A DNA stretch of 64,000 bases, taken from the NCBI RefSeq assembly GCF_900115825.1, contig NZ_FOXW01000005.1:124001-188000 (forward strand). Reading direction: 5' to 3'. Source of the stretch: Desemzia incerta. GTDB lineage: Bacteria; Bacillota; Bacilli; Lactobacillales; Carnobacteriaceae. A program made the translations under genes and the position numbers. The notes under the pieces were generated by a model. It worked only from the letters and a program-made list of their open reading frames with translations, did not search any database and was not told the DNA's origin. The number at the start of each line of letters is the position of its first letter. Within the stretch, counting starts at the first letter, position 1. Of this stretch, positions 1 through 64,000 are shown piece by piece.

Positions 1-224
1 GCTGAGCCAGTTTGTACACCAAAAATTTCGGAATTTTTAGCATTGTGGAATGCGTGAGCAGCAGTAATAATAGCTTTAGAAGGGATACAACCAACATTCA
101 AGCAAGTACCGCCGATGTATGTTTTTTCAATAATAGTAACCTTTTGTCCCAACTGAGCTGCACGTATTGCTGATACATAACCACCAGGACCTGATCCAAT
201 AATGACTGTTTCTTTTTTGCTCAT
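1..224 (-). CDS. lpd: Dihydrolipoyl dehydrogenase (E3), 5' part only
   Basis: This is the first 74 codons of an FAD-dependent disulfide oxidoreductase; the gene runs off the left edge of the window. The visible part holds the Rossmann FAD-binding motif GSGPGG near residue 10 and the redox-active disulfide CLNVGC around residues 43-48, the signature of dihydrolipoamide dehydrogenases, which reoxidise the lipoyl arm of pyruvate or other 2-oxoacid dehydrogenase complexes. The ATG at 224-222 is preceded by a GGGAAGAG-like ribosome site. The gene faces away from rapZ, so it is the first gene of its transcript rather than the usual last gene of a pdhABCD operon; which 2-oxoacid complex it serves cannot be seen here. 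Mercuric or glutathione reductase is less likely because the CxxxxC context matches E3. Confidence 0.88.
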
Positions 225-367
225 AAAAAATCACTCTTCCCTTATTGTTTTATATTTCACACAACTATACTCCCAATAGTAATTTACTCTAAATATGAAC
301 AAAAAACAAAGAAAACTTCTTGTTTCTTAAAATTATATGAGGGGAGCTATACATGACACGCCCGGGG

Positions 368-376
368 TGTTATACT
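368..376 (+). promoter_or_regulatory. Extended -10 promoter of rapZ
   Basis: TG-T-TATACT is an extended -10 element 48 bases before the rapZ start. No good -35 is visible. A near-palindrome, ACACGCCCGGGGTGT (356-370), overlaps its upstream side and could be an operator. Confidence 0.5.
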
Positions 377-424
377 TCTAGAGATAAGTGTGTGAAGGAT
401 CGTATATAGAAAGAGGCGAAGAAT

Positions 425-1312
425 ATGGTTGAGAGTCTGAATATTGTCATTATTACTGGGATGAGCGGTGCGGGTAAGACAGTAGCCATGCAAAGTTTTG
501 AAGATATGGGTTATTTTTGTGTAGACAATATGCCGCCAAGTTTATTACCAAAGTTTTTTGAACTAGTAAAAGAATCAGGGAAGTTGAACAAGATTGCACT
601 TGTGATTGATTTACGTTCTAGTGCGTTTTTCGATGAACTTGTGCCTGCATTGGAAAGTTTAGATAATACCTCTCTTGTTACTACAAGAGTCTTATTCTTA
701 GACGCTGATGATACGGAATTAGTCTCACGTTATAAAGAAACACGCAGAACTCATCCGCTGGCTCAAGGTGGACGAGTGATGGACGGAATCAAAAAAGAAA
801 GAAAGCAGCTTGAAGCTATAAAAGGAAGAGCCCAGCTGATCATCAATACAGCTGATTTGACACCTCGTCAATTAAGAAAGAAAATAATCGATGAATTCCA
901 CACAGAAGAAACCACTACCTTTAGAGTAGAATTAGTATCTTTTGGGTTTAAATACGGCGTACCAATTGATTCAGATGTAGTTATGGATGTCCGATTCTTG
1001 CCGAACCCTCATTACATTGATGAACTTCGACCATTAACAGGGCAAGATAAACCTGTATATGATTACGTGATGAAGCAACCTGAAACAGAAGTTTTTTACC
1101 GCAAATTTACAGATTTGCTTGAATATGTTTTACCAGGATATAAAAAAGAAGGAAAAACCTCTGTAACGATCGCTATTGGTTGTACAGGAGGGAAACACCG
1201 TTCTGTAGCATTAACAGAACGTATTGCTGCAAAAATACAATCCGATGGTTATCCAGTTCATATTACCCATCGCGATTACAGAAAGCTTAAGGAGTCAGTA
1301 AATCGCTCATGA
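425..1312 (+). CDS. rapZ: RapZ/YvcJ family nucleotide-binding protein (RNase adapter)
   Basis: P-loop NTPase of the RapZ (YvcJ) family, 295 residues, the normal length. The Walker A motif GMSGAGKT lies at residues 12-19 and the C-terminal domain carries the family's conserved CTGGKHRSV block near residue 255. In E. coli RapZ guides RNase E to the GlmZ small RNA and senses glucosamine-6-phosphate; in Bacillus YvcJ binds and hydrolyses ATP and GTP and affects competence and cell envelope. The role in this species is therefore inferred only in general terms (envelope precursor or RNA control). It is the first gene of the conserved rapZ-yvcK-whiA cluster of Gram-positives and its stop overlaps the yvcK start (ATGA). 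Confidence 0.93.
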
Positions 1313-2352
1313 TGAATGAAAAATTAACGAGAAAGAAAAACAGAAAACCGAAAATCGTTGTTATCGGCGGCGGAACTGGGCTGCCGGTAATTTTGGCGGG
1401 ATTGAGAGCCAAAAATGCTGATGTGACAGCTATTGTAACAGTAGCAGATGATGGAGGAAGCAGCGGCGACTTGAGAAGACAAGTTAATGCTGTACCGCCT
1501 GGAGACATTCGTAATGTATTGGTCTCTTTATCAGACATTCCAGAAATGCAGAAAGAGATTTTTCAATATCGTTTTGCGGTCGAAGATCAATCTTTAGCAG
1601 GACATTCTATTGGGAATTTGATCATCTCAGCTATGGCAGAAATGAAAGGCAATATTTATGAAGCTATCCAAGTATTAGGGAAAATGATGATGATCGATGG
1701 TCATGTGTATCCAGCTGCTGAAGAACCATTGGAACTACATGCAGTGTTTAAAGATGGAACTCAAGTGAGCGGGGAATCCTCTATCGCAAAACATCGGAAA
1801 ATGATCGACCATGTATTCGTCACAAAACTTGACGGATCAAAAGATGTAAAAGCGGCTCGAAAAGTCGTATCTGCGATTTTGAATGCTGACATGGTGGTAC
1901 TAGGACCTGGAAGTTTATATACCAGTATTTTACCTAACCTGATGATTCCAGAAATTAGCGATGCGATTAAAAAAACACAAGCCAATGTGGTTTACATCTG
2001 CAACATCATGACTCAGTTGGGTGAGACGGAAAACTTTTCAGATGCCAATCATTTAGAAGTATTGCATCGTCATATGAATCAAAAGTTCGTCGATACCGTT
2101 TTGGTAAATATCGGACAAGTGCCGGAAAACTATATTGACACTGAAAAATACGATGAGTATTTAGTGCAAGTTGAACATGATTTCAATGGATTGAAAAAAG
2201 AAGCATCAATGGTCATTTCAAACGATTTCTTAGAATTAAGAGACAATGGTGTATTCCATGATAAAGAAAAGGTAGTAGAAGAACTGTTCAAAATTTCATT
2301 TGACGTTCAATACTATGGTAGAAAGTTCGAAACCAATATCGATACTATATAA
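1309..2352 (+). CDS. yvcK: YvcK family gluconeogenesis/cell-shape factor
   Basis: UPF0052/CofD-like protein of 347 residues. The N-terminal GGGTGLP motif (about residues 20-26) and ADDGGSSG (about 46-53) are the nucleotide-sugar-binding signatures of the YvcK (MgfK) family. In Bacillus and Listeria YvcK binds UDP-sugars, supports growth on gluconeogenic carbon sources and helps position penicillin-binding proteins through envelope precursor supply. The start ATG at 1309 overlaps the rapZ stop by four bases and has AAGGAG at 1289-1294; a second ATG at 1312 is an alternative start that changes only one residue. Translational coupling with rapZ is likely. Confidence 0.93.
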
Positions 2353-2375
2353 AAAAATGAAAGGAGGAGATAACA

Positions 2376-3341
2376 TTGTCTTTTGCCTCAACTGCGAAAA
2401 AAGAATTGACTCAGCTGGAAGTTCATCGTGAACATGCCAAAGCTGAACTAGCAGCATTGATTAGAATGAATGGAAGCATTAGTTTAGTAGAAAAGAAATT
2501 TATTCTAAATGTACAATCAGAAAATGCTGCAATTGCAAGACGAATCTATATTTTATTGAAAGACCACTTTGAAGTGGAAAGTGAATTGTTGGTCAGACGA
2601 AAAATGAAGCTGAAGAAAAACAATGTGTACATTGTTCGTTTGAAACAAGGAACTAAAAAGGTATTAGCAGATTTATCCATCATGGATGGAATGCTGTACC
2701 AAGGTCACGTAAGTAAAGAAATTACCCAAAACAATCAAAAAATCAAATCCTATCTAAGAGGGGCTTTCTTAGCAGGCGGTTCAGTCAATAACCCGGAAAC
2801 GAGCCGATACCATTTAGAGATTTATTCCAATTATGAAGAACACAATGATGACGTGTGCGATATGATGAATGAATTTGGACTAAACGCTCGGAAAATCAGC
2901 CGTAGAAATGGCTATATCACTTATTTGAAAGAAGCTGAAAAAATTGCGGATTTTTTAGCGATTATTGGAGCTACAAATGCGATGTTGAAATTTGAAGACA
3001 TTCGAATTGTAAGAGATATGCGAAATTCAGTGAATCGACTTGTGAATTGTGAGAATGCAAATATGAATAAAACCATTGATGCTGCAAGTAAACAAATCGA
3101 AAATATTCTTTACTTAGATGAAGTGATCGGATTGGATAATCTTCCAGATAAGTTAAAAGAAATTGCACTTGTACGAGTAGCGAATCCTGATGTAACTCTT
3201 AAAGAACTAGGAGACTTAGTCCCAAGCGGAAAAATCAGCAAATCAGGCATTAATCACCGATTGCGAAAGTTGAATGAAATGGCAGAAAGCCACCGCAGCA
3301 ACACCGGCAGTAGCCAAGTAAGTGAAGTTCTAGTCAATTAA
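2376..3341 (+). CDS. whiA: WhiA, LAGLIDADG-fold DNA-binding protein
   Basis: WhiA homologue of 321 residues. The family combines a degenerate homing-endonuclease (LAGLIDADG) fold with a C-terminal helix-turn-helix; here the HTH is around residues 275-305 ([10 protein letters not shown] then [10 protein letters not shown]). In Streptomyces it drives sporulation genes; in Bacillus it affects cell division and chromosome segregation through a route that is still unclear. The start codon is TTG at 2376, chosen because AAGGAGGAG lies at 2361-2369 with good spacing and because family members begin with SFA(S/x)xxKKEL. It is the third gene of the cluster and is followed by a strong terminator. Confidence 0.94.
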
Positions 3342-3351
3342 GTGGATAAAC

Positions 3352-3396
3352 AACAAAAAGATTCCCAGCAGTCTTCTGCTGAGGAATCTTTTTGTT
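3352..3396. terminator. Bidirectional terminator between whiA and rpoN
   Basis: The arms AACAAAAAGATTCC and GGAATCTTTTTGTT plus an inner CAGCAG/CTGCTG stem form a long hairpin with T-rich flanks on both strands, serving two convergent genes. Confidence 0.9.
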
Positions 3397-4745
3397 TAGG
3401 CATATCGTTTTCGATTGGTGGATGAAGGAATGGACAAAGCTTCCCTGTATTTGGTGACTGTTCTTCTAGAAATCTGTATCCCTTCATCTTCCAACAAAGT
3501 GGCTATTTTCTGATCAGATAAGGGTTTTAATTTGTTTTCTTCTGCAATAAGGTCTTTTATTCGATGTTTCACTCCGTCAGATGAAACATCTTGAGAATTT
3601 GCTTGAATGGAATCATTGTCGGACAAACGTTTCAATCCTGTCGTAAAGAAGGACTTCAATTCGTATGTGCCGAAATCGGTTTGAATGAATTTATCATTTA
3701 CAGATCTGCTGACAGTAGATTCATGTATGTCTAAGAGCTGTGCAATTTCCTTTAATGTCATTGGAGTCAAAGGGCGGGAATCTTGTAAAAAGAATTCCTT
3801 TTGCTGCTCAACTATAGCTGTTCCGACACGGATAATTGTTTCTTCTCTTTGTTGCAAGCTCTGCTGAATCCAATCGTATTCTGCATATTTTTCTTGAATA
3901 AACTTTTTGACATCTTTATCTTCAACCGAAAGCATGTCTTGGTAGTAATCAGTTTGAAATTTGATTACTGGCAACCCAGTTTTTGCTGATTTCACCATAA
4001 GTTCATCATTTACTAATGTTACGATCAGGTCAGGACGAACGAAGTGTTCATCTTCAGTTGAATAAACAGCTCCAGGGTGAGCCGTCAAGGTTTGTACATA
4101 GTCGGCTACTTCTTGCACTGCAGATACCGGGATACCATATTTTTTAGCTAAAGGTTCCCATTTGCGAGAGCTGAACAAATCAAATGATTCTTCTAAAATA
4201 AGATAGGCCAAGTTTGGTGCTTCATCATCTCGTTCTGTTTGAAGCATCAAACATTCTTGCAGGTTTCTTGCACCCACACCAGCAGGTTCAAGTTGTTGAA
4301 GGAGTGTTAACGCATCAATCAACTGAATTTCTTCAGCTTCTGTTTGTTGTTTAGCTTCTTCTAGGGAAATCGTCATGTACCCGTTTTTGTCTAAATGATT
4401 AGCCAGCCACAGCACTAATTCTCTCAAGTAAGTATCTCTCATGGTTAAATGAATTTGGTCAATTACATAAGAAAACAAAGACATTTGGCCTCCAGCTAGA
4501 TGATCGATGGGATTGTAACTCGCATAAGCACTTGATGACGAGTAAGAGTTTTTAAAAGAGTTGTCTGCAGTAGGTCGTTTGACTTTGATTTCAATCAAAG
4601 GGTTGCCTAAAGCTTTTTGTTTTAGGAAAAGGACCAAGTCTTCTTGGTTCATATTCAGCATCTGGATAGACTGCTGCAATTGTTGAGTCATAGCCAGCTT
4701 TTGAACTTGTTTCTGTTGTTGGGTATAATGTTGCTCAAAATTCAT
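3396..4745 (-). CDS. rpoN: RNA polymerase sigma-54 factor
   Basis: Sigma-54 (SigL) of about 449 residues. The N-terminal glutamine-rich activator-interacting region I (MTQQLQQSIQML) is followed by the core-binding domain and a C-terminal DNA-binding domain that ends with the RpoN box (SRRTVTKYREAL), which reads -24 promoter elements. The reading frame is open upstream to 4793, but the start is placed at the ATG at 4745-4743 because AAGGAGG sits six bases before it; an ATG six bases further upstream abuts that site. Sigma-54 needs a AAA+ activator such as LevR/ManR, which is not in the window. A perfect -24/-12 promoter stands before the mannose PTS genes near 47012, so that operon is a likely target. 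Confidence 0.95.
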   Translation of the reverse strand: MNFEQHYTQQQKQVQKLAMTQQLQQSIQMLNMNQEDLVLFLKQKALGNPLIEIKVKRPTADNSFKNSYSSSSAYASYNPIDHLAGGQMSLFSYVIDQIHLTMRDTYLRELVLWLANHLDKNGYMTISLEEAKQQTEAEEIQLIDALTLLQQLEPAGVGARNLQECLMLQTERDDEAPNLAYLILEESFDLFSSRKWEPLAKKYGIPVSAVQEVADYVQTLTAHPGAVYSTEDEHFVRPDLIVTLVNDELMVKSAKTGLPVIKFQTDYYQDMLSVEDKDVKKFIQEKYAEYDWIQQSLQQREETIIRVGTAIVEQQKEFFLQDSRPLTPMTLKEIAQLLDIHESTVSRSVNDKFIQTDFGTYELKSFFTTGLKRLSDNDSIQANSQDVSSDGVKHRIKDLIAEENKLKPLSDQKIATLLEDEGIQISRRTVTKYREALSIPSSTNRKRYA

Positions 4746-4963
4746 GTCCATCCTCCTTGAAACGGTTTCATATCCTTCGATATCATACCACATTCTGCTA
4801 AGAGCATTAACGAGTTTTAAGAAAATCCCGTAAGGAATGTGACGATTATTTGAAAGCTGCCTTATCCAATCGTAGAATACAGATTGGTTTTATTCTTTAA
4901 AAGATAATCTTTAGCTTGTTTTTTTAGGTATTATTAGATAAACTAAAATAGTTGTCATCCTAC

Positions 4964-5035
4964 GTCCCCTTAGTGTAATGGATATCACGTAAGATTCCGG
5001 TTCTTGAGATGGGGGTTCGATTCCCTCAGGGGGCA
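4964..5035 (+). tRNA. tRNA-Arg (anticodon CCG)
   Basis: A 72-base cloverleaf. Acceptor GTCCCCT pairs with AGGGGGC (5028-5034), the anticodon arm TAAGA/TCTTG encloses TTCCGGT with anticodon CCG, and the T arm GGGGG/CCCTC encloses TTCGATT. The discriminator is A and no CCA is encoded. It reads the rare arginine codon CGG. It stands alone, with its own terminator, directly before clpP. Confidence 0.95.
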
Positions 5036-5071
5036 TTGCAAAAAACAGAAGGTCAAAAAAAGTTTTATGAG

Positions 5072-5101
5072 AAAAGCTGGTCCGTTGTGGCTGGCTTTTT
5101 T
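5072..5101 (+). terminator. Terminator after tRNA-Arg
   Basis: AAAAGCTGGTC pairs with GGCTGGCTTTT (with G-T pairs) and runs into a T tract, ending the tRNA transcript before the clpP promoter. Confidence 0.75.
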
Positions 5102-5132
5102 GCTTTTAGGTGAAAAAGAATCATAAAAAAAG

Positions 5133-5149
5133 TTTGACCTTTATTGACC
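5133..5149 (+). promoter_or_regulatory. CtsR operator upstream of clpP
   Basis: TTTGACCTTTATTGACC matches the reverse complement of the CtsR heptad repeat (RGTCAAANANRGTCAAA) at all but one position. Its second half supplies the -35 hexamer TTGACC of the clpP promoter. A lone half-site, GGTCAAA, lies at 5051-5057. CtsR is the class III heat-shock repressor; its gene is not in the window. Confidence 0.85.
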
Positions 5150-5173
5150 ATCGGAGTAGAATGAAACTATAGA
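5144..5173 (+). promoter_or_regulatory. clpP promoter
   Basis: -35 TTGACC (5144-5149) and -10 TATAGA (5168-5173) with an 18-base spacer. The -35 lies inside the CtsR operator, so repressor binding would block polymerase directly. Confidence 0.7.
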
Positions 5174-5245
5174 AACTCATTCAAATGATTCTTGAGAATG
5201 AGTGTGATACAATCTTATGGAAACATATTAGAGGAGGAATACTTC

Positions 5246-5845
5246 ATGAACTTAGTACCTACAGTTATTGAACAATCATCAAGAGGAGAACGTGCTTATG
5301 ATATTTATTCACGTTTATTAAAAGACCGTATTATCATGTTGAGCGGCCCGATAGATGACAATGTAGCAAATTCAGTTATTGCACAGTTGCTCTTTTTAGA
5401 TGCTCAAGATCCAGAAAAAGATATCTACATTTACATCAACTCTCCAGGTGGTAGCGTAACAGCAGGTTTTGCTATTTACGATACCATGAACTTTATTAAA
5501 GCTGATGTTCAAACAATCGCAATGGGAATGGCTGCTTCAATGGGTAGTTTCTTATTAGCTGCAGGAGCAAAAGGCAAACGTTTTGCTTTGCCAAACGCAG
5601 AAATTATGATTCACCAACCATTAGGTGGAGCACAAGGGCAAGCAACTGAAATCGAGATCGCTGCTCGTCACATTTTGAAAACACGTGAACGCTTAAACAA
5701 AATCTTGTCTGATAGAACTGGACAACCGATTGAAGTTATCGAACGCGACACAGACCGTGATAACTACATGTCTGCTCAAGATGCAAAAGAGTATGGCTTG
5801 ATCGATGAAGTAATGGAAAACAACACTGAGTTACCCAATAAATAA
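5246..5845 (+). CDS. clpP: ATP-dependent Clp protease proteolytic subunit ClpP
   Basis: Serine peptidase of family S14, 199 residues from the chosen ATG. The catalytic serine is S98 in GMAASMG and the histidine is H123 in MIHQP, with the acidic partner near residue 172; all match the canonical ClpP positions. It forms the barrel that degrades proteins fed by ClpX, ClpC or ClpE, including tmRNA-tagged peptides. The frame is open upstream to 5192, but the ATG at 5246 has GAGGAGG at 5231-5237 and gives the standard N-terminus [10 protein letters not shown]. It is monocistronic, with its own CtsR-type promoter and a terminator, so it should be induced by heat and protein damage. Confidence 0.97.
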
Positions 5846-5855
5846 TTTTTTTTGC

Positions 5856-5889
5856 AAAAGACTTCCTGTTTAAAGCAGGGAGTCTTTTT
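5856..5889 (+). terminator. Terminator after clpP
   Basis: AAAAGACT-CCTG and CAGG-AGTCTTTTT form a hairpin followed by a T tract. Confidence 0.88.
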
Positions 5890-6013
5890 CTTCTATAAAA
5901 GACTCATAGCAAAAGACTCACAGCGTAACGGTGGGAGTCATCTTAAACGACATTGGTTTTCAATTGAAGAAATAGAAGGTATACTAATAACTAACATTAA
6001 GAGGAGGTACGAT

Positions 6014-6553
6014 ATGGATACGAGTAATATGAATGCAGATAAAGTAAATGTAACCTATGGTTTTAAAATTGGACCGGAAAGTGCGCCTGTTAAAGTCATT
6101 GAATTTATTAACTTGGCTTGCCCGTACTGTAAGAAATGGTACTTTGATACCAAAGATCTATTAAATGAGTACGTACAAGAAGGAAAAGTTCAACGCGTCA
6201 TCAAACTTTTTGACAAAGAAAAACCAAGTTTAAAAAGAGGGAATGTCCTTCATCATCATTTGGATTACAAGAAACCAGAAGAAGCTTTGATGGAGATCGA
6301 TTACTTATTAGCGCATCAAAATGAGTGGGGAATGTTGAAAAGTCATGAGGAGATTGCTGAATATGCGGTCGAAAAGCGTGGATTGACTCATCAACCGAAC
6401 GAGATTGAGATCAATGGCATCCTCAATGAAACTAAAGAAGCAAATGTCTTTTTTGTTCCTTCTGTCTTTATTGGAGAAAATATTTTTGATGAGAATATTT
6501 CTCTAGAAGAACTGAAAACTATCATTGATTCCGAATACGAGAAAAATAAATAG
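6014..6553 (+). CDS. DsbA-like thioredoxin-fold protein
   Basis: A 179-residue thioredoxin-fold protein of the DsbA/thioredoxin_4 type. The motif CPYC follows a hydrophobic strand at about residues 36-39 (FINLACPYCKKW), the expected redox-active position, and a cis-proline-like VPSVFIGE segment lies near the C-terminus. There is no signal peptide, so it should be cytoplasmic, and its partner is unknown; a role in thiol redox balance is inferred. An open frame reaches back to 5852, but the ATG at 6014 has AGGAGG at 6002-6007 and starts downstream of the clpP terminator; the upstream codons overlap that hairpin. A TATACT -10-like element precedes it near 5976. Confidence 0.8.
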   Translation: MDTSNMNADKVNVTYGFKIGPESAPVKVIEFINLACPYCKKWYFDTKDLLNEYVQEGKVQRVIKLFDKEKPSLKRGNVLHHHLDYKKPEEALMEIDYLLAHQNEWGMLKSHEEIAEYAVEKRGLTHQPNEIEINGILNETKEANVFFVPSVFIGENIFDENISLEELKTIIDSEYEKNK

Positions 6554-6598
6554 TATGAGTCCTAGTCGTTGTTTGGTAACAACTTTGACAAAAAGTAA

Positions 6599-6647
6599 GA
6601 GAGAGTTTAATTTTTCAAAAGCTTTTTTTGTAAAGTTCAACTCTCTC
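6599..6647. terminator. Hairpin between the thioredoxin-like gene and cggR
   Basis: GAGAGAGTTTAA (6599-6610) and TTCAACTCTCTC (6636-6647) form a 12-base stem with one mismatch around an A/T-rich loop. It probably terminates the upstream gene, although the T tract after it is short. Confidence 0.6.
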
Positions 6648-6726
6648 AGTAATGCTTTTTGACAAAATATTGCCATAGATGAAAAAGCGAACTCATTTCC
6701 ACAACGAAAACTGATGAATTAATAGG

Positions 6727-6755
6727 TTGCATGTTGGGGCTAGAATTGGTAGAAT
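6727..6755 (+). promoter_or_regulatory. Candidate cggR promoter
   Basis: -35 TTGCAT (6727-6732), 17-base spacer and -10 TAGAAT (6750-6755). It would give a leader of about 165 bases containing the candidate CggR operator. Confidence 0.5.
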
Positions 6756-6863
6756 AGATGCTGTAAGAGATCAAACAGGCTTTAAAGTTCTGTGAAAATG
6801 TAGAAATAAGCGTATGATTTGAAATCAATTGTCTTTTTCCATTTTAATCTCTTTGTTTTTTTC

Positions 6864-6909
6864 GACAACGAGGGTCGCTAAACGGCTGACGTGGACAAAA
6901 AACGACCCA
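6864..6909 (+). promoter_or_regulatory. Candidate CggR operator
   Basis: Two GACA-N6-G(T/A)C units (6864-6879 and 6894-6909) resemble the Bacillus CggR site, and GGGTCG (6872-6877) is mirrored by CGACCC (6903-6908). It sits between promoter and gene as in B. subtilis, but the spacing differs from the known direct repeat, so this is a proposal only. Confidence 0.4.
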
Positions 6910-6927
6910 GTAAGAAAGAGGTGGCTC

Positions 6928-7965
6928 ATGGAAGAGGTTCTGTCTGTGATAGAAAAAGTAGCTCCTGACGTAATGGACACTCTGAAAGAGAGACACCAAA
7001 TTTTAAGGAACATCTATTTGTTAGGACCAATTGGAAGACGCATCTTAGCAGATAAAATAGGTATTTCAGAAAGAAGCTTGCGAACAGAAGTAGATGTTTT
7101 AAAAAAACAGCATCTAGTCCATTCAACTAAATCCGGTATGTTGTTGACGCCCTTGGGAGAAGAAGTCTATCGTTCTTTTGACCAATTGATGGGACAACAA
7201 TTAGGTATGGGGAATCGCGAGAAAAATCTAGCTGCCTATTTTCAAATTGAGCAATGCATCATTGTTCCTGGAAACTTGGACAAACAATCCAGAGTCATTA
7301 CTGATTTAAGCAGAGCGACTTATGAAACGTTGGATTTTTTGCTTCCGGATGGAAAAAATATCATTGCTGTCATGGGTGGTACAACGATGGCTGCAGTAGC
7401 CAATCGTTTTGATGAAAATCTGTCAAGAAATCGTGAATTGTTTTTCGTTCCGGCTCGAGGCGGTTTAGGAGAGTCTGTTGAAATACAAGCAAACTCTATT
7501 AGTGCTAAATTAGCTGAGGCAACTGGCGGAAAGAATCAAGCGTTGTATGTACCAGAACAAGTAGGAAAAGAGACATATGGCTTTTTGTTAAAAGAACCCA
7601 GCGTGAAAAAAACGTTAGATTTGATAAAAAAAGCAAATTGTGTAATCTATAGTATAGGAGACGCAAGTCATATGGCACAGCGACGAGGACTTGATAATGA
7701 GATACTCGCGCTGCTTGAAGATAATGCTGCGGTTGCAGAGTCTTTCGGAGAGTTTTACAATGCAGAAGGTGAAGTGGTGTATAAAATCCCGCGCATCGGT
7801 ATGCAATCCAGCAAGTTGACAACGATACCTAGTGTCATCATTGTAGCTGCCGGAGAATCGAAAGCAGAAGCGATCAAAGCTTATATGAAAAATGCACCGT
7901 CTCAAACGTGGTTGATCACGGATGAAGGTGCCGCTAACCAGATTTTAAAAGGGATAACCCTTTAA
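6928..7965 (+). CDS. cggR: CggR, central glycolytic genes repressor
   Basis: SorC/DeoR-type repressor of 345 residues. An N-terminal winged helix-turn-helix lies around residues 25-70 (IGRRILADKIGISERSLRTEV), followed by the sugar-phosphate-binding domain with GGTTMAAVA and the C-terminal GDASHMAQR block. In Bacillus CggR represses the gapA operon and is released by fructose-1,6-bisphosphate. The start at 6928 is chosen by a G-rich site (AGAGGTGG, 6917-6924) and by homology: the frame is open back to 6829, but those codons cover the presumed operator. It lies 41 bases before gap and heads the glycolytic block, so it probably autoregulates and controls gap, pgk, tpiA, gpmI and eno. Confidence 0.94.
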   Translation: MEEVLSVIEKVAPDVMDTLKERHQILRNIYLLGPIGRRILADKIGISERSLRTEVDVLKKQHLVHSTKSGMLLTPLGEEVYRSFDQLMGQQLGMGNREKNLAAYFQIEQCIIVPGNLDKQSRVITDLSRATYETLDFLLPDGKNIIAVMGGTTMAAVANRFDENLSRNRELFFVPARGGLGESVEIQANSISAKLAEATGGKNQALYVPEQVGKETYGFLLKEPSVKKTLDLIKKANCVIYSIGDASHMAQRRGLDNEILALLEDNAAVAESFGEFYNAEGEVVYKIPRIGMQSSKLTTIPSVIIVAAGESKAEAIKAYMKNAPSQTWLITDEGAANQILKGITL

Positions 7966-8006
7966 AATAAATAAATTTTCGATTTTCTAAAGGAGGAAAT
8001 CTAGTT

Positions 8007-9008
8007 ATGTCAGTAAAAGTAGGTATTAATGGTTTCGGACGTATTGGTCGTCTAGCATTCCGTCGTATTCAAGAATTAGAAGGTATTGAAGTGGTTGCGG
8101 TTAACGACTTAACAGATCCAAAAATGTTAGCTCACTTATTAAAATATGATACAACTCAAGGACGTTTCAATGGAGACGTTGAGGTTAAAGATGGTGCATT
8201 TACAGTTAACGGTAAAGACGTTAAAGTATTAAGCAACCGTAACCCAGAAGAACTTCCATGGGGAGAACTTGGAGTTGAAATCGTATTAGAATGTACTGGT
8301 TTCTTCACTACTCAAGAAAAAGCTGAATTACACATTAAAGCAGGAGCTAAAAAAGTTGTTATCTCTGCACCAGCAACTGGTGACATGAAAACAATCGTTT
8401 ACAATGTAAACCACGAAACTCTTGATGGTTCTGAAACAGTTATTTCAGGTGCTTCTTGTACTACTAACTGTTTAGCTCCAATGGCTCAAGTACTAGACCA
8501 AAAATTTGGTATTGAATTAGGTTTAATGACAACTATCCACGCTTACACAGGTGACCAAAATACATTAGATGCTCCACATCCAAAAGGCGACTTCCGTCGT
8601 GCTCGTGCTGCAGCAGCTAACATTATCCCTAATACAACTGGTGCTGCTAAAGCAATCGGTGAAGTATTACCAGAATTAAAAGGTAAATTAGATGGAGCTG
8701 CACAACGTGTTCCTGTTGCTGCTGGTTCTTTAACTGAATTACAATCTGTATTAAAAACTAAAGTTACTGCTGAAGAAGTAGACGCAGCAATGAAAGCAGC
8801 TGCTAACGAATCTTACGGATATACTGAAGACGCAATCGTTTCTTCTGATATCTTAGGAATGTCATATGGTTCATTATACGATGCAACTCAAACAAAAGTT
8901 ATCACTGTTGGTGACAAACAAATTGTTAAAACTGTTGCTTGGTATGATAACGAAATATCATACACTTCTCAATTGATTCGTACTTTAGAATACTTTGCAA
9001 AACTGTAA
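8007..9008 (+). CDS. gap: Glyceraldehyde-3-phosphate dehydrogenase
   Basis: NAD-dependent GAPDH of 333 residues, complete. The Rossmann motif GFGRIG is at residues 8-13, an aspartate follows the second strand (AVNDL), which favours NAD over NADP, the catalytic cysteine is in SCTTNC near residue 151, and the assisting histidine is in TIHAYTGDQ. It converts glyceraldehyde-3-phosphate to 1,3-bisphosphoglycerate. The ribosome site AAAGGAGG at 7989-7996 is excellent, and codon use is strongly biased (TTA, GAA, GCT), as in highly expressed genes. It lies directly after cggR and is separated from pgk by a hairpin terminator. Confidence 0.98.
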
Positions 9009-9054
9009 TTTAACGAATAACAATTATTTGTTAGGAGTATAAAATTACAATGAT

Positions 9055-9087
9055 AAGCGGGGAAGCGACGCGCTTCTCCGCTTTTTT
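9055..9087 (+). terminator. Terminator between gap and pgk
   Basis: AAGCGGGGAAGCG-ACG-CGCTTCTCCGCTTTTTT is a near-perfect 13-base stem with a T6 tract. It must stop part of the transcripts between two genes of the same glycolytic block. Confidence 0.9.
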
Positions 9088-9132
9088 CATTGTTAAAGCA
9101 TGCAAGTAAAGGATACCGAGGAGGATTTTAAT

Positions 9133-10320
9133 ATGGCAAAAAAAGCTGTTACAGATATGGATTTAAAAGGCAAAGTTGTCTTAGAACGTGCTGATTTTAA
9201 CGTTCCTATGAAAGACGGGAAAATTACTAACGATAACCGTATCCAAGCTGCACTTCCAACAATCAACTACATTTTGGAACAAGGCGGAAAATTGGTTCTT
9301 TTCTCTCATTTAGGAAAAATCAAAACAGAAGAAGACAAAGCTGATAAAACATTAAAACCTGTTGCAGAACGTTTGAGTGAATTATTAGGAAAAGAAGTAA
9401 CTTTTGTTCCTGTAACTCGCGGTCAAGAATTAGAAGACGCTATTGCTGCAATGCAATCAGGCGACGTTTTAATGGTTGAAAACACTCGTTTTGAAGATTT
9501 AGATGGTAAAAAAGAAAGCAAAAATGACCCTGAACTTGGTAAATACTGGGCAAGCTTAGGCGATGTGTTCGTTAACGATGCATTCGGAACAGCACACCGT
9601 TCTCATGCTTCTAACGTTGGGATCGCTTCTCACTTAGAAACAGCTGCTGGTTACCTAATGGACAATGAAATCAAATTTATCGGAGGCGCTGTAGACAATC
9701 CTAAACGTCCTTTTGTGGCTATTTTAGGTGGAGCTAAAGTTAGTGATAAAATTGGTGTTATTGAAAACTTATTAGAAAAAGCAGACAAAGTATTGATTGG
9801 TGGAGGTATGGCATATACTTTCTACGCAGCTCAAGGCATCCAAATCGGTAAATCATTAGTTGAAGACGACAAAATCGAATTGGCTAAAGAATTACTTGCA
9901 AAAGCTGGCGACAAATTAGTCTTGCCTATCGATAACGTTACGGCTAAAGAATTCAGCAATGACGTCCCAACAGAAGTTCATGAAGGACCAGTTCCTGAAG
10001 ATCAAATGGGATTAGATATCGGTCCTAAGACAATCGAATTGTTCAAAGAAGCCTTAGAAGGCGCTCAAACAGTTGTATGGAATGGTCCAATGGGCGTGTT
10101 TGAAATGTCTAACTTTGCAGAAGGAACAATTGGTGTATGTAAAGCATTAGCTGAATTAGAAGATGCTATCACTATTATCGGTGGTGGAGATTCTGCTGCA
10201 GCTGCTCAACAATTAGGCTATGCTGATCAATTCACACACATCTCAACAGGTGGTGGAGCTTCATTAGAGTATTTAGAAGGAAAAGAATTGCCAGGATTGG
10301 CAGCTATTTCTGATAAATAA
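9133..10320 (+). CDS. pgk: Phosphoglycerate kinase
   Basis: Monomeric kinase of 395 residues that makes ATP and 3-phosphoglycerate from 1,3-bisphosphoglycerate. Visible family marks are the N-terminal RADFNVPM substrate loop, the [11 protein letters not shown] segment and the C-terminal nucleotide-binding GGGDSAAA with the hinge NGPMGVFE. An open frame extends to 9100, but the ATG at 9133 has GAGGAGG at 9119-9125 and gives the usual N-terminus. Codon bias is strong. It follows the gap terminator and precedes tpiA by 48 bases; whether it has its own promoter in the short gap after the hairpin is not clear. Confidence 0.98.
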
Positions 10321-10350
10321 TCTTTGGAGACATCATCGAAACAAAAATAA

Positions 10351-11123
<773 letters not shown>

Positions 11124-11124
<1 letters not shown>

Positions 11125-12656
11125 TGAGTAAATCACCAGTAGCTATCATCATTTTAGATGGTTTCGGTTGTCGTAAAGAAACTATGGGTAATGCAGTAGC
11201 TCAAGCGAAAAAACCTAATTTTGATCGCTATATGGCAACTTATCCACATGCTACTCTGAAAGCATCAGGATTAGATGTTGGATTGCCAGAAGGACAAATG
11301 GGGAACTCAGAAGTTGGTCATACAAATATCGGCGCTGGCCGTATCGTATACCAAAGTTTAACTCGAATCGACAAAGCTATTGCAGACGGTGAATTCCAAC
11401 AGAATGAAGTTTTGAACAGCACAATGAAACAAGCTGTTGAAATGAATTCTAGTCTTCACTTGTTTGGTTTATTATCAGATGGTGGAGTTCACAGTCACAT
11501 CAATCACTTGATCTCTTTGATCAAAACAGCTAAAGAAAAAGGTGTTCCAAACGTATACGTTCATGCATTTTTAGACGGACGCGATGTTGCACCTGATTCT
11601 GGTTTAGGCTACGTTGAGCAATTAGAAAAAGAAATGAAAGAAATCGGCATGGGTGAAATTGCTACTGTTTCAGGGCGTTTCTATGCTATGGACCGTGACA
11701 AACGCTGGGAACGTGTGGAAAAAGCATACAATGCTATATTCCATGGTGAAGGCAATTTTGCCGACTCAGCAGTCGATGCCGTGAAAAACAGCTATGAAGT
11801 TGGCAAAATGGATGAATTTGTTGCTCCTACAGTAATCCTTAAAAATGGAAAACCTGTCGCAACCGTTGAAGATAATGATGCTATTATTTTCTTTAACTTC
11901 CGTCCAGACCGTGCTATCCAATTATCAAACGCTGTAACCAATGATGAATGGGAATTCTTTGATCGTGGCGTTCGTCCTAACAATCTTAAATTAGTGACAA
12001 TGACACTTTACAACCCAAGTATCAAAGCAGAAGTTGCTTTCCCGCCTATCGCATTGAAAAATGTATTAGGAGAAGTGTTGTCTCAACACGGATTGCAACA
12101 ATTGCGTATTGCGGAAACTGAAAAATACCCTCACGTTACTTTCTTTATGAATGGTGGACGTAACGAGGAGTTTGAAGGAGAAAGCCGAATCTTGATTCCT
12201 TCTCCTAAAGTTGAAACATACGATTTAAAACCAGAAATGAGTGCGTATGAAGTTACAGATGCATTAGTTGCTGATATCGAAGCAGATAAACATGATGCTA
12301 TCATCTTAAACTTCGCTAACCCTGATATGGTTGGTCATTCCGGAATGTTAGAACCAACTATTAAGGCTATCGAAGCAGTAGACGAAAACTTGGGACGTGT
12401 CGTTGATGCCATCTTAGAAAAAGGCGGCTCTGCTGTTATTTTCGCTGATCACGGAAATGCAGATACAATGACAACACCAGCTGGAGAACCTCATACAGCT
12501 CATACAACAGTACCAGTACCAGTAATCGTAACGAAAAAAGGCGTAACATTACGCGAGGACGGCCGTCTTGCAGATGTTGCACCAACAATGTTGGATTTAC
12601 TGAACATTGAAAAACCAGTTGAAATGACTGGTGAATCATTGATTGTTAAAAATTAA
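11124..12656 (+). CDS. gpmI: 2,3-bisphosphoglycerate-independent phosphoglycerate mutase
   Basis: Alkaline-phosphatase-superfamily mutase of 510 residues, metal dependent (Mn), moving the phosphate between C3 and C2 of glycerate. The N-terminal ILDGFG metal ligand, the phosphorylated serine in GNSEVGH near residue 62, and the C-terminal [10 protein letters not shown] metal ligands are all present. The start ATG overlaps the tpiA stop by one base, and a GGAGG site lies inside the tpiA end. Many Lactobacillales use the cofactor-dependent GpmA instead; this one has GpmI in the glycolytic block as in Bacillus. Confidence 0.97.
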
Positions 12657-12713
12657 AGAGCACTACGAGACAGAACGTTTCTAGTTGCAAACCTAATCAA
12701 AATTAACTAAACT

Positions 12714-14074
<1,361 letters not shown>

Positions 14075-14130
14075 TTTAATTCTTAACTCAACTAAATAAA
14101 ATTTAGTTTAGGATATTGAATAAATTTCAA

Positions 14131-14176
14131 AGCCATCTTTTCTACTGCAGTAAAGTAGAAAAGATGGCTTTTTTTA
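14131..14176 (+). terminator. Terminator after eno
   Basis: AGCCATCTTTTCTACT and AAGTAGAAAAGATGGCT form a 16-base stem followed by a T7 tract; this ends the glycolytic block. Confidence 0.95.
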
Positions 14177-14287
14177 TGCCCTATGATAAAAGCAGATGAG
14201 TTAGGATGCATGCATGATAGAGAAAAGATTGATAAAATTTAAATAAATTATGCTTAAAAAAATGATAAGAGAGGAGAATGGGAAAAC

Positions 14288-15958
14288 ATGTCTAATAAAA
14301 AATGGTGGGAAGAAGCGATTATTTACCAAATTTACCCAAGAAGTTTTCAAGATACGAATGAGGACGGTGTAGGAGACATTGAAGGAATCTTGCAGCGCTT
14401 AGATTACGTTCAGTCTCTAGGCGTGAATACTTTATGGGTCAATCCGTTGGCATTGTCTCCTCAAGACGACAACGGATATGATGTCATAGACTACAAAAAA
14501 ATCGATCCGTTGTTTGGTGAACAAAGCGAAGGTAAAAAGTTGATCGAGGAAGTCCATAAACGAGGGATGAAACTAATTTATGACTTTCCATTGCACCATA
14601 CCTCTATCGAACATCCATGGTTTAAAGAAGCCATAAAAGGGAAAGACAACCCTTATCGGGATTATTACATTTGGGCGGATGCTACAAAAGGGAAATCTCA
14701 TCCTACGAATTGGACGGCGGAACTTGGAGAATCTGTGTGGACGAAAGAGGAAAACGGTGACCAATTTTATTTGCATTTGTTCAAGCAAAGTATGGCAGAT
14801 TTATACTAGGATAATCCTGATTTGCGAAAAGAAATGTTAGATACTCTAGATTATTTGATCGCAAAAGGAATCGATGGATTTCGCTATGATGCATTTATTT
14901 ACATGTCTGTCGACAAAAACTTACCAGACCATCCTGATGAAGAAGGACCTGGAACAGAGATGGTAGAGTATGGGGATAGATTGATTGACTATTTGAATGA
15001 AATCAAGAAAAGAATCAAAGCTAGAAATGAAGATATTCTGATAATAGGAGAAGCTACCAGTGCGACTGCTGAGATCACAAAGAAATACACCCTGCCAGAA
15101 GCGGACAGAGTAGATAAAATCATTACGCTCACTCATTTTCCTGAAGACACGAGTCAGGTAGAAGATAGATTACCGAAAGAACTGCAATGGGTTCCACTTG
15201 ATTTGAAAAAGTTCAAACAAATTCAAAAAGAATTTCAAGAGAAAGTCCCTTATACTGGCGGACCGATACTGTATTGGAATAATCATGATGAACCAAGACA
15301 TCAGCAAAAATACGGCAATACCAAACAGTACCGAGATAACAGCCAAACGATGACCGCTGCTCTATTGTATCTTCAAAAGGGAATCCCAATCATCTATTAT
15401 GGGGAAGAAATCGGAATGCAGAATTTCGAATACACTGATCCAGAACAAATGGGAGACCAAGAAGCTGTATCCTTTTATGAGGAGGCAGAAAAACTAGGAT
15501 GGGATCATGAGAAAATCATGTACAACCTAAATTTCACATCACGAGATACTTCAAGAGGAATCATGCAATGGGATGAGAGTGAAAAAGTTGGATTTACTCA
15601 GCAGGCAACTCCATGGACTCGTTATAATCGAGAAGAGATATACAACGTGAAAAGTCAGCAAGAAAATCCAAGCAGTATTCTGAACTTTTATAAACAGTTG
15701 ATTTCATTGAAAAAGACGCCCCTTTTTACGGATGGCGAATATCATATGCAAGAAACGAAGGACCAGTTAGTGGTTTATGAACGAAATCTTGGAGATGAAA
15801 AAGGCTGGGTCTATTGCAATTTTTCAGACAATGAAGAAACAATAGAGTTGACCAAAGAAGTTTCGGAGGCAAAAATCATTCTAACGAACAGCAACAATAA
15901 AGTAGAAAATACTCTTTTGACTTTAAGTCCTTATGGCACGATGGTTTTGGTAAAATAA
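14288..15958 (+). pseudogene. GH13 alpha-glucosidase/oligo-1,6-glucosidase broken by an amber codon
   Basis: A complete-length GH13 gene (556 codons) interrupted by TAG at 14807-14809. Reading on in the same frame gives an unbroken protein, and the position is a tryptophan in relatives (DLYWDNPDLR), so a single TGG-to-TAG change explains it. The second part contains the catalytic nucleophile (GFRYDAF), the acid/base glutamate (IIGEATS) and the third aspartate (NNHDEPR), so the first 173 residues alone cannot be active and the second part lacks the start of the barrel. The first part reads YDFPLHHTS where the family usually has D-x-x-x-NH. A good ribosome site (GAGGAG, 14272-14277) precedes the ATG. 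Related enzymes cleave isomaltose, maltose or trehalose-6-phosphate; the exact substrate is not determinable. No partner transporter is next to it. Confidence 0.88.
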
Positions 15959-16073
15959 GTGTAGTGGAAAAAAGAGCGATAGAACGTTAAAAACGTGAAT
16001 CTCTTCTAGTAATTTTGAATAAGGTATGTTAAAGTGAATGGTAGAAGAAAAGCTAGACGGGAGGGCAATGAAG

Positions 16074-16310
16074 TTGTACAATACACTTTTAATTGCTGAA
16101 TTGATCGTATCTGTGTTACTGATTATTATTGTTGCCATGCAGCCAAGCAAAACAAACAGTGCTTCCAGTGCCTTAAGTGGAGGAGCAGAACAATTATTTG
16201 GAAAACAAAAAAAACGCGGTTTTGAAGCTGTGCTACAGCGTATTACATCGGTCTTAGGAACGTTGTTCATCGTATTAGCTATCGTATTAGCTTATTTATC
16301 CGCAAATTAA
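16074..16310 (+). CDS. secG: Preprotein translocase subunit SecG
   Basis: Small two-helix membrane protein, 78 residues from the TTG at 16074. Hydrophobic segments lie at about residues 2-20 and 52-75, with the SecG motif SGGAEQLFGKQKKRGFEAVLQRIT between them. It assists the SecYEG channel. The start is uncertain: an ATG at 16068 would add two residues but lies only two bases after the GGGAGGG site (16059-16065), while TTG has better spacing and gives the MYNTLL-type N-terminus typical of relatives. It heads secG-est-rnr-smpB, an order common in Firmicutes, but a terminator separates it from est. Confidence 0.92.
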   Translation: MYNTLLIAELIVSVLLIIIVAMQPSKTNSASSALSGGAEQLFGKQKKRGFEAVLQRITSVLGTLFIVLAIVLAYLSAN

Positions 16311-16317
16311 ATACTTT

Positions 16318-16351
16318 AAAAAGCTGCCGAATCATTAGGGCGGCTTTTTTT
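16318..16351 (+). terminator. Terminator after secG
   Basis: AAAAAGCTGCC and GGCGGCTTTTTTT form a hairpin with a T7 tract. Confidence 0.9.
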
Positions 16352-16396
16352 ATATATATATGCCCCTAATAAAGTGGTATATAAGCGCGCTTTTCA

Positions 16397-16422
16397 TTGT
16401 GTATTGATAGGAAAATACACAA
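16397..16422 (+). repeat. Perfect inverted repeat upstream of est
   Basis: TTGTGTATT and AATACACAA are perfect 9-base arms separated by 8 bases, 46 bases before the est start and just before a TAAAAT -10-like element. It may be an operator or a 5' leader hairpin. Confidence 0.55.
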
Positions 16423-16467
16423 ATTTCAAGTAAAATATAAGTAACAGGGAAAAACAGGAGGCATTGC

Positions 16468-17211
16468 ATGAAAGACAAATCGTTTTATTTTAAAGGTGGA
16501 AAAAGAGCCGTTTTATTATTCCACGCATATAGTAGTACACCTAATGACGTACGCATGTTAGGACGAGCATTAGAAAGAGAAAATTATACGGTATACAGCC
16601 CAACGTTTAGTGGACATGGGACACATGATCTAGAAGACATTTTAGAAGTTTCTCCTAAAGATTGGATAGAAGATGCTAAAAAAGCTTTTCAGTTTTTGAG
16701 AGAAGAAGGATATCAAGAGGTAGCTGCTTTTGGATTGTCATTAGGCGGTATCATCGCAACTAAATTGATGTTGGATGAAAATCTATTGGCCAGCGGGACA
16801 TTCAGTTCACCAGCTATCCATAATGATACTACAAATGTCAGAAAAGAATTTTTAGACTTTATGATCGCGAAGAAATACAAAAATGGAGATTCAAAAGAGG
16901 TCATTCAACAACGTCTTCCAGAATTGGAAGAAAAATTGGACAAGCAATTAGCTGACATCCGGAAGTTAGTAGATGAAATGGCCCCTCAATATGGGTCGGT
17001 TGAAAAACCAGTGTTTATTGCTCAAGGTGGTAAAGATGAATTGATCAATAGTCACATTGCGTATGAATTAAAAGAAGCTTTTGCTAAGGCTGATGTTGAT
17101 TTCCATTGGTATGAAAATAGTCCTCATTCGGTAACAGTAGGACCAGATCGTAAAGAATTGGAACAAGATGTATTAAATTTCCTAACTGAATTACAGTGGA
17201 ATGGGGGATAA
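16468..17211 (+). CDS. est: Carboxylesterase of the Est30/monoacylglycerol lipase type
   Basis: Alpha/beta hydrolase of 247 residues. The oxyanion segment LLFHAYSSTPNDVR is near residue 17, the nucleophile serine lies in GLSLGG near residue 93, the aspartate in GGKDELI near residue 192 and the histidine in NSPHSVTV near residue 222: a complete triad matching Est30 of Geobacillus. Such enzymes hydrolyse short-chain esters or monoacylglycerols in the cytoplasm; the physiological substrate is not known. It is three bases before rnr, and this pairing is widely conserved in Firmicutes, although the reason is unknown. Confidence 0.92.
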   Translation: MKDKSFYFKGGKRAVLLFHAYSSTPNDVRMLGRALERENYTVYSPTFSGHGTHDLEDILEVSPKDWIEDAKKAFQFLREEGYQEVAAFGLSLGGIIATKLMLDENLLASGTFSSPAIHNDTTNVRKEFLDFMIAKKYKNGDSKEVIQQRLPELEEKLDKQLADIRKLVDEMAPQYGSVEKPVFIAQGGKDELINSHIAYELKEAFAKADVDFHWYENSPHSVTVGPDRKELEQDVLNFLTELQWNGG

Positions 17212-17214
17212 ACT

Positions 17215-19593
17215 ATGACAAGCAAAGAAGTACTCAAACAAGCTATTTTAGTCTATATGAATGAAAATAAGGCAATTTCCTTTGAAATCAAAGATTTAAG
17301 TGAGGGCTTGAATAAAACCAGCGCCAAAGACTTCAAAGAATTGGTTACAACAGTAGCTGAAATGGAGCGAGAAGGATTAGTTTTTCTGACCCGCAGCGGC
17401 AAGTTGAAATTGCCGAAAGAAGATCCGGTATTATCTGGTATCTTTAGAGCCAGCGATCGAGGATTTGGGTTTGTGTCGATTGAAGATGAAGAACAAGACC
17501 TTTATATTCCGCCAAACAAAACTCAATTTGCATTGGATGGGGATAGAGTAACGGTAGATGTGACTCATCCAGCAGAACCTTGGAACGATAAAGGACCTGA
17601 GGGGAAGATCACCGCTATATTAGAACGGAATTTGACGCAGTTAGTGGGAGAGTTCTGGGCTTACGATGATGAAGGTATCGAAGAAACTGGTTTATATGGG
17701 TACATTGATCCTAGGGATAAAAAATTAACTGATTACAGAGTCTTTATTAAAGCTGAAGGGGTCAAACCAGTCGATGGTTCAGTTGCGATTGTTGAGATTA
17801 CTCATTATCCAGACCGCGAGTATCCAAGAAGCATGCAAGGAATCGTTAAAAAAGTCATTGGACATAAAAATGATCCAGGTGTAGACATCTTATCGATCGT
17901 TTACGATAATGGGATCCCTACTGAGTTCTCAGAAGCTGCTTTGAAGCAAGCTGATGAGGTGCCGGACAGAATAACTGATAAAGATATAGAAGGCAGAGTA
18001 GACTTACGAGATGAAATCGTCGTAACGATCGATAGTGCAGATGCTAAAGACTTAGATGATGCGGTAACCGTTCGTCGACTTGAAAACGGCAATTACCACT
18101 TAGGAGTCCACATTGCTGATGTATCTTACTACGTGACAGAAGACAGTCCATTAGATGGTGATGCATTTGAACGAGCAACGAGTGTCTACTTGACAGATCG
18201 AGTGATTCCAATGCTGCCGCAACGATTATCAAACGGTATTTGTTCATTGCATCCAAATGTAGACCGATTAACGATGAGTTGTGAAATGGAATTGAATCCG
18301 CAAGGTGAGATAGTTGACCATCGCATTTTCCAAAGTGTGATTCGTTCTTACCGCCGAATGACGTATTCTGATGTCAATGCAATGCTGACGGATAAAGATC
18401 CGGAAGTACGCGAGAAGCATGCGGATATACTTGATATGTTCGAAATGATGGAAGAGCTGCATCATATACTTGAGAACCGCCGTGTTCATAGAGGTGCCAT
18501 TGATTTTGATACAACGGAAGCTAAGATCGTTGTGGATGAATCTGGCCACCCAACAGACGTGATCGTACGTGAAAGAGGCGTTGGGGAACGTTTGATTGAA
18601 TCCTTTATGTTGGCAGCCAATGAAACTGTTTCGGAACACTATTCAAAAATGGAAGTTCCACTAATCTATCGTGTCCACGAGCAGCCGGATAGCGATCGTA
18701 TGCAACGATTTATGGAATTCGTAACAGCTTTTGGTATTACGATGAGAGGTTCTAGTTCAAACGTAACTCCAGTTGCTTTACAAAAAGTTATCAATCAAGT
18801 GAAAGACAAACCTGAAGAAGCAGTTATCTCTACTATGATGCTGCGGAGTATGAAACAAGCGAAGTATGATGTAGAACCTTTAGGACATTATGGTTTAGGT
18901 GCTCAATACTATTCTCACTTTACTTCTCCTATTCGCCGTTACCCAGATTTGATCTTGCACCGTTTGATTCGAGCTTATGAACAAAATGGCACTGGCCAAG
19001 AAGAAAAGCAAAAATGGGAAGGTTTGCTGACAGATATTGCAGAGCAAAGTTCGAAGATGGAACGTCGAGCAGTAGATGCAGAACGTGAAACAGATTCTAT
19101 GAAAAAAGCCGAATTCATGGCAGATAAAGTAGGAGAAGTTTATGAAGGTGTAATCGGTTCAGTGGTAAAATTTGGTTTATTCGTAGAATTGCCGAATACA
19201 GTTGAAGGATTAGTACACATTTCTAATATGAAAAATGATTACTTTAACTTCATTCCTGAACAATTGATGCTGATCGGAGAACGTACTGGTGTTGTATATA
19301 AAATTGGACAAAAAGTAAAAATAAAAGTCACAAAAGCTGATCCAGAGTTGCGAGAAATAGACTTTGAATTGATACCAGATCCAAATCTGGAAGTCAAAGC
19401 AGACGAAAATGCCCTTAAAAAAGGCAAGCGAAAAGGACGGAATGATAAACGTTCTTCAAGAGGTCCAGCTAAAAAAGATGGAAAAGGATCTGCTGAAAAA
19501 GGGAAAAGACATACCGGAAGCAAACCTAAAAAAGCTAAACCTTTCTACAAAGATGTTGCTAAAAAAACCGGGAAGAAAAAAAGAAAAAAATGA
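17215..19593 (+). CDS. rnr: Ribonuclease R
   Basis: RNB-family 3'-5' exoribonuclease of 792 residues. Order of domains: an N-terminal winged helix, two cold-shock-like OB folds, the RNB catalytic domain with the metal-binding aspartates in TIDSADAKDLDDAV (about residues 271-284), an S1 domain near residues 635-715 (YEGVIGSVVKFGLFVELPNTVEGLVH) and a very lysine-rich tail of about 75 residues. It degrades structured RNA, including non-stop mRNAs released by trans-translation, and matures tmRNA in some species. It sits between est (3 bases) and smpB (19 bases), and the tmRNA gene is also in this window, which fits that partnership. Confidence 0.97.
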   Translation: MTSKEVLKQAILVYMNENKAISFEIKDLSEGLNKTSAKDFKELVTTVAEMEREGLVFLTRSGKLKLPKEDPVLSGIFRASDRGFGFVSIEDEEQDLYIPPNKTQFALDGDRVTVDVTHPAEPWNDKGPEGKITAILERNLTQLVGEFWAYDDEGIEETGLYGYIDPRDKKLTDYRVFIKAEGVKPVDGSVAIVEITHYPDREYPRSMQGIVKKVIGHKNDPGVDILSIVYDNGIPTEFSEAALKQADEVPDRITDKDIEGRVDLRDEIVVTIDSADAKDLDDAVTVRRLENGNYHLGVHIADVSYYVTEDSPLDGDAFERATSVYLTDRVIPMLPQRLSNGICSLHPNVDRLTMSCEMELNPQGEIVDHRIFQSVIRSYRRMTYSDVNAMLTDKDPEVREKHADILDMFEMMEELHHILENRRVHRGAIDFDTTEAKIVVDESGHPTDVIVRERGVGERLIESFMLAANETVSEHYSKMEVPLIYRVHEQPDSDRMQRFMEFVTAFGITMRGSSSNVTPVALQKVINQVKDKPEEAVISTMMLRSMKQAKYDVEPLGHYGLGAQYYSHFTSPIRRYPDLILHRLIRAYEQNGTGQEEKQKWEGLLTDIAEQSSKMERRAVDAERETDSMKKAEFMADKVGEVYEGVIGSVVKFGLFVELPNTVEGLVHISNMKNDYFNFIPEQLMLIGERTGVVYKIGQKVKIKVTKADPELREIDFELIPDPNLEVKADENALKKGKRKGRNDKRSSRGPAKKDGKGSAEKGKRHTGSKPKKAKPFYKDVAKKTGKKKRKK

Positions 19594-19612
19594 GTGAAGG
19601 AGGCTAAGACTT

Positions 19613-20071
19613 ATGCCAAAAGGCAGCGGTAAAGTTCTTGCCCAAAATAGAAAAGCGAGTCATGATTATTCTATTATCGATACGATTGAAGCTGGAATCG
19701 TCCTTAAGGGAACAGAAATCAAATCGATTCGAGCAGGTCGGATAAATTTGAAGGATGGATACGCTACTATTCGAAATGGAGAGATTTTCCTTCAGAATGT
19801 GCATATCAGCCCATACGAACAAGGAAATGTCTTCAATCATGATCCTGTAAGAACACGTAAATTATTGATGCATAAAAAGCAAATCGCACGCTTAGTTGGG
19901 GAAACAAAATCCAGCGGCTATACCCTTATCCCTTTAAAAGTTTACATCAAAGACGGTTACGCAAAAGTATTGATCGGTCTGGGTAAAGGGAAGAAGAAAT
20001 ACGATAAGCGGGAAGATTTGAAACGGAAAGACCAAAAACGAGAAATCGATAGAGCGATGAAAGCTCGTTAG
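19613..20071 (+). CDS. smpB: SmpB, tmRNA-binding protein
   Basis: SsrA-binding protein of 152 residues with the OB-fold motifs [28 protein letters not shown] and the basic C-terminal tail ([16 protein letters not shown]) that enters the empty mRNA channel of stalled ribosomes. It carries tmRNA to ribosomes stalled on broken mRNA. The ATG at 19613 has GGAGG at 19599-19603. It follows rnr in the conserved order and is ended by a terminator. Its RNA partner, ssrA, is at 27333-27696 on the other strand. Confidence 0.97.
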
Positions 20072-20080
20072 TTTGATTTG

Positions 20081-20126
20081 AAAAGTCCAACAGGTAAAGA
20101 GAAATCTTTTAACTGTTGGATTTTTG
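20081..20126 (+). terminator. Terminator after smpB
   Basis: AAGTCCAACAG pairs with CTGTTGGATTTTT around a 19-base loop. Confidence 0.8.
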
Positions 20127-20198
20127 GCATTCAACTTCTAAAATAATGGAATAAATCAGCTAACGGATAGTGATTTGGATGAGTTATGGAGGAATGAC

Positions 20199-20990
20199 AT
20201 GAACTTAGATCAAGCATTAGAATATGTTTTAAAAGGTGAAGCACTTTTGTTTTTAGGTGCCGGATTTTCTAAAGGAGCTATCAACAGCAATCATGAGCAA
20301 GTCAAAGATGCAAAAGAACTGTCTCAGAAACTATTTGAAGAGATGGGAATGCCCTATGATCCTGAAAAGAGTTTAAATGTTATTTCAGAGTATTTTCAGA
20401 AAAAAGAAGGTCGAGCTCGTTTATTGGAATTGTTAAGAGATGAATATTCCATCAAAGAAGTGACCGAGACGCATAAAACCATTATGAAATACAATTGGAA
20501 AAGAATTTATACCACTAATTATGATGATGCAGCAGAACAAGCTTCTATTGAAAATGGTATTTATAGAATTCCAGTAACGTTGAGCAATAAGTTGGATCAA
20601 ACAAAGGATAGGCGAGAAATCGTGATTCATTTGAACGGATTTATTGAAGATATGGTAGAAGACACGCTAAATAAAGAAGTAAAATTGACAAAAGTCAGTT
20701 ACGCATTGGAATCTCTAGAAGAGAATCAATGGGTGACGGTACTCAAAAAAGATATTGAAGAAGCAGAGGTAATCATTTTCATTGGGTATTCCCTCACGTA
20801 TGATATCGATCTCCAAAGAATCATTATCAAGAACAGCGATAACCGTGATAAAATCTATTTCATCAATGGAGAAGTAGATGAAATAGACAGAGTCGTCATT
20901 GAACAATATGGACATATCGAACCGTTATATTCTGAAGACTTAGCTCAGTTATTGGTTAAAAAAGAAAGAGAAATGAAGTCTTCGGGCTGA
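20199..20990 (+). CDS. Solitary SIR2-like domain protein
   Basis: A 263-residue protein made almost only of a SIR2_2-type Rossmann domain. Visible motifs are GAGFSKGA (20-27) for NAD binding, TTNYDD (105-110), a histidine in the catalytic position (H144, IVIHLNG) and GYSLTYDIDL (196-205). There are no zinc cysteines, so it is not a deacetylase-type sirtuin. Similar domains act as NAD-degrading effectors in anti-phage systems, but usually fused to large C-terminal sensor domains or beside partner genes, and neither is present. Start at 20199 follows GGAGGA (20188-20193); a longer reading from 20175 lacks such a site. It lies after the smpB terminator and shows no operon partner. Function is unknown. 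Confidence 0.75.
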   Translation: MNLDQALEYVLKGEALLFLGAGFSKGAINSNHEQVKDAKELSQKLFEEMGMPYDPEKSLNVISEYFQKKEGRARLLELLRDEYSIKEVTETHKTIMKYNWKRIYTTNYDDAAEQASIENGIYRIPVTLSNKLDQTKDRREIVIHLNGFIEDMVEDTLNKEVKLTKVSYALESLEENQWVTVLKKDIEEAEVIIFIGYSLTYDIDLQRIIIKNSDNRDKIYFINGEVDEIDRVVIEQYGHIEPLYSEDLAQLLVKKEREMKSSG

Positions 20991-21019
20991 ACAGGTGGGG
21001 TCTGAAAACCGTCAGCCCG
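20983..21019 (+). terminator. Inverted repeat at the end of the SIR2-like gene
   Basis: CGGGCTGA (20983-20990, containing the stop codon) and TCAGCCCG (21012-21019) can pair, followed by CTTCTTTT. It is a weak terminator candidate. Confidence 0.45.
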
Positions 21020-21086
21020 CTTCTTTTGAAAACGGTATCAAAATTATGTATGCTGAAAGAAACAATATAGAAGGGGATGGTTCAGT

Positions 21087-22349
21087 ATGCAGAGCAGTTT
21101 CAAAAGAGTTTTGACAGGAATCTTGTTTATAGGGGCAGCAGTATTAGCAGGATGCGGGAATAATGAATCGGATACATCCGGCGGTAATGGAACAAATTCA
21201 GGCGAGGGAGTTTTAACTGTATCAATTGAAGAAAACTATTCAGATTATTTTGAAGCGATCAAAGGGGATTTTGAAGAAGAGCATGGAGTGACTGTTGAGT
21301 TCGTCTTCAGAGAGCAATTAGAGCAAGCTGAGGCGTTGCCGTTGGATGGTCCAGCAGATATCGGACCAGATGTAATGATGATCCCATACGATCGTATTGG
21401 ACAACTGGCGCAACAAGGAAATCTAGCAACAGTCACCATCCCTGATGACGGAAGATTCAATGAGACAGATATCCAGCAAGTAACAGTAGATGATCAGATT
21501 TACGGTATGCCTTACTTATTAGAAACGTTGGTACTTTACTACAATAAGGATTTACTCGATACTGAACCAACCTCTTTTGAGGATTTGGAAGCTTTGATGG
21601 AAGACGACCAATACGATTTTGAAGTTGAAAGTGGAATGAATACGGGATTTATAGCCAACTGGCTTGATTTTTATTATTCTTATGGTCTGTTTGCCGGCTA
21701 TGGAGGATATATATTTGGAGATAACGGGACCGATCCATCTGATATTGGATTGAATAATGAAGGGTCTGTCGAGGCTTTGAACTATTTGACGGAATGGTAT
21801 GCTAAATGGCCGCAAGGAATGTTGGATGAAGGAACAGTAGGCGATTTCGTAGACCAATCTTTTATTGATGGGAAGACAGCTGCTGTGATCAATGGTCCAT
21901 GGGGAGCAGCAAACTATGAAGAAGGCGGAGTGGATTTTGGAGTAACAACGATTCCTACATTGCCTAACGGTGAAAATTATCAACCATTTGCTGGAGGCAG
22001 AGGTTGGGTAATCAGCAATTACGCTAAAGATGTCGATCTTTCGCAAGCTTGGTTGGAATACATCACGACTCATGAGAACCAATTGGAATTTTACGAAACG
22101 GTCCAACAAATACCAGCTAATATAGAAACAAGAAAAGTGTTATTGGAAGAAGGTACAGAAGTTGAAGCAGCAGTTGTTGAGCAGTATGAAAATGCCAACC
22201 CCATGCCAAATATTCCTCAAACAGCTGAGGTATGGGATAATGCTAAAAACATGATTTTTGACACAGTATCAGGAAACAAATCAGCGAAACAATCGGCTGA
22301 TGATGCGGTTAAGGTCATTCAACAGTTGATTGAACAAAAATACGAATAA
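21087..22349 (+). CDS. Sugar-binding lipoprotein of an ABC transporter (maltodextrin type)
   Basis: Extracellular solute-binding protein of family 1, 420 residues. The signal peptide ends in a lipobox (VLAGC, cysteine about residue 23) followed by an acidic and serine/glycine-rich linker. The body resembles maltose/maltodextrin-binding proteins (MalE/MdxE), with VMMIPYDRIGQLAQQG, VLYYNKDLL and NGPWGAANYEEGG segments. It would catch oligosaccharides at the membrane surface. It is an orphan: no permease or ATPase gene is adjacent, so it must work with a transporter encoded elsewhere or be a remnant or duplicate. The ATG at 21087 has GAAGGGGATGG upstream. Confidence 0.85.
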   Translation: MQSSFKRVLTGILFIGAAVLAGCGNNESDTSGGNGTNSGEGVLTVSIEENYSDYFEAIKGDFEEEHGVTVEFVFREQLEQAEALPLDGPADIGPDVMMIPYDRIGQLAQQGNLATVTIPDDGRFNETDIQQVTVDDQIYGMPYLLETLVLYYNKDLLDTEPTSFEDLEALMEDDQYDFEVESGMNTGFIANWLDFYYSYGLFAGYGGYIFGDNGTDPSDIGLNNEGSVEALNYLTEWYAKWPQGMLDEGTVGDFVDQSFIDGKTAAVINGPWGAANYEEGGVDFGVTTIPTLPNGENYQPFAGGRGWVISNYAKDVDLSQAWLEYITTHENQLEFYETVQQIPANIETRKVLLEEGTEVEAAVVEQYENANPMPNIPQTAEVWDNAKNMIFDTVSGNKSAKQSADDAVKVIQQLIEQKYE

Positions 22350-22358
22350 CCGATAAAT

Positions 22359-22389
22359 CACTCTTAAAAGTCTACAGCTTTTAAGAGTG
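22359..22389 (+). terminator. Terminator-like hairpin after the sugar-binding protein gene
   Basis: CACTCTTAAAAG and CTTTTAAGAGTG are perfect 12-base arms with a 7-base loop; the following sequence is only moderately T rich. Confidence 0.8.
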
Positions 22390-22419
22390 AATTTTGGTTT
22401 AAAGAACACAATGTTGTAC

Positions 22420-22434
22420 TATTTTCAGAAAAAT
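22420..22434 (+). promoter_or_regulatory. CodY-box-like sequence
   Basis: TATTTTCAGAAAAAT matches 13 of 15 positions of the CodY motif AATTTTCWGAAAATT. It is about 260 bases upstream of the fbp promoter, so its target is uncertain. Confidence 0.35.
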
Positions 22435-22439
22435 GGTAG

Positions 22440-22658
22440 GGTAGTAAAAATAAAAAAAACAAAATGTTTGAAATCAACATTCTTTAAGTCGTTTTTAAAA
22501 GCAGAATTGGTAGAGGTGAAAGAAGGTTGTTCGATAAGTGAACACAGAGCATGATTTGGACATAATGCTTATCATGACATTTTGAAATCACCCATTTAGT
22601 TGTAGTTGCAGGGTCCGTTTGAATTGATGCTGAAAAACTACGCAGGTAGTTTTTTTTA
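22440..22658 (+). other. Unassigned intergenic segment ending in a terminator
   Basis: No convincing reading frame is present here. The upstream gene already has its own hairpin, yet AAAACTAC-GCAG-GTAGTTTT followed by T8 (22634-22658) is a second good terminator. A short non-coding transcript ending here is possible; no clear promoter was found. Confidence 0.3.
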
Positions 22659-22679
22659 TTTTACCGTCATGAAATAGAA

Positions 22680-22707
22680 TTGACCATGCTATACTAATTG
22701 GTATAGG
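22680..22707 (+). promoter_or_regulatory. Promoter of fbp
   Basis: -35 TTGACC (22680-22685), 16-base spacer, -10 TATAGG (22702-22707), 23 bases before the fbp start. Confidence 0.6.
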
Positions 22708-22729
22708 TTTTAAGGGAGGAGATGTTGAG

Positions 22730-24709
22730 ATGGAAATGAAAAATAAATATTTAACGATGCTAGCTAAAGAATATCCAACGATTGGTGCCACAACTTCAGA
22801 AATCATCAACTTAGAAGCTATCATGAACTTGCCGAAAGCTACAGAACATTTTGTCAGTGACATCCATGGAGAATACGATGCCTTTCAACATGTCTTGAGA
22901 AATGGTTCAGGCAATATCAAAGAAAAAATTGGAGAAATGTTTACGGATCGACTAACGCAAAAAGAAATGAATGCACTAGCTACGGTTATCTACTATCCTG
23001 AAGAAAAAACGGAAGATATTGTAGAGTCTTTTGAAACCCAAGAAGAAGTACATGAGTGGTATCGTATCACGATTTCTCGTTTGATTGAATTGTGCCGTTT
23101 TGTCGGTTCTAAATATACACAATCGAAAGTGCGAAAAGCGATGCCGGAAGAATTCTCTTATATCACAGAAGAATTGTTGTTCAAAGACGGCACTTTTACG
23201 AATAAAGATGAGTATTACAGCGAAATCATCGACAGTATCATTTCTCTGGACAGAGGAAAAGAATACGTTGCAGCTTTGGCCTACTTGATTCAGCGGCTGG
23301 TCGTTGATCATTTGCATGTAGTAGGGGATATCTATGACCGGGGACCTTATCCTGATAAAATCATTGATACGTTGATCCGCCATCATTCTGTTGATATCCA
23401 ATGGGGAAACCATGATATTTTATGGATGGGAGCTGCTTCTGGTTCAGAAGTGTGTATGGCTAATGTGATTCGTATCTCTGCTCGATACAATAATCTGGAT
23501 ATTTTAGAAGAGAGTTATGGTATCTCATTGCGTTATTTGTCTAATTTTGCTGAAGCAACGTATACGGGAGATCCTGACAGTTGTTTTGCGCCCAAGATCC
23601 ACCCGGAAGACAGTATTCTAAAAGAAGAGATCATTCAAAATACAAAGATTCATCAAGCTATTGCGATTATTCAGTTCAAGCTGGAAGCGGCTATTATTGA
23701 ACGACATCCAGAATTTCAAATGTCGCATCGCTTGCTGTTGAATCAGATCGATTATGAAAAAGGCACGATTACGATCAAAGGAAAAGAATATCCTTTACTC
23801 AGCAATCAATTCCCGACAATTGATCCCAATGACCCATACACGTTGACAGAGGAAGAAAAAACGATCGTCGCAAAATTGAAAGAAGGATTTAAGAACAGTG
23901 GAAAACTGCAAAAACACATTTCTTATTTGATCAATAAAGGCAGTATGTATTTGACGTATAATGATAATTTACTGTTCCACGGATGTATTCCACTAAACGA
24001 AGACGGCAGTTTTATGGGTATGGAAATCAGAGGCAAGTACGTTTATGGAAAATCGCTCTTGGATAAGTTTGAAGATGCTGTAAGAAAAGGATTCTTATAT
24101 CAAAATCGATCAAACAACAATAAGTATTTAGATCTCGTGTGGTACTTGTGGACAGGGCCTGTATCCTCATTGTTCGGAAAAGATCAAATGACGACTTTTG
24201 AACGCTATTACGTTGAAGATAAAGCGTGCCATGAAGAAAAGAAAAATGCTTATTATCGAATGCGGAATGAAGTTGAAACGTGTGAAAATATATTGGCTGA
24301 GTTTGGATTAGACCCTGCAAAAGGGCACATCATCAATGGACACACTCCGGTCAAAGAGAAAAGAGGAGAAGACCCGATCAAAGCAGACGGCAGAATGCTG
24401 GTAATCGATGGAGGGTTCTCAAAAGCTTATCAAGGGACGACTGGTTTAGCAGGTTATACCTTGCTGTACAATTCATTTGGAATGGTATTGGTTTCGCACC
24501 AGCCTTTTACTTCTCCACAAGAAGCCATCGAAAATGAAATCGATATTGTGTCAACAAGACGAGTGGTAGATAAAGAATTAGAACGCAAAAAGGTAAAAGA
24601 GACTGACATTGGTCTGAAACTGCAAAGCCAAGTGTGTGATTTGAAAGAATTGCTAGAAGCTTATCGAAATGGTGATATCCCGGAAAATGGAAGGACTTCT
24701 TTCATTTAA
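22730..24709 (+). CDS. fbp: Fructose-1,6-bisphosphatase, class III
   Basis: Metallophosphatase-fold FBPase of 659 residues, the usual class III length. Metal-binding motifs are visible in order: [10 protein letters not shown] near residue 44, [10 protein letters not shown] near residue 200, WGNHD near residue 225, and [10 protein letters not shown] near residue 535. It removes the 1-phosphate of fructose-1,6-bisphosphate in gluconeogenesis, opposing the glycolytic genes at 6928-14074; the substrate is also the CggR inducer. The start ATG has GGGAGGAG at 22713-22720. It is monocistronic, with its own promoter and terminator. Confidence 0.96.
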
Positions 24710-24766
24710 AAACACTGGCTCCAAAAAGTTGTCCATCGGATAAACTTTTAGAGTCAGTGTTTCTTT
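24709..24766 (+). terminator. Terminator after fbp
   Basis: AAACACTG-CTC-AAAAAGTT pairs with AAACTTTT-GAG-CAGTGTTT over a long stem with small mismatches and ends in TTTCTTT. Confidence 0.85.
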
Positions 24767-24861
24767 ACAAAGATAAAACCTCTTTTTCATTAACTTACTA
24801 AGAGTTTCTGTTACAATAAGTAAATAGAGTATAGTGTTAGAAAAGAAGTGGAGGAGAAAGA

Positions 24862-25539
24862 ATGAATAAAGGATGTACATTTTATTTCGTTCGACATGGT
24901 CAAACATATTTTAATCATTACCGTAAGATCCAAGGATGGAGTAATACTCCATTGACTGAAGAAGGTGCGGAAGATGTTTACCGCAGTGCCAGAGGTTTAG
25001 CGGATGTGAAGTTCGACGCTGTTTATACGAGCGATTTGAGCAGAACGGTTCAAACAGCTAGTATTATTTTAGAAGAGAATAAGCACGCTGATGAGTTGAC
25101 TATTGAAATGATGCCGGAATTCAGAGAAGTATTTTTTGGTTCATTTGAAGGAGAAGACGTGGATAAAGCTTGGGCTGCAATCAATAAAGAATTGAAGTAT
25201 CCGTCTGTTGCAGAGATGTATGCTCAATCCAGTATTCCTGAACGAATGAATGCAACGAAAAAAGCAGACCCTCATAATGATGCAGAGGACTTTTTGACGT
25301 TTTGGACAAGAATTGAAGAAGGTCTGATGAAATTGATCAGCAAACACCGCGATACTGGCGAAAAAATTCTTGTAGTGGCTCATGGCAATACCATCCGCTA
25401 CTTATTGAATAATCTAGTTGCTGAACTGGAAAATCCACAACCCTTATTGAATGCGAGCGTTTCAGTAGCTACTTACCGTGATGGGGCGTATCATTTGGAG
25501 AAATACAATGAAGTAAGACATTTCAAAGACATCGAGTAA
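24862..25539 (+). CDS. Histidine phosphatase family protein (GpmB-like)
   Basis: Branch-1 histidine phosphatase of 225 residues. The N-terminal FVRHGQTYFN holds the phospho-accepting histidine, GWSNTPLTEEG follows, YTSDLSRTVQTA supplies the second arginine and VAHGNTIR the second catalytic histidine. Relatives include broad phosphatases annotated as phosphoglycerate mutase; with GpmI present, this one is unlikely to be the glycolytic mutase. Substrate unknown. It starts at the ATG at 24862 after GGAGGAG (24851-24857) and is 36 bases before a HAD phosphatase, probably on the same transcript. Confidence 0.88.
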   Translation: MNKGCTFYFVRHGQTYFNHYRKIQGWSNTPLTEEGAEDVYRSARGLADVKFDAVYTSDLSRTVQTASIILEENKHADELTIEMMPEFREVFFGSFEGEDVDKAWAAINKELKYPSVAEMYAQSSIPERMNATKKADPHNDAEDFLTFWTRIEEGLMKLISKHRDTGEKILVVAHGNTIRYLLNNLVAELENPQPLLNASVSVATYRDGAYHLEKYNEVRHFKDIE

Positions 25540-25575
25540 AAATCATCTGTTAAATGAGACAATGGAGGAAATAGA

Positions 25576-26355
25576 GTGAAACCAAAAGGCTTAGTATTTT
25601 TTGATTTGGATGGAACGTTGTTGAATGCTACATCAGAATTGGACAAAGAAATCAGTGAAGCACTGGAAAGTATGAAACAAAATGGAATTATTCCTTTTGT
25701 GGCTACAGGAAGAAGCCCGTTGGAGATCCAACATGTTTTAGAAAATAGTCCAATCGACTCTTTCATCACACTAAATGGACAGTATATCGTTTATGAAGGA
25801 AAAGAAGTTTACCGTAGTGTGATCCCTCAACCTTTAATGAAAGAATTAAAGGAAGCTGCGGACGAACACGACTTTCCATTATCTATGTACACGCACAATA
25901 AGATTCGTACGACTAAAGATTCCGAGACAATGGTTACAGCTTACAAAAATATTCATACAATGCCTCCGAAAGTGGATGAGGATTTTCATTTGAACGAAGA
26001 GGTTTTGATGGCATTGATCATTAACGATGATGCTGGTTATGACAACCACTTCCGCGAACGATTCCCAGAATTGTCTTTTTACCGAAACACTCCTTATAGT
26101 GTAGATACCATCATTAAAAACAATTCGAAAGCAACAGGAATCAAAGAGCTGGAAAAATTGCTTGGATTGGAAAATGTTCCTACCTATGCTTTTGGAGATG
26201 GTCCGAATGATAAAGAAATGATCCAGTATGCTGACTATGGCATCGCTATGCAAAATGGTGTAGGAGAAGTGAAAGAAGTAGCTGATTATGTAACCTCTGC
26301 CAGTAATGTAGACGGCGGTATCATCGAAGGACTCAAAAAGTTTCAATTGATTTAA
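25576..26355 (+). CDS. Cof-type HAD-IIB phosphatase
   Basis: HAD-superfamily phosphatase of 259 residues. The nucleophile aspartate is in DLDGTLLN (near residue 10), motif II threonine in ATGRSP, the lysine in the KATGIKEL segment, and motif IV in FGDGPNDKEM. The C2B cap between motifs II and III places it with Cof/YkrA/YidA sugar- or flavin-phosphate phosphatases; the substrate is not known. The start is GTG at 25576 after GGAGGAA (25564-25570). It is probably co-transcribed with the preceding histidine phosphatase and ends at a terminator shared with the convergent sirtuin gene. Confidence 0.9.
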   Translation: MKPKGLVFFDLDGTLLNATSELDKEISEALESMKQNGIIPFVATGRSPLEIQHVLENSPIDSFITLNGQYIVYEGKEVYRSVIPQPLMKELKEAADEHDFPLSMYTHNKIRTTKDSETMVTAYKNIHTMPPKVDEDFHLNEEVLMALIINDDAGYDNHFRERFPELSFYRNTPYSVDTIIKNNSKATGIKELEKLLGLENVPTYAFGDGPNDKEMIQYADYGIAMQNGVGEVKEVADYVTSASNVDGGIIEGLKKFQLI

Positions 26356-26360
26356 AAATA

Positions 26361-26399
26361 AAAGTGAGGCTGGGAGTTATTTCCCAGCCTCACTTTTTT
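26361..26399. terminator. Bidirectional terminator between the HAD phosphatase and the sirtuin
   Basis: AAAGTGAGGCTGGGA and TCCCAGCCTCACTTT are perfect 15-base arms; T tracts exist on both strands. It overlaps the sirtuin stop codon. Confidence 0.93.
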
Positions 26400-27141
26400 A
26401 TGCATGGACAGTTAATTTGCTGAATGTTTCTCCGACCGGTTCAGTGATCGTCAAATCAACTTGTACATCTTTTATTTTTAAAGGAGATTGATTGATGACG
26501 ACGACTTCACTTCCTGTGAAATGACGAATCAACGTTTTTGCCGGATACACAGACAAGGAAGTCCCCGCAATAATTAATAAGTCTGAGTCAGCAATCAATT
26601 CTTTGGCTCGATCTAAAATACCCGGCTTTAAATTCTCACCAAATAAAATCACATCTGCCCGAATGATGCCATTATCAATAGGACAACGTGGAACATTAGT
26701 GTCATCTCTGGGAATTTCGTTGTACGGGTATTCCCGTCCGCATTCCATACAGTAAAAGTGCCGATTATTCCCATGCAGTTCCACCACTAATTTACTGCCG
26801 GCTTTTTGGTGTAAGCCGTCCACATTTTGAGTGATGATACGGACATCTTTTCCTTGTTTTTCCAACTCAGCTAAAAAACGATGACCGGCATTGGGTTCAG
26901 GAATAAGAGGCTTAGTCTGATTATCTCTAGGTTTAAAGAACTCCTCTGGATTTTCCAGCATGAAACGTTTGCTCATGCGGATTTTTGGATTCAGTTGTTT
27001 TTCTTCCATCTTTGTATACGTACCTTCTTGTGACCGGTAATCTGGAAGGCCGCTTTCTGTTGAAACACCTGCACCACCGAAAAAAGCTATTTTTTTGGAT
27101 TGATGAATATAGTGCTGAAGTTGTTCGATTTGATTTTTCAA
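26398..27141 (-). CDS. cobB: NAD-dependent protein deacylase, sirtuin family
   Basis: Sir2-family protein of 247 residues. GAGVSTESGLPDYRS near residue 23 and TQNVDGLHQKAG near residue 105 bind NAD, and the catalytic histidine is in VELHGN. The zinc module is incomplete: CMEC is present, but the second pair reads CPID instead of CPxC. Such enzymes remove acyl groups from lysines using NAD. The start is a TTG at 27141-27139, chosen because GGAGGAGG lies just upstream on the minus strand; the frame is open much further, up to 27375 inside the tmRNA gene, but that extension is not protein-like. It lies downstream of the tmRNA terminator and is convergent with the HAD gene. Confidence 0.9.
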   Translation of the reverse strand: MKNQIEQLQHYIHQSKKIAFFGGAGVSTESGLPDYRSQEGTYTKMEEKQLNPKIRMSKRFMLENPEEFFKPRDNQTKPLIPEPNAGHRFLAELEKQGKDVRIITQNVDGLHQKAGSKLVVELHGNNRHFYCMECGREYPYNEIPRDDTNVPRCPIDNGIIRADVILFGENLKPGILDRAKELIADSDLLIIAGTSLSVYPAKTLIRHFTGSEVVVINQSPLKIKDVQVDLTITEPVGETFSKLTVHA

Positions 27142-27276
27142 CGCATATCCTCCTCCTAAGTACATTTCTATTATTTTAAGAGTAGCAGATAATTGAGTGA
27201 CATAAAAAATATTTGTTTTATGTAGATGGAATCTAGACTGCGTGTTTTTGTAAATTAAACTATTACTAAAGAGAAT

Positions 27277-27320
27277 AAAAAACAGCTTGTAAGACTGTTT
27301 GACCAGTTTTACAAGCTGTT
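27277..27320 (-). terminator. Terminator of the tmRNA gene
   Basis: AACAGCTTGTAA (27281-27292) and TTACAAGCTGTT (27309-27320) form a perfect 12-base stem; on the minus strand it is followed by TTTTTTA. Confidence 0.88.
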
Positions 27321-27332
27321 TGTTTGTAATTA

Positions 27333-27696
27333 TGGAGACGAGGGGAGTCGAACCCCTGTCCAAACATAACGACACTTAGACTTCTACGTTTATAGTTATG
27401 CTATTAAGATTTCGCTCAGTATTAGCCGCACAACCGGCATCATACGTTGCTAGTCTGATGATCTCTTCTAAAACTTCCAGACGGAAAGGTTTAGCGTATC
27501 CCACTGATTATAGGACCCTTGCTCGAGTACATGGGCGATACCGAGAGGATCTACGCTAGCTGGTTTTACGCAGCTAAAGCGTAAGTGTTGTTATTGTTTT
27601 TAGCAGTTATATTTAACTGGTAACGTTTTAACGTAGCCGTAACCTACGAAACGCAATCCAAGCTCGACCTATGCCTGTCGAATCCGTAACGCCCCC
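27333..27696 (-). ncRNA. ssrA: Transfer-messenger RNA (tmRNA)
   Basis: Read on the minus strand, the 5' end GGGGGCG pairs with CGTCTCC at the 3' end, giving the tRNA-like acceptor; the 5' part GGATTCGACAGG and the 3' T arm (GGGGTTCGACTCCCC) are canonical. The resume codon and tag frame (27604-27566) read GCT followed by codons for KNNNNTYALAA and a stop TAA, a typical degradation tag ending in ALAA. Length about 364 bases, one piece; CCA is not encoded. It rescues stalled ribosomes with SmpB (19613-20071), and the tag directs products to ClpP-type proteases. Confidence 0.96.
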
Positions 27697-27917
27697 GAAA
27701 TAAAAGGGAGTACAGACTTAGTACTTAAAGTACTATAATAGTCATCTGTCTAACTCTGGATACAGTATAGCACATTCCCTTATAAAAAGAAAGTTTGTTC
27801 GCTCGGAAAAACGAAGGAACAGACAAAAAAACTAAATTTATTCTATTTCAAAGATGAATAGTCAATTTTTTTCGATTCTTGAGTCTTCTGAGTCAATTTT
27901 ATTTATGGTAGATACTA

Positions 27918-27923
27918 TATAAT
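27918..27923 (+). promoter_or_regulatory. -10 element before the glucuronide transporter remnant
   Basis: A consensus TATAAT lies 166 bases before the transporter start; the -35 region is weak. The catabolite site at 28040 lies downstream of the presumed start site, where CcpA could act as a roadblock. Confidence 0.45.
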
Positions 27924-28039
27924 GAGTTTCATATAAGTGGAAGAGGTTTCTTATAGTGAGACGTAGTGTCAAAAAACTATCTTGAAACCTAAAGTATTTC
28001 AGTGATTAAGAAAGGAGCTAATTTTCCAATAGTAATAAA

Positions 28040-28053
28040 TGTAAGCGTTAACT
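28040..28053 (+). promoter_or_regulatory. Catabolite-responsive element (cre)
   Basis: TGTAAGCGTTAACT matches the CcpA consensus TGWAANCGNTNWCA except at the last base. It lies 36 bases before the transporter start, as expected for a sugar locus under carbon catabolite repression. Confidence 0.75.
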
Positions 28054-28088
28054 TAAGTGGTGGCAATAAAATAGAGGAGTGTGTGAAA

Positions 28089-29396
28089 ATGGAAAAAGTA
28101 ATTGATGTACATCCAGATAATCTTGCTACAAAAAGGCCTAGTAGTTATCGAACAGCAAAAACTTGGCAGATTGGAGCTTTTGCTTTAAACAATACGGCTA
28201 CGAATATTTTTATGTTTTTGATGACTTTCGTTTCTTATTATGCAACTGGAATCGTCGGTTTAGGAACGGTTCTTGTATCAACTCTTATTACTGGTAGTCG
28301 TCTTTGGGACGGTATTACGGACCCTATTGTAGGCTTATGGATCGACAAAACGGATGGTAAACTTGGGAAGTTTAGACCATTTATGATTGCTGGTTATGTC
28401 GTTATGACCATTACAGTTCTGCTGATATTTTTTACAAATCATTTAGTTCCTCAAAACGTTCGATTGATTTATTTTGTATTGCTTTATGCTATTTATATTG
28501 TTGGTTATACATTTCAAACTGCTTGTACAAAATCTGGACAAACCGTATTGACTAATGATCCTAACCAAAGACCTTTGTTTTCTACCTTTGACTTGTCTTA
28601 CACATCTTTATTTTTTGCAGGGGCGGCAATTTATATTTCTAATTACTTAGAACCAAAACACGGTGGTTTCAATATTGACTTCTTTAGTGAATTTGTTCTA
28701 ACCGTTGTTTTAGCTGCAGGTTTACTGACACTTTTAGCCACTATCGGAATCTGGAAACATGATAAGACAGAAAACTTTGGTACTGGAGGAAAACAAGAAA
28801 AAATTGGTTTAAAAGATATGTTTGCGATTTTAAAAGGTAATCGTCCCTTACAAATGTTGATTGTTGCTGCGGCTACAGATAAATTGGCATTGACAGTCGC
28901 GAATAACTCAATTGTAATGGTATTGTTATTTGGAGTCGTTATTGGAGATTACGGATTATATGGACAAATGTCAGCTTACACAATGATTCCATCTCTCCTA
29001 ATTATCCAAGTTGGAACCAGGTATGCACGTAAGCTAGGTTCTAAACAAGCACTAGTCGTTTCTACATGGGCGTGTATTATTGTCTACTCAGCTTTATTTG
29101 TATTGCTTTGGTTAGGAGATCCATCGACAATCAGCTTTAGTAATATGAGCTTCATGACGATTGCTTTCTTAGTATTGTTTATATTAGGTAATGGAGTAAG
29201 AACGGTAGCTGGCGGAATCGTTATTCCAATGATTCCAGATATTACAGACTATGAAACGTATAAAACAGGTCGTTACGCGCCAGGGGTTATGGGAACTATT
29301 TTTTCTTTTGTAGATAAAATGATCTCGTCTTTTGGTCAATCGCAAATGAACCGGCATTGCATGAAGAAGGTGCACGAGAATATTTTGAGCCGTTGA
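28089..29396 (+). pseudogene. Glucuronide/GPH-family sugar transporter, C-terminus lost by deletion
   Basis: Major facilitator (MFS_2, GPH cation symporter) protein. Ten or so hydrophobic helices are visible, with the GPH signature segment LWDGITDPIVGLWIDK-like near residue 75 and DITDYETYKTGRYAPG near the end. The native sequence runs to SSFGQS at about 29343; the remaining 17 or so codons before the stop are beta-glucuronidase DNA read in the wrong frame, so the last helices are missing. The start is the ATG at 28089 (MEKVIDVHPD), after GAGGAG; upstream codons back to 28002 contain the cre site and are not coding. The neighbour identifies the likely substrate as glucuronides. Confidence 0.85.
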
Positions 29397-29917
29397 TTAA
29401 CTTGACGAAAGAATTGGATCCGCAAAACCGACCTGTAACCATCGTGAATATTCAAATGTCTACACCAGATAAAGATTTAGTAGCTGATTTATTAGATGTT
29501 ATTTGTTTGAATCGTTATTACGGTTGGTATTTCCATACAGGAGATTTGAAAGCTGGGGAAAAAGGTCTGCGTGAAGAATTAGACTTATGGGAAGAAATGT
29601 ACCCTGGTAAACCAGTGATGTTTACAGAATACGGTGCAGATACCGTTCCAGGGTATCATGCAATCGATGTTATTCCATTTACAGAAGAATATCAGGTACG
29701 TTACTACAACATGTACCACAAAGTATTTGACGATTATAAACAAGTTATTGGAGAACAATTGTGGAACTTTGCGGATTTTGAAACAAAAGTCGGCATCAAT
29801 CGCGTGCAAGGAAACAAAAAAGGGATCTTTACTCGTGCGAGAGAACCAAAAATGATCGCACATGTATTAAGAGAACGTTGGACAGCTATGCCTGATTTTG
29901 GCTATAAAAGCGAATAA
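29330..29917 (+). pseudogene. uidA: Beta-glucuronidase, C-terminal third only
   Basis: Remnant of a GH2 beta-glucuronidase. From 29333 the frame reads WSIANEP, the family's acid/base motif, continues through CLNRYYGWY, the nucleophile segment [15 protein letters not shown] and NKKGIFTR, and ends normally at 29917. About 400 N-terminal residues (the sugar-binding and immunoglobulin-like domains and half of the barrel) are absent, so it cannot fold into an active enzyme. There is no start codon or ribosome site at the junction; the deletion fused it, out of frame, to the transporter gene. Full-length relatives are about 600 residues. Confidence 0.9.
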
Positions 29918-29922
29918 GTTTT

Positions 29923-29958
29923 AAAACACTGAAGCAAATGTTGCTTCAGTGTTTTTTT
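29923..29958 (+). terminator. Terminator after the uidA remnant
   Basis: AAAACACTGAAGCAA-ATG-TTGCTTCAGTGTTTT is a perfect stem followed by T7. Confidence 0.95.
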
Positions 29959-30033
29959 GTTGTCCTGTTGTTTGTAATTGAACAAATAATGAAAAAATTA
30001 AAGAAAACGGCTGGGCTTTGAATCGGATAACAG

Positions 30034-30062
30034 TTGCTAAAAAGCCGCTGTTGTCATAAAAT
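30034..30062 (+). promoter_or_regulatory. Promoter of the suf operon
   Basis: -35 TTGCTA (30034-30039), 17-base spacer, -10 TAAAAT (30057-30062), about 70 bases before sufC. Confidence 0.6.
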
Positions 30063-30139
30063 AGAGAGGTATAAATCAAAGAAACTCTTCAATAACTATT
30101 TGTGAAATAATTATAAAACTTTAGAGAGTAGGAAGCTTT

Positions 30140-30913
30140 ATGGCGAGATTGGAAGTAAAAAATCTGCATGTATCCATAGAAGATAAAGAAATCTTAAAAG
30201 GCGTCGATTTAATCATGAATACAGGGGAAATCCATGCCATCATGGGTCCGAATGGAACTGGAAAGTCGACGCTCTCAGCAGCGATCATGGGACATCCCAG
30301 CTACACCGTTACTAAAGGCGAAATTTTATTGGATGGGCAAGATGTATTAGAGATGGAAGTCGACGAAAGAGCTCGAGCTGGACTTTTTTTAGCTGTTCAG
30401 TACCCAAGCGAGATAGCAGGGATCACAAATGCTGAGTTTATGCGGGCCGCCATCAACGCTAGACGTCCAGAAGGCAATAAAATTCCTGTGATGGAGTTTA
30501 TTCGGAAATTAGATGAGAAAATGGCTGTTTTAGATATGCCGGAAGAAATGGCGGAACGTTATTTGAACGAAGGCTTTTCCGGTGGAGAGAAAAAACGAAA
30601 TGAGATCTTGCAATTGATGATGATCGAATCTACATTTGCGATTTTAGATGAAATCGATTCAGGATTGGATATCGATGCATTGAAAGTCGTCTCTAAAGGG
30701 GTTAATGCAATGAGAGGAGAGAATTTCGGTTCATTGATTATTACACATTATCAGCGGTTGTTGAATTACATCACTCCTGATGTGGTCCATGTGATGATGA
30801 ATGGAATCATCGTCAAAACAGGCGGGGCAGAATTGGCGAAACGATTAGAAGTCGAAGGGTATAAAGGAATCAGAGATGAATTAGGTTTAGAAGTCGTGTT
30901 AGACGAAGATTAA
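30140..30913 (+). CDS. sufC: Fe-S cluster assembly ATPase SufC
   Basis: ABC-type ATPase of 257 residues. Walker A GPNGTGKST is near residue 37, the ABC signature FSGGEKKRNEI near residue 150 and Walker B FAILDEIDSGLD near residue 172. SufC hydrolyses ATP within the SufBCD scaffold complex that builds iron-sulfur clusters in the cytoplasm. It is the first gene of sufCDSUB and lies 12 bases before sufD. Confidence 0.97.
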   Translation: MARLEVKNLHVSIEDKEILKGVDLIMNTGEIHAIMGPNGTGKSTLSAAIMGHPSYTVTKGEILLDGQDVLEMEVDERARAGLFLAVQYPSEIAGITNAEFMRAAINARRPEGNKIPVMEFIRKLDEKMAVLDMPEEMAERYLNEGFSGGEKKRNEILQLMMIESTFAILDEIDSGLDIDALKVVSKGVNAMRGENFGSLIITHYQRLLNYITPDVVHVMMNGIIVKTGGAELAKRLEVEGYKGIRDELGLEVVLDED

Positions 30914-30925
30914 GGAGGCAAGTCA

Positions 30926-33853
<2,928 letters not shown>

Positions 33854-33876
33854 AAGAATCGTAAGGAGGAGAACAA

Positions 33877-35268
33877 ATGGAAGTACCTGAACGCGAACAG
33901 TATCAATACGGTTTCCATGATGACGTGGATTCTATTTACACGACTGGAAAAGGCCTTACGGAAAAGACAGTCAGAGAAATCTCGCAACGCAAAAATGAAC
34001 CGGAGTGGATGCTGGATTATCGATTAAAAGCCTACTCGCACTTCTTGAAACGACCCATGCCTGAATGGGGAGCAGATTTATCAGCAATCGACTTTGATGA
34101 AATCACCTATTACAAGACCGTCAGCAATCAACCTGAACGCAGTTGGGAAGATGTTCCAGAGAAAGTCAAAGAAACTTTTGAACGCTTAGGAATACCAGAA
34201 GCAGAACGGAAATATTTAGCAGGTGCTGGAGCGCAATACGAATCGGAAGTCGTTTACCACAACATGAAAGAAGAATTTGAAAAACTGGGGATCGTTTTTA
34301 CCGATACAGATTCAGCATTGAAAGAGTATCCGGAAATCTTTAAAGAACACTTTGGAACAGTCGTACCGGCAACGGATAATAAATTGGCTGCATTAAATGC
34401 CTCTGTCTGGTCTGGCGGAACGTTTATTTACGTGCCGAAAGGTGTCCGCTGTGATGTTCCTTTGCAAATGTATTTCCGCATCAATGATGAAGCGATGGGT
34501 CAATTTGAACGGACGCTGATCGTGGTGGATGAAGGAGCGAGTGTGCATTATGTAGAAGGGTGTACAGCACCCACGTTTTCTTCCAGCAGTCTGCATGCGG
34601 CTATCGTAGAGATCGTTGTTAAAAAAGATGCGTACTGTCGTTACACCACGATCCAAAACTGGTCGAACAACGTGTACAATTTGGTGACCAAACGGGCAGT
34701 CGCGCTTGAAGGAGCGACGATGGAATGGGTCGACGGGAACCTCGGAGCCAAGACTACGATGAAATACCCAAGTATTGCGTTAAATGGACGTGGAGCCAGA
34801 GGAACGATGTTGTCTATTGCGATGGCAGGAGCTGGACAAAACCAAGATACGGGAGCCAAAATGATTCATAATGCTCCGAACACTTCCAGTTCTATCGTTT
34901 CAAAATCGATTGCGAAAGATGGCGGAGAAGTCAACTACCGCGGACAAGTAACTTTCGGAAAAAATTCCGGTGGGTCGATTTCTCATATTGAATGCGACAC
35001 GATTATTATGGATGACTTGTCTAAATCTGATACGATCCCGTTCAATGAGATCCACAACGGAAATGTTTCTCTGGAACACGAAGCCAAAGTCTCAAAAATA
35101 TCGGAAGAACAACTCTATTACTTGATGAGCCGAGGTTTAACGGAACAACAAGCCACTGAAATGATCGTCATGGGATTTGTTGAACCGTTCTCGAAAGAAC
35201 TCCCAATGGAATATGCAGTAGAATTGAACCGATTGATCGCTTATGAGATGGAAGGGTCAGTGGGGTAG
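33877..35268 (+). CDS. sufB: Fe-S cluster assembly protein SufB
   Basis: Main scaffold subunit, 463 residues. Family marks are the N-terminal [14 protein letters not shown] segment, [25 protein letters not shown] with a cysteine, and the C-terminal [21 protein letters not shown]. With SufC and SufD it holds the nascent cluster before transfer to apoproteins. It has AAGGAGG at 33862-33868 and is the last gene of the operon, followed by a terminator. Confidence 0.97.
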
Positions 35269-35283
35269 TATAGGTATACACTC

Positions 35284-35332
35284 ATAAATCTTAGGATGCT
35301 ATTAAGAAAATAGATCCTAGGATTTATTTTTT
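35284..35332 (+). terminator. Terminator of the suf operon
   Basis: ATAAATC-TAGGAT pairs with ATCCTA-GATTTAT around a 16-base loop and is followed by T5. Confidence 0.85.
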
Positions 35333-35452
35333 ATTAAAGGATTTTGTTTTAGGTAATGTTAATAGTAATGCTAATGCCTATAAGGAATGCTTATCATAGA
35401 GTTCATTTTTACTTGGTGGTTTCTTCTAACATTCCTCTATAGAATATGTAAT

Positions 35453-35466
35453 TGAAAACGCTTTAT
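35453..35466 (+). promoter_or_regulatory. Possible cre site before the OFA transporter
   Basis: TGAAAACGCTTTAT matches 12 of 14 positions of the CcpA consensus. It lies 42 bases before the next gene. Confidence 0.4.
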
Positions 35467-35507
35467 AAAGCGAGCTCATATTACTTAAGATTATAGGAGG
35501 AAGGTAG

Positions 35508-36722
35508 ATGAAACAAGAAAAGAATCGTTGGTTAATTTTGATTGCAGCTATCATAACAAATTTGGCATTAGGAGCAGGGTATGCTTGGTCAGTGTTCCAA
35601 ACGGCTTTATTAGAGACCAATACAGATTGGACGTTGAGTGAAACATCTTTAGCGTTTAGTATCTCATTCGCGATGGTTCCGGTTGGGATGATCATTTGCG
35701 GACCGATCGTTGATAAACACGGCGGAAAGAAAGTCGTTCTTGCGGCTGGGTTGTTGTTTGGTTTAGGAATGTTCTTAACGGGTTTTGCAAACAGCATTAT
35801 TATGTTGTATTTAACTTATGGAGTGATTTTAGGGTTAGGGATCGGGGCTGGATATGGAACGGCTACTGCCTTAACTGTAAAATGGTTCCCAGACAAAAAA
35901 GGCTTGGCTGGCGGATTAACAGCAGCTGGATTTGGATCTGGAGCAATCTTGTTGGCTCCTATTGCTACTAATATGATTGAGAGTGTAGGCGTAAATGATA
36001 CATTTAAAATCTTAGGCGGAATCTTATTAGTTGTCATTTGTGCAGCATCTTTCGTGATGGAAAACCCGCCTGTGCAAGAAAAAGCCGTTGGAGTAACAAC
36101 TGACAAAGACAAAAATTACAAAGAAATGCTTCGTGATTTAAACTTCTGGATTTTATGGGCAATTTATACATTTGCAGCAACAAGTGGATTAATGGTAATT
36201 GGTCACGCGGCTAACTTAGCTTCTTACTACACATTGGGAGCTGGAGCGGTTATTGTTATGGTCGTAGGACTGGCAAATACATTAGGAAGAATTTTCTGGG
36301 GTTCAGTTTCAGATAAAATCGGAAGATACAAAACAGTTATGAGTATGTTTATTGTTTCAGGAACTGGATTGATCTTATTAAATTTTGCGAACACATTGGA
36401 AGCTGTTGCCGGTATTGCAGGATTGATCTTTATTGCTTTATCATTTGGCGGGTTCTTAGGTTCTTTCCCTGGAATCACAGCAGAGAACTGGGGAGCATCA
36501 AAATCAGCTTCTAACTATGGCTGGATGTTCACGGCTTATGGAATCGCATCGATTTTAGGCCCATCGCTTGCTTCAAGCATCAGAGAATCAACAGGTTCTT
36601 ACTCAATGGCGTTATTGATTTCAGCAGGAATGGCACTTGTGGGAGCTGGAATGATTTTGTTCTACATGAACAGAGTCAACAAAGCAAGTAATGTAAAACA
36701 AAAAGCTGTAAAACAGAATTAA
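35508..36722 (+). CDS. MFS transporter of the oxalate/formate antiporter (OFA) family
   Basis: Twelve-helix major facilitator of 404 residues. The N-terminus (NLALGAGYAWSVFQTAL) and the loop GRIFWGSVSDKIGR near residue 260 match the OFA family, whose characterised members exchange oxalate and formate or carry other monocarboxylates. The actual substrate is unknown; lactate or pyruvate-like acids are plausible. The ATG has ATAGGAGGAAGG upstream. The gene is monocistronic between the suf terminator and a bidirectional terminator, possibly under CcpA. Confidence 0.85.
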   Translation: MKQEKNRWLILIAAIITNLALGAGYAWSVFQTALLETNTDWTLSETSLAFSISFAMVPVGMIICGPIVDKHGGKKVVLAAGLLFGLGMFLTGFANSIIMLYLTYGVILGLGIGAGYGTATALTVKWFPDKKGLAGGLTAAGFGSGAILLAPIATNMIESVGVNDTFKILGGILLVVICAASFVMENPPVQEKAVGVTTDKDKNYKEMLRDLNFWILWAIYTFAATSGLMVIGHAANLASYYTLGAGAVIVMVVGLANTLGRIFWGSVSDKIGRYKTVMSMFIVSGTGLILLNFANTLEAVAGIAGLIFIALSFGGFLGSFPGITAENWGASKSASNYGWMFTAYGIASILGPSLASSIRESTGSYSMALLISAGMALVGAGMILFYMNRVNKASNVKQKAVKQN

Positions 36723-36743
36723 CCGTATAAACTAATCAAATAG

Positions 36744-36793
36744 AAAACCATGCTGGGTATCTTTATAAGAAAGACATCCAGCATCGTTTTTTT
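36744..36793. terminator. Bidirectional terminator
   Basis: ATGCTGG-T-TCTTT pairs with AAAGA-ATCCAGCAT around a 4-base loop, with T tracts toward both convergent genes. Confidence 0.85.
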
Positions 36794-36794
36794 A

Positions 36795-38261
36795 TTACCA
36801 GAATAGTTCTTCTGCATATTCCCAAGTTTTACCCTCATCAGTAGACCGGTAAAGTAAGTGACTAGCTTTATTGTAGTCTCCATCTTGTCCTTGGCCGACC
36901 GGAAGAAAGAGATCTCCATTATCTTCGTACGGTATTTCGGGAAAATCAAACGGATTGTATTTTTCTGTTTCCGTTAAAGGAACTTGTACAGGAGGAATCT
37001 CTACTTTTTCAAATGTCACTCCGCCATCTGTTGTGAGATACAATTCCGAGTAACTTCCTCCATTATGAGACAAACCGATAAATCCCAGCTGTTCATTGAT
37101 AAAGGTAATTCCAGTAGATACACCCAATTCACCTAAAAAAGGATCAGGATTGATGAGCTCCCAAGTATTTCCGCCATCCAATGACTGACTCAAGGTGTAA
37201 AAGCGAGACCCGGCAGCGGCGTCAACGACGGTCAATTGATACCCTAATTGTTTAGTGAGGAAAAAAGTTTCGCCATCATTTTGCGGCTGTGTTGCCTCAA
37301 TGGCAACTTCTTCTTGAAGCATTCCAGCAGTAGAAAAATCCATGAAACGCATAGGTGTTTTAGTATCATTATCAGGTGCGTATAGAGAAATCGTATAACC
37401 TGTGATTTCATTAGAAGCATCTGTTAGTGGAAGAGTATTTCCTTCTTGGTCAAAATAAACAATGCCTTCTGTGTTGTATCCCCAACTTCGGTAACCTGCA
37501 TAATAAATGCCGACCGTTTCTTCCCCCCACTCAGCAACTGTTTCTTTTAAAGGAAGAGTTTTTACGCCGTCAAACAAAGGTTGTAATTTCATCGTATCCT
37601 CAAAAGTTGGATCAGCGAACCCATTTAAGTAAACACGTATGTCCTTGCTTTTTTCACGATCATAACTCAATAAAAAGCTTTTCGTTTCTTTATTTTCGTC
37701 AAGACCATAAAAGAAACTGTAGATATAAGTGATTTCACCGTCACTATTGAATGTGAAATCAAATTCATTAGAAAGATACAGTTCTTCCGGCAACTCCAAT
37801 TCAGTTTGCAGATCGACAAGTAAGCCGTCTAAGCCATCTTCATAGACATTATTGTGTACGAATGCTATATCACGAGTATTGAAGAAATCGTGTATCTCAA
37901 AAGCTAACTTCCCTTGAAAATGGATAGCACTTTGATAAATTTGGAATCCTGTAACGAGAGTAATGAAGGTGAAAGAAAGAAGGCTTATCCTAAACCACCA
38001 TTTACAAAAGTTTTCCCATATAGAGGAGGGTGAACTTTTGCCAGAAGTATTTTTTACGGCATTACGCTTTTTTCTGTATCGGTAAAAACACCAACCAAAC
38101 CAAATCAGCAAGCTGCCAAAAGTAGCCAGTATGATTGGTGCTCTTCTTGCAACACCACCATACCAAGCAAGAAAAGACAAATAATAGCAGCCAATACCAT
38201 AAACGACTAAAACGATTGGGTTGAAAACCAGAGCTCTCCATTTAAAGTTTTTCTTTTTCAA
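36795..38261 (-). CDS. Membrane protein with C-terminal BNR/Asp-box repeats
   Basis: A 488-residue protein that I do not recognise as a named family. Two hydrophobic helices lie at about residues 12-32 and 40-60, then a basic linker and a third helix near 88-110, after which the chain is probably outside the cell. The C-terminal half carries three Asp-box motifs (SxDGGxTW type) at QSLDGGNTWELI, TTDGGVTFEKVE and RSTDEGKTWEYAEE, spaced as in beta-propellers of sialidases and photosystem-assembly factors. No catalytic arginines of sialidases were seen, so a binding or sensing propeller is more likely. It has a good ribosome site (AAGGAG) and is monocistronic. Confidence 0.7.
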   Translation of the reverse strand: MKKKNFKWRALVFNPIVLVVYGIGCYYLSFLAWYGGVARRAPIILATFGSLLIWFGWCFYRYRKKRNAVKNTSGKSSPSSIWENFCKWWFRISLLSFTFITLVTGFQIYQSAIHFQGKLAFEIHDFFNTRDIAFVHNNVYEDGLDGLLVDLQTELELPEELYLSNEFDFTFNSDGEITYIYSFFYGLDENKETKSFLLSYDREKSKDIRVYLNGFADPTFEDTMKLQPLFDGVKTLPLKETVAEWGEETVGIYYAGYRSWGYNTEGIVYFDQEGNTLPLTDASNEITGYTISLYAPDNDTKTPMRFMDFSTAGMLQEEVAIEATQPQNDGETFFLTKQLGYQLTVVDAAAGSRFYTLSQSLDGGNTWELINPDPFLGELGVSTGITFINEQLGFIGLSHNGGSYSELYLTTDGGVTFEKVEIPPVQVPLTETEKYNPFDFPEIPYEDNGDLFLPVGQGQDGDYNKASHLLYRSTDEGKTWEYAEELFW

Positions 38262-38373
38262 TTCAGTTGTCTCCTTATTAAAGTAGTGACTACTTCATGT
38301 CCATTATAGAATGTATTTTACCGTTAGATCATTCAAATTGCACATGTTTGTCAAAACAAGATTTCAGTGCATA

Positions 38374-38408
38374 AGAGATGCAGTAGACATTGAGTCTACT
38401 GCATCTCT
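38374..38408 (-). terminator. Perfect inverted repeat after brnQ
   Basis: AGAGATGCAGTAGAC and GTCTACTGCATCTCT are perfect 15-base arms with a 5-base loop, just past the brnQ stop. The T tract is poor, so it may terminate weakly or protect the mRNA end. Confidence 0.7.
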
Positions 38409-38415
38409 CAGGAAT

Positions 38416-39726
38416 TTAATAGGTGACTTTTGGTTGTTTCATTCCTGCTAAGTACCCCATGACATATCCACTGACCAGTAGAGGAATCCATTCCAATTGA
38501 TAAGAGTAAAGTGGTAATATTTTTAACCAATCTGCTTGAAGCCAACCATTTGCATGGACCATGGAAAGTAAACTGATAAGAGAAACTACTATAACCGGTA
38601 TTTGCAAACTGAGGCGTGGTGAAGGAATGAAGTACGTGAACAAAAGAAGCAAAACCGTACTCATTGCGATTGGATAAATCACATTTAAAACAGGTACACT
38701 GGTTTTGATGACTTGATCCAAACCTTGATTAGCTAATATGAATGAGACGATTGTAAATAGTACTGCAAAAGTTTTATAAGAAATCTTTGGAAACAAACTA
38801 TTAAAGTATTCACTGACTGCTGAAATCAAGCCTGTAGCTGTTGTCAAACAGCTTAAGAAAACGATTGTTCCAAGCAAAATGATCCCTAGAGCACCGAAGG
38901 CTTCATTTGAGACATATTGCAATAAAAAAGTACCGAGATTTTGTTTTTCAGGAAGACCGTTATTCAATATCACCCGATTACCCGTCCAACCTAAACCGAT
39001 ATAAACTAAGCCAAGTAATAAAGCAGCTAGAAACGAAGATTTCACAGTTCCGATCAGCAAATCCTTTCGATTCGTTACTCCTAAATTTCGTATAGAATTC
39101 AAAACGATAATAGAAAAAGCAATTGCCCCGATGGCATCCATCGTCAAGTAACCTTCAGTAAAGCCTATAATGGAAGGAGCTTGCAATTCAAATGAAACAT
39201 CTGCTGTTTGAGGATCATTTGAATAGTACATCGTTATTGTTCGAATAATAAGGATGAGAATCGTTACTAATAAAGTAGGTGTTAAATATTTTCCTATATT
39301 ATCTGCTAAGCTGTTCGGGTTTAGTGCAACAAATAAAACCAATAAAAAGAAGAGAATTGAAAAGAAAAATAAACTCATGTTTGTCGATTGTTGTAAAAAA
39401 GGGACAACACCAATTTCATAAGCCGTTGTTGCTGTTCTAGGAATAGCGAAAAACGGACCAATGGTTAAGTAAACAACGATTAAAAAGATAATGGAATATA
39501 CCGGATGAATCTGTTTCAACGATGCTCTATATCCGTTTTCTGAAATAGAACCGACAATGACACTTAATAAAGGAAGACCGACGCCGGTCAAAATAAAGCC
39601 TAAAATAGCTGATAAAAAATATTCTCCACTTTGAAAACCTAAAGCGGTTGGGAAAATCAGGTTTCCAGCACCAAAAAACAGCGCAAAAAGCATAAAACCA
39701 ACTACAAATATATCTTTTCTTTGCAT
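38416..39726 (-). CDS. brnQ: Branched-chain amino acid transport carrier BrnQ
   Basis: LIVCS-family secondary carrier of 436 residues with twelve hydrophobic segments. The N-terminus FVVGFMLFALFFGAGNLIFP is the family signature. It imports leucine, isoleucine and valine with Na+ or H+. The start is placed at the ATG at 39726-39724, which follows TTGGAGGC on the minus strand; the open frame continues 14 codons further upstream without a better site. No T-box or clear CodY site was found in the upstream 150 bases. Confidence 0.93.
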   Translation of the reverse strand: MQRKDIFVVGFMLFALFFGAGNLIFPTALGFQSGEYFLSAILGFILTGVGLPLLSVIVGSISENGYRASLKQIHPVYSIIFLIVVYLTIGPFFAIPRTATTAYEIGVVPFLQQSTNMSLFFFSILFFLLVLFVALNPNSLADNIGKYLTPTLLVTILILIIRTITMYYSNDPQTADVSFELQAPSIIGFTEGYLTMDAIGAIAFSIIVLNSIRNLGVTNRKDLLIGTVKSSFLAALLLGLVYIGLGWTGNRVILNNGLPEKQNLGTFLLQYVSNEAFGALGIILLGTIVFLSCLTTATGLISAVSEYFNSLFPKISYKTFAVLFTIVSFILANQGLDQVIKTSVPVLNVIYPIAMSTVLLLLFTYFIPSPRLSLQIPVIVVSLISLLSMVHANGWLQADWLKILPLYSYQLEWIPLLVSGYVMGYLAGMKQPKVTY

Positions 39727-39885
39727 TAAATTGCCTCCAATGAAAATTAAACTAATTACATGTATCAATACACAATAGTAGGAATATCTCAGAAATGGCG
39801 CGAATAGTCAATATGCATAAAAATATAACGCGCGAAATTGAATCAACCATGGACGAGTATAGATATTTATTTTAATGAATACAGA

Positions 39886-39920
39886 AAACGCTGGATTTTC
39901 TAAATAAGAATCCAGCGTTT
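39886..39920. terminator. Terminator downstream of the YtoQ gene
   Basis: AAACGCTGGATT and GAATCCAGCGTTT form a strong hairpin between two minus-strand genes, separating ytoQ from brnQ. Confidence 0.85.
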
Positions 39921-39951
39921 AATAAAATAGAAGATCAGTATACATTATCCA

Positions 39952-40392
39952 TCATCGAAAAACATACTCCAAGACTTGTACAGCTTGATCAATCGATTCC
40001 ACTGTTACATTGGCTTTGTTAGACAATTCTTTCAAGGGGTGGATCAATTTTTCAGGGCGAACAATAATCAAGGGTTTACCCGTGTTGATAGCTGCAGCAG
40101 CATCCATCGCCGTGTTCCATTGACGGTATTCTTCTCCAAATAGAGCAATAACGATGTCCGCTTTTTGCATCAATACTTGAGTTCTGAAGTTATTGATGTC
40201 ACTGGCTGCTTGGTCTTTAAACAAATTGTTGGGTTGTTTTCCTAATACTTCTTCTCCGATGTTGTCAGATAGATCATGATTGGTTTGCGGACCTACAAAG
40301 GAATAAGGCAAGTTCTTTTCTTTCACTAGTTTGATGATATCTTCACGCCAATTATCGTGAATTTGTCCTGCTAAATAGACAGTCAATTCCAT
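39952..40392 (-). CDS. YtoQ family protein
   Basis: A 146-residue protein of the YtoQ family, related to nucleoside 2-deoxyribosyltransferases: MELTVYLAGQIHDNWRE at the start, GPQTNHDLSDNIGEE in the middle and a conserved DxxAALFGEEYRQWNTAMDA-like region. The biochemical role is not established. It is divergent from the DsbA-like gene at 40545 and has AAAAGGAGAG before its ATG. It is sure to be coding by length, ribosome site and family resemblance. Confidence 0.85.
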   Translation of the reverse strand: MELTVYLAGQIHDNWREDIIKLVKEKNLPYSFVGPQTNHDLSDNIGEEVLGKQPNNLFKDQAASDINNFRTQVLMQKADIVIALFGEEYRQWNTAMDAAAAINTGKPLIIVRPEKLIHPLKELSNKANVTVESIDQAVQVLEYVFR

Positions 40393-40544
40393 AATATCTC
40401 TCCTTTTAGATGTATTACTTCTATCATATAGTATTTGGAAATAGTTTGCTGAAAATTGAGTTGTTGATAAGGAGAAGCATTTAAGTTACAATAAGTAAGT
40501 GAATTGAAAAGGACGAAATAATGTAAACGACTAGGAGTGTTGAT

Positions 40545-41252
40545 ATGCAAGTAGAGTTTTTTCATGATGCGATTTGCAGTTTTTGTTTTCCAATGTCTTA
40601 TCGAATGAGAAAAGTAGCGAAGAAATATCCAAAATTAGACATCGTGCATCGGTCATTTGCTTTAGGATGGGAAAAAGAGCAATTTGTTCAAATGTTTGGT
40701 TCACATGAAGCGGTAAAACCTGAAGTGATGCATCATTGGGAAAGTGCCAATCAAAATGATGACGAACACCGATTTAATATCGAAGGAATGAAAGAGCAAG
40801 ATTTCTTATTCCCAACTTCTAAAAATGGATTGAAAGCTGCTAAAGCTGCGGGTATCATAGCTGATCAAGAATCGTATTGGGATGTTTTCGACGGTTTACA
40901 ACATGCGCTGTTTGTGGAAAATAAAGATATTTCTGACTTAACGGTTATTGAAGAAGTTATCAAACAAACTTCAGTTGACTTCAATGCATGGAAAACTCAA
41001 TTTGAAGACCTTGAAACTGAACAAGCCGTTAGAGAAGATCTCCAAAGAGTTCAGGATTACGGTATTCAAGGAGCACCAGCAGTAGTAGTGAATCAAAAAT
41101 ATTTAATCAGTGGAGCGCAACCGCAAGAAGTCATTGAACAAACGATTGAAAAAATCGCTGAAGAAGAAGGATTCCAATTAAAAGGATTAAAATTGATGGG
41201 AACGGATGCGTCGGCTTGCAATATGATTGACGGCCAATGGATCTGTGACTAA
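40545..41252 (+). CDS. DsbA/FrnE family thiol oxidoreductase
   Basis: A 235-residue DsbA-family protein of the FrnE/HCCA-isomerase type. The redox motif near the N-terminus reads CSFC (residues 11-14) rather than the common CPWC, followed by an all-helical insertion and a C-terminal GIQGAPAVVVNQKYLISGAQP block, typical of FrnE. No signal peptide, so it acts in the cytoplasm. FrnE of Deinococcus helps against oxidative stress; in Lactobacillales the substrate is unknown. Two extra cysteines lie at the C-terminus (SACNM, WICD). Confidence 0.87.
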   Translation: MQVEFFHDAICSFCFPMSYRMRKVAKKYPKLDIVHRSFALGWEKEQFVQMFGSHEAVKPEVMHHWESANQNDDEHRFNIEGMKEQDFLFPTSKNGLKAAKAAGIIADQESYWDVFDGLQHALFVENKDISDLTVIEEVIKQTSVDFNAWKTQFEDLETEQAVREDLQRVQDYGIQGAPAVVVNQKYLISGAQPQEVIEQTIEKIAEEEGFQLKGLKLMGTDASACNMIDGQWICD

Positions 41253-41263
41253 ACTAATAACAT

Positions 41264-41338
41264 AAAAAGAGCTGTAGTTGATCCGACAAAGTTTAAGTCT
41301 GATTTAGACTTTGTTAAGGAAACTAGCAGCTCTTTTTC
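41264..41338. terminator. Long bidirectional hairpin terminator
   Basis: AAAAAGAGCTG pairs with CAGCTCTTTTT at the base, with an inner GACAAAGT/ACTTTGTT stem; it separates the FrnE-like gene from the convergent lipoprotein gene. Confidence 0.85.
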
Positions 41339-41343
41339 TTTAC

Positions 41344-41952
41344 TTATTGAGTGGTTACTTCTGAATCTGTAACCCATTTGTGATTTTTGACAATTTCTTC
41401 GCCTGTAGTTGGTTGGTAGTCTATCATATACACTGTGGTATTTTCAGAAGATTCAATGGTAGCTGTTGCACCTTTCATACCTTCCATATGATTGGCTTCC
41501 AAAGTAACTTCTGTACCAGGTTCTATCATTTGCTCCTCGGTATCAGCGATTTCTTCTTGAACGACCCATTTATGATGTTCAACTCGATCGCCGCCATTTA
41601 CAGGGTCGTATGAAATTTCATAAGCGGTAGTATCAAAGGCTCCGACGATCTCTGCTGTTGCACCTTCCATACCTTCCATATGCCCTGATTTAAGAGTGAC
41701 TGTATCTCCAACAGAATAAGCAGGATTTTCAGCTTCTTTCAAACCTGACGGAATCTCACCTGAGTCATCGTGCATCATATCATCCATATGTTCTGTGTGA
41801 TCCATAGAAGAACTGTCTGATGAACTTTCGACAGATGTATTTTCAGAAGAAGCTTCACTTGATTCTTCTGAACTGTTGTCTGTTGAACAAGCAGCCAGCA
41901 AAGCAACAGCTGACAGACTGAGTAACCCTCTTAGAAACTTACTCCTATTCAT
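41344..41952 (-). CDS. YdhK/DUF1541 family lipoprotein
   Basis: Lipoprotein of about 202 residues. The signal peptide ends with the lipobox LLAAC near residue 21, followed by a serine/glutamate linker and a histidine/methionine-rich stretch (MDHTEHMDDMMHDD) that could bind metals. Two tandem DUF1541 units follow, each with HMEGM.GATA and ending in HHKWV or NHKWV; they are duplicates of about 60 residues. The start ATG at 41952-41950 has AAAGGA upstream. Homologues are found near copper or other metal genes in Firmicutes; no such gene lies beside it here. Metal stress role is inference. Confidence 0.85.
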   Translation of the reverse strand: MNRSKFLRGLLSLSAVALLAACSTDNSSEESSEASSENTSVESSSDSSSMDHTEHMDDMMHDDSGEIPSGLKEAENPAYSVGDTVTLKSGHMEGMEGATAEIVGAFDTTAYEISYDPVNGGDRVEHHKWVVQEEIADTEEQMIEPGTEVTLEANHMEGMKGATATIESSENTTVYMIDYQPTTGEEIVKNHKWVTDSEVTTQ

Positions 41953-42269
41953 GTTTATCAAATCCTTTCCATTAAATAACTGTTCATCGTTACATATCGA
42001 GTCTAAGAGACATAGATAGAGGAGTCAAACAATCTACTTACAAAGCAAATAAACAAACGGATTCTCAATAAAATATTCCAAAAAAGCAGTAAATAAATAA
42101 GATACATTGTACTCCTAACGATTGTTTTGTTAAAATTCAATTAGGACAATCTACATAAAAGAACATTGGGCTGATGTACGAAAGGTCTCTTCAATAAATG
42201 ATCAACTACATAGCAAGAATCTATCAAAAAATAGAAGTTCAGTAGAACTTTGGAAAGTTGGTATAAGTT
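41953..42269. other. Divergent intergenic region
   Basis: No gene is visible. It holds the leader of the YdhK gene with its promoter on the minus strand and the upstream region of the DUF2207 gene, for which I found no convincing promoter hexamers. Confidence 0.5.
42000..42028 (-). promoter_or_regulatory. Promoter of the YdhK lipoprotein gene
   Basis: On the minus strand, -35 TTGACT (42028-42023), 17-base spacer and -10 TAGACT (42005-42000), about 48 bases before the ATG. Confidence 0.6.
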
Positions 42270-44048
42270 ATGAGGGGTAGGATAAAAAGAATCTTAGGTA
42301 TCGGTGCAGCATTGTTGATGAGTTTAGCATTTGGAGAAACGGTTTTCGCGGAAAATGAATTGTCGGATATAAAAATTGAGATAGAGTTGCTGGAAGATGG
42401 TTCAGGGGTGGTAAAAGAGTACCGTCAAATGAATATGGACGAAGGAACGGAATTGTTTATTGTATTAGAAGAAATGCAAGATTCAGAGTTGCTGGGGTTT
42501 CAAGTAGCAGGATTTGAAGAAGTGACAGATTGGGATTCAGATGATTCCAGAGAAGAGAAAGCTGGAAAATATGGCGTCATCGAAACCGATGACGGATTAG
42601 AACTGGTGTGGGGAATTGGAGATTATGGGATAAATGAGTATGAAGTGACATATACTTTATCCAATTTGGTACGTGAATTAGAAGATGGGCAAGCGTTGTT
42701 ATGGAACTTTGATACTTTTTCTGACATACCGGCAGAAAATTTAATGGTCGAAATTTCTAGTCCAGAACCTTTTACAGAAGACAATGTCCGTTTTTGGGGC
42801 TTTGGATTTGAAGGTGATATCGAGCTGGTAGATGATAAGATCGTCTGGCAAGCTAATGAGGAAGTGGATGATAGTAATGATGTAACGGTGTTGTTGCAAT
42901 TTCAGCCAGGATTTTTCAATACTCAAGTCAGTGTGGATGATACGTTAGAAGAACAACGAGAAATGGCTATGAATGGGTCGGCGTACAATGATTCTTCAGA
43001 TGACATCCCTATAGCCATCGCAATTGGCATGGCAATGGTTGGTGGAGGAGCGGCTTTAGGGGCAACAGCGTTTGCCGTCAAAGTGAATAAAGCCAAAAAA
43101 GAAGCAGGTCGGATGCGTTTTGGTTTAGAAAGAATGAAAGACAATAAAGGAATTTTATATGAGGAAATTCCTTATCGCGGAGAAGATATTGCAGGCATCG
43201 CATACTTGCTGCAAGATTTCCAGAAGGGCTATTTTGAAGACTATTTCTCCGCTTATTTACTGAAGTGGGTCACTGAGGAACGTATCTTGATCAATGCTTC
43301 TAAAGATGATTCTATTTTTGGAGAAAAATTTGATACAGAGATCACTATTCAACAGTATGAAGAAGAACGTCAATTGCATCCAGAGTCATTTTCAGATCAC
43401 ATAGAAAATCTAGAGACTAGCAATGAATCTTATGAAATGGGACTATGGTTGATGCTGTTAGATGCAGCAAACAGCAATGGAATAGTCGGAGACGACAGAA
43501 TTAAAAAATGGGCTAAAAAGAATGCCAAAGAAGTAGAGACCTTTGCAAATTATTTAACGGCTTATTCAACAGAGTATCTAGAAAAAGAAAAGTTGGTTAC
43601 TTTTAAAGAAATCAAGGTTTGGGGAACTAAGCATTTAGTTGCAGTCGCTAGTCCGGAAGGAGATCAGTTATTTGATCGTTTAGTACAATTCGATAATTAT
43701 TTGGAAGAAATCGAGTTAGAAGGGTTTGCGAACAGAGAAAATCCATTCAGTGTAGAAGAGTTTCTGTTATGGAACATTTTATATGCCAGAAGCGAGGAAA
43801 TCACTGACCAGTTTAAAGAAATGGTTCCCGATCCAACAAATAATGACTACGGATATGATAATGGGAATTTTGTTTATCATTATTGGTATTGGAATGGCAT
43901 GACAGGATTTAGAAGCAACTGGTCTGACGGCTTGGCTAGTGGAGGTTTTTATTCTAGTACTTCATCAGGAGCATCCGGAACTGGAGGAGCGACTTCCTTT
44001 GGCGGCGGAGCAGGCGCTGGTGGAGGCGGCGGAGGGGGAGCTCGTTAA
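42270..44048 (+). CDS. DUF2207 membrane protein with glycine-rich tail
   Basis: A 592-residue protein with a signal peptide (cleavage after FGETVFA, about residue 27), an extracellular DUF2207 beta domain to about residue 225, one transmembrane helix near residues 243-265 (IPIAIAIGMAMVGGG), and a cytoplasmic region of about 300 residues ending in an aromatic patch and a pure glycine/serine/alanine tail (GGGAGAGGGGGGGAR). DUF2207 proteins are widespread in Firmicutes and their function is unknown. The weak GGTATAAG before the ATG is not a good ribosome site. It is followed 61 bases later by a GNAT gene. Confidence 0.8.
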   Translation: MRGRIKRILGIGAALLMSLAFGETVFAENELSDIKIEIELLEDGSGVVKEYRQMNMDEGTELFIVLEEMQDSELLGFQVAGFEEVTDWDSDDSREEKAGKYGVIETDDGLELVWGIGDYGINEYEVTYTLSNLVRELEDGQALLWNFDTFSDIPAENLMVEISSPEPFTEDNVRFWGFGFEGDIELVDDKIVWQANEEVDDSNDVTVLLQFQPGFFNTQVSVDDTLEEQREMAMNGSAYNDSSDDIPIAIAIGMAMVGGGAALGATAFAVKVNKAKKEAGRMRFGLERMKDNKGILYEEIPYRGEDIAGIAYLLQDFQKGYFEDYFSAYLLKWVTEERILINASKDDSIFGEKFDTEITIQQYEEERQLHPESFSDHIENLETSNESYEMGLWLMLLDAANSNGIVGDDRIKKWAKKNAKEVETFANYLTAYSTEYLEKEKLVTFKEIKVWGTKHLVAVASPEGDQLFDRLVQFDNYLEEIELEGFANRENPFSVEEFLLWNILYARSEEITDQFKEMVPDPTNNDYGYDNGNFVYHYWYWNGMTGFRSNWSDGLASGGFYSSTSSGASGTGGATSFGGGAGAGGGGGGGAR

Positions 44049-44109
44049 AAGAGACTCCGACAATGCAGCATACAACGTCAAAAAAAACTTCATATAATGG
44101 GGAGATCAA

Positions 44110-44544
44110 ATGATCAGACACTTAACTTTTTCAGACGGGGTGGAGCTTAACCGGTTGAATCAAAATCAATTAGGATACACTATTCCTTTGTCTTCAACAC
44201 AAGAAAAGCTGAAACGATTGTTGGAGGATACCCAGCATCATTACTTTTTAGCTTTTGAAGAAGAAAGCATTAAAAAGGTAGCAGGATATGTTCATGCGGA
44301 AGTTTATGAAAATACGTACGCTGAACCCATGTTCAATGTCATGGCACTCGCAGTAGACAAAGAGTATCAACATAACGGTATAGGAACTTTGTTGATGAAG
44401 CAGTTAGAGCAAGAAGCTAAAGCAAGAGGCTACAGTGGGATTCGGTTGAATTCAGCTGAACATAGAAAAGAAGCGCATAAATTCTATGAACATATTGGTT
44501 ATAAAGCAGACAAATTACAGAAAAGATTTTTCAAAGAGTTATGA
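44110..44544 (+). CDS. GNAT family N-acetyltransferase
   Basis: A single GNAT domain of 144 residues. The acetyl-CoA binding loop is seen as YQHNGIGTLLMKQLEQEAKARGY (about residues 95-117 region, Q/R-x-x-G-x-G/A pattern), after the strand NVMALAVDKE. The substrate is unknown; the family acts on small amines or protein N-termini. The ribosome site GGGGAG lies at 44099-44104. It ends at a terminator. Confidence 0.85.
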   Translation: MIRHLTFSDGVELNRLNQNQLGYTIPLSSTQEKLKRLLEDTQHHYFLAFEEESIKKVAGYVHAEVYENTYAEPMFNVMALAVDKEYQHNGIGTLLMKQLEQEAKARGYSGIRLNSAEHRKEAHKFYEHIGYKADKLQKRFFKEL

Positions 44545-44550
44545 ACATAA

Positions 44551-44582
44551 AAAAAGAAAGCTGGATTCAGCTTTCTTTTTTT
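44551..44582 (+). terminator. Terminator after the GNAT gene
   Basis: AAAAAGAAAGCTG-GATT-CAGCTTTCTTTTTTT is a perfect hairpin with a T tract. Confidence 0.93.
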
Positions 44583-44610
44583 GTGTTTGTAGAATGAAGA
44601 TAGTATGTGC

Positions 44611-45705
44611 TTAAGCAGTTAATAAGTTTTTTTGTACGCATAAACCACAAGCGGCTAAGGCACCATTTGTAGTAGAGTAAGGTTTTATTTCAATGCTTAA
44701 CTTGCGTTCTGCTGCTAATATCATGACATGCCGGTCAGAATGTTCTTTTAAAAGAGCTATCAACTGCGGCTCATCGAACAGCTGACCATGAACGATCATC
44801 GTTTTTGTATCAATCATCATAGAAATATTGTTGATGGCAATAGACAAATATTTAATAGCGTTATGCAGGATCGTTATTACCCCTTCATCACCTAAAGCAT
44901 AAGCACGTAAAATGGTTTCAATGGTAATATCCCCAGGGGTGTCAGCTAGTTGACGAAGATAAGTGTTGTCAAAGTTTTGATAAAGAATCTGTAATTTTTT
45001 GATGATCCATGCTTCACTGGCATATGTTTGGAGACATCCTCTTTTTCCACATTCGCACAGTTCGCCATCTGGATGAGAAATTGTGTGGCCGATCTCGCCT
45101 GCCAATACATTGTTTTTTCCATAAAGTTCTCCATCGTAAATGCAAGAACAAAACATTCCGCGACCTACATGGAGCACAGCGAAATTTTGATCTCTATGGC
45201 GTTCCGAAAAAATTCGTTCTGCTAACGCCATACTTTGTACGTTGTTTTCAAAATAAATGGGTAAAGGACTGTTGTCCACTAATTCTTTTAAGGTGAATGT
45301 TTTCCAAAAAGGATTATTGGTTAATATGGTACAGCTCTGTTTATCAAAGTGACCCGGTAATGCTACACCAATGGCTTCAGGGTTGTATTCTTTACACAAC
45401 TCCAAAAAAGTACTCAATTCTTTGATGAGTTTGGTGGTGTTCCATGTTTCCTTTTCAGCAGAAGTCTGAAACGAGATGACTTTTTCTTTTACTTTGTTTC
45501 CTTTGTTGTCGCTCAATACAAAAGAAAAGAATTTCTCAGACAGCTCAATACCGATGTAATAATTATGTGCATTAGAAATCATCCATAATATTTTTCTGCG
45601 TCCAGATTTTGTTTCAGTGGTTACTTCTTCTCCAATCTCATGAATCAAATTTTCTGAAATCAATTGACCGGTTATCTCGCTCGTAAGAAAAAAACCAGTC
45701 AACAA
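44611..45705 (-). pseudogene. ROK-family regulator, N-terminus lost
   Basis: ROK (NagC/XylR-type) transcription factor. The ATPase-like sugar-binding domain is whole, with GIELSEKFFSFVLSD, AGEIGHTISHPDGELCECGKRGC (the zinc-binding ROK signature) and a normal C-terminus. At the N-terminus only the end of the winged helix remains (LTSEITGQLISENLIHEIGEE); about 35-45 residues, including most of the DNA-recognition region, are missing. The reading frame starts at a TTG without a ribosome site and runs directly into a PTS IIC fragment on the other strand. It probably once repressed that divergent PTS. Confidence 0.78.
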
Positions 45706-46071
45706 ACAAAAGTGTTGGCTCCAATTACAGTGGTACCTGGAATATTTAATATCAATGAACCGACGATGTTTGGAGTTCCTATCGTATTAAATGTCATGTT
45801 GTTTGTTCCATTTGTTATTGCACCTATGATCAACGTTGTTGTAGCATACTTGGCCATGTCTTCAGGATTAGTTCCGTTGACTCGAACAGCTGCTTCATGG
45901 ACGATGCCGCCTATTATCAGTGGTTTCTTAGTAACAGGAAGTATTAGTGGATCTATCCTGCAAATCGTTTTGATTGTCCTAGATGTTCTTCTATACTTGC
46001 CGTTTATCTTAGCGGTTGAGAAACGATTCAAAGCTCAAGAATTAGGGAAACTACCTTTAGAAGAAGCCTAA
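45685..46071 (+). pseudogene. PTS IIC component (lactose/cellobiose type), C-terminal quarter only
   Basis: Remnant of a CelB/LacE-type PTS membrane subunit. VVPGIFNINEPTMFGVPIVLN is the well-known IIC motif that normally lies near residue 290 of a 420-440 residue protein; two or three helices follow and the C-terminus KLPLEEA looks natural. About 300 N-terminal residues are missing and there is no start codon with a ribosome site. The left edge is approximate, since the deletion junction with the divergent ROK gene lies at about 45670-45710. Confidence 0.82.
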
Positions 46072-46088
46072 GTAAACAGTAAACTCAT

Positions 46089-46132
46089 ACTAGAGTATCG
46101 CACCCTTTAAGGTGTGATGCTCTAGTTTTTTT
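46089..46132 (+). terminator. Terminator after the IIC remnant
   Basis: ACTAGAG-ATCGCACC and GGTGTGAT-CTCTAGT pair around a 6-base loop and are followed by T7. Confidence 0.92.
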
Positions 46133-46190
46133 GTTATATTCTAAGAATAGAAGACCACTAGGCGAGAATGATGCGAAAAAGGAGGAAGTT

Positions 46191-46835
46191 ATGATAGATG
46201 AAATAGACAGATTTATCCAAAAATTGGCAACAACTAACGTGCCATCAAATGTATATAACCAATATTCTGATGATTATCCAGAAAGTTCCGTCAGACGAAA
46301 GAACTTAGGAATTTATTTGCAGCATATGGCAAATGTTAAGCCAAAAATAATGTTGGTAGGAGAAGCGCCTGGTTATAGAGGGAGCCGTTTGACGGGTGTC
46401 CCTTTTACAAGTGAATATTTATTGATGCATAATAAGGGAGGGTTAATCCTATTTGGCGAAGAAAACGGCTACCAGTTGCCGATAGAGAAAGAAAAATTGT
46501 TGAAGGAAGCGACGGCTACGATTATTTTGGAAACGATGCTAAAAGAGGAGTTGGTTTTTCTATCGTGGAATGCTTTTCCGTTTCATCCGCACAGAATAAA
46601 TGAAGAAAAAAGCAATCGTATGCCTACGAAAAAAGAGTTGATGATAGGGGAGCCCTTCCTTTTAGATTTGGTCCGACTGTATCAAATAGAAGAGATAATA
46701 GCTATGGGAAATAAAGCATATGAAAGCTTAACTAAATTAGGTATAAAATGTCAAAAAGTAAGACATCCTGCACAAGGCGGAAAGAAAGAATTCGTTGCTG
46801 GAGTGAAACAAATAAAAGAGAATTTAAAGCAATAG
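46191..46835 (+). CDS. Uracil-DNA glycosylase superfamily protein
   Basis: A 214-residue protein with the UDG fold. Motif A reads MLVGEAPGYRG near residue 58, an aromatic-rich FLSWNAFPFHPH follows, and the C-terminal motif is RHPAQGGKKEF. The N-terminal iron-sulfur cysteines of family 4 enzymes are absent, so it belongs to the cluster-free relatives annotated as uracil-DNA glycosylase; activity on uracil or another damaged base is inferred. The ATG at 46191 has AAAGGAGGAAG just upstream; the frame is open back to 46131, inside the terminator of the previous gene. It is monocistronic. Confidence 0.82.
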   Translation: MIDEIDRFIQKLATTNVPSNVYNQYSDDYPESSVRRKNLGIYLQHMANVKPKIMLVGEAPGYRGSRLTGVPFTSEYLLMHNKGGLILFGEENGYQLPIEKEKLLKEATATIILETMLKEELVFLSWNAFPFHPHRINEEKSNRMPTKKELMIGEPFLLDLVRLYQIEEIIAMGNKAYESLTKLGIKCQKVRHPAQGGKKEFVAGVKQIKENLKQ

Positions 46836-46921
46836 AGAAAAGAGCAACGGTATATTCAACGTACTTAGTATCAGAGGTAAATAATACACTAAAAAAATAC
46901 TGCTTTAAAACTCTCTAACAA

Positions 46922-46955
46922 ACAAAAAGACACACTAAATAGTGTGTCTTTTTGT
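46922..46955. terminator. Terminator after the UDG-like gene
   Basis: ACAAAAAGACACACT and AGTGTGTCTTTTTGT are perfect 15-base arms with a 4-base loop. Confidence 0.92.
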
Positions 46956-47011
46956 GAGCGGAGAAGAGATTTATCGTTGATAAATAAAGGTTTCAGCCGG
47001 ATACACTAAAG

Positions 47012-47028
47012 TTGGCACGATACTTGCT
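47012..47028 (+). promoter_or_regulatory. Sigma-54 (-24/-12) promoter of the mannose PTS operon
   Basis: TTGGCACGATACTTGCT matches the RpoN consensus TGGCACG-N4-TTGCW exactly, with the GG and GC doublets ten bases apart. Transcription would begin near 47040, about 300 bases before the first gene. RpoN itself is encoded at 3396-4745. The activator, expected to be a LevR/ManR protein, is not in the window. Confidence 0.92.
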
Positions 47029-47040
47029 AATATATTAGTG

Positions 47041-47343
47041 ACGGATGAAACAACTGATACAGTAGAATCAAAACTAGCGAAATGAGTCCGTTAAGCAAAT
47101 GGATACCGATGAACTGCTGCGCCGTTAAAGTCACTTGTCAGTCACGAATATAGTGTGGAGAAAATAAGAGGCATTTAGCGGATAGATGAATCAAGTGAAG
47201 TACCTTCGCTTGGTAATCAGGCAGGATTCGATTGAAAGGGGGCGCTTGTCTCAATCACAAAGGGATGAGTCAAATTAGTTAAGCTAGTGTTTCATTCAGG
47301 AAAAGCAGTAAGGAAATGAATAAATTATTTAGGAGGTAAAAAT
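47041..47343 (+). other. Long leader of the mannose PTS operon
   Basis: About 300 bases lie between the sigma-54 promoter and the first start codon. I see no T-box, no terminator with a T tract and only short uORFs without ribosome sites (for example 47186-47278, 30 codons). A G-rich run with GGGGGCGC near 47238 and small hairpins are present. Function is unknown. Confidence 0.5.
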
Positions 47344-48333
47344 ATGGTAGGAATTATACTAGCAAGCCATGGCGAATTTGCTGAAGGCATCTTGCAATCC
47401 GGAGCAATGATTTTCGGAGAACAAGAAAATGTTCAAGCTATTACATTAATGCCTAGTGAAGGTCCAGAAGATGTAAGAGCTAAGATGGAAGCTGCGATTG
47501 CTTCTTTCGACAATCAAGACGAAGTATTGTTCTTAGTTGATTTGTGGGGAGGTACACCATTTAATCAAGCGAACACATTATTTGAACAACACAAAGACAA
47601 ATGGGCAATCGTTGCAGGATTGAATTTACCAATGCTGATCGAAGCTTACGGTTCTCGTTTATCTATGACCTCTGCTCAAGAGATCGCATCACATATCGTT
47701 GAAGCAGGAAGAGACGGAGTGAAGGTGAACCCTGAAAACTTAGCTCCTATAACAGCTACAGTTCCAGTCGCTGAAGATGGACAACCTCAAGCACCGCTTG
47801 CGCCAAACACAGTAGTTGGAGATGGAAAGATCAAATTTGTTTTAACTCGTGTAGACTCTCGTTTATTACATGGTCAAGTTGCAACAGCGTGGTCTAAATC
47901 AGTAAAACCAAACCGTATTATTGTTGTTTCTGATTCTGTAGCCAATGACGATATGCGTAAGAAATTGATTGAACAAGCTGCTCCTCCTGGAGTTAAAGCC
48001 AATGTTATCCCAATCAAAAAATTAGTGGAAATTTCAAAAGATACTCGTTTTGGAAATACAAAAGCTTTGCTATTGTTTGAAAACCCGACAGATGTTATTC
48101 GTGCTCTTGACGGAGGCGTTGAGATTGAAGAAGTAAACGTAGGTTCAATGGCTCACTCTGTAGGAAAAGTAGTTGTAAATAAAGTTCTTTCTATGGGACA
48201 AGAAGATGTAAAAGCTTTTGAAGATATGAAATCAAGAGGAATCAAATTCGATGTACGTAAAGTGCCTAACGATTCTCGTGCTAATATCGATGAACTTTTG
48301 AAAAAAGCAAAAACTGATTTAGCAAAAGCTTAA
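47344..48333 (+). CDS. manX: Mannose-family PTS enzyme IIAB
   Basis: Fused IIA-IIB protein of 329 residues. The IIA phospho-histidine is H9 in LASHGEFAEG and the IIB phospho-histidine is in VDSRLLHGQVATAW (about residue 184), separated by a proline/alanine linker near residues 140-155. It passes phosphate from HPr to incoming mannose, glucose or related sugars. The ribosome site TAGGAGG lies at 47330-47336. It is the first gene of IIAB-IIC-IID, transcribed from the sigma-54 promoter. The symbols manL or mptA are used for the same gene in other Lactobacillales and Listeria. Confidence 0.95.
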   Translation: MVGIILASHGEFAEGILQSGAMIFGEQENVQAITLMPSEGPEDVRAKMEAAIASFDNQDEVLFLVDLWGGTPFNQANTLFEQHKDKWAIVAGLNLPMLIEAYGSRLSMTSAQEIASHIVEAGRDGVKVNPENLAPITATVPVAEDGQPQAPLAPNTVVGDGKIKFVLTRVDSRLLHGQVATAWSKSVKPNRIIVVSDSVANDDMRKKLIEQAAPPGVKANVIPIKKLVEISKDTRFGNTKALLLFENPTDVIRALDGGVEIEEVNVGSMAHSVGKVVVNKVLSMGQEDVKAFEDMKSRGIKFDVRKVPNDSRANIDELLKKAKTDLAKA

Positions 48334-48369
48334 TCAATAAATAGAAATAAATTAATTAGGAGGGCTATT

Positions 48370-49170
48370 ATGTCTATTATATCAATTATTTTAGTAATAC
48401 TTGTTGCTTTTCTAGCCGGTATTGAAGGAATCTTAGATGAATTCCAATTTCATCAACCTCTAGTAGCATGTACTTTGATCGGATTAGTAACAGGAAATTT
48501 AACAGCTGGTATCGTTCTTGGCGGTACTCTTCAAATGATCGCACTTGGATGGGCTAACATTGGAGCAGCCGTAGCACCCGATGCTGCATTAGCATCTGTT
48601 GCATCAGCAATTATTTTGGTTTTAGGTGGACAAGGAGTAGCTGGTGTTCCAGCAGCTATCGCTATCGCAGTTCCTCTTGCAGTTGCAGGACTTTTCTTGA
48701 CAATGGTTGTTCGTACGTTGGCTGTTCCTATTGTACATGCAATGGATAAAGCAGCTGAAGATGGAGACTTTAGAAAAATTGAGATTTTACAAGTTGCAGC
48801 TATCTGTATGCAAGGTGTTCGTATTGCAATTCCAGCAGCAGCACTATTATTCATCCCAGCAGCTACAGTTCAAGGTTTCTTGGAATCAATGCCTGCATGG
48901 TTAACTGACGGTATGGCTATCGGTGGTGGAATGGTTGTTGCCGTTGGTTATGCATTAGTTATCAACATGATGGCAAACAAAGAAGTATGGCCATTCTTCG
49001 TACTTGGATTTGTAGTTGCAGCTATATCTGAAATCACTCTTATTGGTCTTGGAGCGATTGGTGTAGCTATTGCTCTTGTGTACTTGAACCTTTCTAAAAT
49101 GGGAGGATCTTCAAGTAACGGCGGTAACAATACAGGTGACCCGCTTGGTGATATCTTAAACGATTATTAA
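48370..49170 (+). CDS. manY: Mannose-family PTS enzyme IIC
   Basis: Integral membrane subunit of 266 residues (EII-Sor type), nearly all hydrophobic, with the family motif GTLQMIALGWANIGAAVAPDAALAS-like region near residue 55. With IID it forms the sugar channel, and in Listeria and lactic acid bacteria the same pair is the receptor of class IIa bacteriocins. The ribosome site TAGGAGG is at 48357-48363. It lies 36 bases after IIAB and 22 before IID. Confidence 0.95.
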   Translation: MSIISIILVILVAFLAGIEGILDEFQFHQPLVACTLIGLVTGNLTAGIVLGGTLQMIALGWANIGAAVAPDAALASVASAIILVLGGQGVAGVPAAIAIAVPLAVAGLFLTMVVRTLAVPIVHAMDKAAEDGDFRKIEILQVAAICMQGVRIAIPAAALLFIPAATVQGFLESMPAWLTDGMAIGGGMVVAVGYALVINMMANKEVWPFFVLGFVVAAISEITLIGLGAIGVAIALVYLNLSKMGGSSSNGGNNTGDPLGDILNDY

Positions 49171-49192
49171 TCCTGAAGGAGGAGAAAACGAC

Positions 49193-50104
49193 ATGGAAGA
49201 AAAAATTACTTTAACTAAAAAAGATCGCTTAGCAGTGGCATGGCGTTCAACATTTATCCAAGGTTCTTGGAACTATGAACGTATGCAAAACGGCGGTTGG
49301 GCATTTTCAATGATTCCAGCCATTAAAAAATTGTACAAATCAAAAGAGGACCGCTCATTAGCATTGAAACGTCACTTAGAATTCTTTAACACACATCCGT
49401 ATATCGCTTCACCTATTCTTGGTGTTACTTTAGCTCTTGAAGAAGAACGTGCAAATGGCGTTCCAGTTGATGATGTAGCTATCCAAGGGGTTAAAGTTGG
49501 TATGATGGGCCCTCTAGCCGGTGTTGGTGACCCAGTGTTCTGGTTTACTGTACGTCCGATGTTAGGTGCTTTAGGAGCTTCATTAGCAATTGGCGGAAAC
49601 ATCTTAGGACCAATCTTGTTCTTCGTAGCTTGGAACTTAATTCGTTGGGGATTCATGTGGTATACACAAGAATTCGGCTACAGAGCTGGTTCTAAAATCA
49701 CAGAAGACCTTTCAGGTGGTTTATTGCAAGACATTACTAAAGGTGCATCTATCTTAGGGATGTTCGTACTGGCAGCTTTAGTACAGCGCTGGGTATCGAT
49801 TGGATTCAAACCAATCGTTTCTGAAGTACAATTGGATGAAGGTGCTTATATTAAATGGGATGAGCTTCCTGCAGGTGGAGAAGGTATGCGTCAAGCCTTT
49901 GAACAAGTAAACTCAGGTATGTCTCTTTCTCCTACTAAAGTAACTACATTACAAGACAACTTAGATCAATTGATCCCAGGATTGGCACCGTTGTTGTTAA
50001 CATTATTGTGCATGTGGTTATTGAAGAAAAATGTCAGCCCTATCGTTATCATCCTTGGTCTATTTGTAGTAGGTATCGGTGGACATTTAATCGGTCTTTT
50101 ATAA
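49193..50104 (+). CDS. manZ: Mannose-family PTS enzyme IID
   Basis: IID subunit of 303 residues. Its cytoplasmic N-terminal part (FIQGSWNYERMQNGGWAFSM-like) and the loop GPLAGVGDPVFWFT are family signatures; hydrophobic segments lie in the middle and at the C-terminus. It completes the sugar channel with IIC. The insertion typical of class IIa bacteriocin-sensitive species (about residues 235-265 here: GEGMRQAFEQVNSGMSLSP) is present, suggesting sensitivity to pediocin-like bacteriocins; that is inference. AAGGAGGAG precedes the ATG. Confidence 0.95.
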   Translation: MEEKITLTKKDRLAVAWRSTFIQGSWNYERMQNGGWAFSMIPAIKKLYKSKEDRSLALKRHLEFFNTHPYIASPILGVTLALEEERANGVPVDDVAIQGVKVGMMGPLAGVGDPVFWFTVRPMLGALGASLAIGGNILGPILFFVAWNLIRWGFMWYTQEFGYRAGSKITEDLSGGLLQDITKGASILGMFVLAALVQRWVSIGFKPIVSEVQLDEGAYIKWDELPAGGEGMRQAFEQVNSGMSLSPTKVTTLQDNLDQLIPGLAPLLLTLLCMWLLKKNVSPIVIILGLFVVGIGGHLIGLL

Positions 50105-50165
50105 TAAAAGCAATAAGCATCAGTCGATTGAATTCTATTAAATGAATAATATATCACACAAATAG

Positions 50166-50195
50166 CGGCTGGGATTCTTTATCTCAGTCGTTTTT
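50166..50195 (+). terminator. Terminator between manZ and manO
   Basis: CGGCTGGGAT and ATCTCAGTCG pair (with G-T pairs) around a 5-base loop, then T5. It separates the PTS genes from manO at least partly. Confidence 0.78.
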
Positions 50196-50262
50196 GTGTA
50201 GCCTAATTCGATAAAGAAACGTATAATGAATGTAACAAGATAAATGAAATGGAGCGGTCAGA

Positions 50263-50640
50263 ATGGTTCAATCAATTAATACAAAGGTAGATTTGGTAAT
50301 CGACGCTACCGCTTTTACAGGGTTAACAGATTATGGAAAAATCATGATCGGTGATAAAGGTTTCGAATTTTATAATGCACGTGATCCGCGCAAGTTTATT
50401 CAAATCCCTTGGGAAGAAGTGAATTTAGTGATTGCATCTGTAATGTTCAAAGGAAGATGGATTCCTCGTTATGCGATTGAAACAAAACAAACAGGAACGT
50501 ATACTTTCTCTTCGAAGAACCCTAAAAAAGTACTTCGTGCAATAAAAGAGTATGTAAATCCAGATCATATGGTGCATTCTTTAAGCTTTTTCGAGGTAGT
50601 GAAACTCGGTGTGAACTCTCTATTTAAAAAGAAGTCTTAA
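50263..50640 (+). CDS. manO: DUF956 protein (ManO)
   Basis: A 125-residue DUF956 protein. This family is almost always found directly after mannose PTS genes in Lactobacillales and Listeria and is called ManO; it is thought to modulate expression or activity of the PTS but its mechanism is not settled. Visible features are a beta-rich PH-like fold (YGKIMIGDKGFEFYNARD) and RWIPRYAIETKQTGTYTFSSK. A TATAAT at 50222-50227 suggests an own promoter after the manZ terminator. The start ATG has GGAGCGG upstream. Confidence 0.88.
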   Translation: MVQSINTKVDLVIDATAFTGLTDYGKIMIGDKGFEFYNARDPRKFIQIPWEEVNLVIASVMFKGRWIPRYAIETKQTGTYTFSSKNPKKVLRAIKEYVNPDHMVHSLSFFEVVKLGVNSLFKKKS

Positions 50641-50661
50641 TTTCAGTACAAAAAACAGTTT

Positions 50662-50701
50662 AAAAGCCGTTAAAATACTTGTTATTTTAACGGCTTTTTT
50701 G
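50662..50701 (+). terminator. Terminator after manO
   Basis: AAAAGCCGTTAAAAT and ATTTTAACGGCTTTT are perfect 15-base arms followed by T's. Confidence 0.95.
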
Positions 50702-50787
50702 CTCATAGTTGCTTAGGGAAATGATTATCGGTAAACTAAAAGGGATAGGAAATGTGCAGATGGCGAGAGAATAGAGGAGGGAAAAGC

Positions 50788-51057
50788 ATGGCAGAAACGT
50801 ACAAGAATGGGCAGGTAAAGGAAGTTACAGAGAATGGAGTACGGACTTATTATTTTGAGAACGGAATGGTCAAAGCTCACGGACCTTTTGACGGGAAGAT
50901 GCATGGAGAATGGTCTTTTTATCGCAAAACAGGCGAGCTGTGGCAAGTTGGGCAGTTCGAAGCAGACTATAAAAATGGCAGTTGGGTACGCTACGATAAA
51001 AATGGTGAAATCGAAAAAGCTGCTGAATTCAAAAATGGAAAAGAAGTTCGTCATTGA
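50788..51057 (+). CDS. Small MORN-like/YwqK-type repeat protein
   Basis: An 89-residue soluble protein built from MORN-variant repeats: NGVRTYYFENGMVKAHG, GKMHGEWSFYRKTGELWQ and YKNGSWVRYDKNGEIEKA. Databases often label such proteins as YwqK-family antitoxins, but there is no partner toxin here, so that name should not be used for function. The ATG at 50788 has AGAGGAGGG at 50773-50781. Role unknown. Confidence 0.75.
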   Translation: MAETYKNGQVKEVTENGVRTYYFENGMVKAHGPFDGKMHGEWSFYRKTGELWQVGQFEADYKNGSWVRYDKNGEIEKAAEFKNGKEVRH

Positions 51058-51240
51058 TTGTTAAAAAGTGAATAAAAAAAGCGCGTTTTATATAGAAAAT
51101 ATTTTTTTGAACCTTTATGTTGGTTTTTTCACAATTAGGGTGTATAATGTGAATGAAGTTATGGAAGTGGACGGATTTTAAGAGAATATGATTTTCATAG
51201 CTTTGAAAACGGATAATAAAAATGGAGGTAAGAAATTATT

Positions 51241-51801
51241 ATGGCTACATTTAACAAAAAAAGAGGTTTATTCTTAGGGGTTTGTGCATCATTTATTATT
51301 TTTGCAGCAGGTTGTGGAAACAACGAAGAAACAACTGAAAGCGAATCTAGTGCAGCAGAAGAAAGTACAGAAGTTGTGACAACTGCTTCAATCAGCAATA
51401 ACCCAGCAGACGTAGTAGCTGGTTTAAGCCAAAATGGTACTTGGATTTATGCAATCACTGATGATGTTACAGTAGAAGAAGAAATCGTTGTAGCTGGAAC
51501 TTTCCACGATGGCGGGGAAGATAGTGGAGATGTTTACCGTAAATTAGCTTTGTATGCTCAAGATGATGATCGTAACGTTACTGATGAGTTCACATTAACT
51601 GCACCTAAAATGACTGTAGAATCACCAAACTTCAGAATCCAAAATGGTACTTTTGTCGGAGACGTAGAAGTTAAAGCTGAAGGTTTTGAATTAGCTGAAT
51701 CTACAATTGAAGGAAACGTAACTTTTGAAACTCAAGAATTAATGGATTCTGCAAAAATGGATGAAGGTACAGTAACTGGAGAAGTAACTGTAGCTGAATA
51801 A
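51241..51801 (+). CDS. Acidic lipoprotein of unknown function
   Basis: A 186-residue lipoprotein that I cannot assign. The signal peptide ends in FAAGC (cysteine about residue 24), followed by a linker rich in Glu, Ser and Thr. The mature part is strongly acidic with regular beta-strand periodicity near the end (NFRIQNGTFVGDVEVKAEGFELAESTIEGNVTFE), as in short right-handed beta-helix or bactofilin-like folds. Codon use is strongly biased, like the glycolytic genes, suggesting high expression. GGAGG lies 11 bases before the ATG and a terminator follows, so it is monocistronic. Confidence 0.72.
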   Translation: MATFNKKRGLFLGVCASFIIFAAGCGNNEETTESESSAAEESTEVVTTASISNNPADVVAGLSQNGTWIYAITDDVTVEEEIVVAGTFHDGGEDSGDVYRKLALYAQDDDRNVTDEFTLTAPKMTVESPNFRIQNGTFVGDVEVKAEGFELAESTIEGNVTFETQELMDSAKMDEGTVTGEVTVAE

Positions 51802-51821
51802 TCTAAAACTATAAAGTTGAG

Positions 51822-51857
51822 TATCCTGCCTTCATTAAAAAGGTAGGATATTTTTTT
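51822..51857 (+). terminator. Terminator after the acidic lipoprotein gene
   Basis: TATCCT-CCTT and AAGG-AGGATA pair around a 7-base loop, then T7. Confidence 0.9.
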
Positions 51858-51909
51858 ATCAAAAATAACAGATATCTGTAGCAGAGAATAGGTAAGGAGC
51901 GTTTTCTAT

Positions 51910-52488
51910 ATGAAACCAAAAGATGTATTATTACTTTTAACAGACGACTGGGCAGATTGGTAAGCAGCCCATGCAATAGCAGAGGTCAATTCTGTACCTC
52001 AATATACGGTGAAAACCATTGCTGTAGATAAGCTGTCAAAAACCTCCATTGGCGGATTAAGAGCAGAAATTGATGTTTCGATAGAGGAGTACACAGATTT
52101 GAACAACTTGGCTATGGTTATTTTACCTGGAGGATTCTCTTGGCATCAAAAGAGATACAGCAAGATTGCAGCATTTATTAACCAGGTGATAGCTGCTGAT
52201 GTTCCTATTGCTGCTATTTGCGGAGCAACTATTTTTCTAGGCAGTCACGGTTTTTTGAATCAGGTACGACACACTGGAGACAGCAAAGATTTCTTTAAAG
52301 AATACACTGAGTATGAAGGCGAAGATTTATTTGTTGAGGCACAAGTCATACGTGATAAAAACATGATTACAGCTAATGAAACGGCTGCTGTTGAATTTGC
52401 CTATGAGATTTATAAGTTATTAGAGATCGATACGCCAGAAGCTATCGAAGATTGGTATGAGAATTTTAAGCATGGTTTTGTTCGGTAA
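51910..52488 (+). pseudogene. DJ-1/PfpI family protein with early stop codon
   Basis: A DJ-1/PfpI-type gene whose codon 18 is TAA (51961-51963). Before it the frame reads LLLTDDWADW and after it AAHAIAEVN, so the lost residue is the family's conserved glutamate (DWADWE-AA), a GAA-to-TAA change. The rest is intact to 52488 and includes VILPGGFSW and the nucleophile cysteine in AAICGATIFL. The ribosome site AAGGAG (51895-51900) and ATG (51910) are still there. A translation restart within the gene would lack the first beta-strand and the glutamate needed by the cysteine, so activity is unlikely. Relatives are deglycase- or amidase-like stress proteins of unsettled function. Confidence 0.88.
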
Positions 52489-52580
52489 GGCAAATTAAGG
52501 GATAATGATCAATGTCTTATGCAGTTGTAATGATTATTGCTATAATAATGACTAACACTAGTTCGAAGGGGATGGAATGA

Positions 52581-53390
52581 ATGGAGAAAGTGGCTTTAGC
52601 AAATGGGATTGAAATACCAATAGTAGGTACAGGAACGAATACTTATGGGAAAGAAGATAATCAGTACAATGGGGAGTTGAATGGAGACTTCAGTGCGCTG
52701 GAATCAGCTATTGAAGTTGGATATCGATTGATCGATACAGCCATCTCTTATCGAAATGAAGCGGGTGTTGGAAAGACGGTTGCAGAAAGCGGAATACCTC
52801 GCGAAGAATTTTATTTAACAACCAAAATTCCAGCTGACGATCGTTATGTTGGATCAAAAGAATCAGTTGAACAAACGATTTTAAACAGCCTAGAAAATTT
52901 AAGAACAGATTACATTGATTTGTATTTGATTCATCATCCTATCGAATCTATCGAAAAATTAAAACATACTTGGGAAGTGCTGGAATCCTTTGTAGACAAA
53001 GGTCAGATCAAATCCATCGGGGTATCAAACTTTACGGTAGAAATGTTGGAAACGATAAAAGGTTTTGCACGTATCCAACCTGCTGTCAATCAGATTCAAT
53101 CCAACCCTCATACTTGGAATGATGAAGTGATCGAGTATATGAAAAATAATAATATCGTGGCCGAAGCGTGGGGGCCATTAAGTCGAGTGACAGACGAACA
53201 AAAAGCTCGTCTAGAACAAATCGGTGAAAATTACGGGAAAAATTGGGGACAGGTTTTACTGCGTTATCAAATTCAACGCGGAGTGGTAGTTATTCCAAAA
53301 TCACATAATAAAGAAAGACAACTGTCTAATCTAGATATCTTTGACTTTGATTTAACTGTTGAAGATACAGTGATCATCAAGTCATTGTAA
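52581..53390 (+). CDS. Aldo/keto reductase
   Basis: AKR-superfamily TIM barrel of 269 residues. The catalytic tetrad is visible: aspartate in RLIDTAISY, tyrosine in SYRNE, lysine in LTTKIP and histidine in YLIHHP; the NADPH site is near VVIPKSHNKERQ. It reduces aldehydes or ketones; substrates are not predictable. An ATG four bases upstream is a different frame; the ATG at 52581 has AAGGGGATGG before it. It follows the broken DJ-1 gene by 92 bases and ends at a terminator shared with the convergent ATL gene. Confidence 0.9.
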   Translation: MEKVALANGIEIPIVGTGTNTYGKEDNQYNGELNGDFSALESAIEVGYRLIDTAISYRNEAGVGKTVAESGIPREEFYLTTKIPADDRYVGSKESVEQTILNSLENLRTDYIDLYLIHHPIESIEKLKHTWEVLESFVDKGQIKSIGVSNFTVEMLETIKGFARIQPAVNQIQSNPHTWNDEVIEYMKNNNIVAEAWGPLSRVTDEQKARLEQIGENYGKNWGQVLLRYQIQRGVVVIPKSHNKERQLSNLDIFDFDLTVEDTVIIKSL

Positions 53391-53393
53391 CCA

Positions 53394-53426
53394 AAAACCC
53401 TACATTCTTATGGAATGTAGGGTTTT
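53394..53426. terminator. Bidirectional terminator between the reductase and ATL genes
   Basis: AAAACCCTACATTC and GAATGTAGGGTTTT form a perfect stem; it overlaps the ATL stop codon. Confidence 0.92.
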
Positions 53427-53754
53427 ACATGTCTTCTTCAGCGATCCAATTCAGTACAGGTTCATATCGATAAAGAGAAAGATTGATTTTTCCAGATGGA
53501 GTAAAAAGAATGCCTTCAGAAGATAATCGTTCTTTTTGAGAAAACATATCCTCATCCAAAGAGATTTCACCTTTTGCATTGATTACTCGATGCCAAGGCA
53601 ATTGATGGCTTCGACTCATAGAATGCAAAACCCGCACCACTTGTCTAGCTCCTCTTGGATTCCCGGCAAGTGCAGCAATTTGACCGTATGTCATTACTTT
53701 CCCCGCAGGTATAGATTGGATAATAGAAATCACGCGTTCTGTAAATTGAGTCAT
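53425..53754 (-). CDS. Alkyltransferase-like protein (ATL, MGMT family)
   Basis: A 109-residue protein with the MGMT DNA-binding domain (MTYGQIAALAGNPRGARQVVRVL). At the alkyl-acceptor position the motif reads PWHRV in place of PCHRV, so there is no cysteine to take the alkyl group; this defines ATL proteins, which bind O6-alkylguanine and flag it for nucleotide excision repair. The start ATG has AGAGG upstream on the minus strand. It is 125 bases downstream of the FAH-family gene, separated by a terminator. Confidence 0.92.
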   Translation of the reverse strand: MTQFTERVISIIQSIPAGKVMTYGQIAALAGNPRGARQVVRVLHSMSRSHQLPWHRVINAKGEISLDEDMFSQKERLSSEGILFTPSGKINLSLYRYEPVLNWIAEEDM

Positions 53755-53816
53755 AAAGAAACCTCTTTTCTTGTAGGGTACAACATTGAAATTTATCCCT
53801 TAGCTGATAAAAACAT

Positions 53817-53864
53817 AAAAAAAGCAACTTGAAACGTTTATACCATTAGACGCTTCAAGCTGCT
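53817..53864 (-). terminator. Terminator after the FAH-family gene
   Basis: On the minus strand, AGCAGCTTGAAGCG pairs with CGTTTCAAGTTGCT (two non-canonical positions) and a T7 tract follows. Confidence 0.82.
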
Positions 53865-53879
53865 GAATAAAACTGATGA

Positions 53880-54785
53880 TCAGAAGAAAGTATTCCTAAG
53901 TGTCCCTATCGATTCAATAGAAACTTCAATGGTGTCGCCAGAAGAAATCCAATTTGAGCCGGGAACTTGCTCTTTAAAACTGCTCATCATACCGAAACCG
54001 CTGGTAACCCCTTCAGGAGTACCAGTAAAAATCAGATCTCCTGGAGACAGAGTCATATATTGTGAAAGCATACTGACGATCTCCGCAGTGCAAAACAGCA
54101 TATTCTTCGTATTATTTCTTTGTCGAATATTACCATTTAGAGATAATTGGATATCTAAATGATCGGGATCAACTTCATCTTTAGTGACTAGATAAGGTCC
54201 TACAGGTGCGAAATAATCGAGCGTTTTACCAGCCAGCTTATTCTGTGCGGCTTCTTGAATATCACGCGAAGATAAATCATTTCCCACAGTATAACCTAGG
54301 ATATAGTCAAAGGCTGATTCTTTAGAAATGTTTTTGGCTTTTTTTCCGATGACGATCACCAATTCTGCACCATAATCATACTTTTCAGCAAATGTAGGTA
54401 AAGGGATAGTCTGGTTATGAGCTGCTAAGCTATTCTTGAATTTTCCTCCATATGAAAGAGCGGTAGGGATATCCCCGTTTTGCTCAGAAGCATGCATCAG
54501 ATAGTTGTAATCTATCGTAATGATTTTGTCTGGATCTGTGTTGATCGGTAAAAAATAAATACTTTCCTCATTGATATAAAAATCAGTCATTGATTCTTTT
54601 TGTTCTGCTTCAAGTAAATCATTTAATTGATTCAGAGCTGTTGGTAGATTACTAAATAATTCTTTCATAGATCCGGCTGCTGGGAAACCGAGTTCTTTTG
54701 AAGCGCTTTTGACATCCAAGATGCCTTCTTCTGTTTTGATTCCAATTCGTGAAATATTTTGTTTTTTGAAATGGACGATCCTCAT
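53880..54785 (-). CDS. Fumarylacetoacetate hydrolase (FAH) family protein
   Basis: A 301-residue FAH-family protein. The C-terminal catalytic domain shows the metal ligands in YGAELVIVIGKKAKN, the GNDLSSRDIQ block and IFTGTPEGVTSGFG, typical of acylpyruvase/2-hydroxyhepta-dienedioate-type enzymes. Family members cleave C-C bonds in beta-diketo acids or decarboxylate oxaloacetate (FAHD1 type). No aromatic degradation genes are nearby, so oxaloacetate or acylpyruvate activity is the more likely guess. GAAGGTGA precedes the ATG at 54785-54783. Confidence 0.87.
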   Translation of the reverse strand: MRIVHFKKQNISRIGIKTEEGILDVKSASKELGFPAAGSMKELFSNLPTALNQLNDLLEAEQKESMTDFYINEESIYFLPINTDPDKIITIDYNYLMHASEQNGDIPTALSYGGKFKNSLAAHNQTIPLPTFAEKYDYGAELVIVIGKKAKNISKESAFDYILGYTVGNDLSSRDIQEAAQNKLAGKTLDYFAPVGPYLVTKDEVDPDHLDIQLSLNGNIRQRNNTKNMLFCTAEIVSMLSQYMTLSPGDLIFTGTPEGVTSGFGMMSSFKEQVPGSNWISSGDTIEVSIESIGTLRNTFF

Positions 54786-54856
54786 AAAATCACCTTCTTA
54801 TTATAAAGTATAAAATACTTGCTCAAAGATTTCAAAATTGCCTATTTTTTCACAAG

Positions 54857-55828
54857 TTAAATATATGCTTTTAGTTTTCCGCTGATAAAGCGATTGTCTA
54901 GATAATAAATGCCAGTACCCAAAGTACAGGATACAATCAAATCCAGTAAGAAGTAGTATTCGGGCCATTCTATATGACGAGAAAGCAGCCAGAAGTAAAT
55001 CATTTGGACAATAAAAATGGCATACGATCTTTTGCCTATAAATACCAACGGCTCCTTTATCTTGTTGAATGAACTGGAAGAAAAGTGAGTTAATCCTAAA
55101 TGGAACAACCATAAAGCATAAAAGAAGGAGAGTGGATTTTGACCTCTCCAGGAAGTGCCAAAGGAATAAAAAGGAACTGGCCATTCAAAGTAATGCACCC
55201 CAACGAGATAACATGCACTAAAAAAAGCAGCAACAACGGTCAACTTTTTAGTGTAAGAATAGTTCTGATCAAAAAAATACCAAACTCCTAAAGCAAGAGC
55301 AAATAAATAACGGAAGACCAGCAACCGATACAGATAGCTGGGAAATTCCCATACATAAAAGGCGTATTCATAACCGAGGTTAAAGATAAAGCTGACGCCC
55401 AACATAACGAGAGGGGCTGTTTTACGACTGAACCAGTAGAGTAGAGGCAATAGAAATATAGCTTGAATCATAATAGAGATATAGTAGCCGCCGAATCCTC
55501 CACGTCCAATCAAGTAAAAGAAAAAAGGCCGCCCGTCAGGTGTTATAATGGCTTGAAAAGCATAAATAATCAATGCAATAGGCAACAGACGGTAAAATTT
55601 TCTCATCAGCATAGATGGTCGATAAAAAGCCTTTAAAGAGACTATTCCAGAACGAGTATAAGATTGTGAATGATTGTATCCTGATATGATGAGAAAAACA
55701 GGAACTGCTTGCAAAATAAAAAAAGGGCCTCCAATTGACCGCAAAGTATCATCTTTCAAACTATGGATGATAACAACAAATAGAATGGAGATGCCTTTCA
55801 TGATGTCGATATTTTTATTGTATGTCAT
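54857..55828 (-). CDS. Acyltransferase family 3 membrane protein
   Basis: An integral membrane acyltransferase of about 323 residues with ten hydrophobic helices. The N-terminus NIDIMKGISILFVVIIHS contains the family's histidine (HS) in the first helix and PVFLIISGYNHSQSY follows. Such proteins acetylate or succinylate envelope sugars, peptidoglycan or exported small molecules. The start is placed at the ATG at 55828-55826, with AGGAGGA upstream on the minus strand (spacing a little long); the frame is open to 55870. No polysaccharide genes are adjacent, so the acceptor is unknown. Confidence 0.82.
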   Translation of the reverse strand: MTYNKNIDIMKGISILFVVIIHSLKDDTLRSIGGPFFILQAVPVFLIISGYNHSQSYTRSGIVSLKAFYRPSMLMRKFYRLLPIALIIYAFQAIITPDGRPFFFYLIGRGGFGGYYISIMIQAIFLLPLLYWFSRKTAPLVMLGVSFIFNLGYEYAFYVWEFPSYLYRLLVFRYLFALALGVWYFFDQNYSYTKKLTVVAAFFSACYLVGVHYFEWPVPFYSFGTSWRGQNPLSFFYALWLFHLGLTHFSSSSFNKIKEPLVFIGKRSYAIFIVQMIYFWLLSRHIEWPEYYFLLDLIVSCTLGTGIYYLDNRFISGKLKAYI

Positions 55829-56010
55829 TGCTGAATGTGTTCCTCCTGTATGGAATCGACCCATCTGCATTAAAGTAAATGCAAGTATGTCTATCCACTA
55901 AACCAAAATAGAATCTCCTTTGTAAAAAAGTTTCACTTTATCATAACCAATTTTTTTTCAGAAGTAAATTTATTTTGAAATTCGCTTAAACAGCGATTAA
56001 GCTGCAACTT

Positions 56011-56039
56011 TTGGATTTTTCGCAAAGTAACGTTATAAT
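56011..56039 (+). promoter_or_regulatory. Promoter of ald
   Basis: -35 TTGGAT (56011-56016), 17-base spacer and -10 TATAAT (56034-56039), about 90 bases before the ald start. Confidence 0.65.
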
Positions 56040-56137
56040 GGAAGAGAGTTAAGTAATTATCGTTTATTTGATACGTTAATAAAGATAAAAAATGGTATTA
56101 AATAGGTTTGCGGTACGAAAAAAATAGGAGGATTTAT

Positions 56138-57250
56138 ATGAATATCGGTATACCAACAGAGATCAAAAATAATGAAAAACGAGTATCTTTTTCTCCATCT
56201 GGAGTTAAAGCACTCGTGTCAGCAGGGCATAAAGTTTTAGTTGAACAAGGAGCAGGAGAAACAGCTGGATTCGTAGACGAGCAATACATTGAATCAGGTG
56301 CAACTATTGTTCCTACTGCTTCAGAGGCTTGGTCAGCAGATATGGTCATTAAAGTTAAAGAACCTTTAAAAGAAGAGTTTGATTATTTGCGTGAGGGATT
56401 GATTTTATTCACTTACTTGCATTTGGCAGCAAACAAAGAACTGACAGAAATATTAGCAGAAAAAGGCGTAACAGCTATCGGTTACGAGACAATGGTAGGT
56501 CCAGACAATTCCTTGCCTTTACTGACACCAATGAGTCAAATCGCTGGTAGAATGTCTATCCAAATCGGAGCGCATTACCTGGAAAACAGCAATGGCGGCA
56601 AAGGAATCTTGCTAGGCGGTACTCCTGGGGTCCGTTCTGGAAAAGTTGTGATTATTGGCGGTGGTGTATCGGGTACAAACGCAGCGAAAATTGCTGTAGG
56701 TATGGGGGCAAATGTGGTCGTTTTAGACAACAACCCTGCTAGATTGAGCGAACTAGGCGAACTATTCGGCAACTCGATCCAAACAGTCATGTCTAATGAA
56801 TACAACATTGAAGAAGAGCTGAAATCGGCTGATTTAGTGATTGGTGCGGTATTGATTCCTGGAGCAAAAGCTCCACAATTGGTCAGTGAAAAAATGGTGA
56901 AACAAATGACTCCAGGATCCGTTATCGTGGATATCAGTGTGGATCAAGGAGGTATCATCGAAACAGCAGATAGAGTCACTACATTGGCAGATCCTGTTTA
57001 TGAAAAACATGGAGTACTTCACTATGCAGTGGCCAATATTCCAGGCAGCGTAGCTAAAACTGCTACTCAAGCTTTAACGAATGTAACGACTCCTTATGCT
57101 GTGGCTATTGCCAATAAAGGAATCGTCGAAGCAGCGAAAGAAAATTCTACGATTTATACAGGAATCAATGTGATGAATAACCAAGTAACACACAAAGAAG
57201 TGGCGCAATCGTTGGGAATCGATTTTATATCAGCCAGCAGACTATTTTAA
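56138..57250 (+). CDS. ald: Alanine dehydrogenase
   Basis: NAD-dependent L-alanine dehydrogenase of 370 residues. The N-terminus [16 protein letters not shown] carries the pyruvate-binding arginine and lysine, HLAANKE the catalytic histidine, and [24 protein letters not shown] the Rossmann NAD site near residue 170; IDISVDQGG and HYAVANIPG complete the family pattern. It interconverts alanine with pyruvate and ammonia. The frame is open upstream to 56108, but ATAGGAGG (56125-56132) points to the ATG at 56138. It is transcribed alone or with the small DUF2969 gene 43 bases on. Confidence 0.96.
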
Positions 57251-57293
57251 TACATCTCCCATTGTAGAGAGTGAAAAGAGGATCAAGATTACT

Positions 57294-57524
57294 ATGTCAA
57301 AAAGAAATAAGAAAAGCGAAGTTATGATTAAAGAGACAAATAGAAATTCTGAAGATTTTACAGAATTAGAATTGTTTGTGGGCAATGAAAAAATTGGGAC
57401 TATCCAACAAGAAAAAGAGCAAGCCATCACAACGATCAATAAAAATGGCAATCAAGCGAAAGCTAAAAATATTGATGAAGCTATCAATAATTTAATAATG
57501 GATTACAACTTACATTATATGTAA
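57294..57524 (+). CDS. DUF2969 family protein
   Basis: A 76-residue protein of the DUF2969 family, restricted to Lactobacillales and often found near rodA/ftsW, as here. It has a basic start (MSKRNKKSE), a central strand-rich segment (ELELFVGNEKIGTIQQE) and a helix at the end. Function unknown. The ribosome site GAAAAGAGGATC is moderate, and spacing to ald and YihY genes (43 and 58 bases) allows a common transcript. Confidence 0.8.
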   Translation: MSKRNKKSEVMIKETNRNSEDFTELELFVGNEKIGTIQQEKEQAITTINKNGNQAKAKNIDEAINNLIMDYNLHYM

Positions 57525-57582
57525 AACGAAATTCAATACGTAATGTGTAAGGAATAACCCAACTATAAGGATGTGGATTTCT

Positions 57583-58551
57583 ATGGAGGCAGATACAGTA
57601 GAATACCTTCCGTTTAAACAACGGATGATCAAATTATTTAACATCATAAAAGATAATTGGAGTAGAGCGAACGTATCTTCTCAAGCTGGAGAATTGGCGT
57701 ATTTTTCTTTGCTGTCTCTATTTCCGATACTATTGGTTATTGCTAACGTAATACCGTTGTTCCCAATTGATGTAAACGCAGTATTATCTTATTTGGAATC
57801 TGCGGTTCCGCCCGATATTTTTAGTGTGATCGAACCGATATTGATAGGTTATCTAAGCAGTTCTAGCGGTGGTGTTATTTCTATCGGGTTAGTAACTGCA
57901 TTGTGGTCAGCAAGTAAAGCATTTAATTCCTTGCAAAACATTTTAAATGAAGTTTACGCAGTAAAACCAAGAAAGAATTTTATTTTGGTTCGTTTAGTTT
58001 CCTTATTGGTACAATTAGCCATTGTCTCTATTGTGGGGGTCATCATATTTGCTTTTGTATTTGGTGAAATCATCGTAGAATTTGTAGAAGGACTAGTGAA
58101 CATTGATTTAGGATTTATTATGCAAATACTCCAATTACGTTGGTTGATTTTGCTGATTGTTCTATTGGCATTGTTTACAGCCGTTTACTTCTTAGTGCCG
58201 AATCATCATCTAGGAATCAAATATGCTGTTCCTGGTGCTATATTTGCAACTATTGGCTGGTTGGCCTTATCGCAAGGTTTCTCCATCTATCTGCAATTTG
58301 CCGGAGGAGACGCAGCTGCGAATGCAACATTTGGGGTCTTCATTATTTTGATGCTATGGCTCTACTTAGCCGCAATGGTTCTCTTGTTGGGCGGTTTAGT
58401 CAACACGATTTACTTTGAATACAAAAATGGTAAGAGCGTGCAGAAAGCGATTGAACAAGAAGATGAAGAACATTCTGAGAATGATAAGAAGAAAAAATTG
58501 CCTAAACAACGGAAAAAATTGGTCAAAGTAAAAGAAGTGAAAAATCAATAA
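57583..58551 (+). CDS. YihY/ribonuclease BN family membrane protein
   Basis: A membrane protein of about 322 residues with six hydrophobic helices and a lysine-rich C-terminal tail. SSQAGELAYFSLLSLFPILL near residue 33 is the YihY signature. Despite the old name RNase BN, the family is not that enzyme, and its function is unknown. An in-frame ATG at 57571 would add four residues; AAGG is too close to it, so the ATG at 57583 is preferred, without certainty. A terminator follows. Confidence 0.88.
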   Translation: MEADTVEYLPFKQRMIKLFNIIKDNWSRANVSSQAGELAYFSLLSLFPILLVIANVIPLFPIDVNAVLSYLESAVPPDIFSVIEPILIGYLSSSSGGVISIGLVTALWSASKAFNSLQNILNEVYAVKPRKNFILVRLVSLLVQLAIVSIVGVIIFAFVFGEIIVEFVEGLVNIDLGFIMQILQLRWLILLIVLLALFTAVYFLVPNHHLGIKYAVPGAIFATIGWLALSQGFSIYLQFAGGDAAANATFGVFIILMLWLYLAAMVLLLGGLVNTIYFEYKNGKSVQKAIEQEDEEHSENDKKKKLPKQRKKLVKVKEVKNQ

Positions 58552-58557
58552 TATGAG

Positions 58558-58589
58558 AAGGAGCAGGGATGAAAATCTTTGCTCCTTTT
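58558..58589 (+). terminator. Terminator after the YihY gene
   Basis: AAGGAGCA and TGCTCCTT, with an inner GGAT/ATCT extension, form a hairpin followed by TTTT. Confidence 0.72.
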
Positions 58590-58789
58590 AAGTTGCAGAT
58601 TCCGAATTTAAAGGGATACATTTTAAAGTGCAAAACTTTTCATGACTATTTGTCAAAGTTTATGTCATTTTTACTAAGAAATAGGAACAGTCCTTTTTTT
58701 TAGCCGCTTTTTCTTATATAATAGTTGAAGCTTAAGGAATAAGGAAAAGCTGTATTTCATTTGATTGCAAGGAGATAAGTGAAAAAAAT

Positions 58790-59965
58790 ATGAGTGAAAA
58801 AAAAGAATCTAGAATAGATTATGGGATAGTGCTATCTATACTGCTGTTGGCTATTATCAGTATAGCAACCATGTTTTCAACTATTTCATTGATCGGTAAT
58901 GGTGGTCTTCGAGCAACGATCATGCATGTTGCTTGGTATATAGTAGGTGCCGTAGCCATCATCGTCATTATGCAGTTTGATTCAGAACAACTTTGGAAAA
59001 TTACTCCGTATGCTTATGGTTTAGGGTTAGTCTTGCTTGTATTAGTCCTCTTTTTATATGACGAGCCTACTTTTTTAAGAACTGGGGCACGAAGCTGGTT
59101 CAAGTTTGGACCACTGACCTTCCAGCCTTCGGAAGTTATGAAGATAGCCTTTATATTGATGTTGGCTAGGACAGTAACACAACACAATGCAGCTTTTTTA
59201 AATCACAATGTAAGAGCCGACTTCATCTTATTAGGGAAAATCGCCTTAGTATCAGCTCCGCCGATGTTGATGGTATTGCTGCAAAATGACTTAGGAACCA
59301 CATTGGTATTTATTGCTATTGTAATCGGGTTAGTATTGATGTCGGGTATCACTTGGAAAATATTAGTGCCTTTGTTCAGTTCGGTGGCTACAATAGGAAC
59401 AACGCTATTGTTGCTGGTTGTTTATAACCGCGAATTCTTGTACAACTTAGGATTTAAAGATTATCAATTTTCTCGTATCGACTCTTGGTTGGATCCATAC
59501 CACGATACTCAAGGAGCAGCTTATCAATTGCTGCAAAGTATCAAAGCAATCGGTTCAGGAAAGGTGTTCGGTAAAGGTTTTGGCGTTTCAGAAGTATATG
59601 TGCCTGTAAGAGAATCAGATATGATTTTCTCAACGATCGGTGAAAACTTTGGGTTCATCGGCGGTGCAGTGCTGATTTTGATTTACTTTATGTTGGTGTA
59701 TCAAATGATTCGTGTGTGCTTAGACACGAAAAACATTTTCTATACGTATATTTCAACAGGCGTTATCATGATGATCGTATTCCATGTATTTGAAAATGTG
59801 GGTATGAGTATAGGGTTACTGCCTTTGACGGGGATTCCATTACCTTTTATTTCTCAAGGGGGATCGGCCTTGTTGGGGAATATGATGGGAGTCGGATTGA
59901 TCATGTCGATGAGATACCACTACAAGAGTTACATGTTCTCAGAAGAGGATGAAGAATTTAGATAG
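58790..59965 (+). CDS. rodA: RodA, SEDS-family peptidoglycan glycosyltransferase
   Basis: Ten-helix SEDS protein of 391 residues. RSWFKFGPLTFQPSEVMKIAFIL near residue 102, PPMLMVLLQNDLGTTLVF, and the C-terminal GIPLPFISQGGSALLGNMMGVGL are the family landmarks; the aspartate in the large outer loop (SDMIFSTIGENFGF region) corresponds to the catalytic one. It polymerises lipid II during side-wall growth with a class B PBP. RodA is favoured over FtsW by its length and by the neighbouring DUF2969, but FtsW cannot be fully excluded. The leader has TATAAT at 58717-58722 and GGAGATAAG before the start. Confidence 0.9.
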   Translation: MSEKKESRIDYGIVLSILLLAIISIATMFSTISLIGNGGLRATIMHVAWYIVGAVAIIVIMQFDSEQLWKITPYAYGLGLVLLVLVLFLYDEPTFLRTGARSWFKFGPLTFQPSEVMKIAFILMLARTVTQHNAAFLNHNVRADFILLGKIALVSAPPMLMVLLQNDLGTTLVFIAIVIGLVLMSGITWKILVPLFSSVATIGTTLLLLVVYNREFLYNLGFKDYQFSRIDSWLDPYHDTQGAAYQLLQSIKAIGSGKVFGKGFGVSEVYVPVRESDMIFSTIGENFGFIGGAVLILIYFMLVYQMIRVCLDTKNIFYTYISTGVIMMIVFHVFENVGMSIGLLPLTGIPLPFISQGGSALLGNMMGVGLIMSMRYHYKSYMFSEEDEEFR

Positions 59966-60029
59966 GTCCTTTTACTTTGTAAACATTAGCGTTATACTAA
60001 TAGAGATGAAAAGTGTTGGAGGAGATTGT

Positions 60030-60380
60030 GTGCTAAAGTTTTATTGTATTCCAACTTGTTCAACCTGCAAAGCAGCCAAAAAATGGTTAACGCAAAACCA
60101 GATTGAATTTGAGGAAATTAATTTAAAAACAAATCCTCCTGCTAAAGAAGAAGTGATGGAACTGTTTAAACAGACTGATTTACCGATGAAACGCTTTTTC
60201 AATACGAGCGGCATGGTATATAGAGAAAAAGGTCTGAAAGAAAGTTTTCAGCATTTGTCCCAAGAAGAAGCTGCAGAGTTGTTGTCCACAGAAGGTATGT
60301 TGGTAAAGCGCCCTTTACTTGTTGACGAAACGGCAGTCCTAGTTGGATTTAAAGAAGAAAATTATCAAGTATTGTTGTAA
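60030..60380 (+). CDS. ArsC/Spx-family thioredoxin-fold protein
   Basis: A 116-residue ArsC/Spx-superfamily protein. CSTC at residues 10-13 (YCIPTCSTCKAAKKW) and the middle segment RFFNTSGMVYRE, then GFKEENY at the end, match the YusI-like branch, which differs from the RNA-polymerase-binding Spx. Function unknown; thiol-dependent reductase activity is inferred. The GTG start at 60030 follows GGAGGAG (60018-60024); longer readings back to 59949 overlap rodA. It is 21 bases before the GcvH-like gene, so the two are probably one transcript. Confidence 0.87.
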   Translation: MLKFYCIPTCSTCKAAKKWLTQNQIEFEEINLKTNPPAKEEVMELFKQTDLPMKRFFNTSGMVYREKGLKESFQHLSQEEAAELLSTEGMLVKRPLLVDETAVLVGFKEENYQVLL

Positions 60381-60401
60381 TAGAGAAGGAGACGTTGGCG
60401 A

Positions 60402-60758
60402 ATGGCAGTTGAAGTAAAATACAGTTCAAATGGTTTATGGGTAGCAAAAAACGGTGAACATTACCGTATCGGCTTGTCAGAAAAAGGTCAAGATGATCTA
60501 GGTGAAGTCATGTTTGCAGATGTGCCTAAAGAGATCAAAACGATGAAAGCTGGAGACTCGTTGCTGGGTGTTGAAGGAGCAAAGGCTGTCACAGAATTGG
60601 AATCTCCATTAAGCGGTGAGGTTGTTCAATTCAATGAAGAGCTATTGAATAGTCCTGAAGGCTTGAACAGTGAAGATCAACAGAGCAATTGGATCGTTGA
60701 ACTGACGAACGTCGACATTAGTGAATTTGAAAAGCTGGAAAATGATATTCAGTTATAA
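60402..60758 (+). CDS. gcvH: GcvH-like lipoyl-carrier protein
   Basis: A 118-residue H-protein homologue. The lipoylation hairpin is present, with the lysine in VEGAKAVTELESPLSG near residue 65, and GLSEKGQDDLG is the usual N-terminal motif. In most Lactobacillales the rest of the glycine cleavage system is absent, and GcvH is needed instead as a lipoyl relay to 2-oxoacid dehydrogenase E2 subunits; no gcvT or gcvP gene is nearby here. It follows the ArsC/Spx-like gene by 21 bases with AGAAGGAGA before the ATG. Just after it comes the promoter of the methionine transporter. Confidence 0.9.
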   Translation: MAVEVKYSSNGLWVAKNGEHYRIGLSEKGQDDLGEVMFADVPKEIKTMKAGDSLLGVEGAKAVTELESPLSGEVVQFNEELLNSPEGLNSEDQQSNWIVELTNVDISEFEKLENDIQL

Positions 60759-60765
60759 AAAAGAT

Positions 60766-60794
60766 TTGACAGACTCCATAGAGACTGATAAACT
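60766..60794 (+). promoter_or_regulatory. Promoter of the metNIQ T-box leader
   Basis: -35 TTGACA (60766-60771), 17-base spacer, -10 TAAACT (60789-60794), placing the transcript start near 60801. Confidence 0.75.
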
Positions 60795-60800
60795 AAGTCT

Positions 60801-61113
60801 CAAGATTAATCAGAATAACCTGCTATGAGAAGAAGAGTAAATTTTGGCTGAAAATTTTTAGAGAGCTCCGGTTGCTGAAAAGGAGTATTGGAAGCAAAAT
60901 TGAAGATGGTCTTTGAGCAGAATGAGTGAATGCTATGCACAAGCTTGTTCCGGGAACTCCCGATATAGAGTCACAGTATAAGAGTCAGCAATGGGCTCCG
61001 TACTGGCTAAGGTTCATTCAGTAATGGATGGATAAATTAAGGTGGTAACACGAAACGACAACTTTCGTCCTTTATTTGAGTAATTAACTCGAATAGTGGG
61101 CGAAAGTTTTTTT
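60801..61113 (+). promoter_or_regulatory. T-box leader (probably methionine) of metNIQ
   Basis: A T-box RNA leader. The stem I region contains AGAGAGCTCCGGTTGCTG (60859-60876), the antiterminator carries the T-box AAGGTGGTAACACG (61039-61052), and AACTTTCG (61060-61067) pairs with CGAAAGTT (61101-61108) to form the terminator with T7. Uncharged tRNA should stabilise the antiterminator and allow transcription. Methionine is inferred from the downstream genes; possible ATG specifiers lie in CAGAATGAGTG and GTGAATGCT near 60920, but I could not fix the specifier by eye. Confidence 0.9.
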
Positions 61114-61155
61114 ATTGTATGGGAAAGAAACAGTGAAGAATGGAGAGCAGAAAAA

Positions 61156-62187
61156 ATGATTAGATTATCCAATGTGATCAAAAGTTTTGATACGAAACAA
61201 GGAACGCTAACTGCTGTAGACAACGTAAATCTCTCCATTGAGAGCGGAGAAATTTACGGGATCATCGGTTACTCCGGTGCTGGAAAAAGTACATTAGTCC
61301 GCATGTTCAATGGGTTAGAAAAACCAACTAAAGGAGAAATCACTTTAGGAGACAGCGTGATCTCAAAATTGACCGGAAAAGCATTAAGAGAAAAGAGACA
61401 AAAAATTGGGATGATCTTCCAACATTTCAATTTATTGTGGTCAAGAACCGTTCTCGAAAATATTTTGCTGCCGCTGGAAATTGCTAATGTTCCTAAACAT
61501 GACCAGCTGGAAAAAGCTTATGAACTGATTCGTTTAGTAGGGTTAGAGGGAAGAGAGGATGCTTATCCTGCTGAATTATCTGGAGGGCAAAAACAACGTG
61601 TAGGTATTGCTAGAGCTCTAGCAAATGAACCGACATTGCTGTTATGTGATGAAGCGACTAGCGCATTAGACCCACAAACAACGGATGAGGTTTTAGAGTT
61701 ATTGTTAGAGATCAACAAACGATTGAATCTAACCATCGTTATGATCACTCATGAAATGCATGTAGTGCGAAAAATCTGTCACAAAGTAGCCGTGATGGAA
61801 AAAGGAAAAATTGTTGAAGAGGGTAATGTGCTGGAAGTTTTCAAACGTCCGCAACAAGAAATCACGAAACGATTCATTCGCCAAGACACAGATCCGGAAA
61901 GTGAAGAGACAGACATCGTATTGGCTCAAGTATTCAAAGATTACCCGAATGGCAAGCTGCTTCATTTGACGTTCAATGCTGAGAACTCAAAGCAGCCTGT
62001 TCTAAGCCAATTGATTCGTCATCACGACATCGAGTTGAATGTCATTCAAGGAAGCATCCAACAGACACACTCTGGCTCAATTGGTTCTTTGTATGTTCAA
62101 GTGACAGGAGATTCGACTGAAATCAGCTCAGTATTAGCGGATTTAACTAAAATGAATGTAGAAGCTGAGGTGATCGAACATGTTTAA
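61156..62187 (+). CDS. metN: Methionine ABC transporter ATP-binding protein MetN
   Basis: ABC ATPase of 343 residues. Walker A GYSGAGKST is near residue 38, the signature LSGGQKQRVG near residue 140, Walker B LLLCDEATSALD near residue 160 and the switch histidine in MITHEMH. The last 90 residues form the NIL (ACT-like) domain that binds methionine and inhibits transport. The open frame reaches back to 61096 inside the terminator, but the ATG at 61156 with TGGAGAG upstream gives the proper start MIRLSNVIKSF. It overlaps metI by eight bases. Confidence 0.96.
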   Translation: MIRLSNVIKSFDTKQGTLTAVDNVNLSIESGEIYGIIGYSGAGKSTLVRMFNGLEKPTKGEITLGDSVISKLTGKALREKRQKIGMIFQHFNLLWSRTVLENILLPLEIANVPKHDQLEKAYELIRLVGLEGREDAYPAELSGGQKQRVGIARALANEPTLLLCDEATSALDPQTTDEVLELLLEINKRLNLTIVMITHEMHVVRKICHKVAVMEKGKIVEEGNVLEVFKRPQQEITKRFIRQDTDPESEETDIVLAQVFKDYPNGKLLHLTFNAENSKQPVLSQLIRHHDIELNVIQGSIQQTHSGSIGSLYVQVTGDSTEISSVLADLTKMNVEAEVIEHV

Positions 62188-62884
62188 ATCTCTGATTGTA
62201 GGAGAAGGTCTTTTTTCTCAGTATGTTGATTTTGAAGAGGTCAACTGGGAAAGAATTCAAGAAGCTACTCAAGAAACCTTATTGATGACAGCTATTTCTG
62301 TAGCAGCAGTCTTTATTTTAGGTTTGGTGATTGGATTATTATTGTATGAAACTGCTGGGAAAAAAAGTGTTTTTGCAAAAGTACTGCACCTTATCGTCAG
62401 TATGTTTGTAAATATATTTAGATCTGTACCTTTCATTATTTTAATTGTATTATTGATTCCATTTACTAAACAACTGGTCGGTTCGATTATTGGACCGGTG
62501 GCTGCTTTACCCGCGCTGATTATTTCGTCAGCACCCTTTTATGGACGTTTAGTAGAAACTGGTTTTAGAGAAATAGATAAAGGAGTCATTGAAGCTGCTG
62601 AAGCAATGGGAGCCAATAAATGGCAAGTTATTTATAAAGTTCTAATACCAGAAAGCCTGCCTTCAATCATCGCTGGAATCACTACTACGGCTATTTCGTT
62701 AGTTGGGTACACAGCTATGGCGGGTGTTATCGGAGCAGGTGGATTGGGAAATCTAGCTTATCTGGAAGGATTCCAAAGAAACCAGCCGACAGTCACATTA
62801 GTTGCGACAGTCATCGTCTTGATCATGGTATTTCTGATACAAGACATCGGAGAACGAGTAGTTGACCGAGTAGACAAACGCTAA
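62180..62884 (+). CDS. metI: Methionine ABC transporter permease MetI
   Basis: Five-helix permease of 234 residues. The EAA loop that contacts the ATPase reads EAAEAMGANKWQVIYKVLIPES near residue 140. Together with MetN and MetQ it imports L- and D-methionine. It overlaps metN by eight bases and is 63 bases before metQ. The ribosome site is within the metN end (GAGGTGATC). Also known as metP. Confidence 0.96.
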   Translation: MFKSLIVGEGLFSQYVDFEEVNWERIQEATQETLLMTAISVAAVFILGLVIGLLLYETAGKKSVFAKVLHLIVSMFVNIFRSVPFIILIVLLIPFTKQLVGSIIGPVAALPALIISSAPFYGRLVETGFREIDKGVIEAAEAMGANKWQVIYKVLIPESLPSIIAGITTTAISLVGYTAMAGVIGAGGLGNLAYLEGFQRNQPTVTLVATVIVLIMVFLIQDIGERVVDRVDKR

Positions 62885-62947
62885 AAAGAAAGAGTCAATT
62901 TAAAATAGGGTTTAACCATTAAAAAAATCATTAGGGGGAAGTTAGTT

Positions 62948-63793
62948 ATGAAAAAATCGATCTTTATCAAATCATTAGCAACAGTAGGAGCAGCTCTTTT
63001 ATTAGCTGCATGTGGAAACAGCGAGAATGCTGGAGATACTTCAAATGGAAACACAGAAGAAACAACAATCAAAATTGGTGCCAGCAACACACCGCATGCG
63101 GAAATCTTAGAATTCGCAGCGCCTATTTTAGAAGAAGAAGGTGTTACGCTGGATATCAGTACTTACAATGATTATGTTGTGCCTAACGTAGCGTTGGATG
63201 AAGGCGACTTGGATGCAAACTACTTCCAACACGTTCCTTTCTTTGAAGCTGCTGTAGCTGAAAATGATTATGACTTCGTTAATGCTGGTGGAATTCATTT
63301 GGAACCAATCGGCTTATTCTCGCAAGAATATGCTAGTTTAGATGAGCTGCCGGATGGAGCAACGATTCTTGTCAGCAGCAACCAATCTGACTGGGGCCGT
63401 ATTATTGCTATTTTCCAAGAAGCTGGATTAGTGAGTGTAGACGAAGGAACAGATTTAACGACTGCAACATTTGATGATATTACAGAAAATTCGAAGAACT
63501 TAGTCTTTGAATATGAAAATGATCCTGCTTTGATGCCAACACTTTACACACAAGGTGAAGGGGACATTGTAGCAATCAACTCCAACTTTGCAGTAGACCA
63601 AGGCTTAAACCCGTTAGAAGATTCAATTGCTTTAGAAAGTGAAAGCTCGCCTTATGCAAATATCATTGCAGTAAGAAGCGAAGATAAAGACAATGAAGCT
63701 ATTACTAAATTAGTAGAAGTTTTAAGATCTCAAGAAGTTCAAGATTACATTCTTGAAACTTGGGATGGTGCAGTAGTTCCTGTAACAGAGTAA
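62948..63793 (+). CDS. metQ: Methionine-binding lipoprotein MetQ
   Basis: NlpA-family lipoprotein of 281 residues. The signal peptide ends in LLAAC near residue 21. The mature part starts IKIGASNTPHAEILEFAAPILEEEGV, the family hallmark, and continues with YNDYVVPNVALDEGDLDANYFQHVPF, which lines the methionine site. AGGGGGAAG lies before the ATG. It is the last gene of the T-box-controlled transporter operon and is followed by a terminator. Confidence 0.95.
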   Translation: MKKSIFIKSLATVGAALLLAACGNSENAGDTSNGNTEETTIKIGASNTPHAEILEFAAPILEEEGVTLDISTYNDYVVPNVALDEGDLDANYFQHVPFFEAAVAENDYDFVNAGGIHLEPIGLFSQEYASLDELPDGATILVSSNQSDWGRIIAIFQEAGLVSVDEGTDLTTATFDDITENSKNLVFEYENDPALMPTLYTQGEGDIVAINSNFAVDQGLNPLEDSIALESESSPYANIIAVRSEDKDNEAITKLVEVLRSQEVQDYILETWDGAVVPVTE

Positions 63794-63824
63794 AAAAGAA
63801 ATATATCGATAGAAAAGAAGAAAT

Positions 63825-63867
63825 AGGATCGCTACCTGTGCTTATTGGCAGGTGGTGATCCTTTTTT
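63825..63867 (+). terminator. Terminator after metQ
   Basis: AGGATC-C-ACCTG and CAGGT-G-GATCCT pair around an 8-10 base loop, then T6. The remaining 133 bases of the window show no gene. Confidence 0.9.
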
Positions 63868-64000
63868 GTGGTGAAAAAGAGGGACAGAGAATTCTCACTC
63901 ACAAAGATAGCTGAATCCAATCAAGCTGAAACTTATGAGTTAAAGCATCTTATTTCATGAATTCTATATATGATTAAAAATAGATAAACCTCGATATCTA

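Follow-up and report, generated by a model that had tools for sequence, protein, structure and literature searches.

The window (a stretch of 64,000 nucleotides of the Desemzia incerta genome, contig NZ_FOXW01000005.1) carries two incomplete genes on the plus strand. These are a 5' remnant of a sugar transporter gene of the GPH/MFS_2 family (28089 to 29339, 417 codons) and a 3' remnant of uidA, the gene encoding beta-glucuronidase (29333 to 29917, codon 408 to the end). The transporter frame runs on into an out-of-frame tail (29340 to 29396, plus strand) of 18 foreign residues and then a stop codon. The only other Desemzia genome compared was that of Desemzia sp. RIT 804, and the sample thus comprises one intact genome of the same genus and one genome of the host species. 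In the RIT 804 stretch (L006), open reading frames and profile matches gave the intact order of a GPH/MFS_2 transporter (L006:1212-2708, 498 aa), an AraC-family regulator (L006:2860-3756, 298 aa) and the beta-glucuronidase gene uidA (L006:3756-5558, 600 aa).

At the protein level, the transporter remnant is 90% identical to the intact RIT 804 transporter of 498 aa. Its open reading frame from 28089 to 29396 encodes 435 amino acids, against 495 in RIT 804 from the same ATG. The remnant is without the last 78 residues, including a hydrophobic segment at 443-475 in RIT 804 numbering. In the GPH cation symporter model TIGR00792, the window protein matched positions 4-370 of 437 with 149 bits and the RIT 804 protein positions 4-437 with 182 bits, both under the cut-off of 231 bits, while both proteins exceeded the cut-off of PF13347; the window protein gave no match over the whole length of the symporter profile (TIGR00792 / PF13347). 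The UidB model NF007353 scored 80 bits for the window and 108 bits for the intact protein, and neither reached the equivalog cut-off of 528 bits. The original label of a glucuronide transporter therefore draws on the operon context, which points to glucuronide as the probable substrate, but not on the UidB model. A transporter match at E <= 1e-60 was found in 3 of 18 genomes of the family, the host and RIT 804 being two of them.

The uidA remnant was recognised by NF007538, PF02836 and the alignment to L006, and its frame is open from 29333 to 29917. It scored 291 bits over positions 424-604 of 607 in NF007538, below the curated cut-off of 544 bits, compared with 881 bits for the intact RIT 804 enzyme. 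The barrel match to PF02836 covers positions 130-300 of 302, so that about 130 positions of the barrel model are absent. The sugar-binding domain (PF02837) and the immunoglobulin-like domain (PF00703), both present in RIT 804, had no match in the remnant, which thus lacks both N-terminal domains and the start of the TIM barrel. It retains the NEP motif (from residue 5) and the TEYGAD motif (from residue 98), which hold the two catalytic Glu residues of beta-glucuronidase. As the transporter has lost 78 residues with a hydrophobic segment and the hydrolase about two thirds of its length, it is likely that both remnants are non-functional.

The upstream flank of the window (24764-29339) is collinear with RIT 804 and includes a tmRNA gene (27333 to 27696, minus strand). 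Downstream of uidA, a terminator-like hairpin lies at 29923 to 29955 on the plus strand, the same 33 bases forming a self-inverted match; it was the one such hairpin in the stretch searched, and shuffled sequences gave a mean of 1. The synteny breaks directly after uidA (29910-30136 and 30136-41251). The host continues into the suf cluster, with matches at 30136-35267, while RIT 804 continues with a homologue of window 40432-41251 and later of 51090-63793, its suf genes lying about 27 kb further on. It appears that a block was relocated in one lineage, either that of the host or that of RIT 804. Within the suf cluster, sufD, sufS and sufU (30926-33853) show 68-77% protein identity to RIT 804, compared with 87% and 89% for the flanking sufC and sufB. 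The host genome carrying the window has a size of 2.33 Mb, and the genome announcement of Desemzia incerta gave 2.38 Mb (PMC10720548). Among the titles and abstract beginnings listed, none matched a transporter-uidA deletion, which may still be in print.

Comparison with the intact operon located the joint between the two remnants. Window 28008-29339 aligns to L006 1147-2471 on the transporter side (79.8% DNA identity), window 29333-29909 aligns to L006 4977-5553 in uidA (84.7% DNA identity), and the two blocks meet at 29333/29339 with an offset of 2,512 bp in RIT 804. This bears out the view of the initial annotation that a deletion scar joins the transporter to beta-glucuronidase. According to the open reading frames of RIT 804, the lost DNA comprises the final 78 codons of the transporter, the spacer, the regulator gene in full and the initial 407 codons of uidA, out of 600. 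The annotation had counted the transporter end and about 1.2 kb of uidA as removed. The figure for uidA was right, its share being 1,221 bp, but the annotation missed the intervening AraC-type gene, and the whole loss is about twice its estimate. The frame is shifted at the joint, 2,512 not being divisible by three, and no fusion enzyme results; an in-frame fusion protein was discarded for this reason and because the transporter frame stops at 29396.

Apart from one 39-base match of 85% on another contig, nothing in the host genome corresponded to the 2,505 bases that separate the match blocks. We took this match for another AraC-type gene, as it falls in the part of the query that encodes the helix-turn-helix of the regulator. 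Relocation of the missing piece was rejected since it was not found in the host genome, and an insertion in RIT 804, instead of a deletion in the window, was rejected since the extra 2.5 kb completes both genes. In 76 of 80 loci, among them L006, at least 590 of the 600 uidA residues were aligned, and the full-length gene is thus the usual form. The single intact relative, the extra DNA that completes both genes and the usual full length of uidA together suggest that the window represents the derived state. A deletion joining the 5' part of the transporter gene to the 3' third of uidA, as judged against this intact relative of the same genus, is well supported. We consider, with a probability of about 0.9, that a single deletion of 2,512 bp cut the transporter end, the whole AraC-family gene and two thirds of uidA out of the operon, which the relative still has in intact form.

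The initial annotation also proposed that 10-13 bases of identity between the two sites had driven the deletion, with TTTTGGTCAATCG at 29330-29342 fitting both parents. This sequence, which has its sole exact copy within the window here, can be read in both frames, and its location is correct. Translation gives ISSFGQ up to 29339 in the transporter frame and glucuronidase sequence from 29333 in the other. The fit does not extend to the outer codons. Across 80 loci, among them L006, the uidA codon before the conserved Trp encodes Met (76) or Leu (4), but it is TTT (Phe) in the window. The codon after Gln, the second S of SFGQS, is TCG in the window and Thr (ACC) in the intact transporter; the evidence on this side is weaker, because the position varies in more distant relatives. 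The same 10-13 bases were expected at both sites of a relative with intact genes, but between the two sites of RIT 804, in register with 29330-29342, 5 of 13 positions are identical. The window matches each of them at 9 of 13 positions, and some former identity may be hidden by the divergence from RIT 804, which affects 36-45% of third codon positions.

Two types of breakpoint model, each with a flat breakpoint prior, served to estimate how long the shared tract is. The posteriors placed the breakpoint within about 29331-29342, and the base-wise model, which used the observed difference rates per codon position, placed most of the posterior at 29331-29340. In this model, zero shared bases were the commonest outcome (0.42), with a probability of 0.037 for at least 7 and of 0.0006 for at least 10. 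For the codon-aware model, which was run at two rates of amino-acid change, the probabilities were 0.156 and 0.173 for at least 7 bases and 0.001 and 0.000 for at least 10, the means were 2.87 and 2.95, and 0-3 shared bases took about 0.77. Across the models the shared bases number 0-9, mostly 0-3. With a probability of about 0.001 or less for at least 10 bases in all three runs, recombination at 10-13 shared bases is very improbable.

The longest plausible shared tract is TGGTCAA (29333 to 29339), as given by the overlap of the alignments and the breakpoint posteriors, and a tract of at most about 7 bases in the ancestor of the host is possible on these models. If deletions prefer repeats, the 7-base tract gains weight over the flat prior. 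Random pairs of sites from the RIT 804 transporter and uidA shared at least 7 bases in 0.076% of 200,000 draws, and a 7-base tract, if real, would exceed chance. The test for a deletion at a direct repeat found no exact in-register repeat in RIT 804, which is one diverged relative. A listing of 20 of the 36 direct-repeat families and 25 of the 65 inverted pairs in RIT 804 contained no longer repeat placed at both endpoints. The closest of the listed inverted pairs (2450-2464 with 4794-4808, 80%) reaches one endpoint but is some 170 bases away from the other, and the exact-word check around both endpoints returned two shared 8-base words, neither of them in the junction register. TGGTCAA was also considered as a special motif; it occurs in 16 copies in the window against a shuffle mean of 9.75, and 2 of 100 shuffles reached 16.

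The age of the deletion was approached through the divergence of the remnants from RIT 804. The transporter remnant showed a pN of 0.052 and a dN/dS of 0.032 over 417 codons, and the uidA remnant a pN of 0.031 and a dN/dS of 0.022 over 193 codons. Nine neighbour genes were tried as yardsticks, of which seven were usable for pN (range 0.050-0.219) and four for dN/dS, namely sufB (0.027), a phosphoglycerate-mutase-like gene (0.028), sufC (0.049) and sufS (0.129), all of them intact. Compared with these neighbours, neither remnant has an excess of amino-acid change. The synonymous sites of sufD, sufU and the HAD gene were saturated, and these genes served for pN only. We left out fbp, which had no match in the RIT 804 stretches compared, and the sirtuin gene, in which 195 of 219 codons were scored as amino-acid differences against a tblastn identity of 66%, its codon alignment being judged faulty. 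Of 57 positions with at least 95% conservation across 79 other loci, 56 are kept in the uidA remnant, and 56 also in the intact RIT 804 gene. Far more change would be expected in a gene that had been dead for much of the period since the two lineages separated, and the deletion therefore looks recent on the scale of the host/RIT 804 split, this age being rough with synonymous sites near saturation. Among the 10 amino-acid differences of the uidA remnant from RIT 804, several lead to residues that the other loci seldom or never have (positions 494, 496, 520 and 533; the share of Val at 520 is 0.00), and some lead to the common residue, such as Cys at 465 (60 of 79). The rare residues could be first signs of decay.

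The open frames and the low amino-acid change would also be expected if the shortened transporter, the C-terminal fragment of the glucuronidase or both had been kept under selection for a new function. We regard this as extremely improbable, because the transporter is without its last 78 residues and their hydrophobic segment, the glucuronidase piece is without two domains and part of the barrel, and a recent loss accounts for the low change without new selection. A recent deletion may still be polymorphic within the species, and a natural pair of glucuronide-using and non-using strains is conceivable, though we hold it only tentatively. If this is true, an early step of operon decay would be open to study.

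The difference between the two genomes appears to go beyond this operon. Of the two genomes, uxaC (PF02614) and uxuA (PF03786) were each found in RIT 804 and not in the host. The search for the GH2 barrel gave one match in the host, which is the uidA remnant, and two whole-profile matches in RIT 804, which are uidA and a different gene with a frame of 1,021 aa. Since uxaC, uxuA and the other GH2-barrel gene were found in RIT 804 only, the loss of glucuronide use is, on gene content, a predicted difference between the two at the level of the pathway. This also bears on the possibility that the junction is an assembly or library artefact (a chimera) and that the living strain has an intact operon. 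The remnants are without clear decay, as those of a chimera would also be. However, uxaC and uxuA were not found in the host, nor the 2.5 kb elsewhere in an assembly rated 99.99% complete, and both results speak against it. A normal assembler would also not collapse sequences that share seven bases or fewer, so we consider an artefact improbable.

Taken together, the best reading is an ordinary deletion, by small homology or end joining, in a decaying catabolic operon. RecA-independent deletions at sites of little homology are a familiar phenomenon. We suggest that a process of this kind joined the ends, which could be replication slippage, single-strand annealing or end joining, since the sequence is consistent with each, and that the joining would have used few bases of chance identity, at most about 7. 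The deletion may have been tolerated because the downstream glucuronate pathway is missing. The case represents a clean, apparently recent deletion that broke an operon, and is otherwise ordinary gene loss. It warns annotators that the two frames of the window are gene pieces and not a transporter with a short glucuronidase. It also shows that a junction readable in two frames can make the shared sequence look longer than it is, which a comparison with an intact relative corrects.

In comparison with the operon of RIT 804, the window has the same genes up to and from the breakpoints and the same upstream neighbours, but the regulator is absent, both flanking genes are cut short and the downstream neighbours are different. 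Deletions between short direct repeats that are independent of RecA have been tested by experiment in E. coli models, and PMC5426353 also cites earlier work in which deletion rates rise with the length of the repeat. As in the direct-repeat deletions described there, the intervening DNA of the window is lost and one copy of any shared tract remains. One of the models in that paper has repeats that are 77% identical with up to 20 bp of perfect homology (PMC5426353), whereas the tract in the window would be at most about 7 bases, and maybe 0-3.
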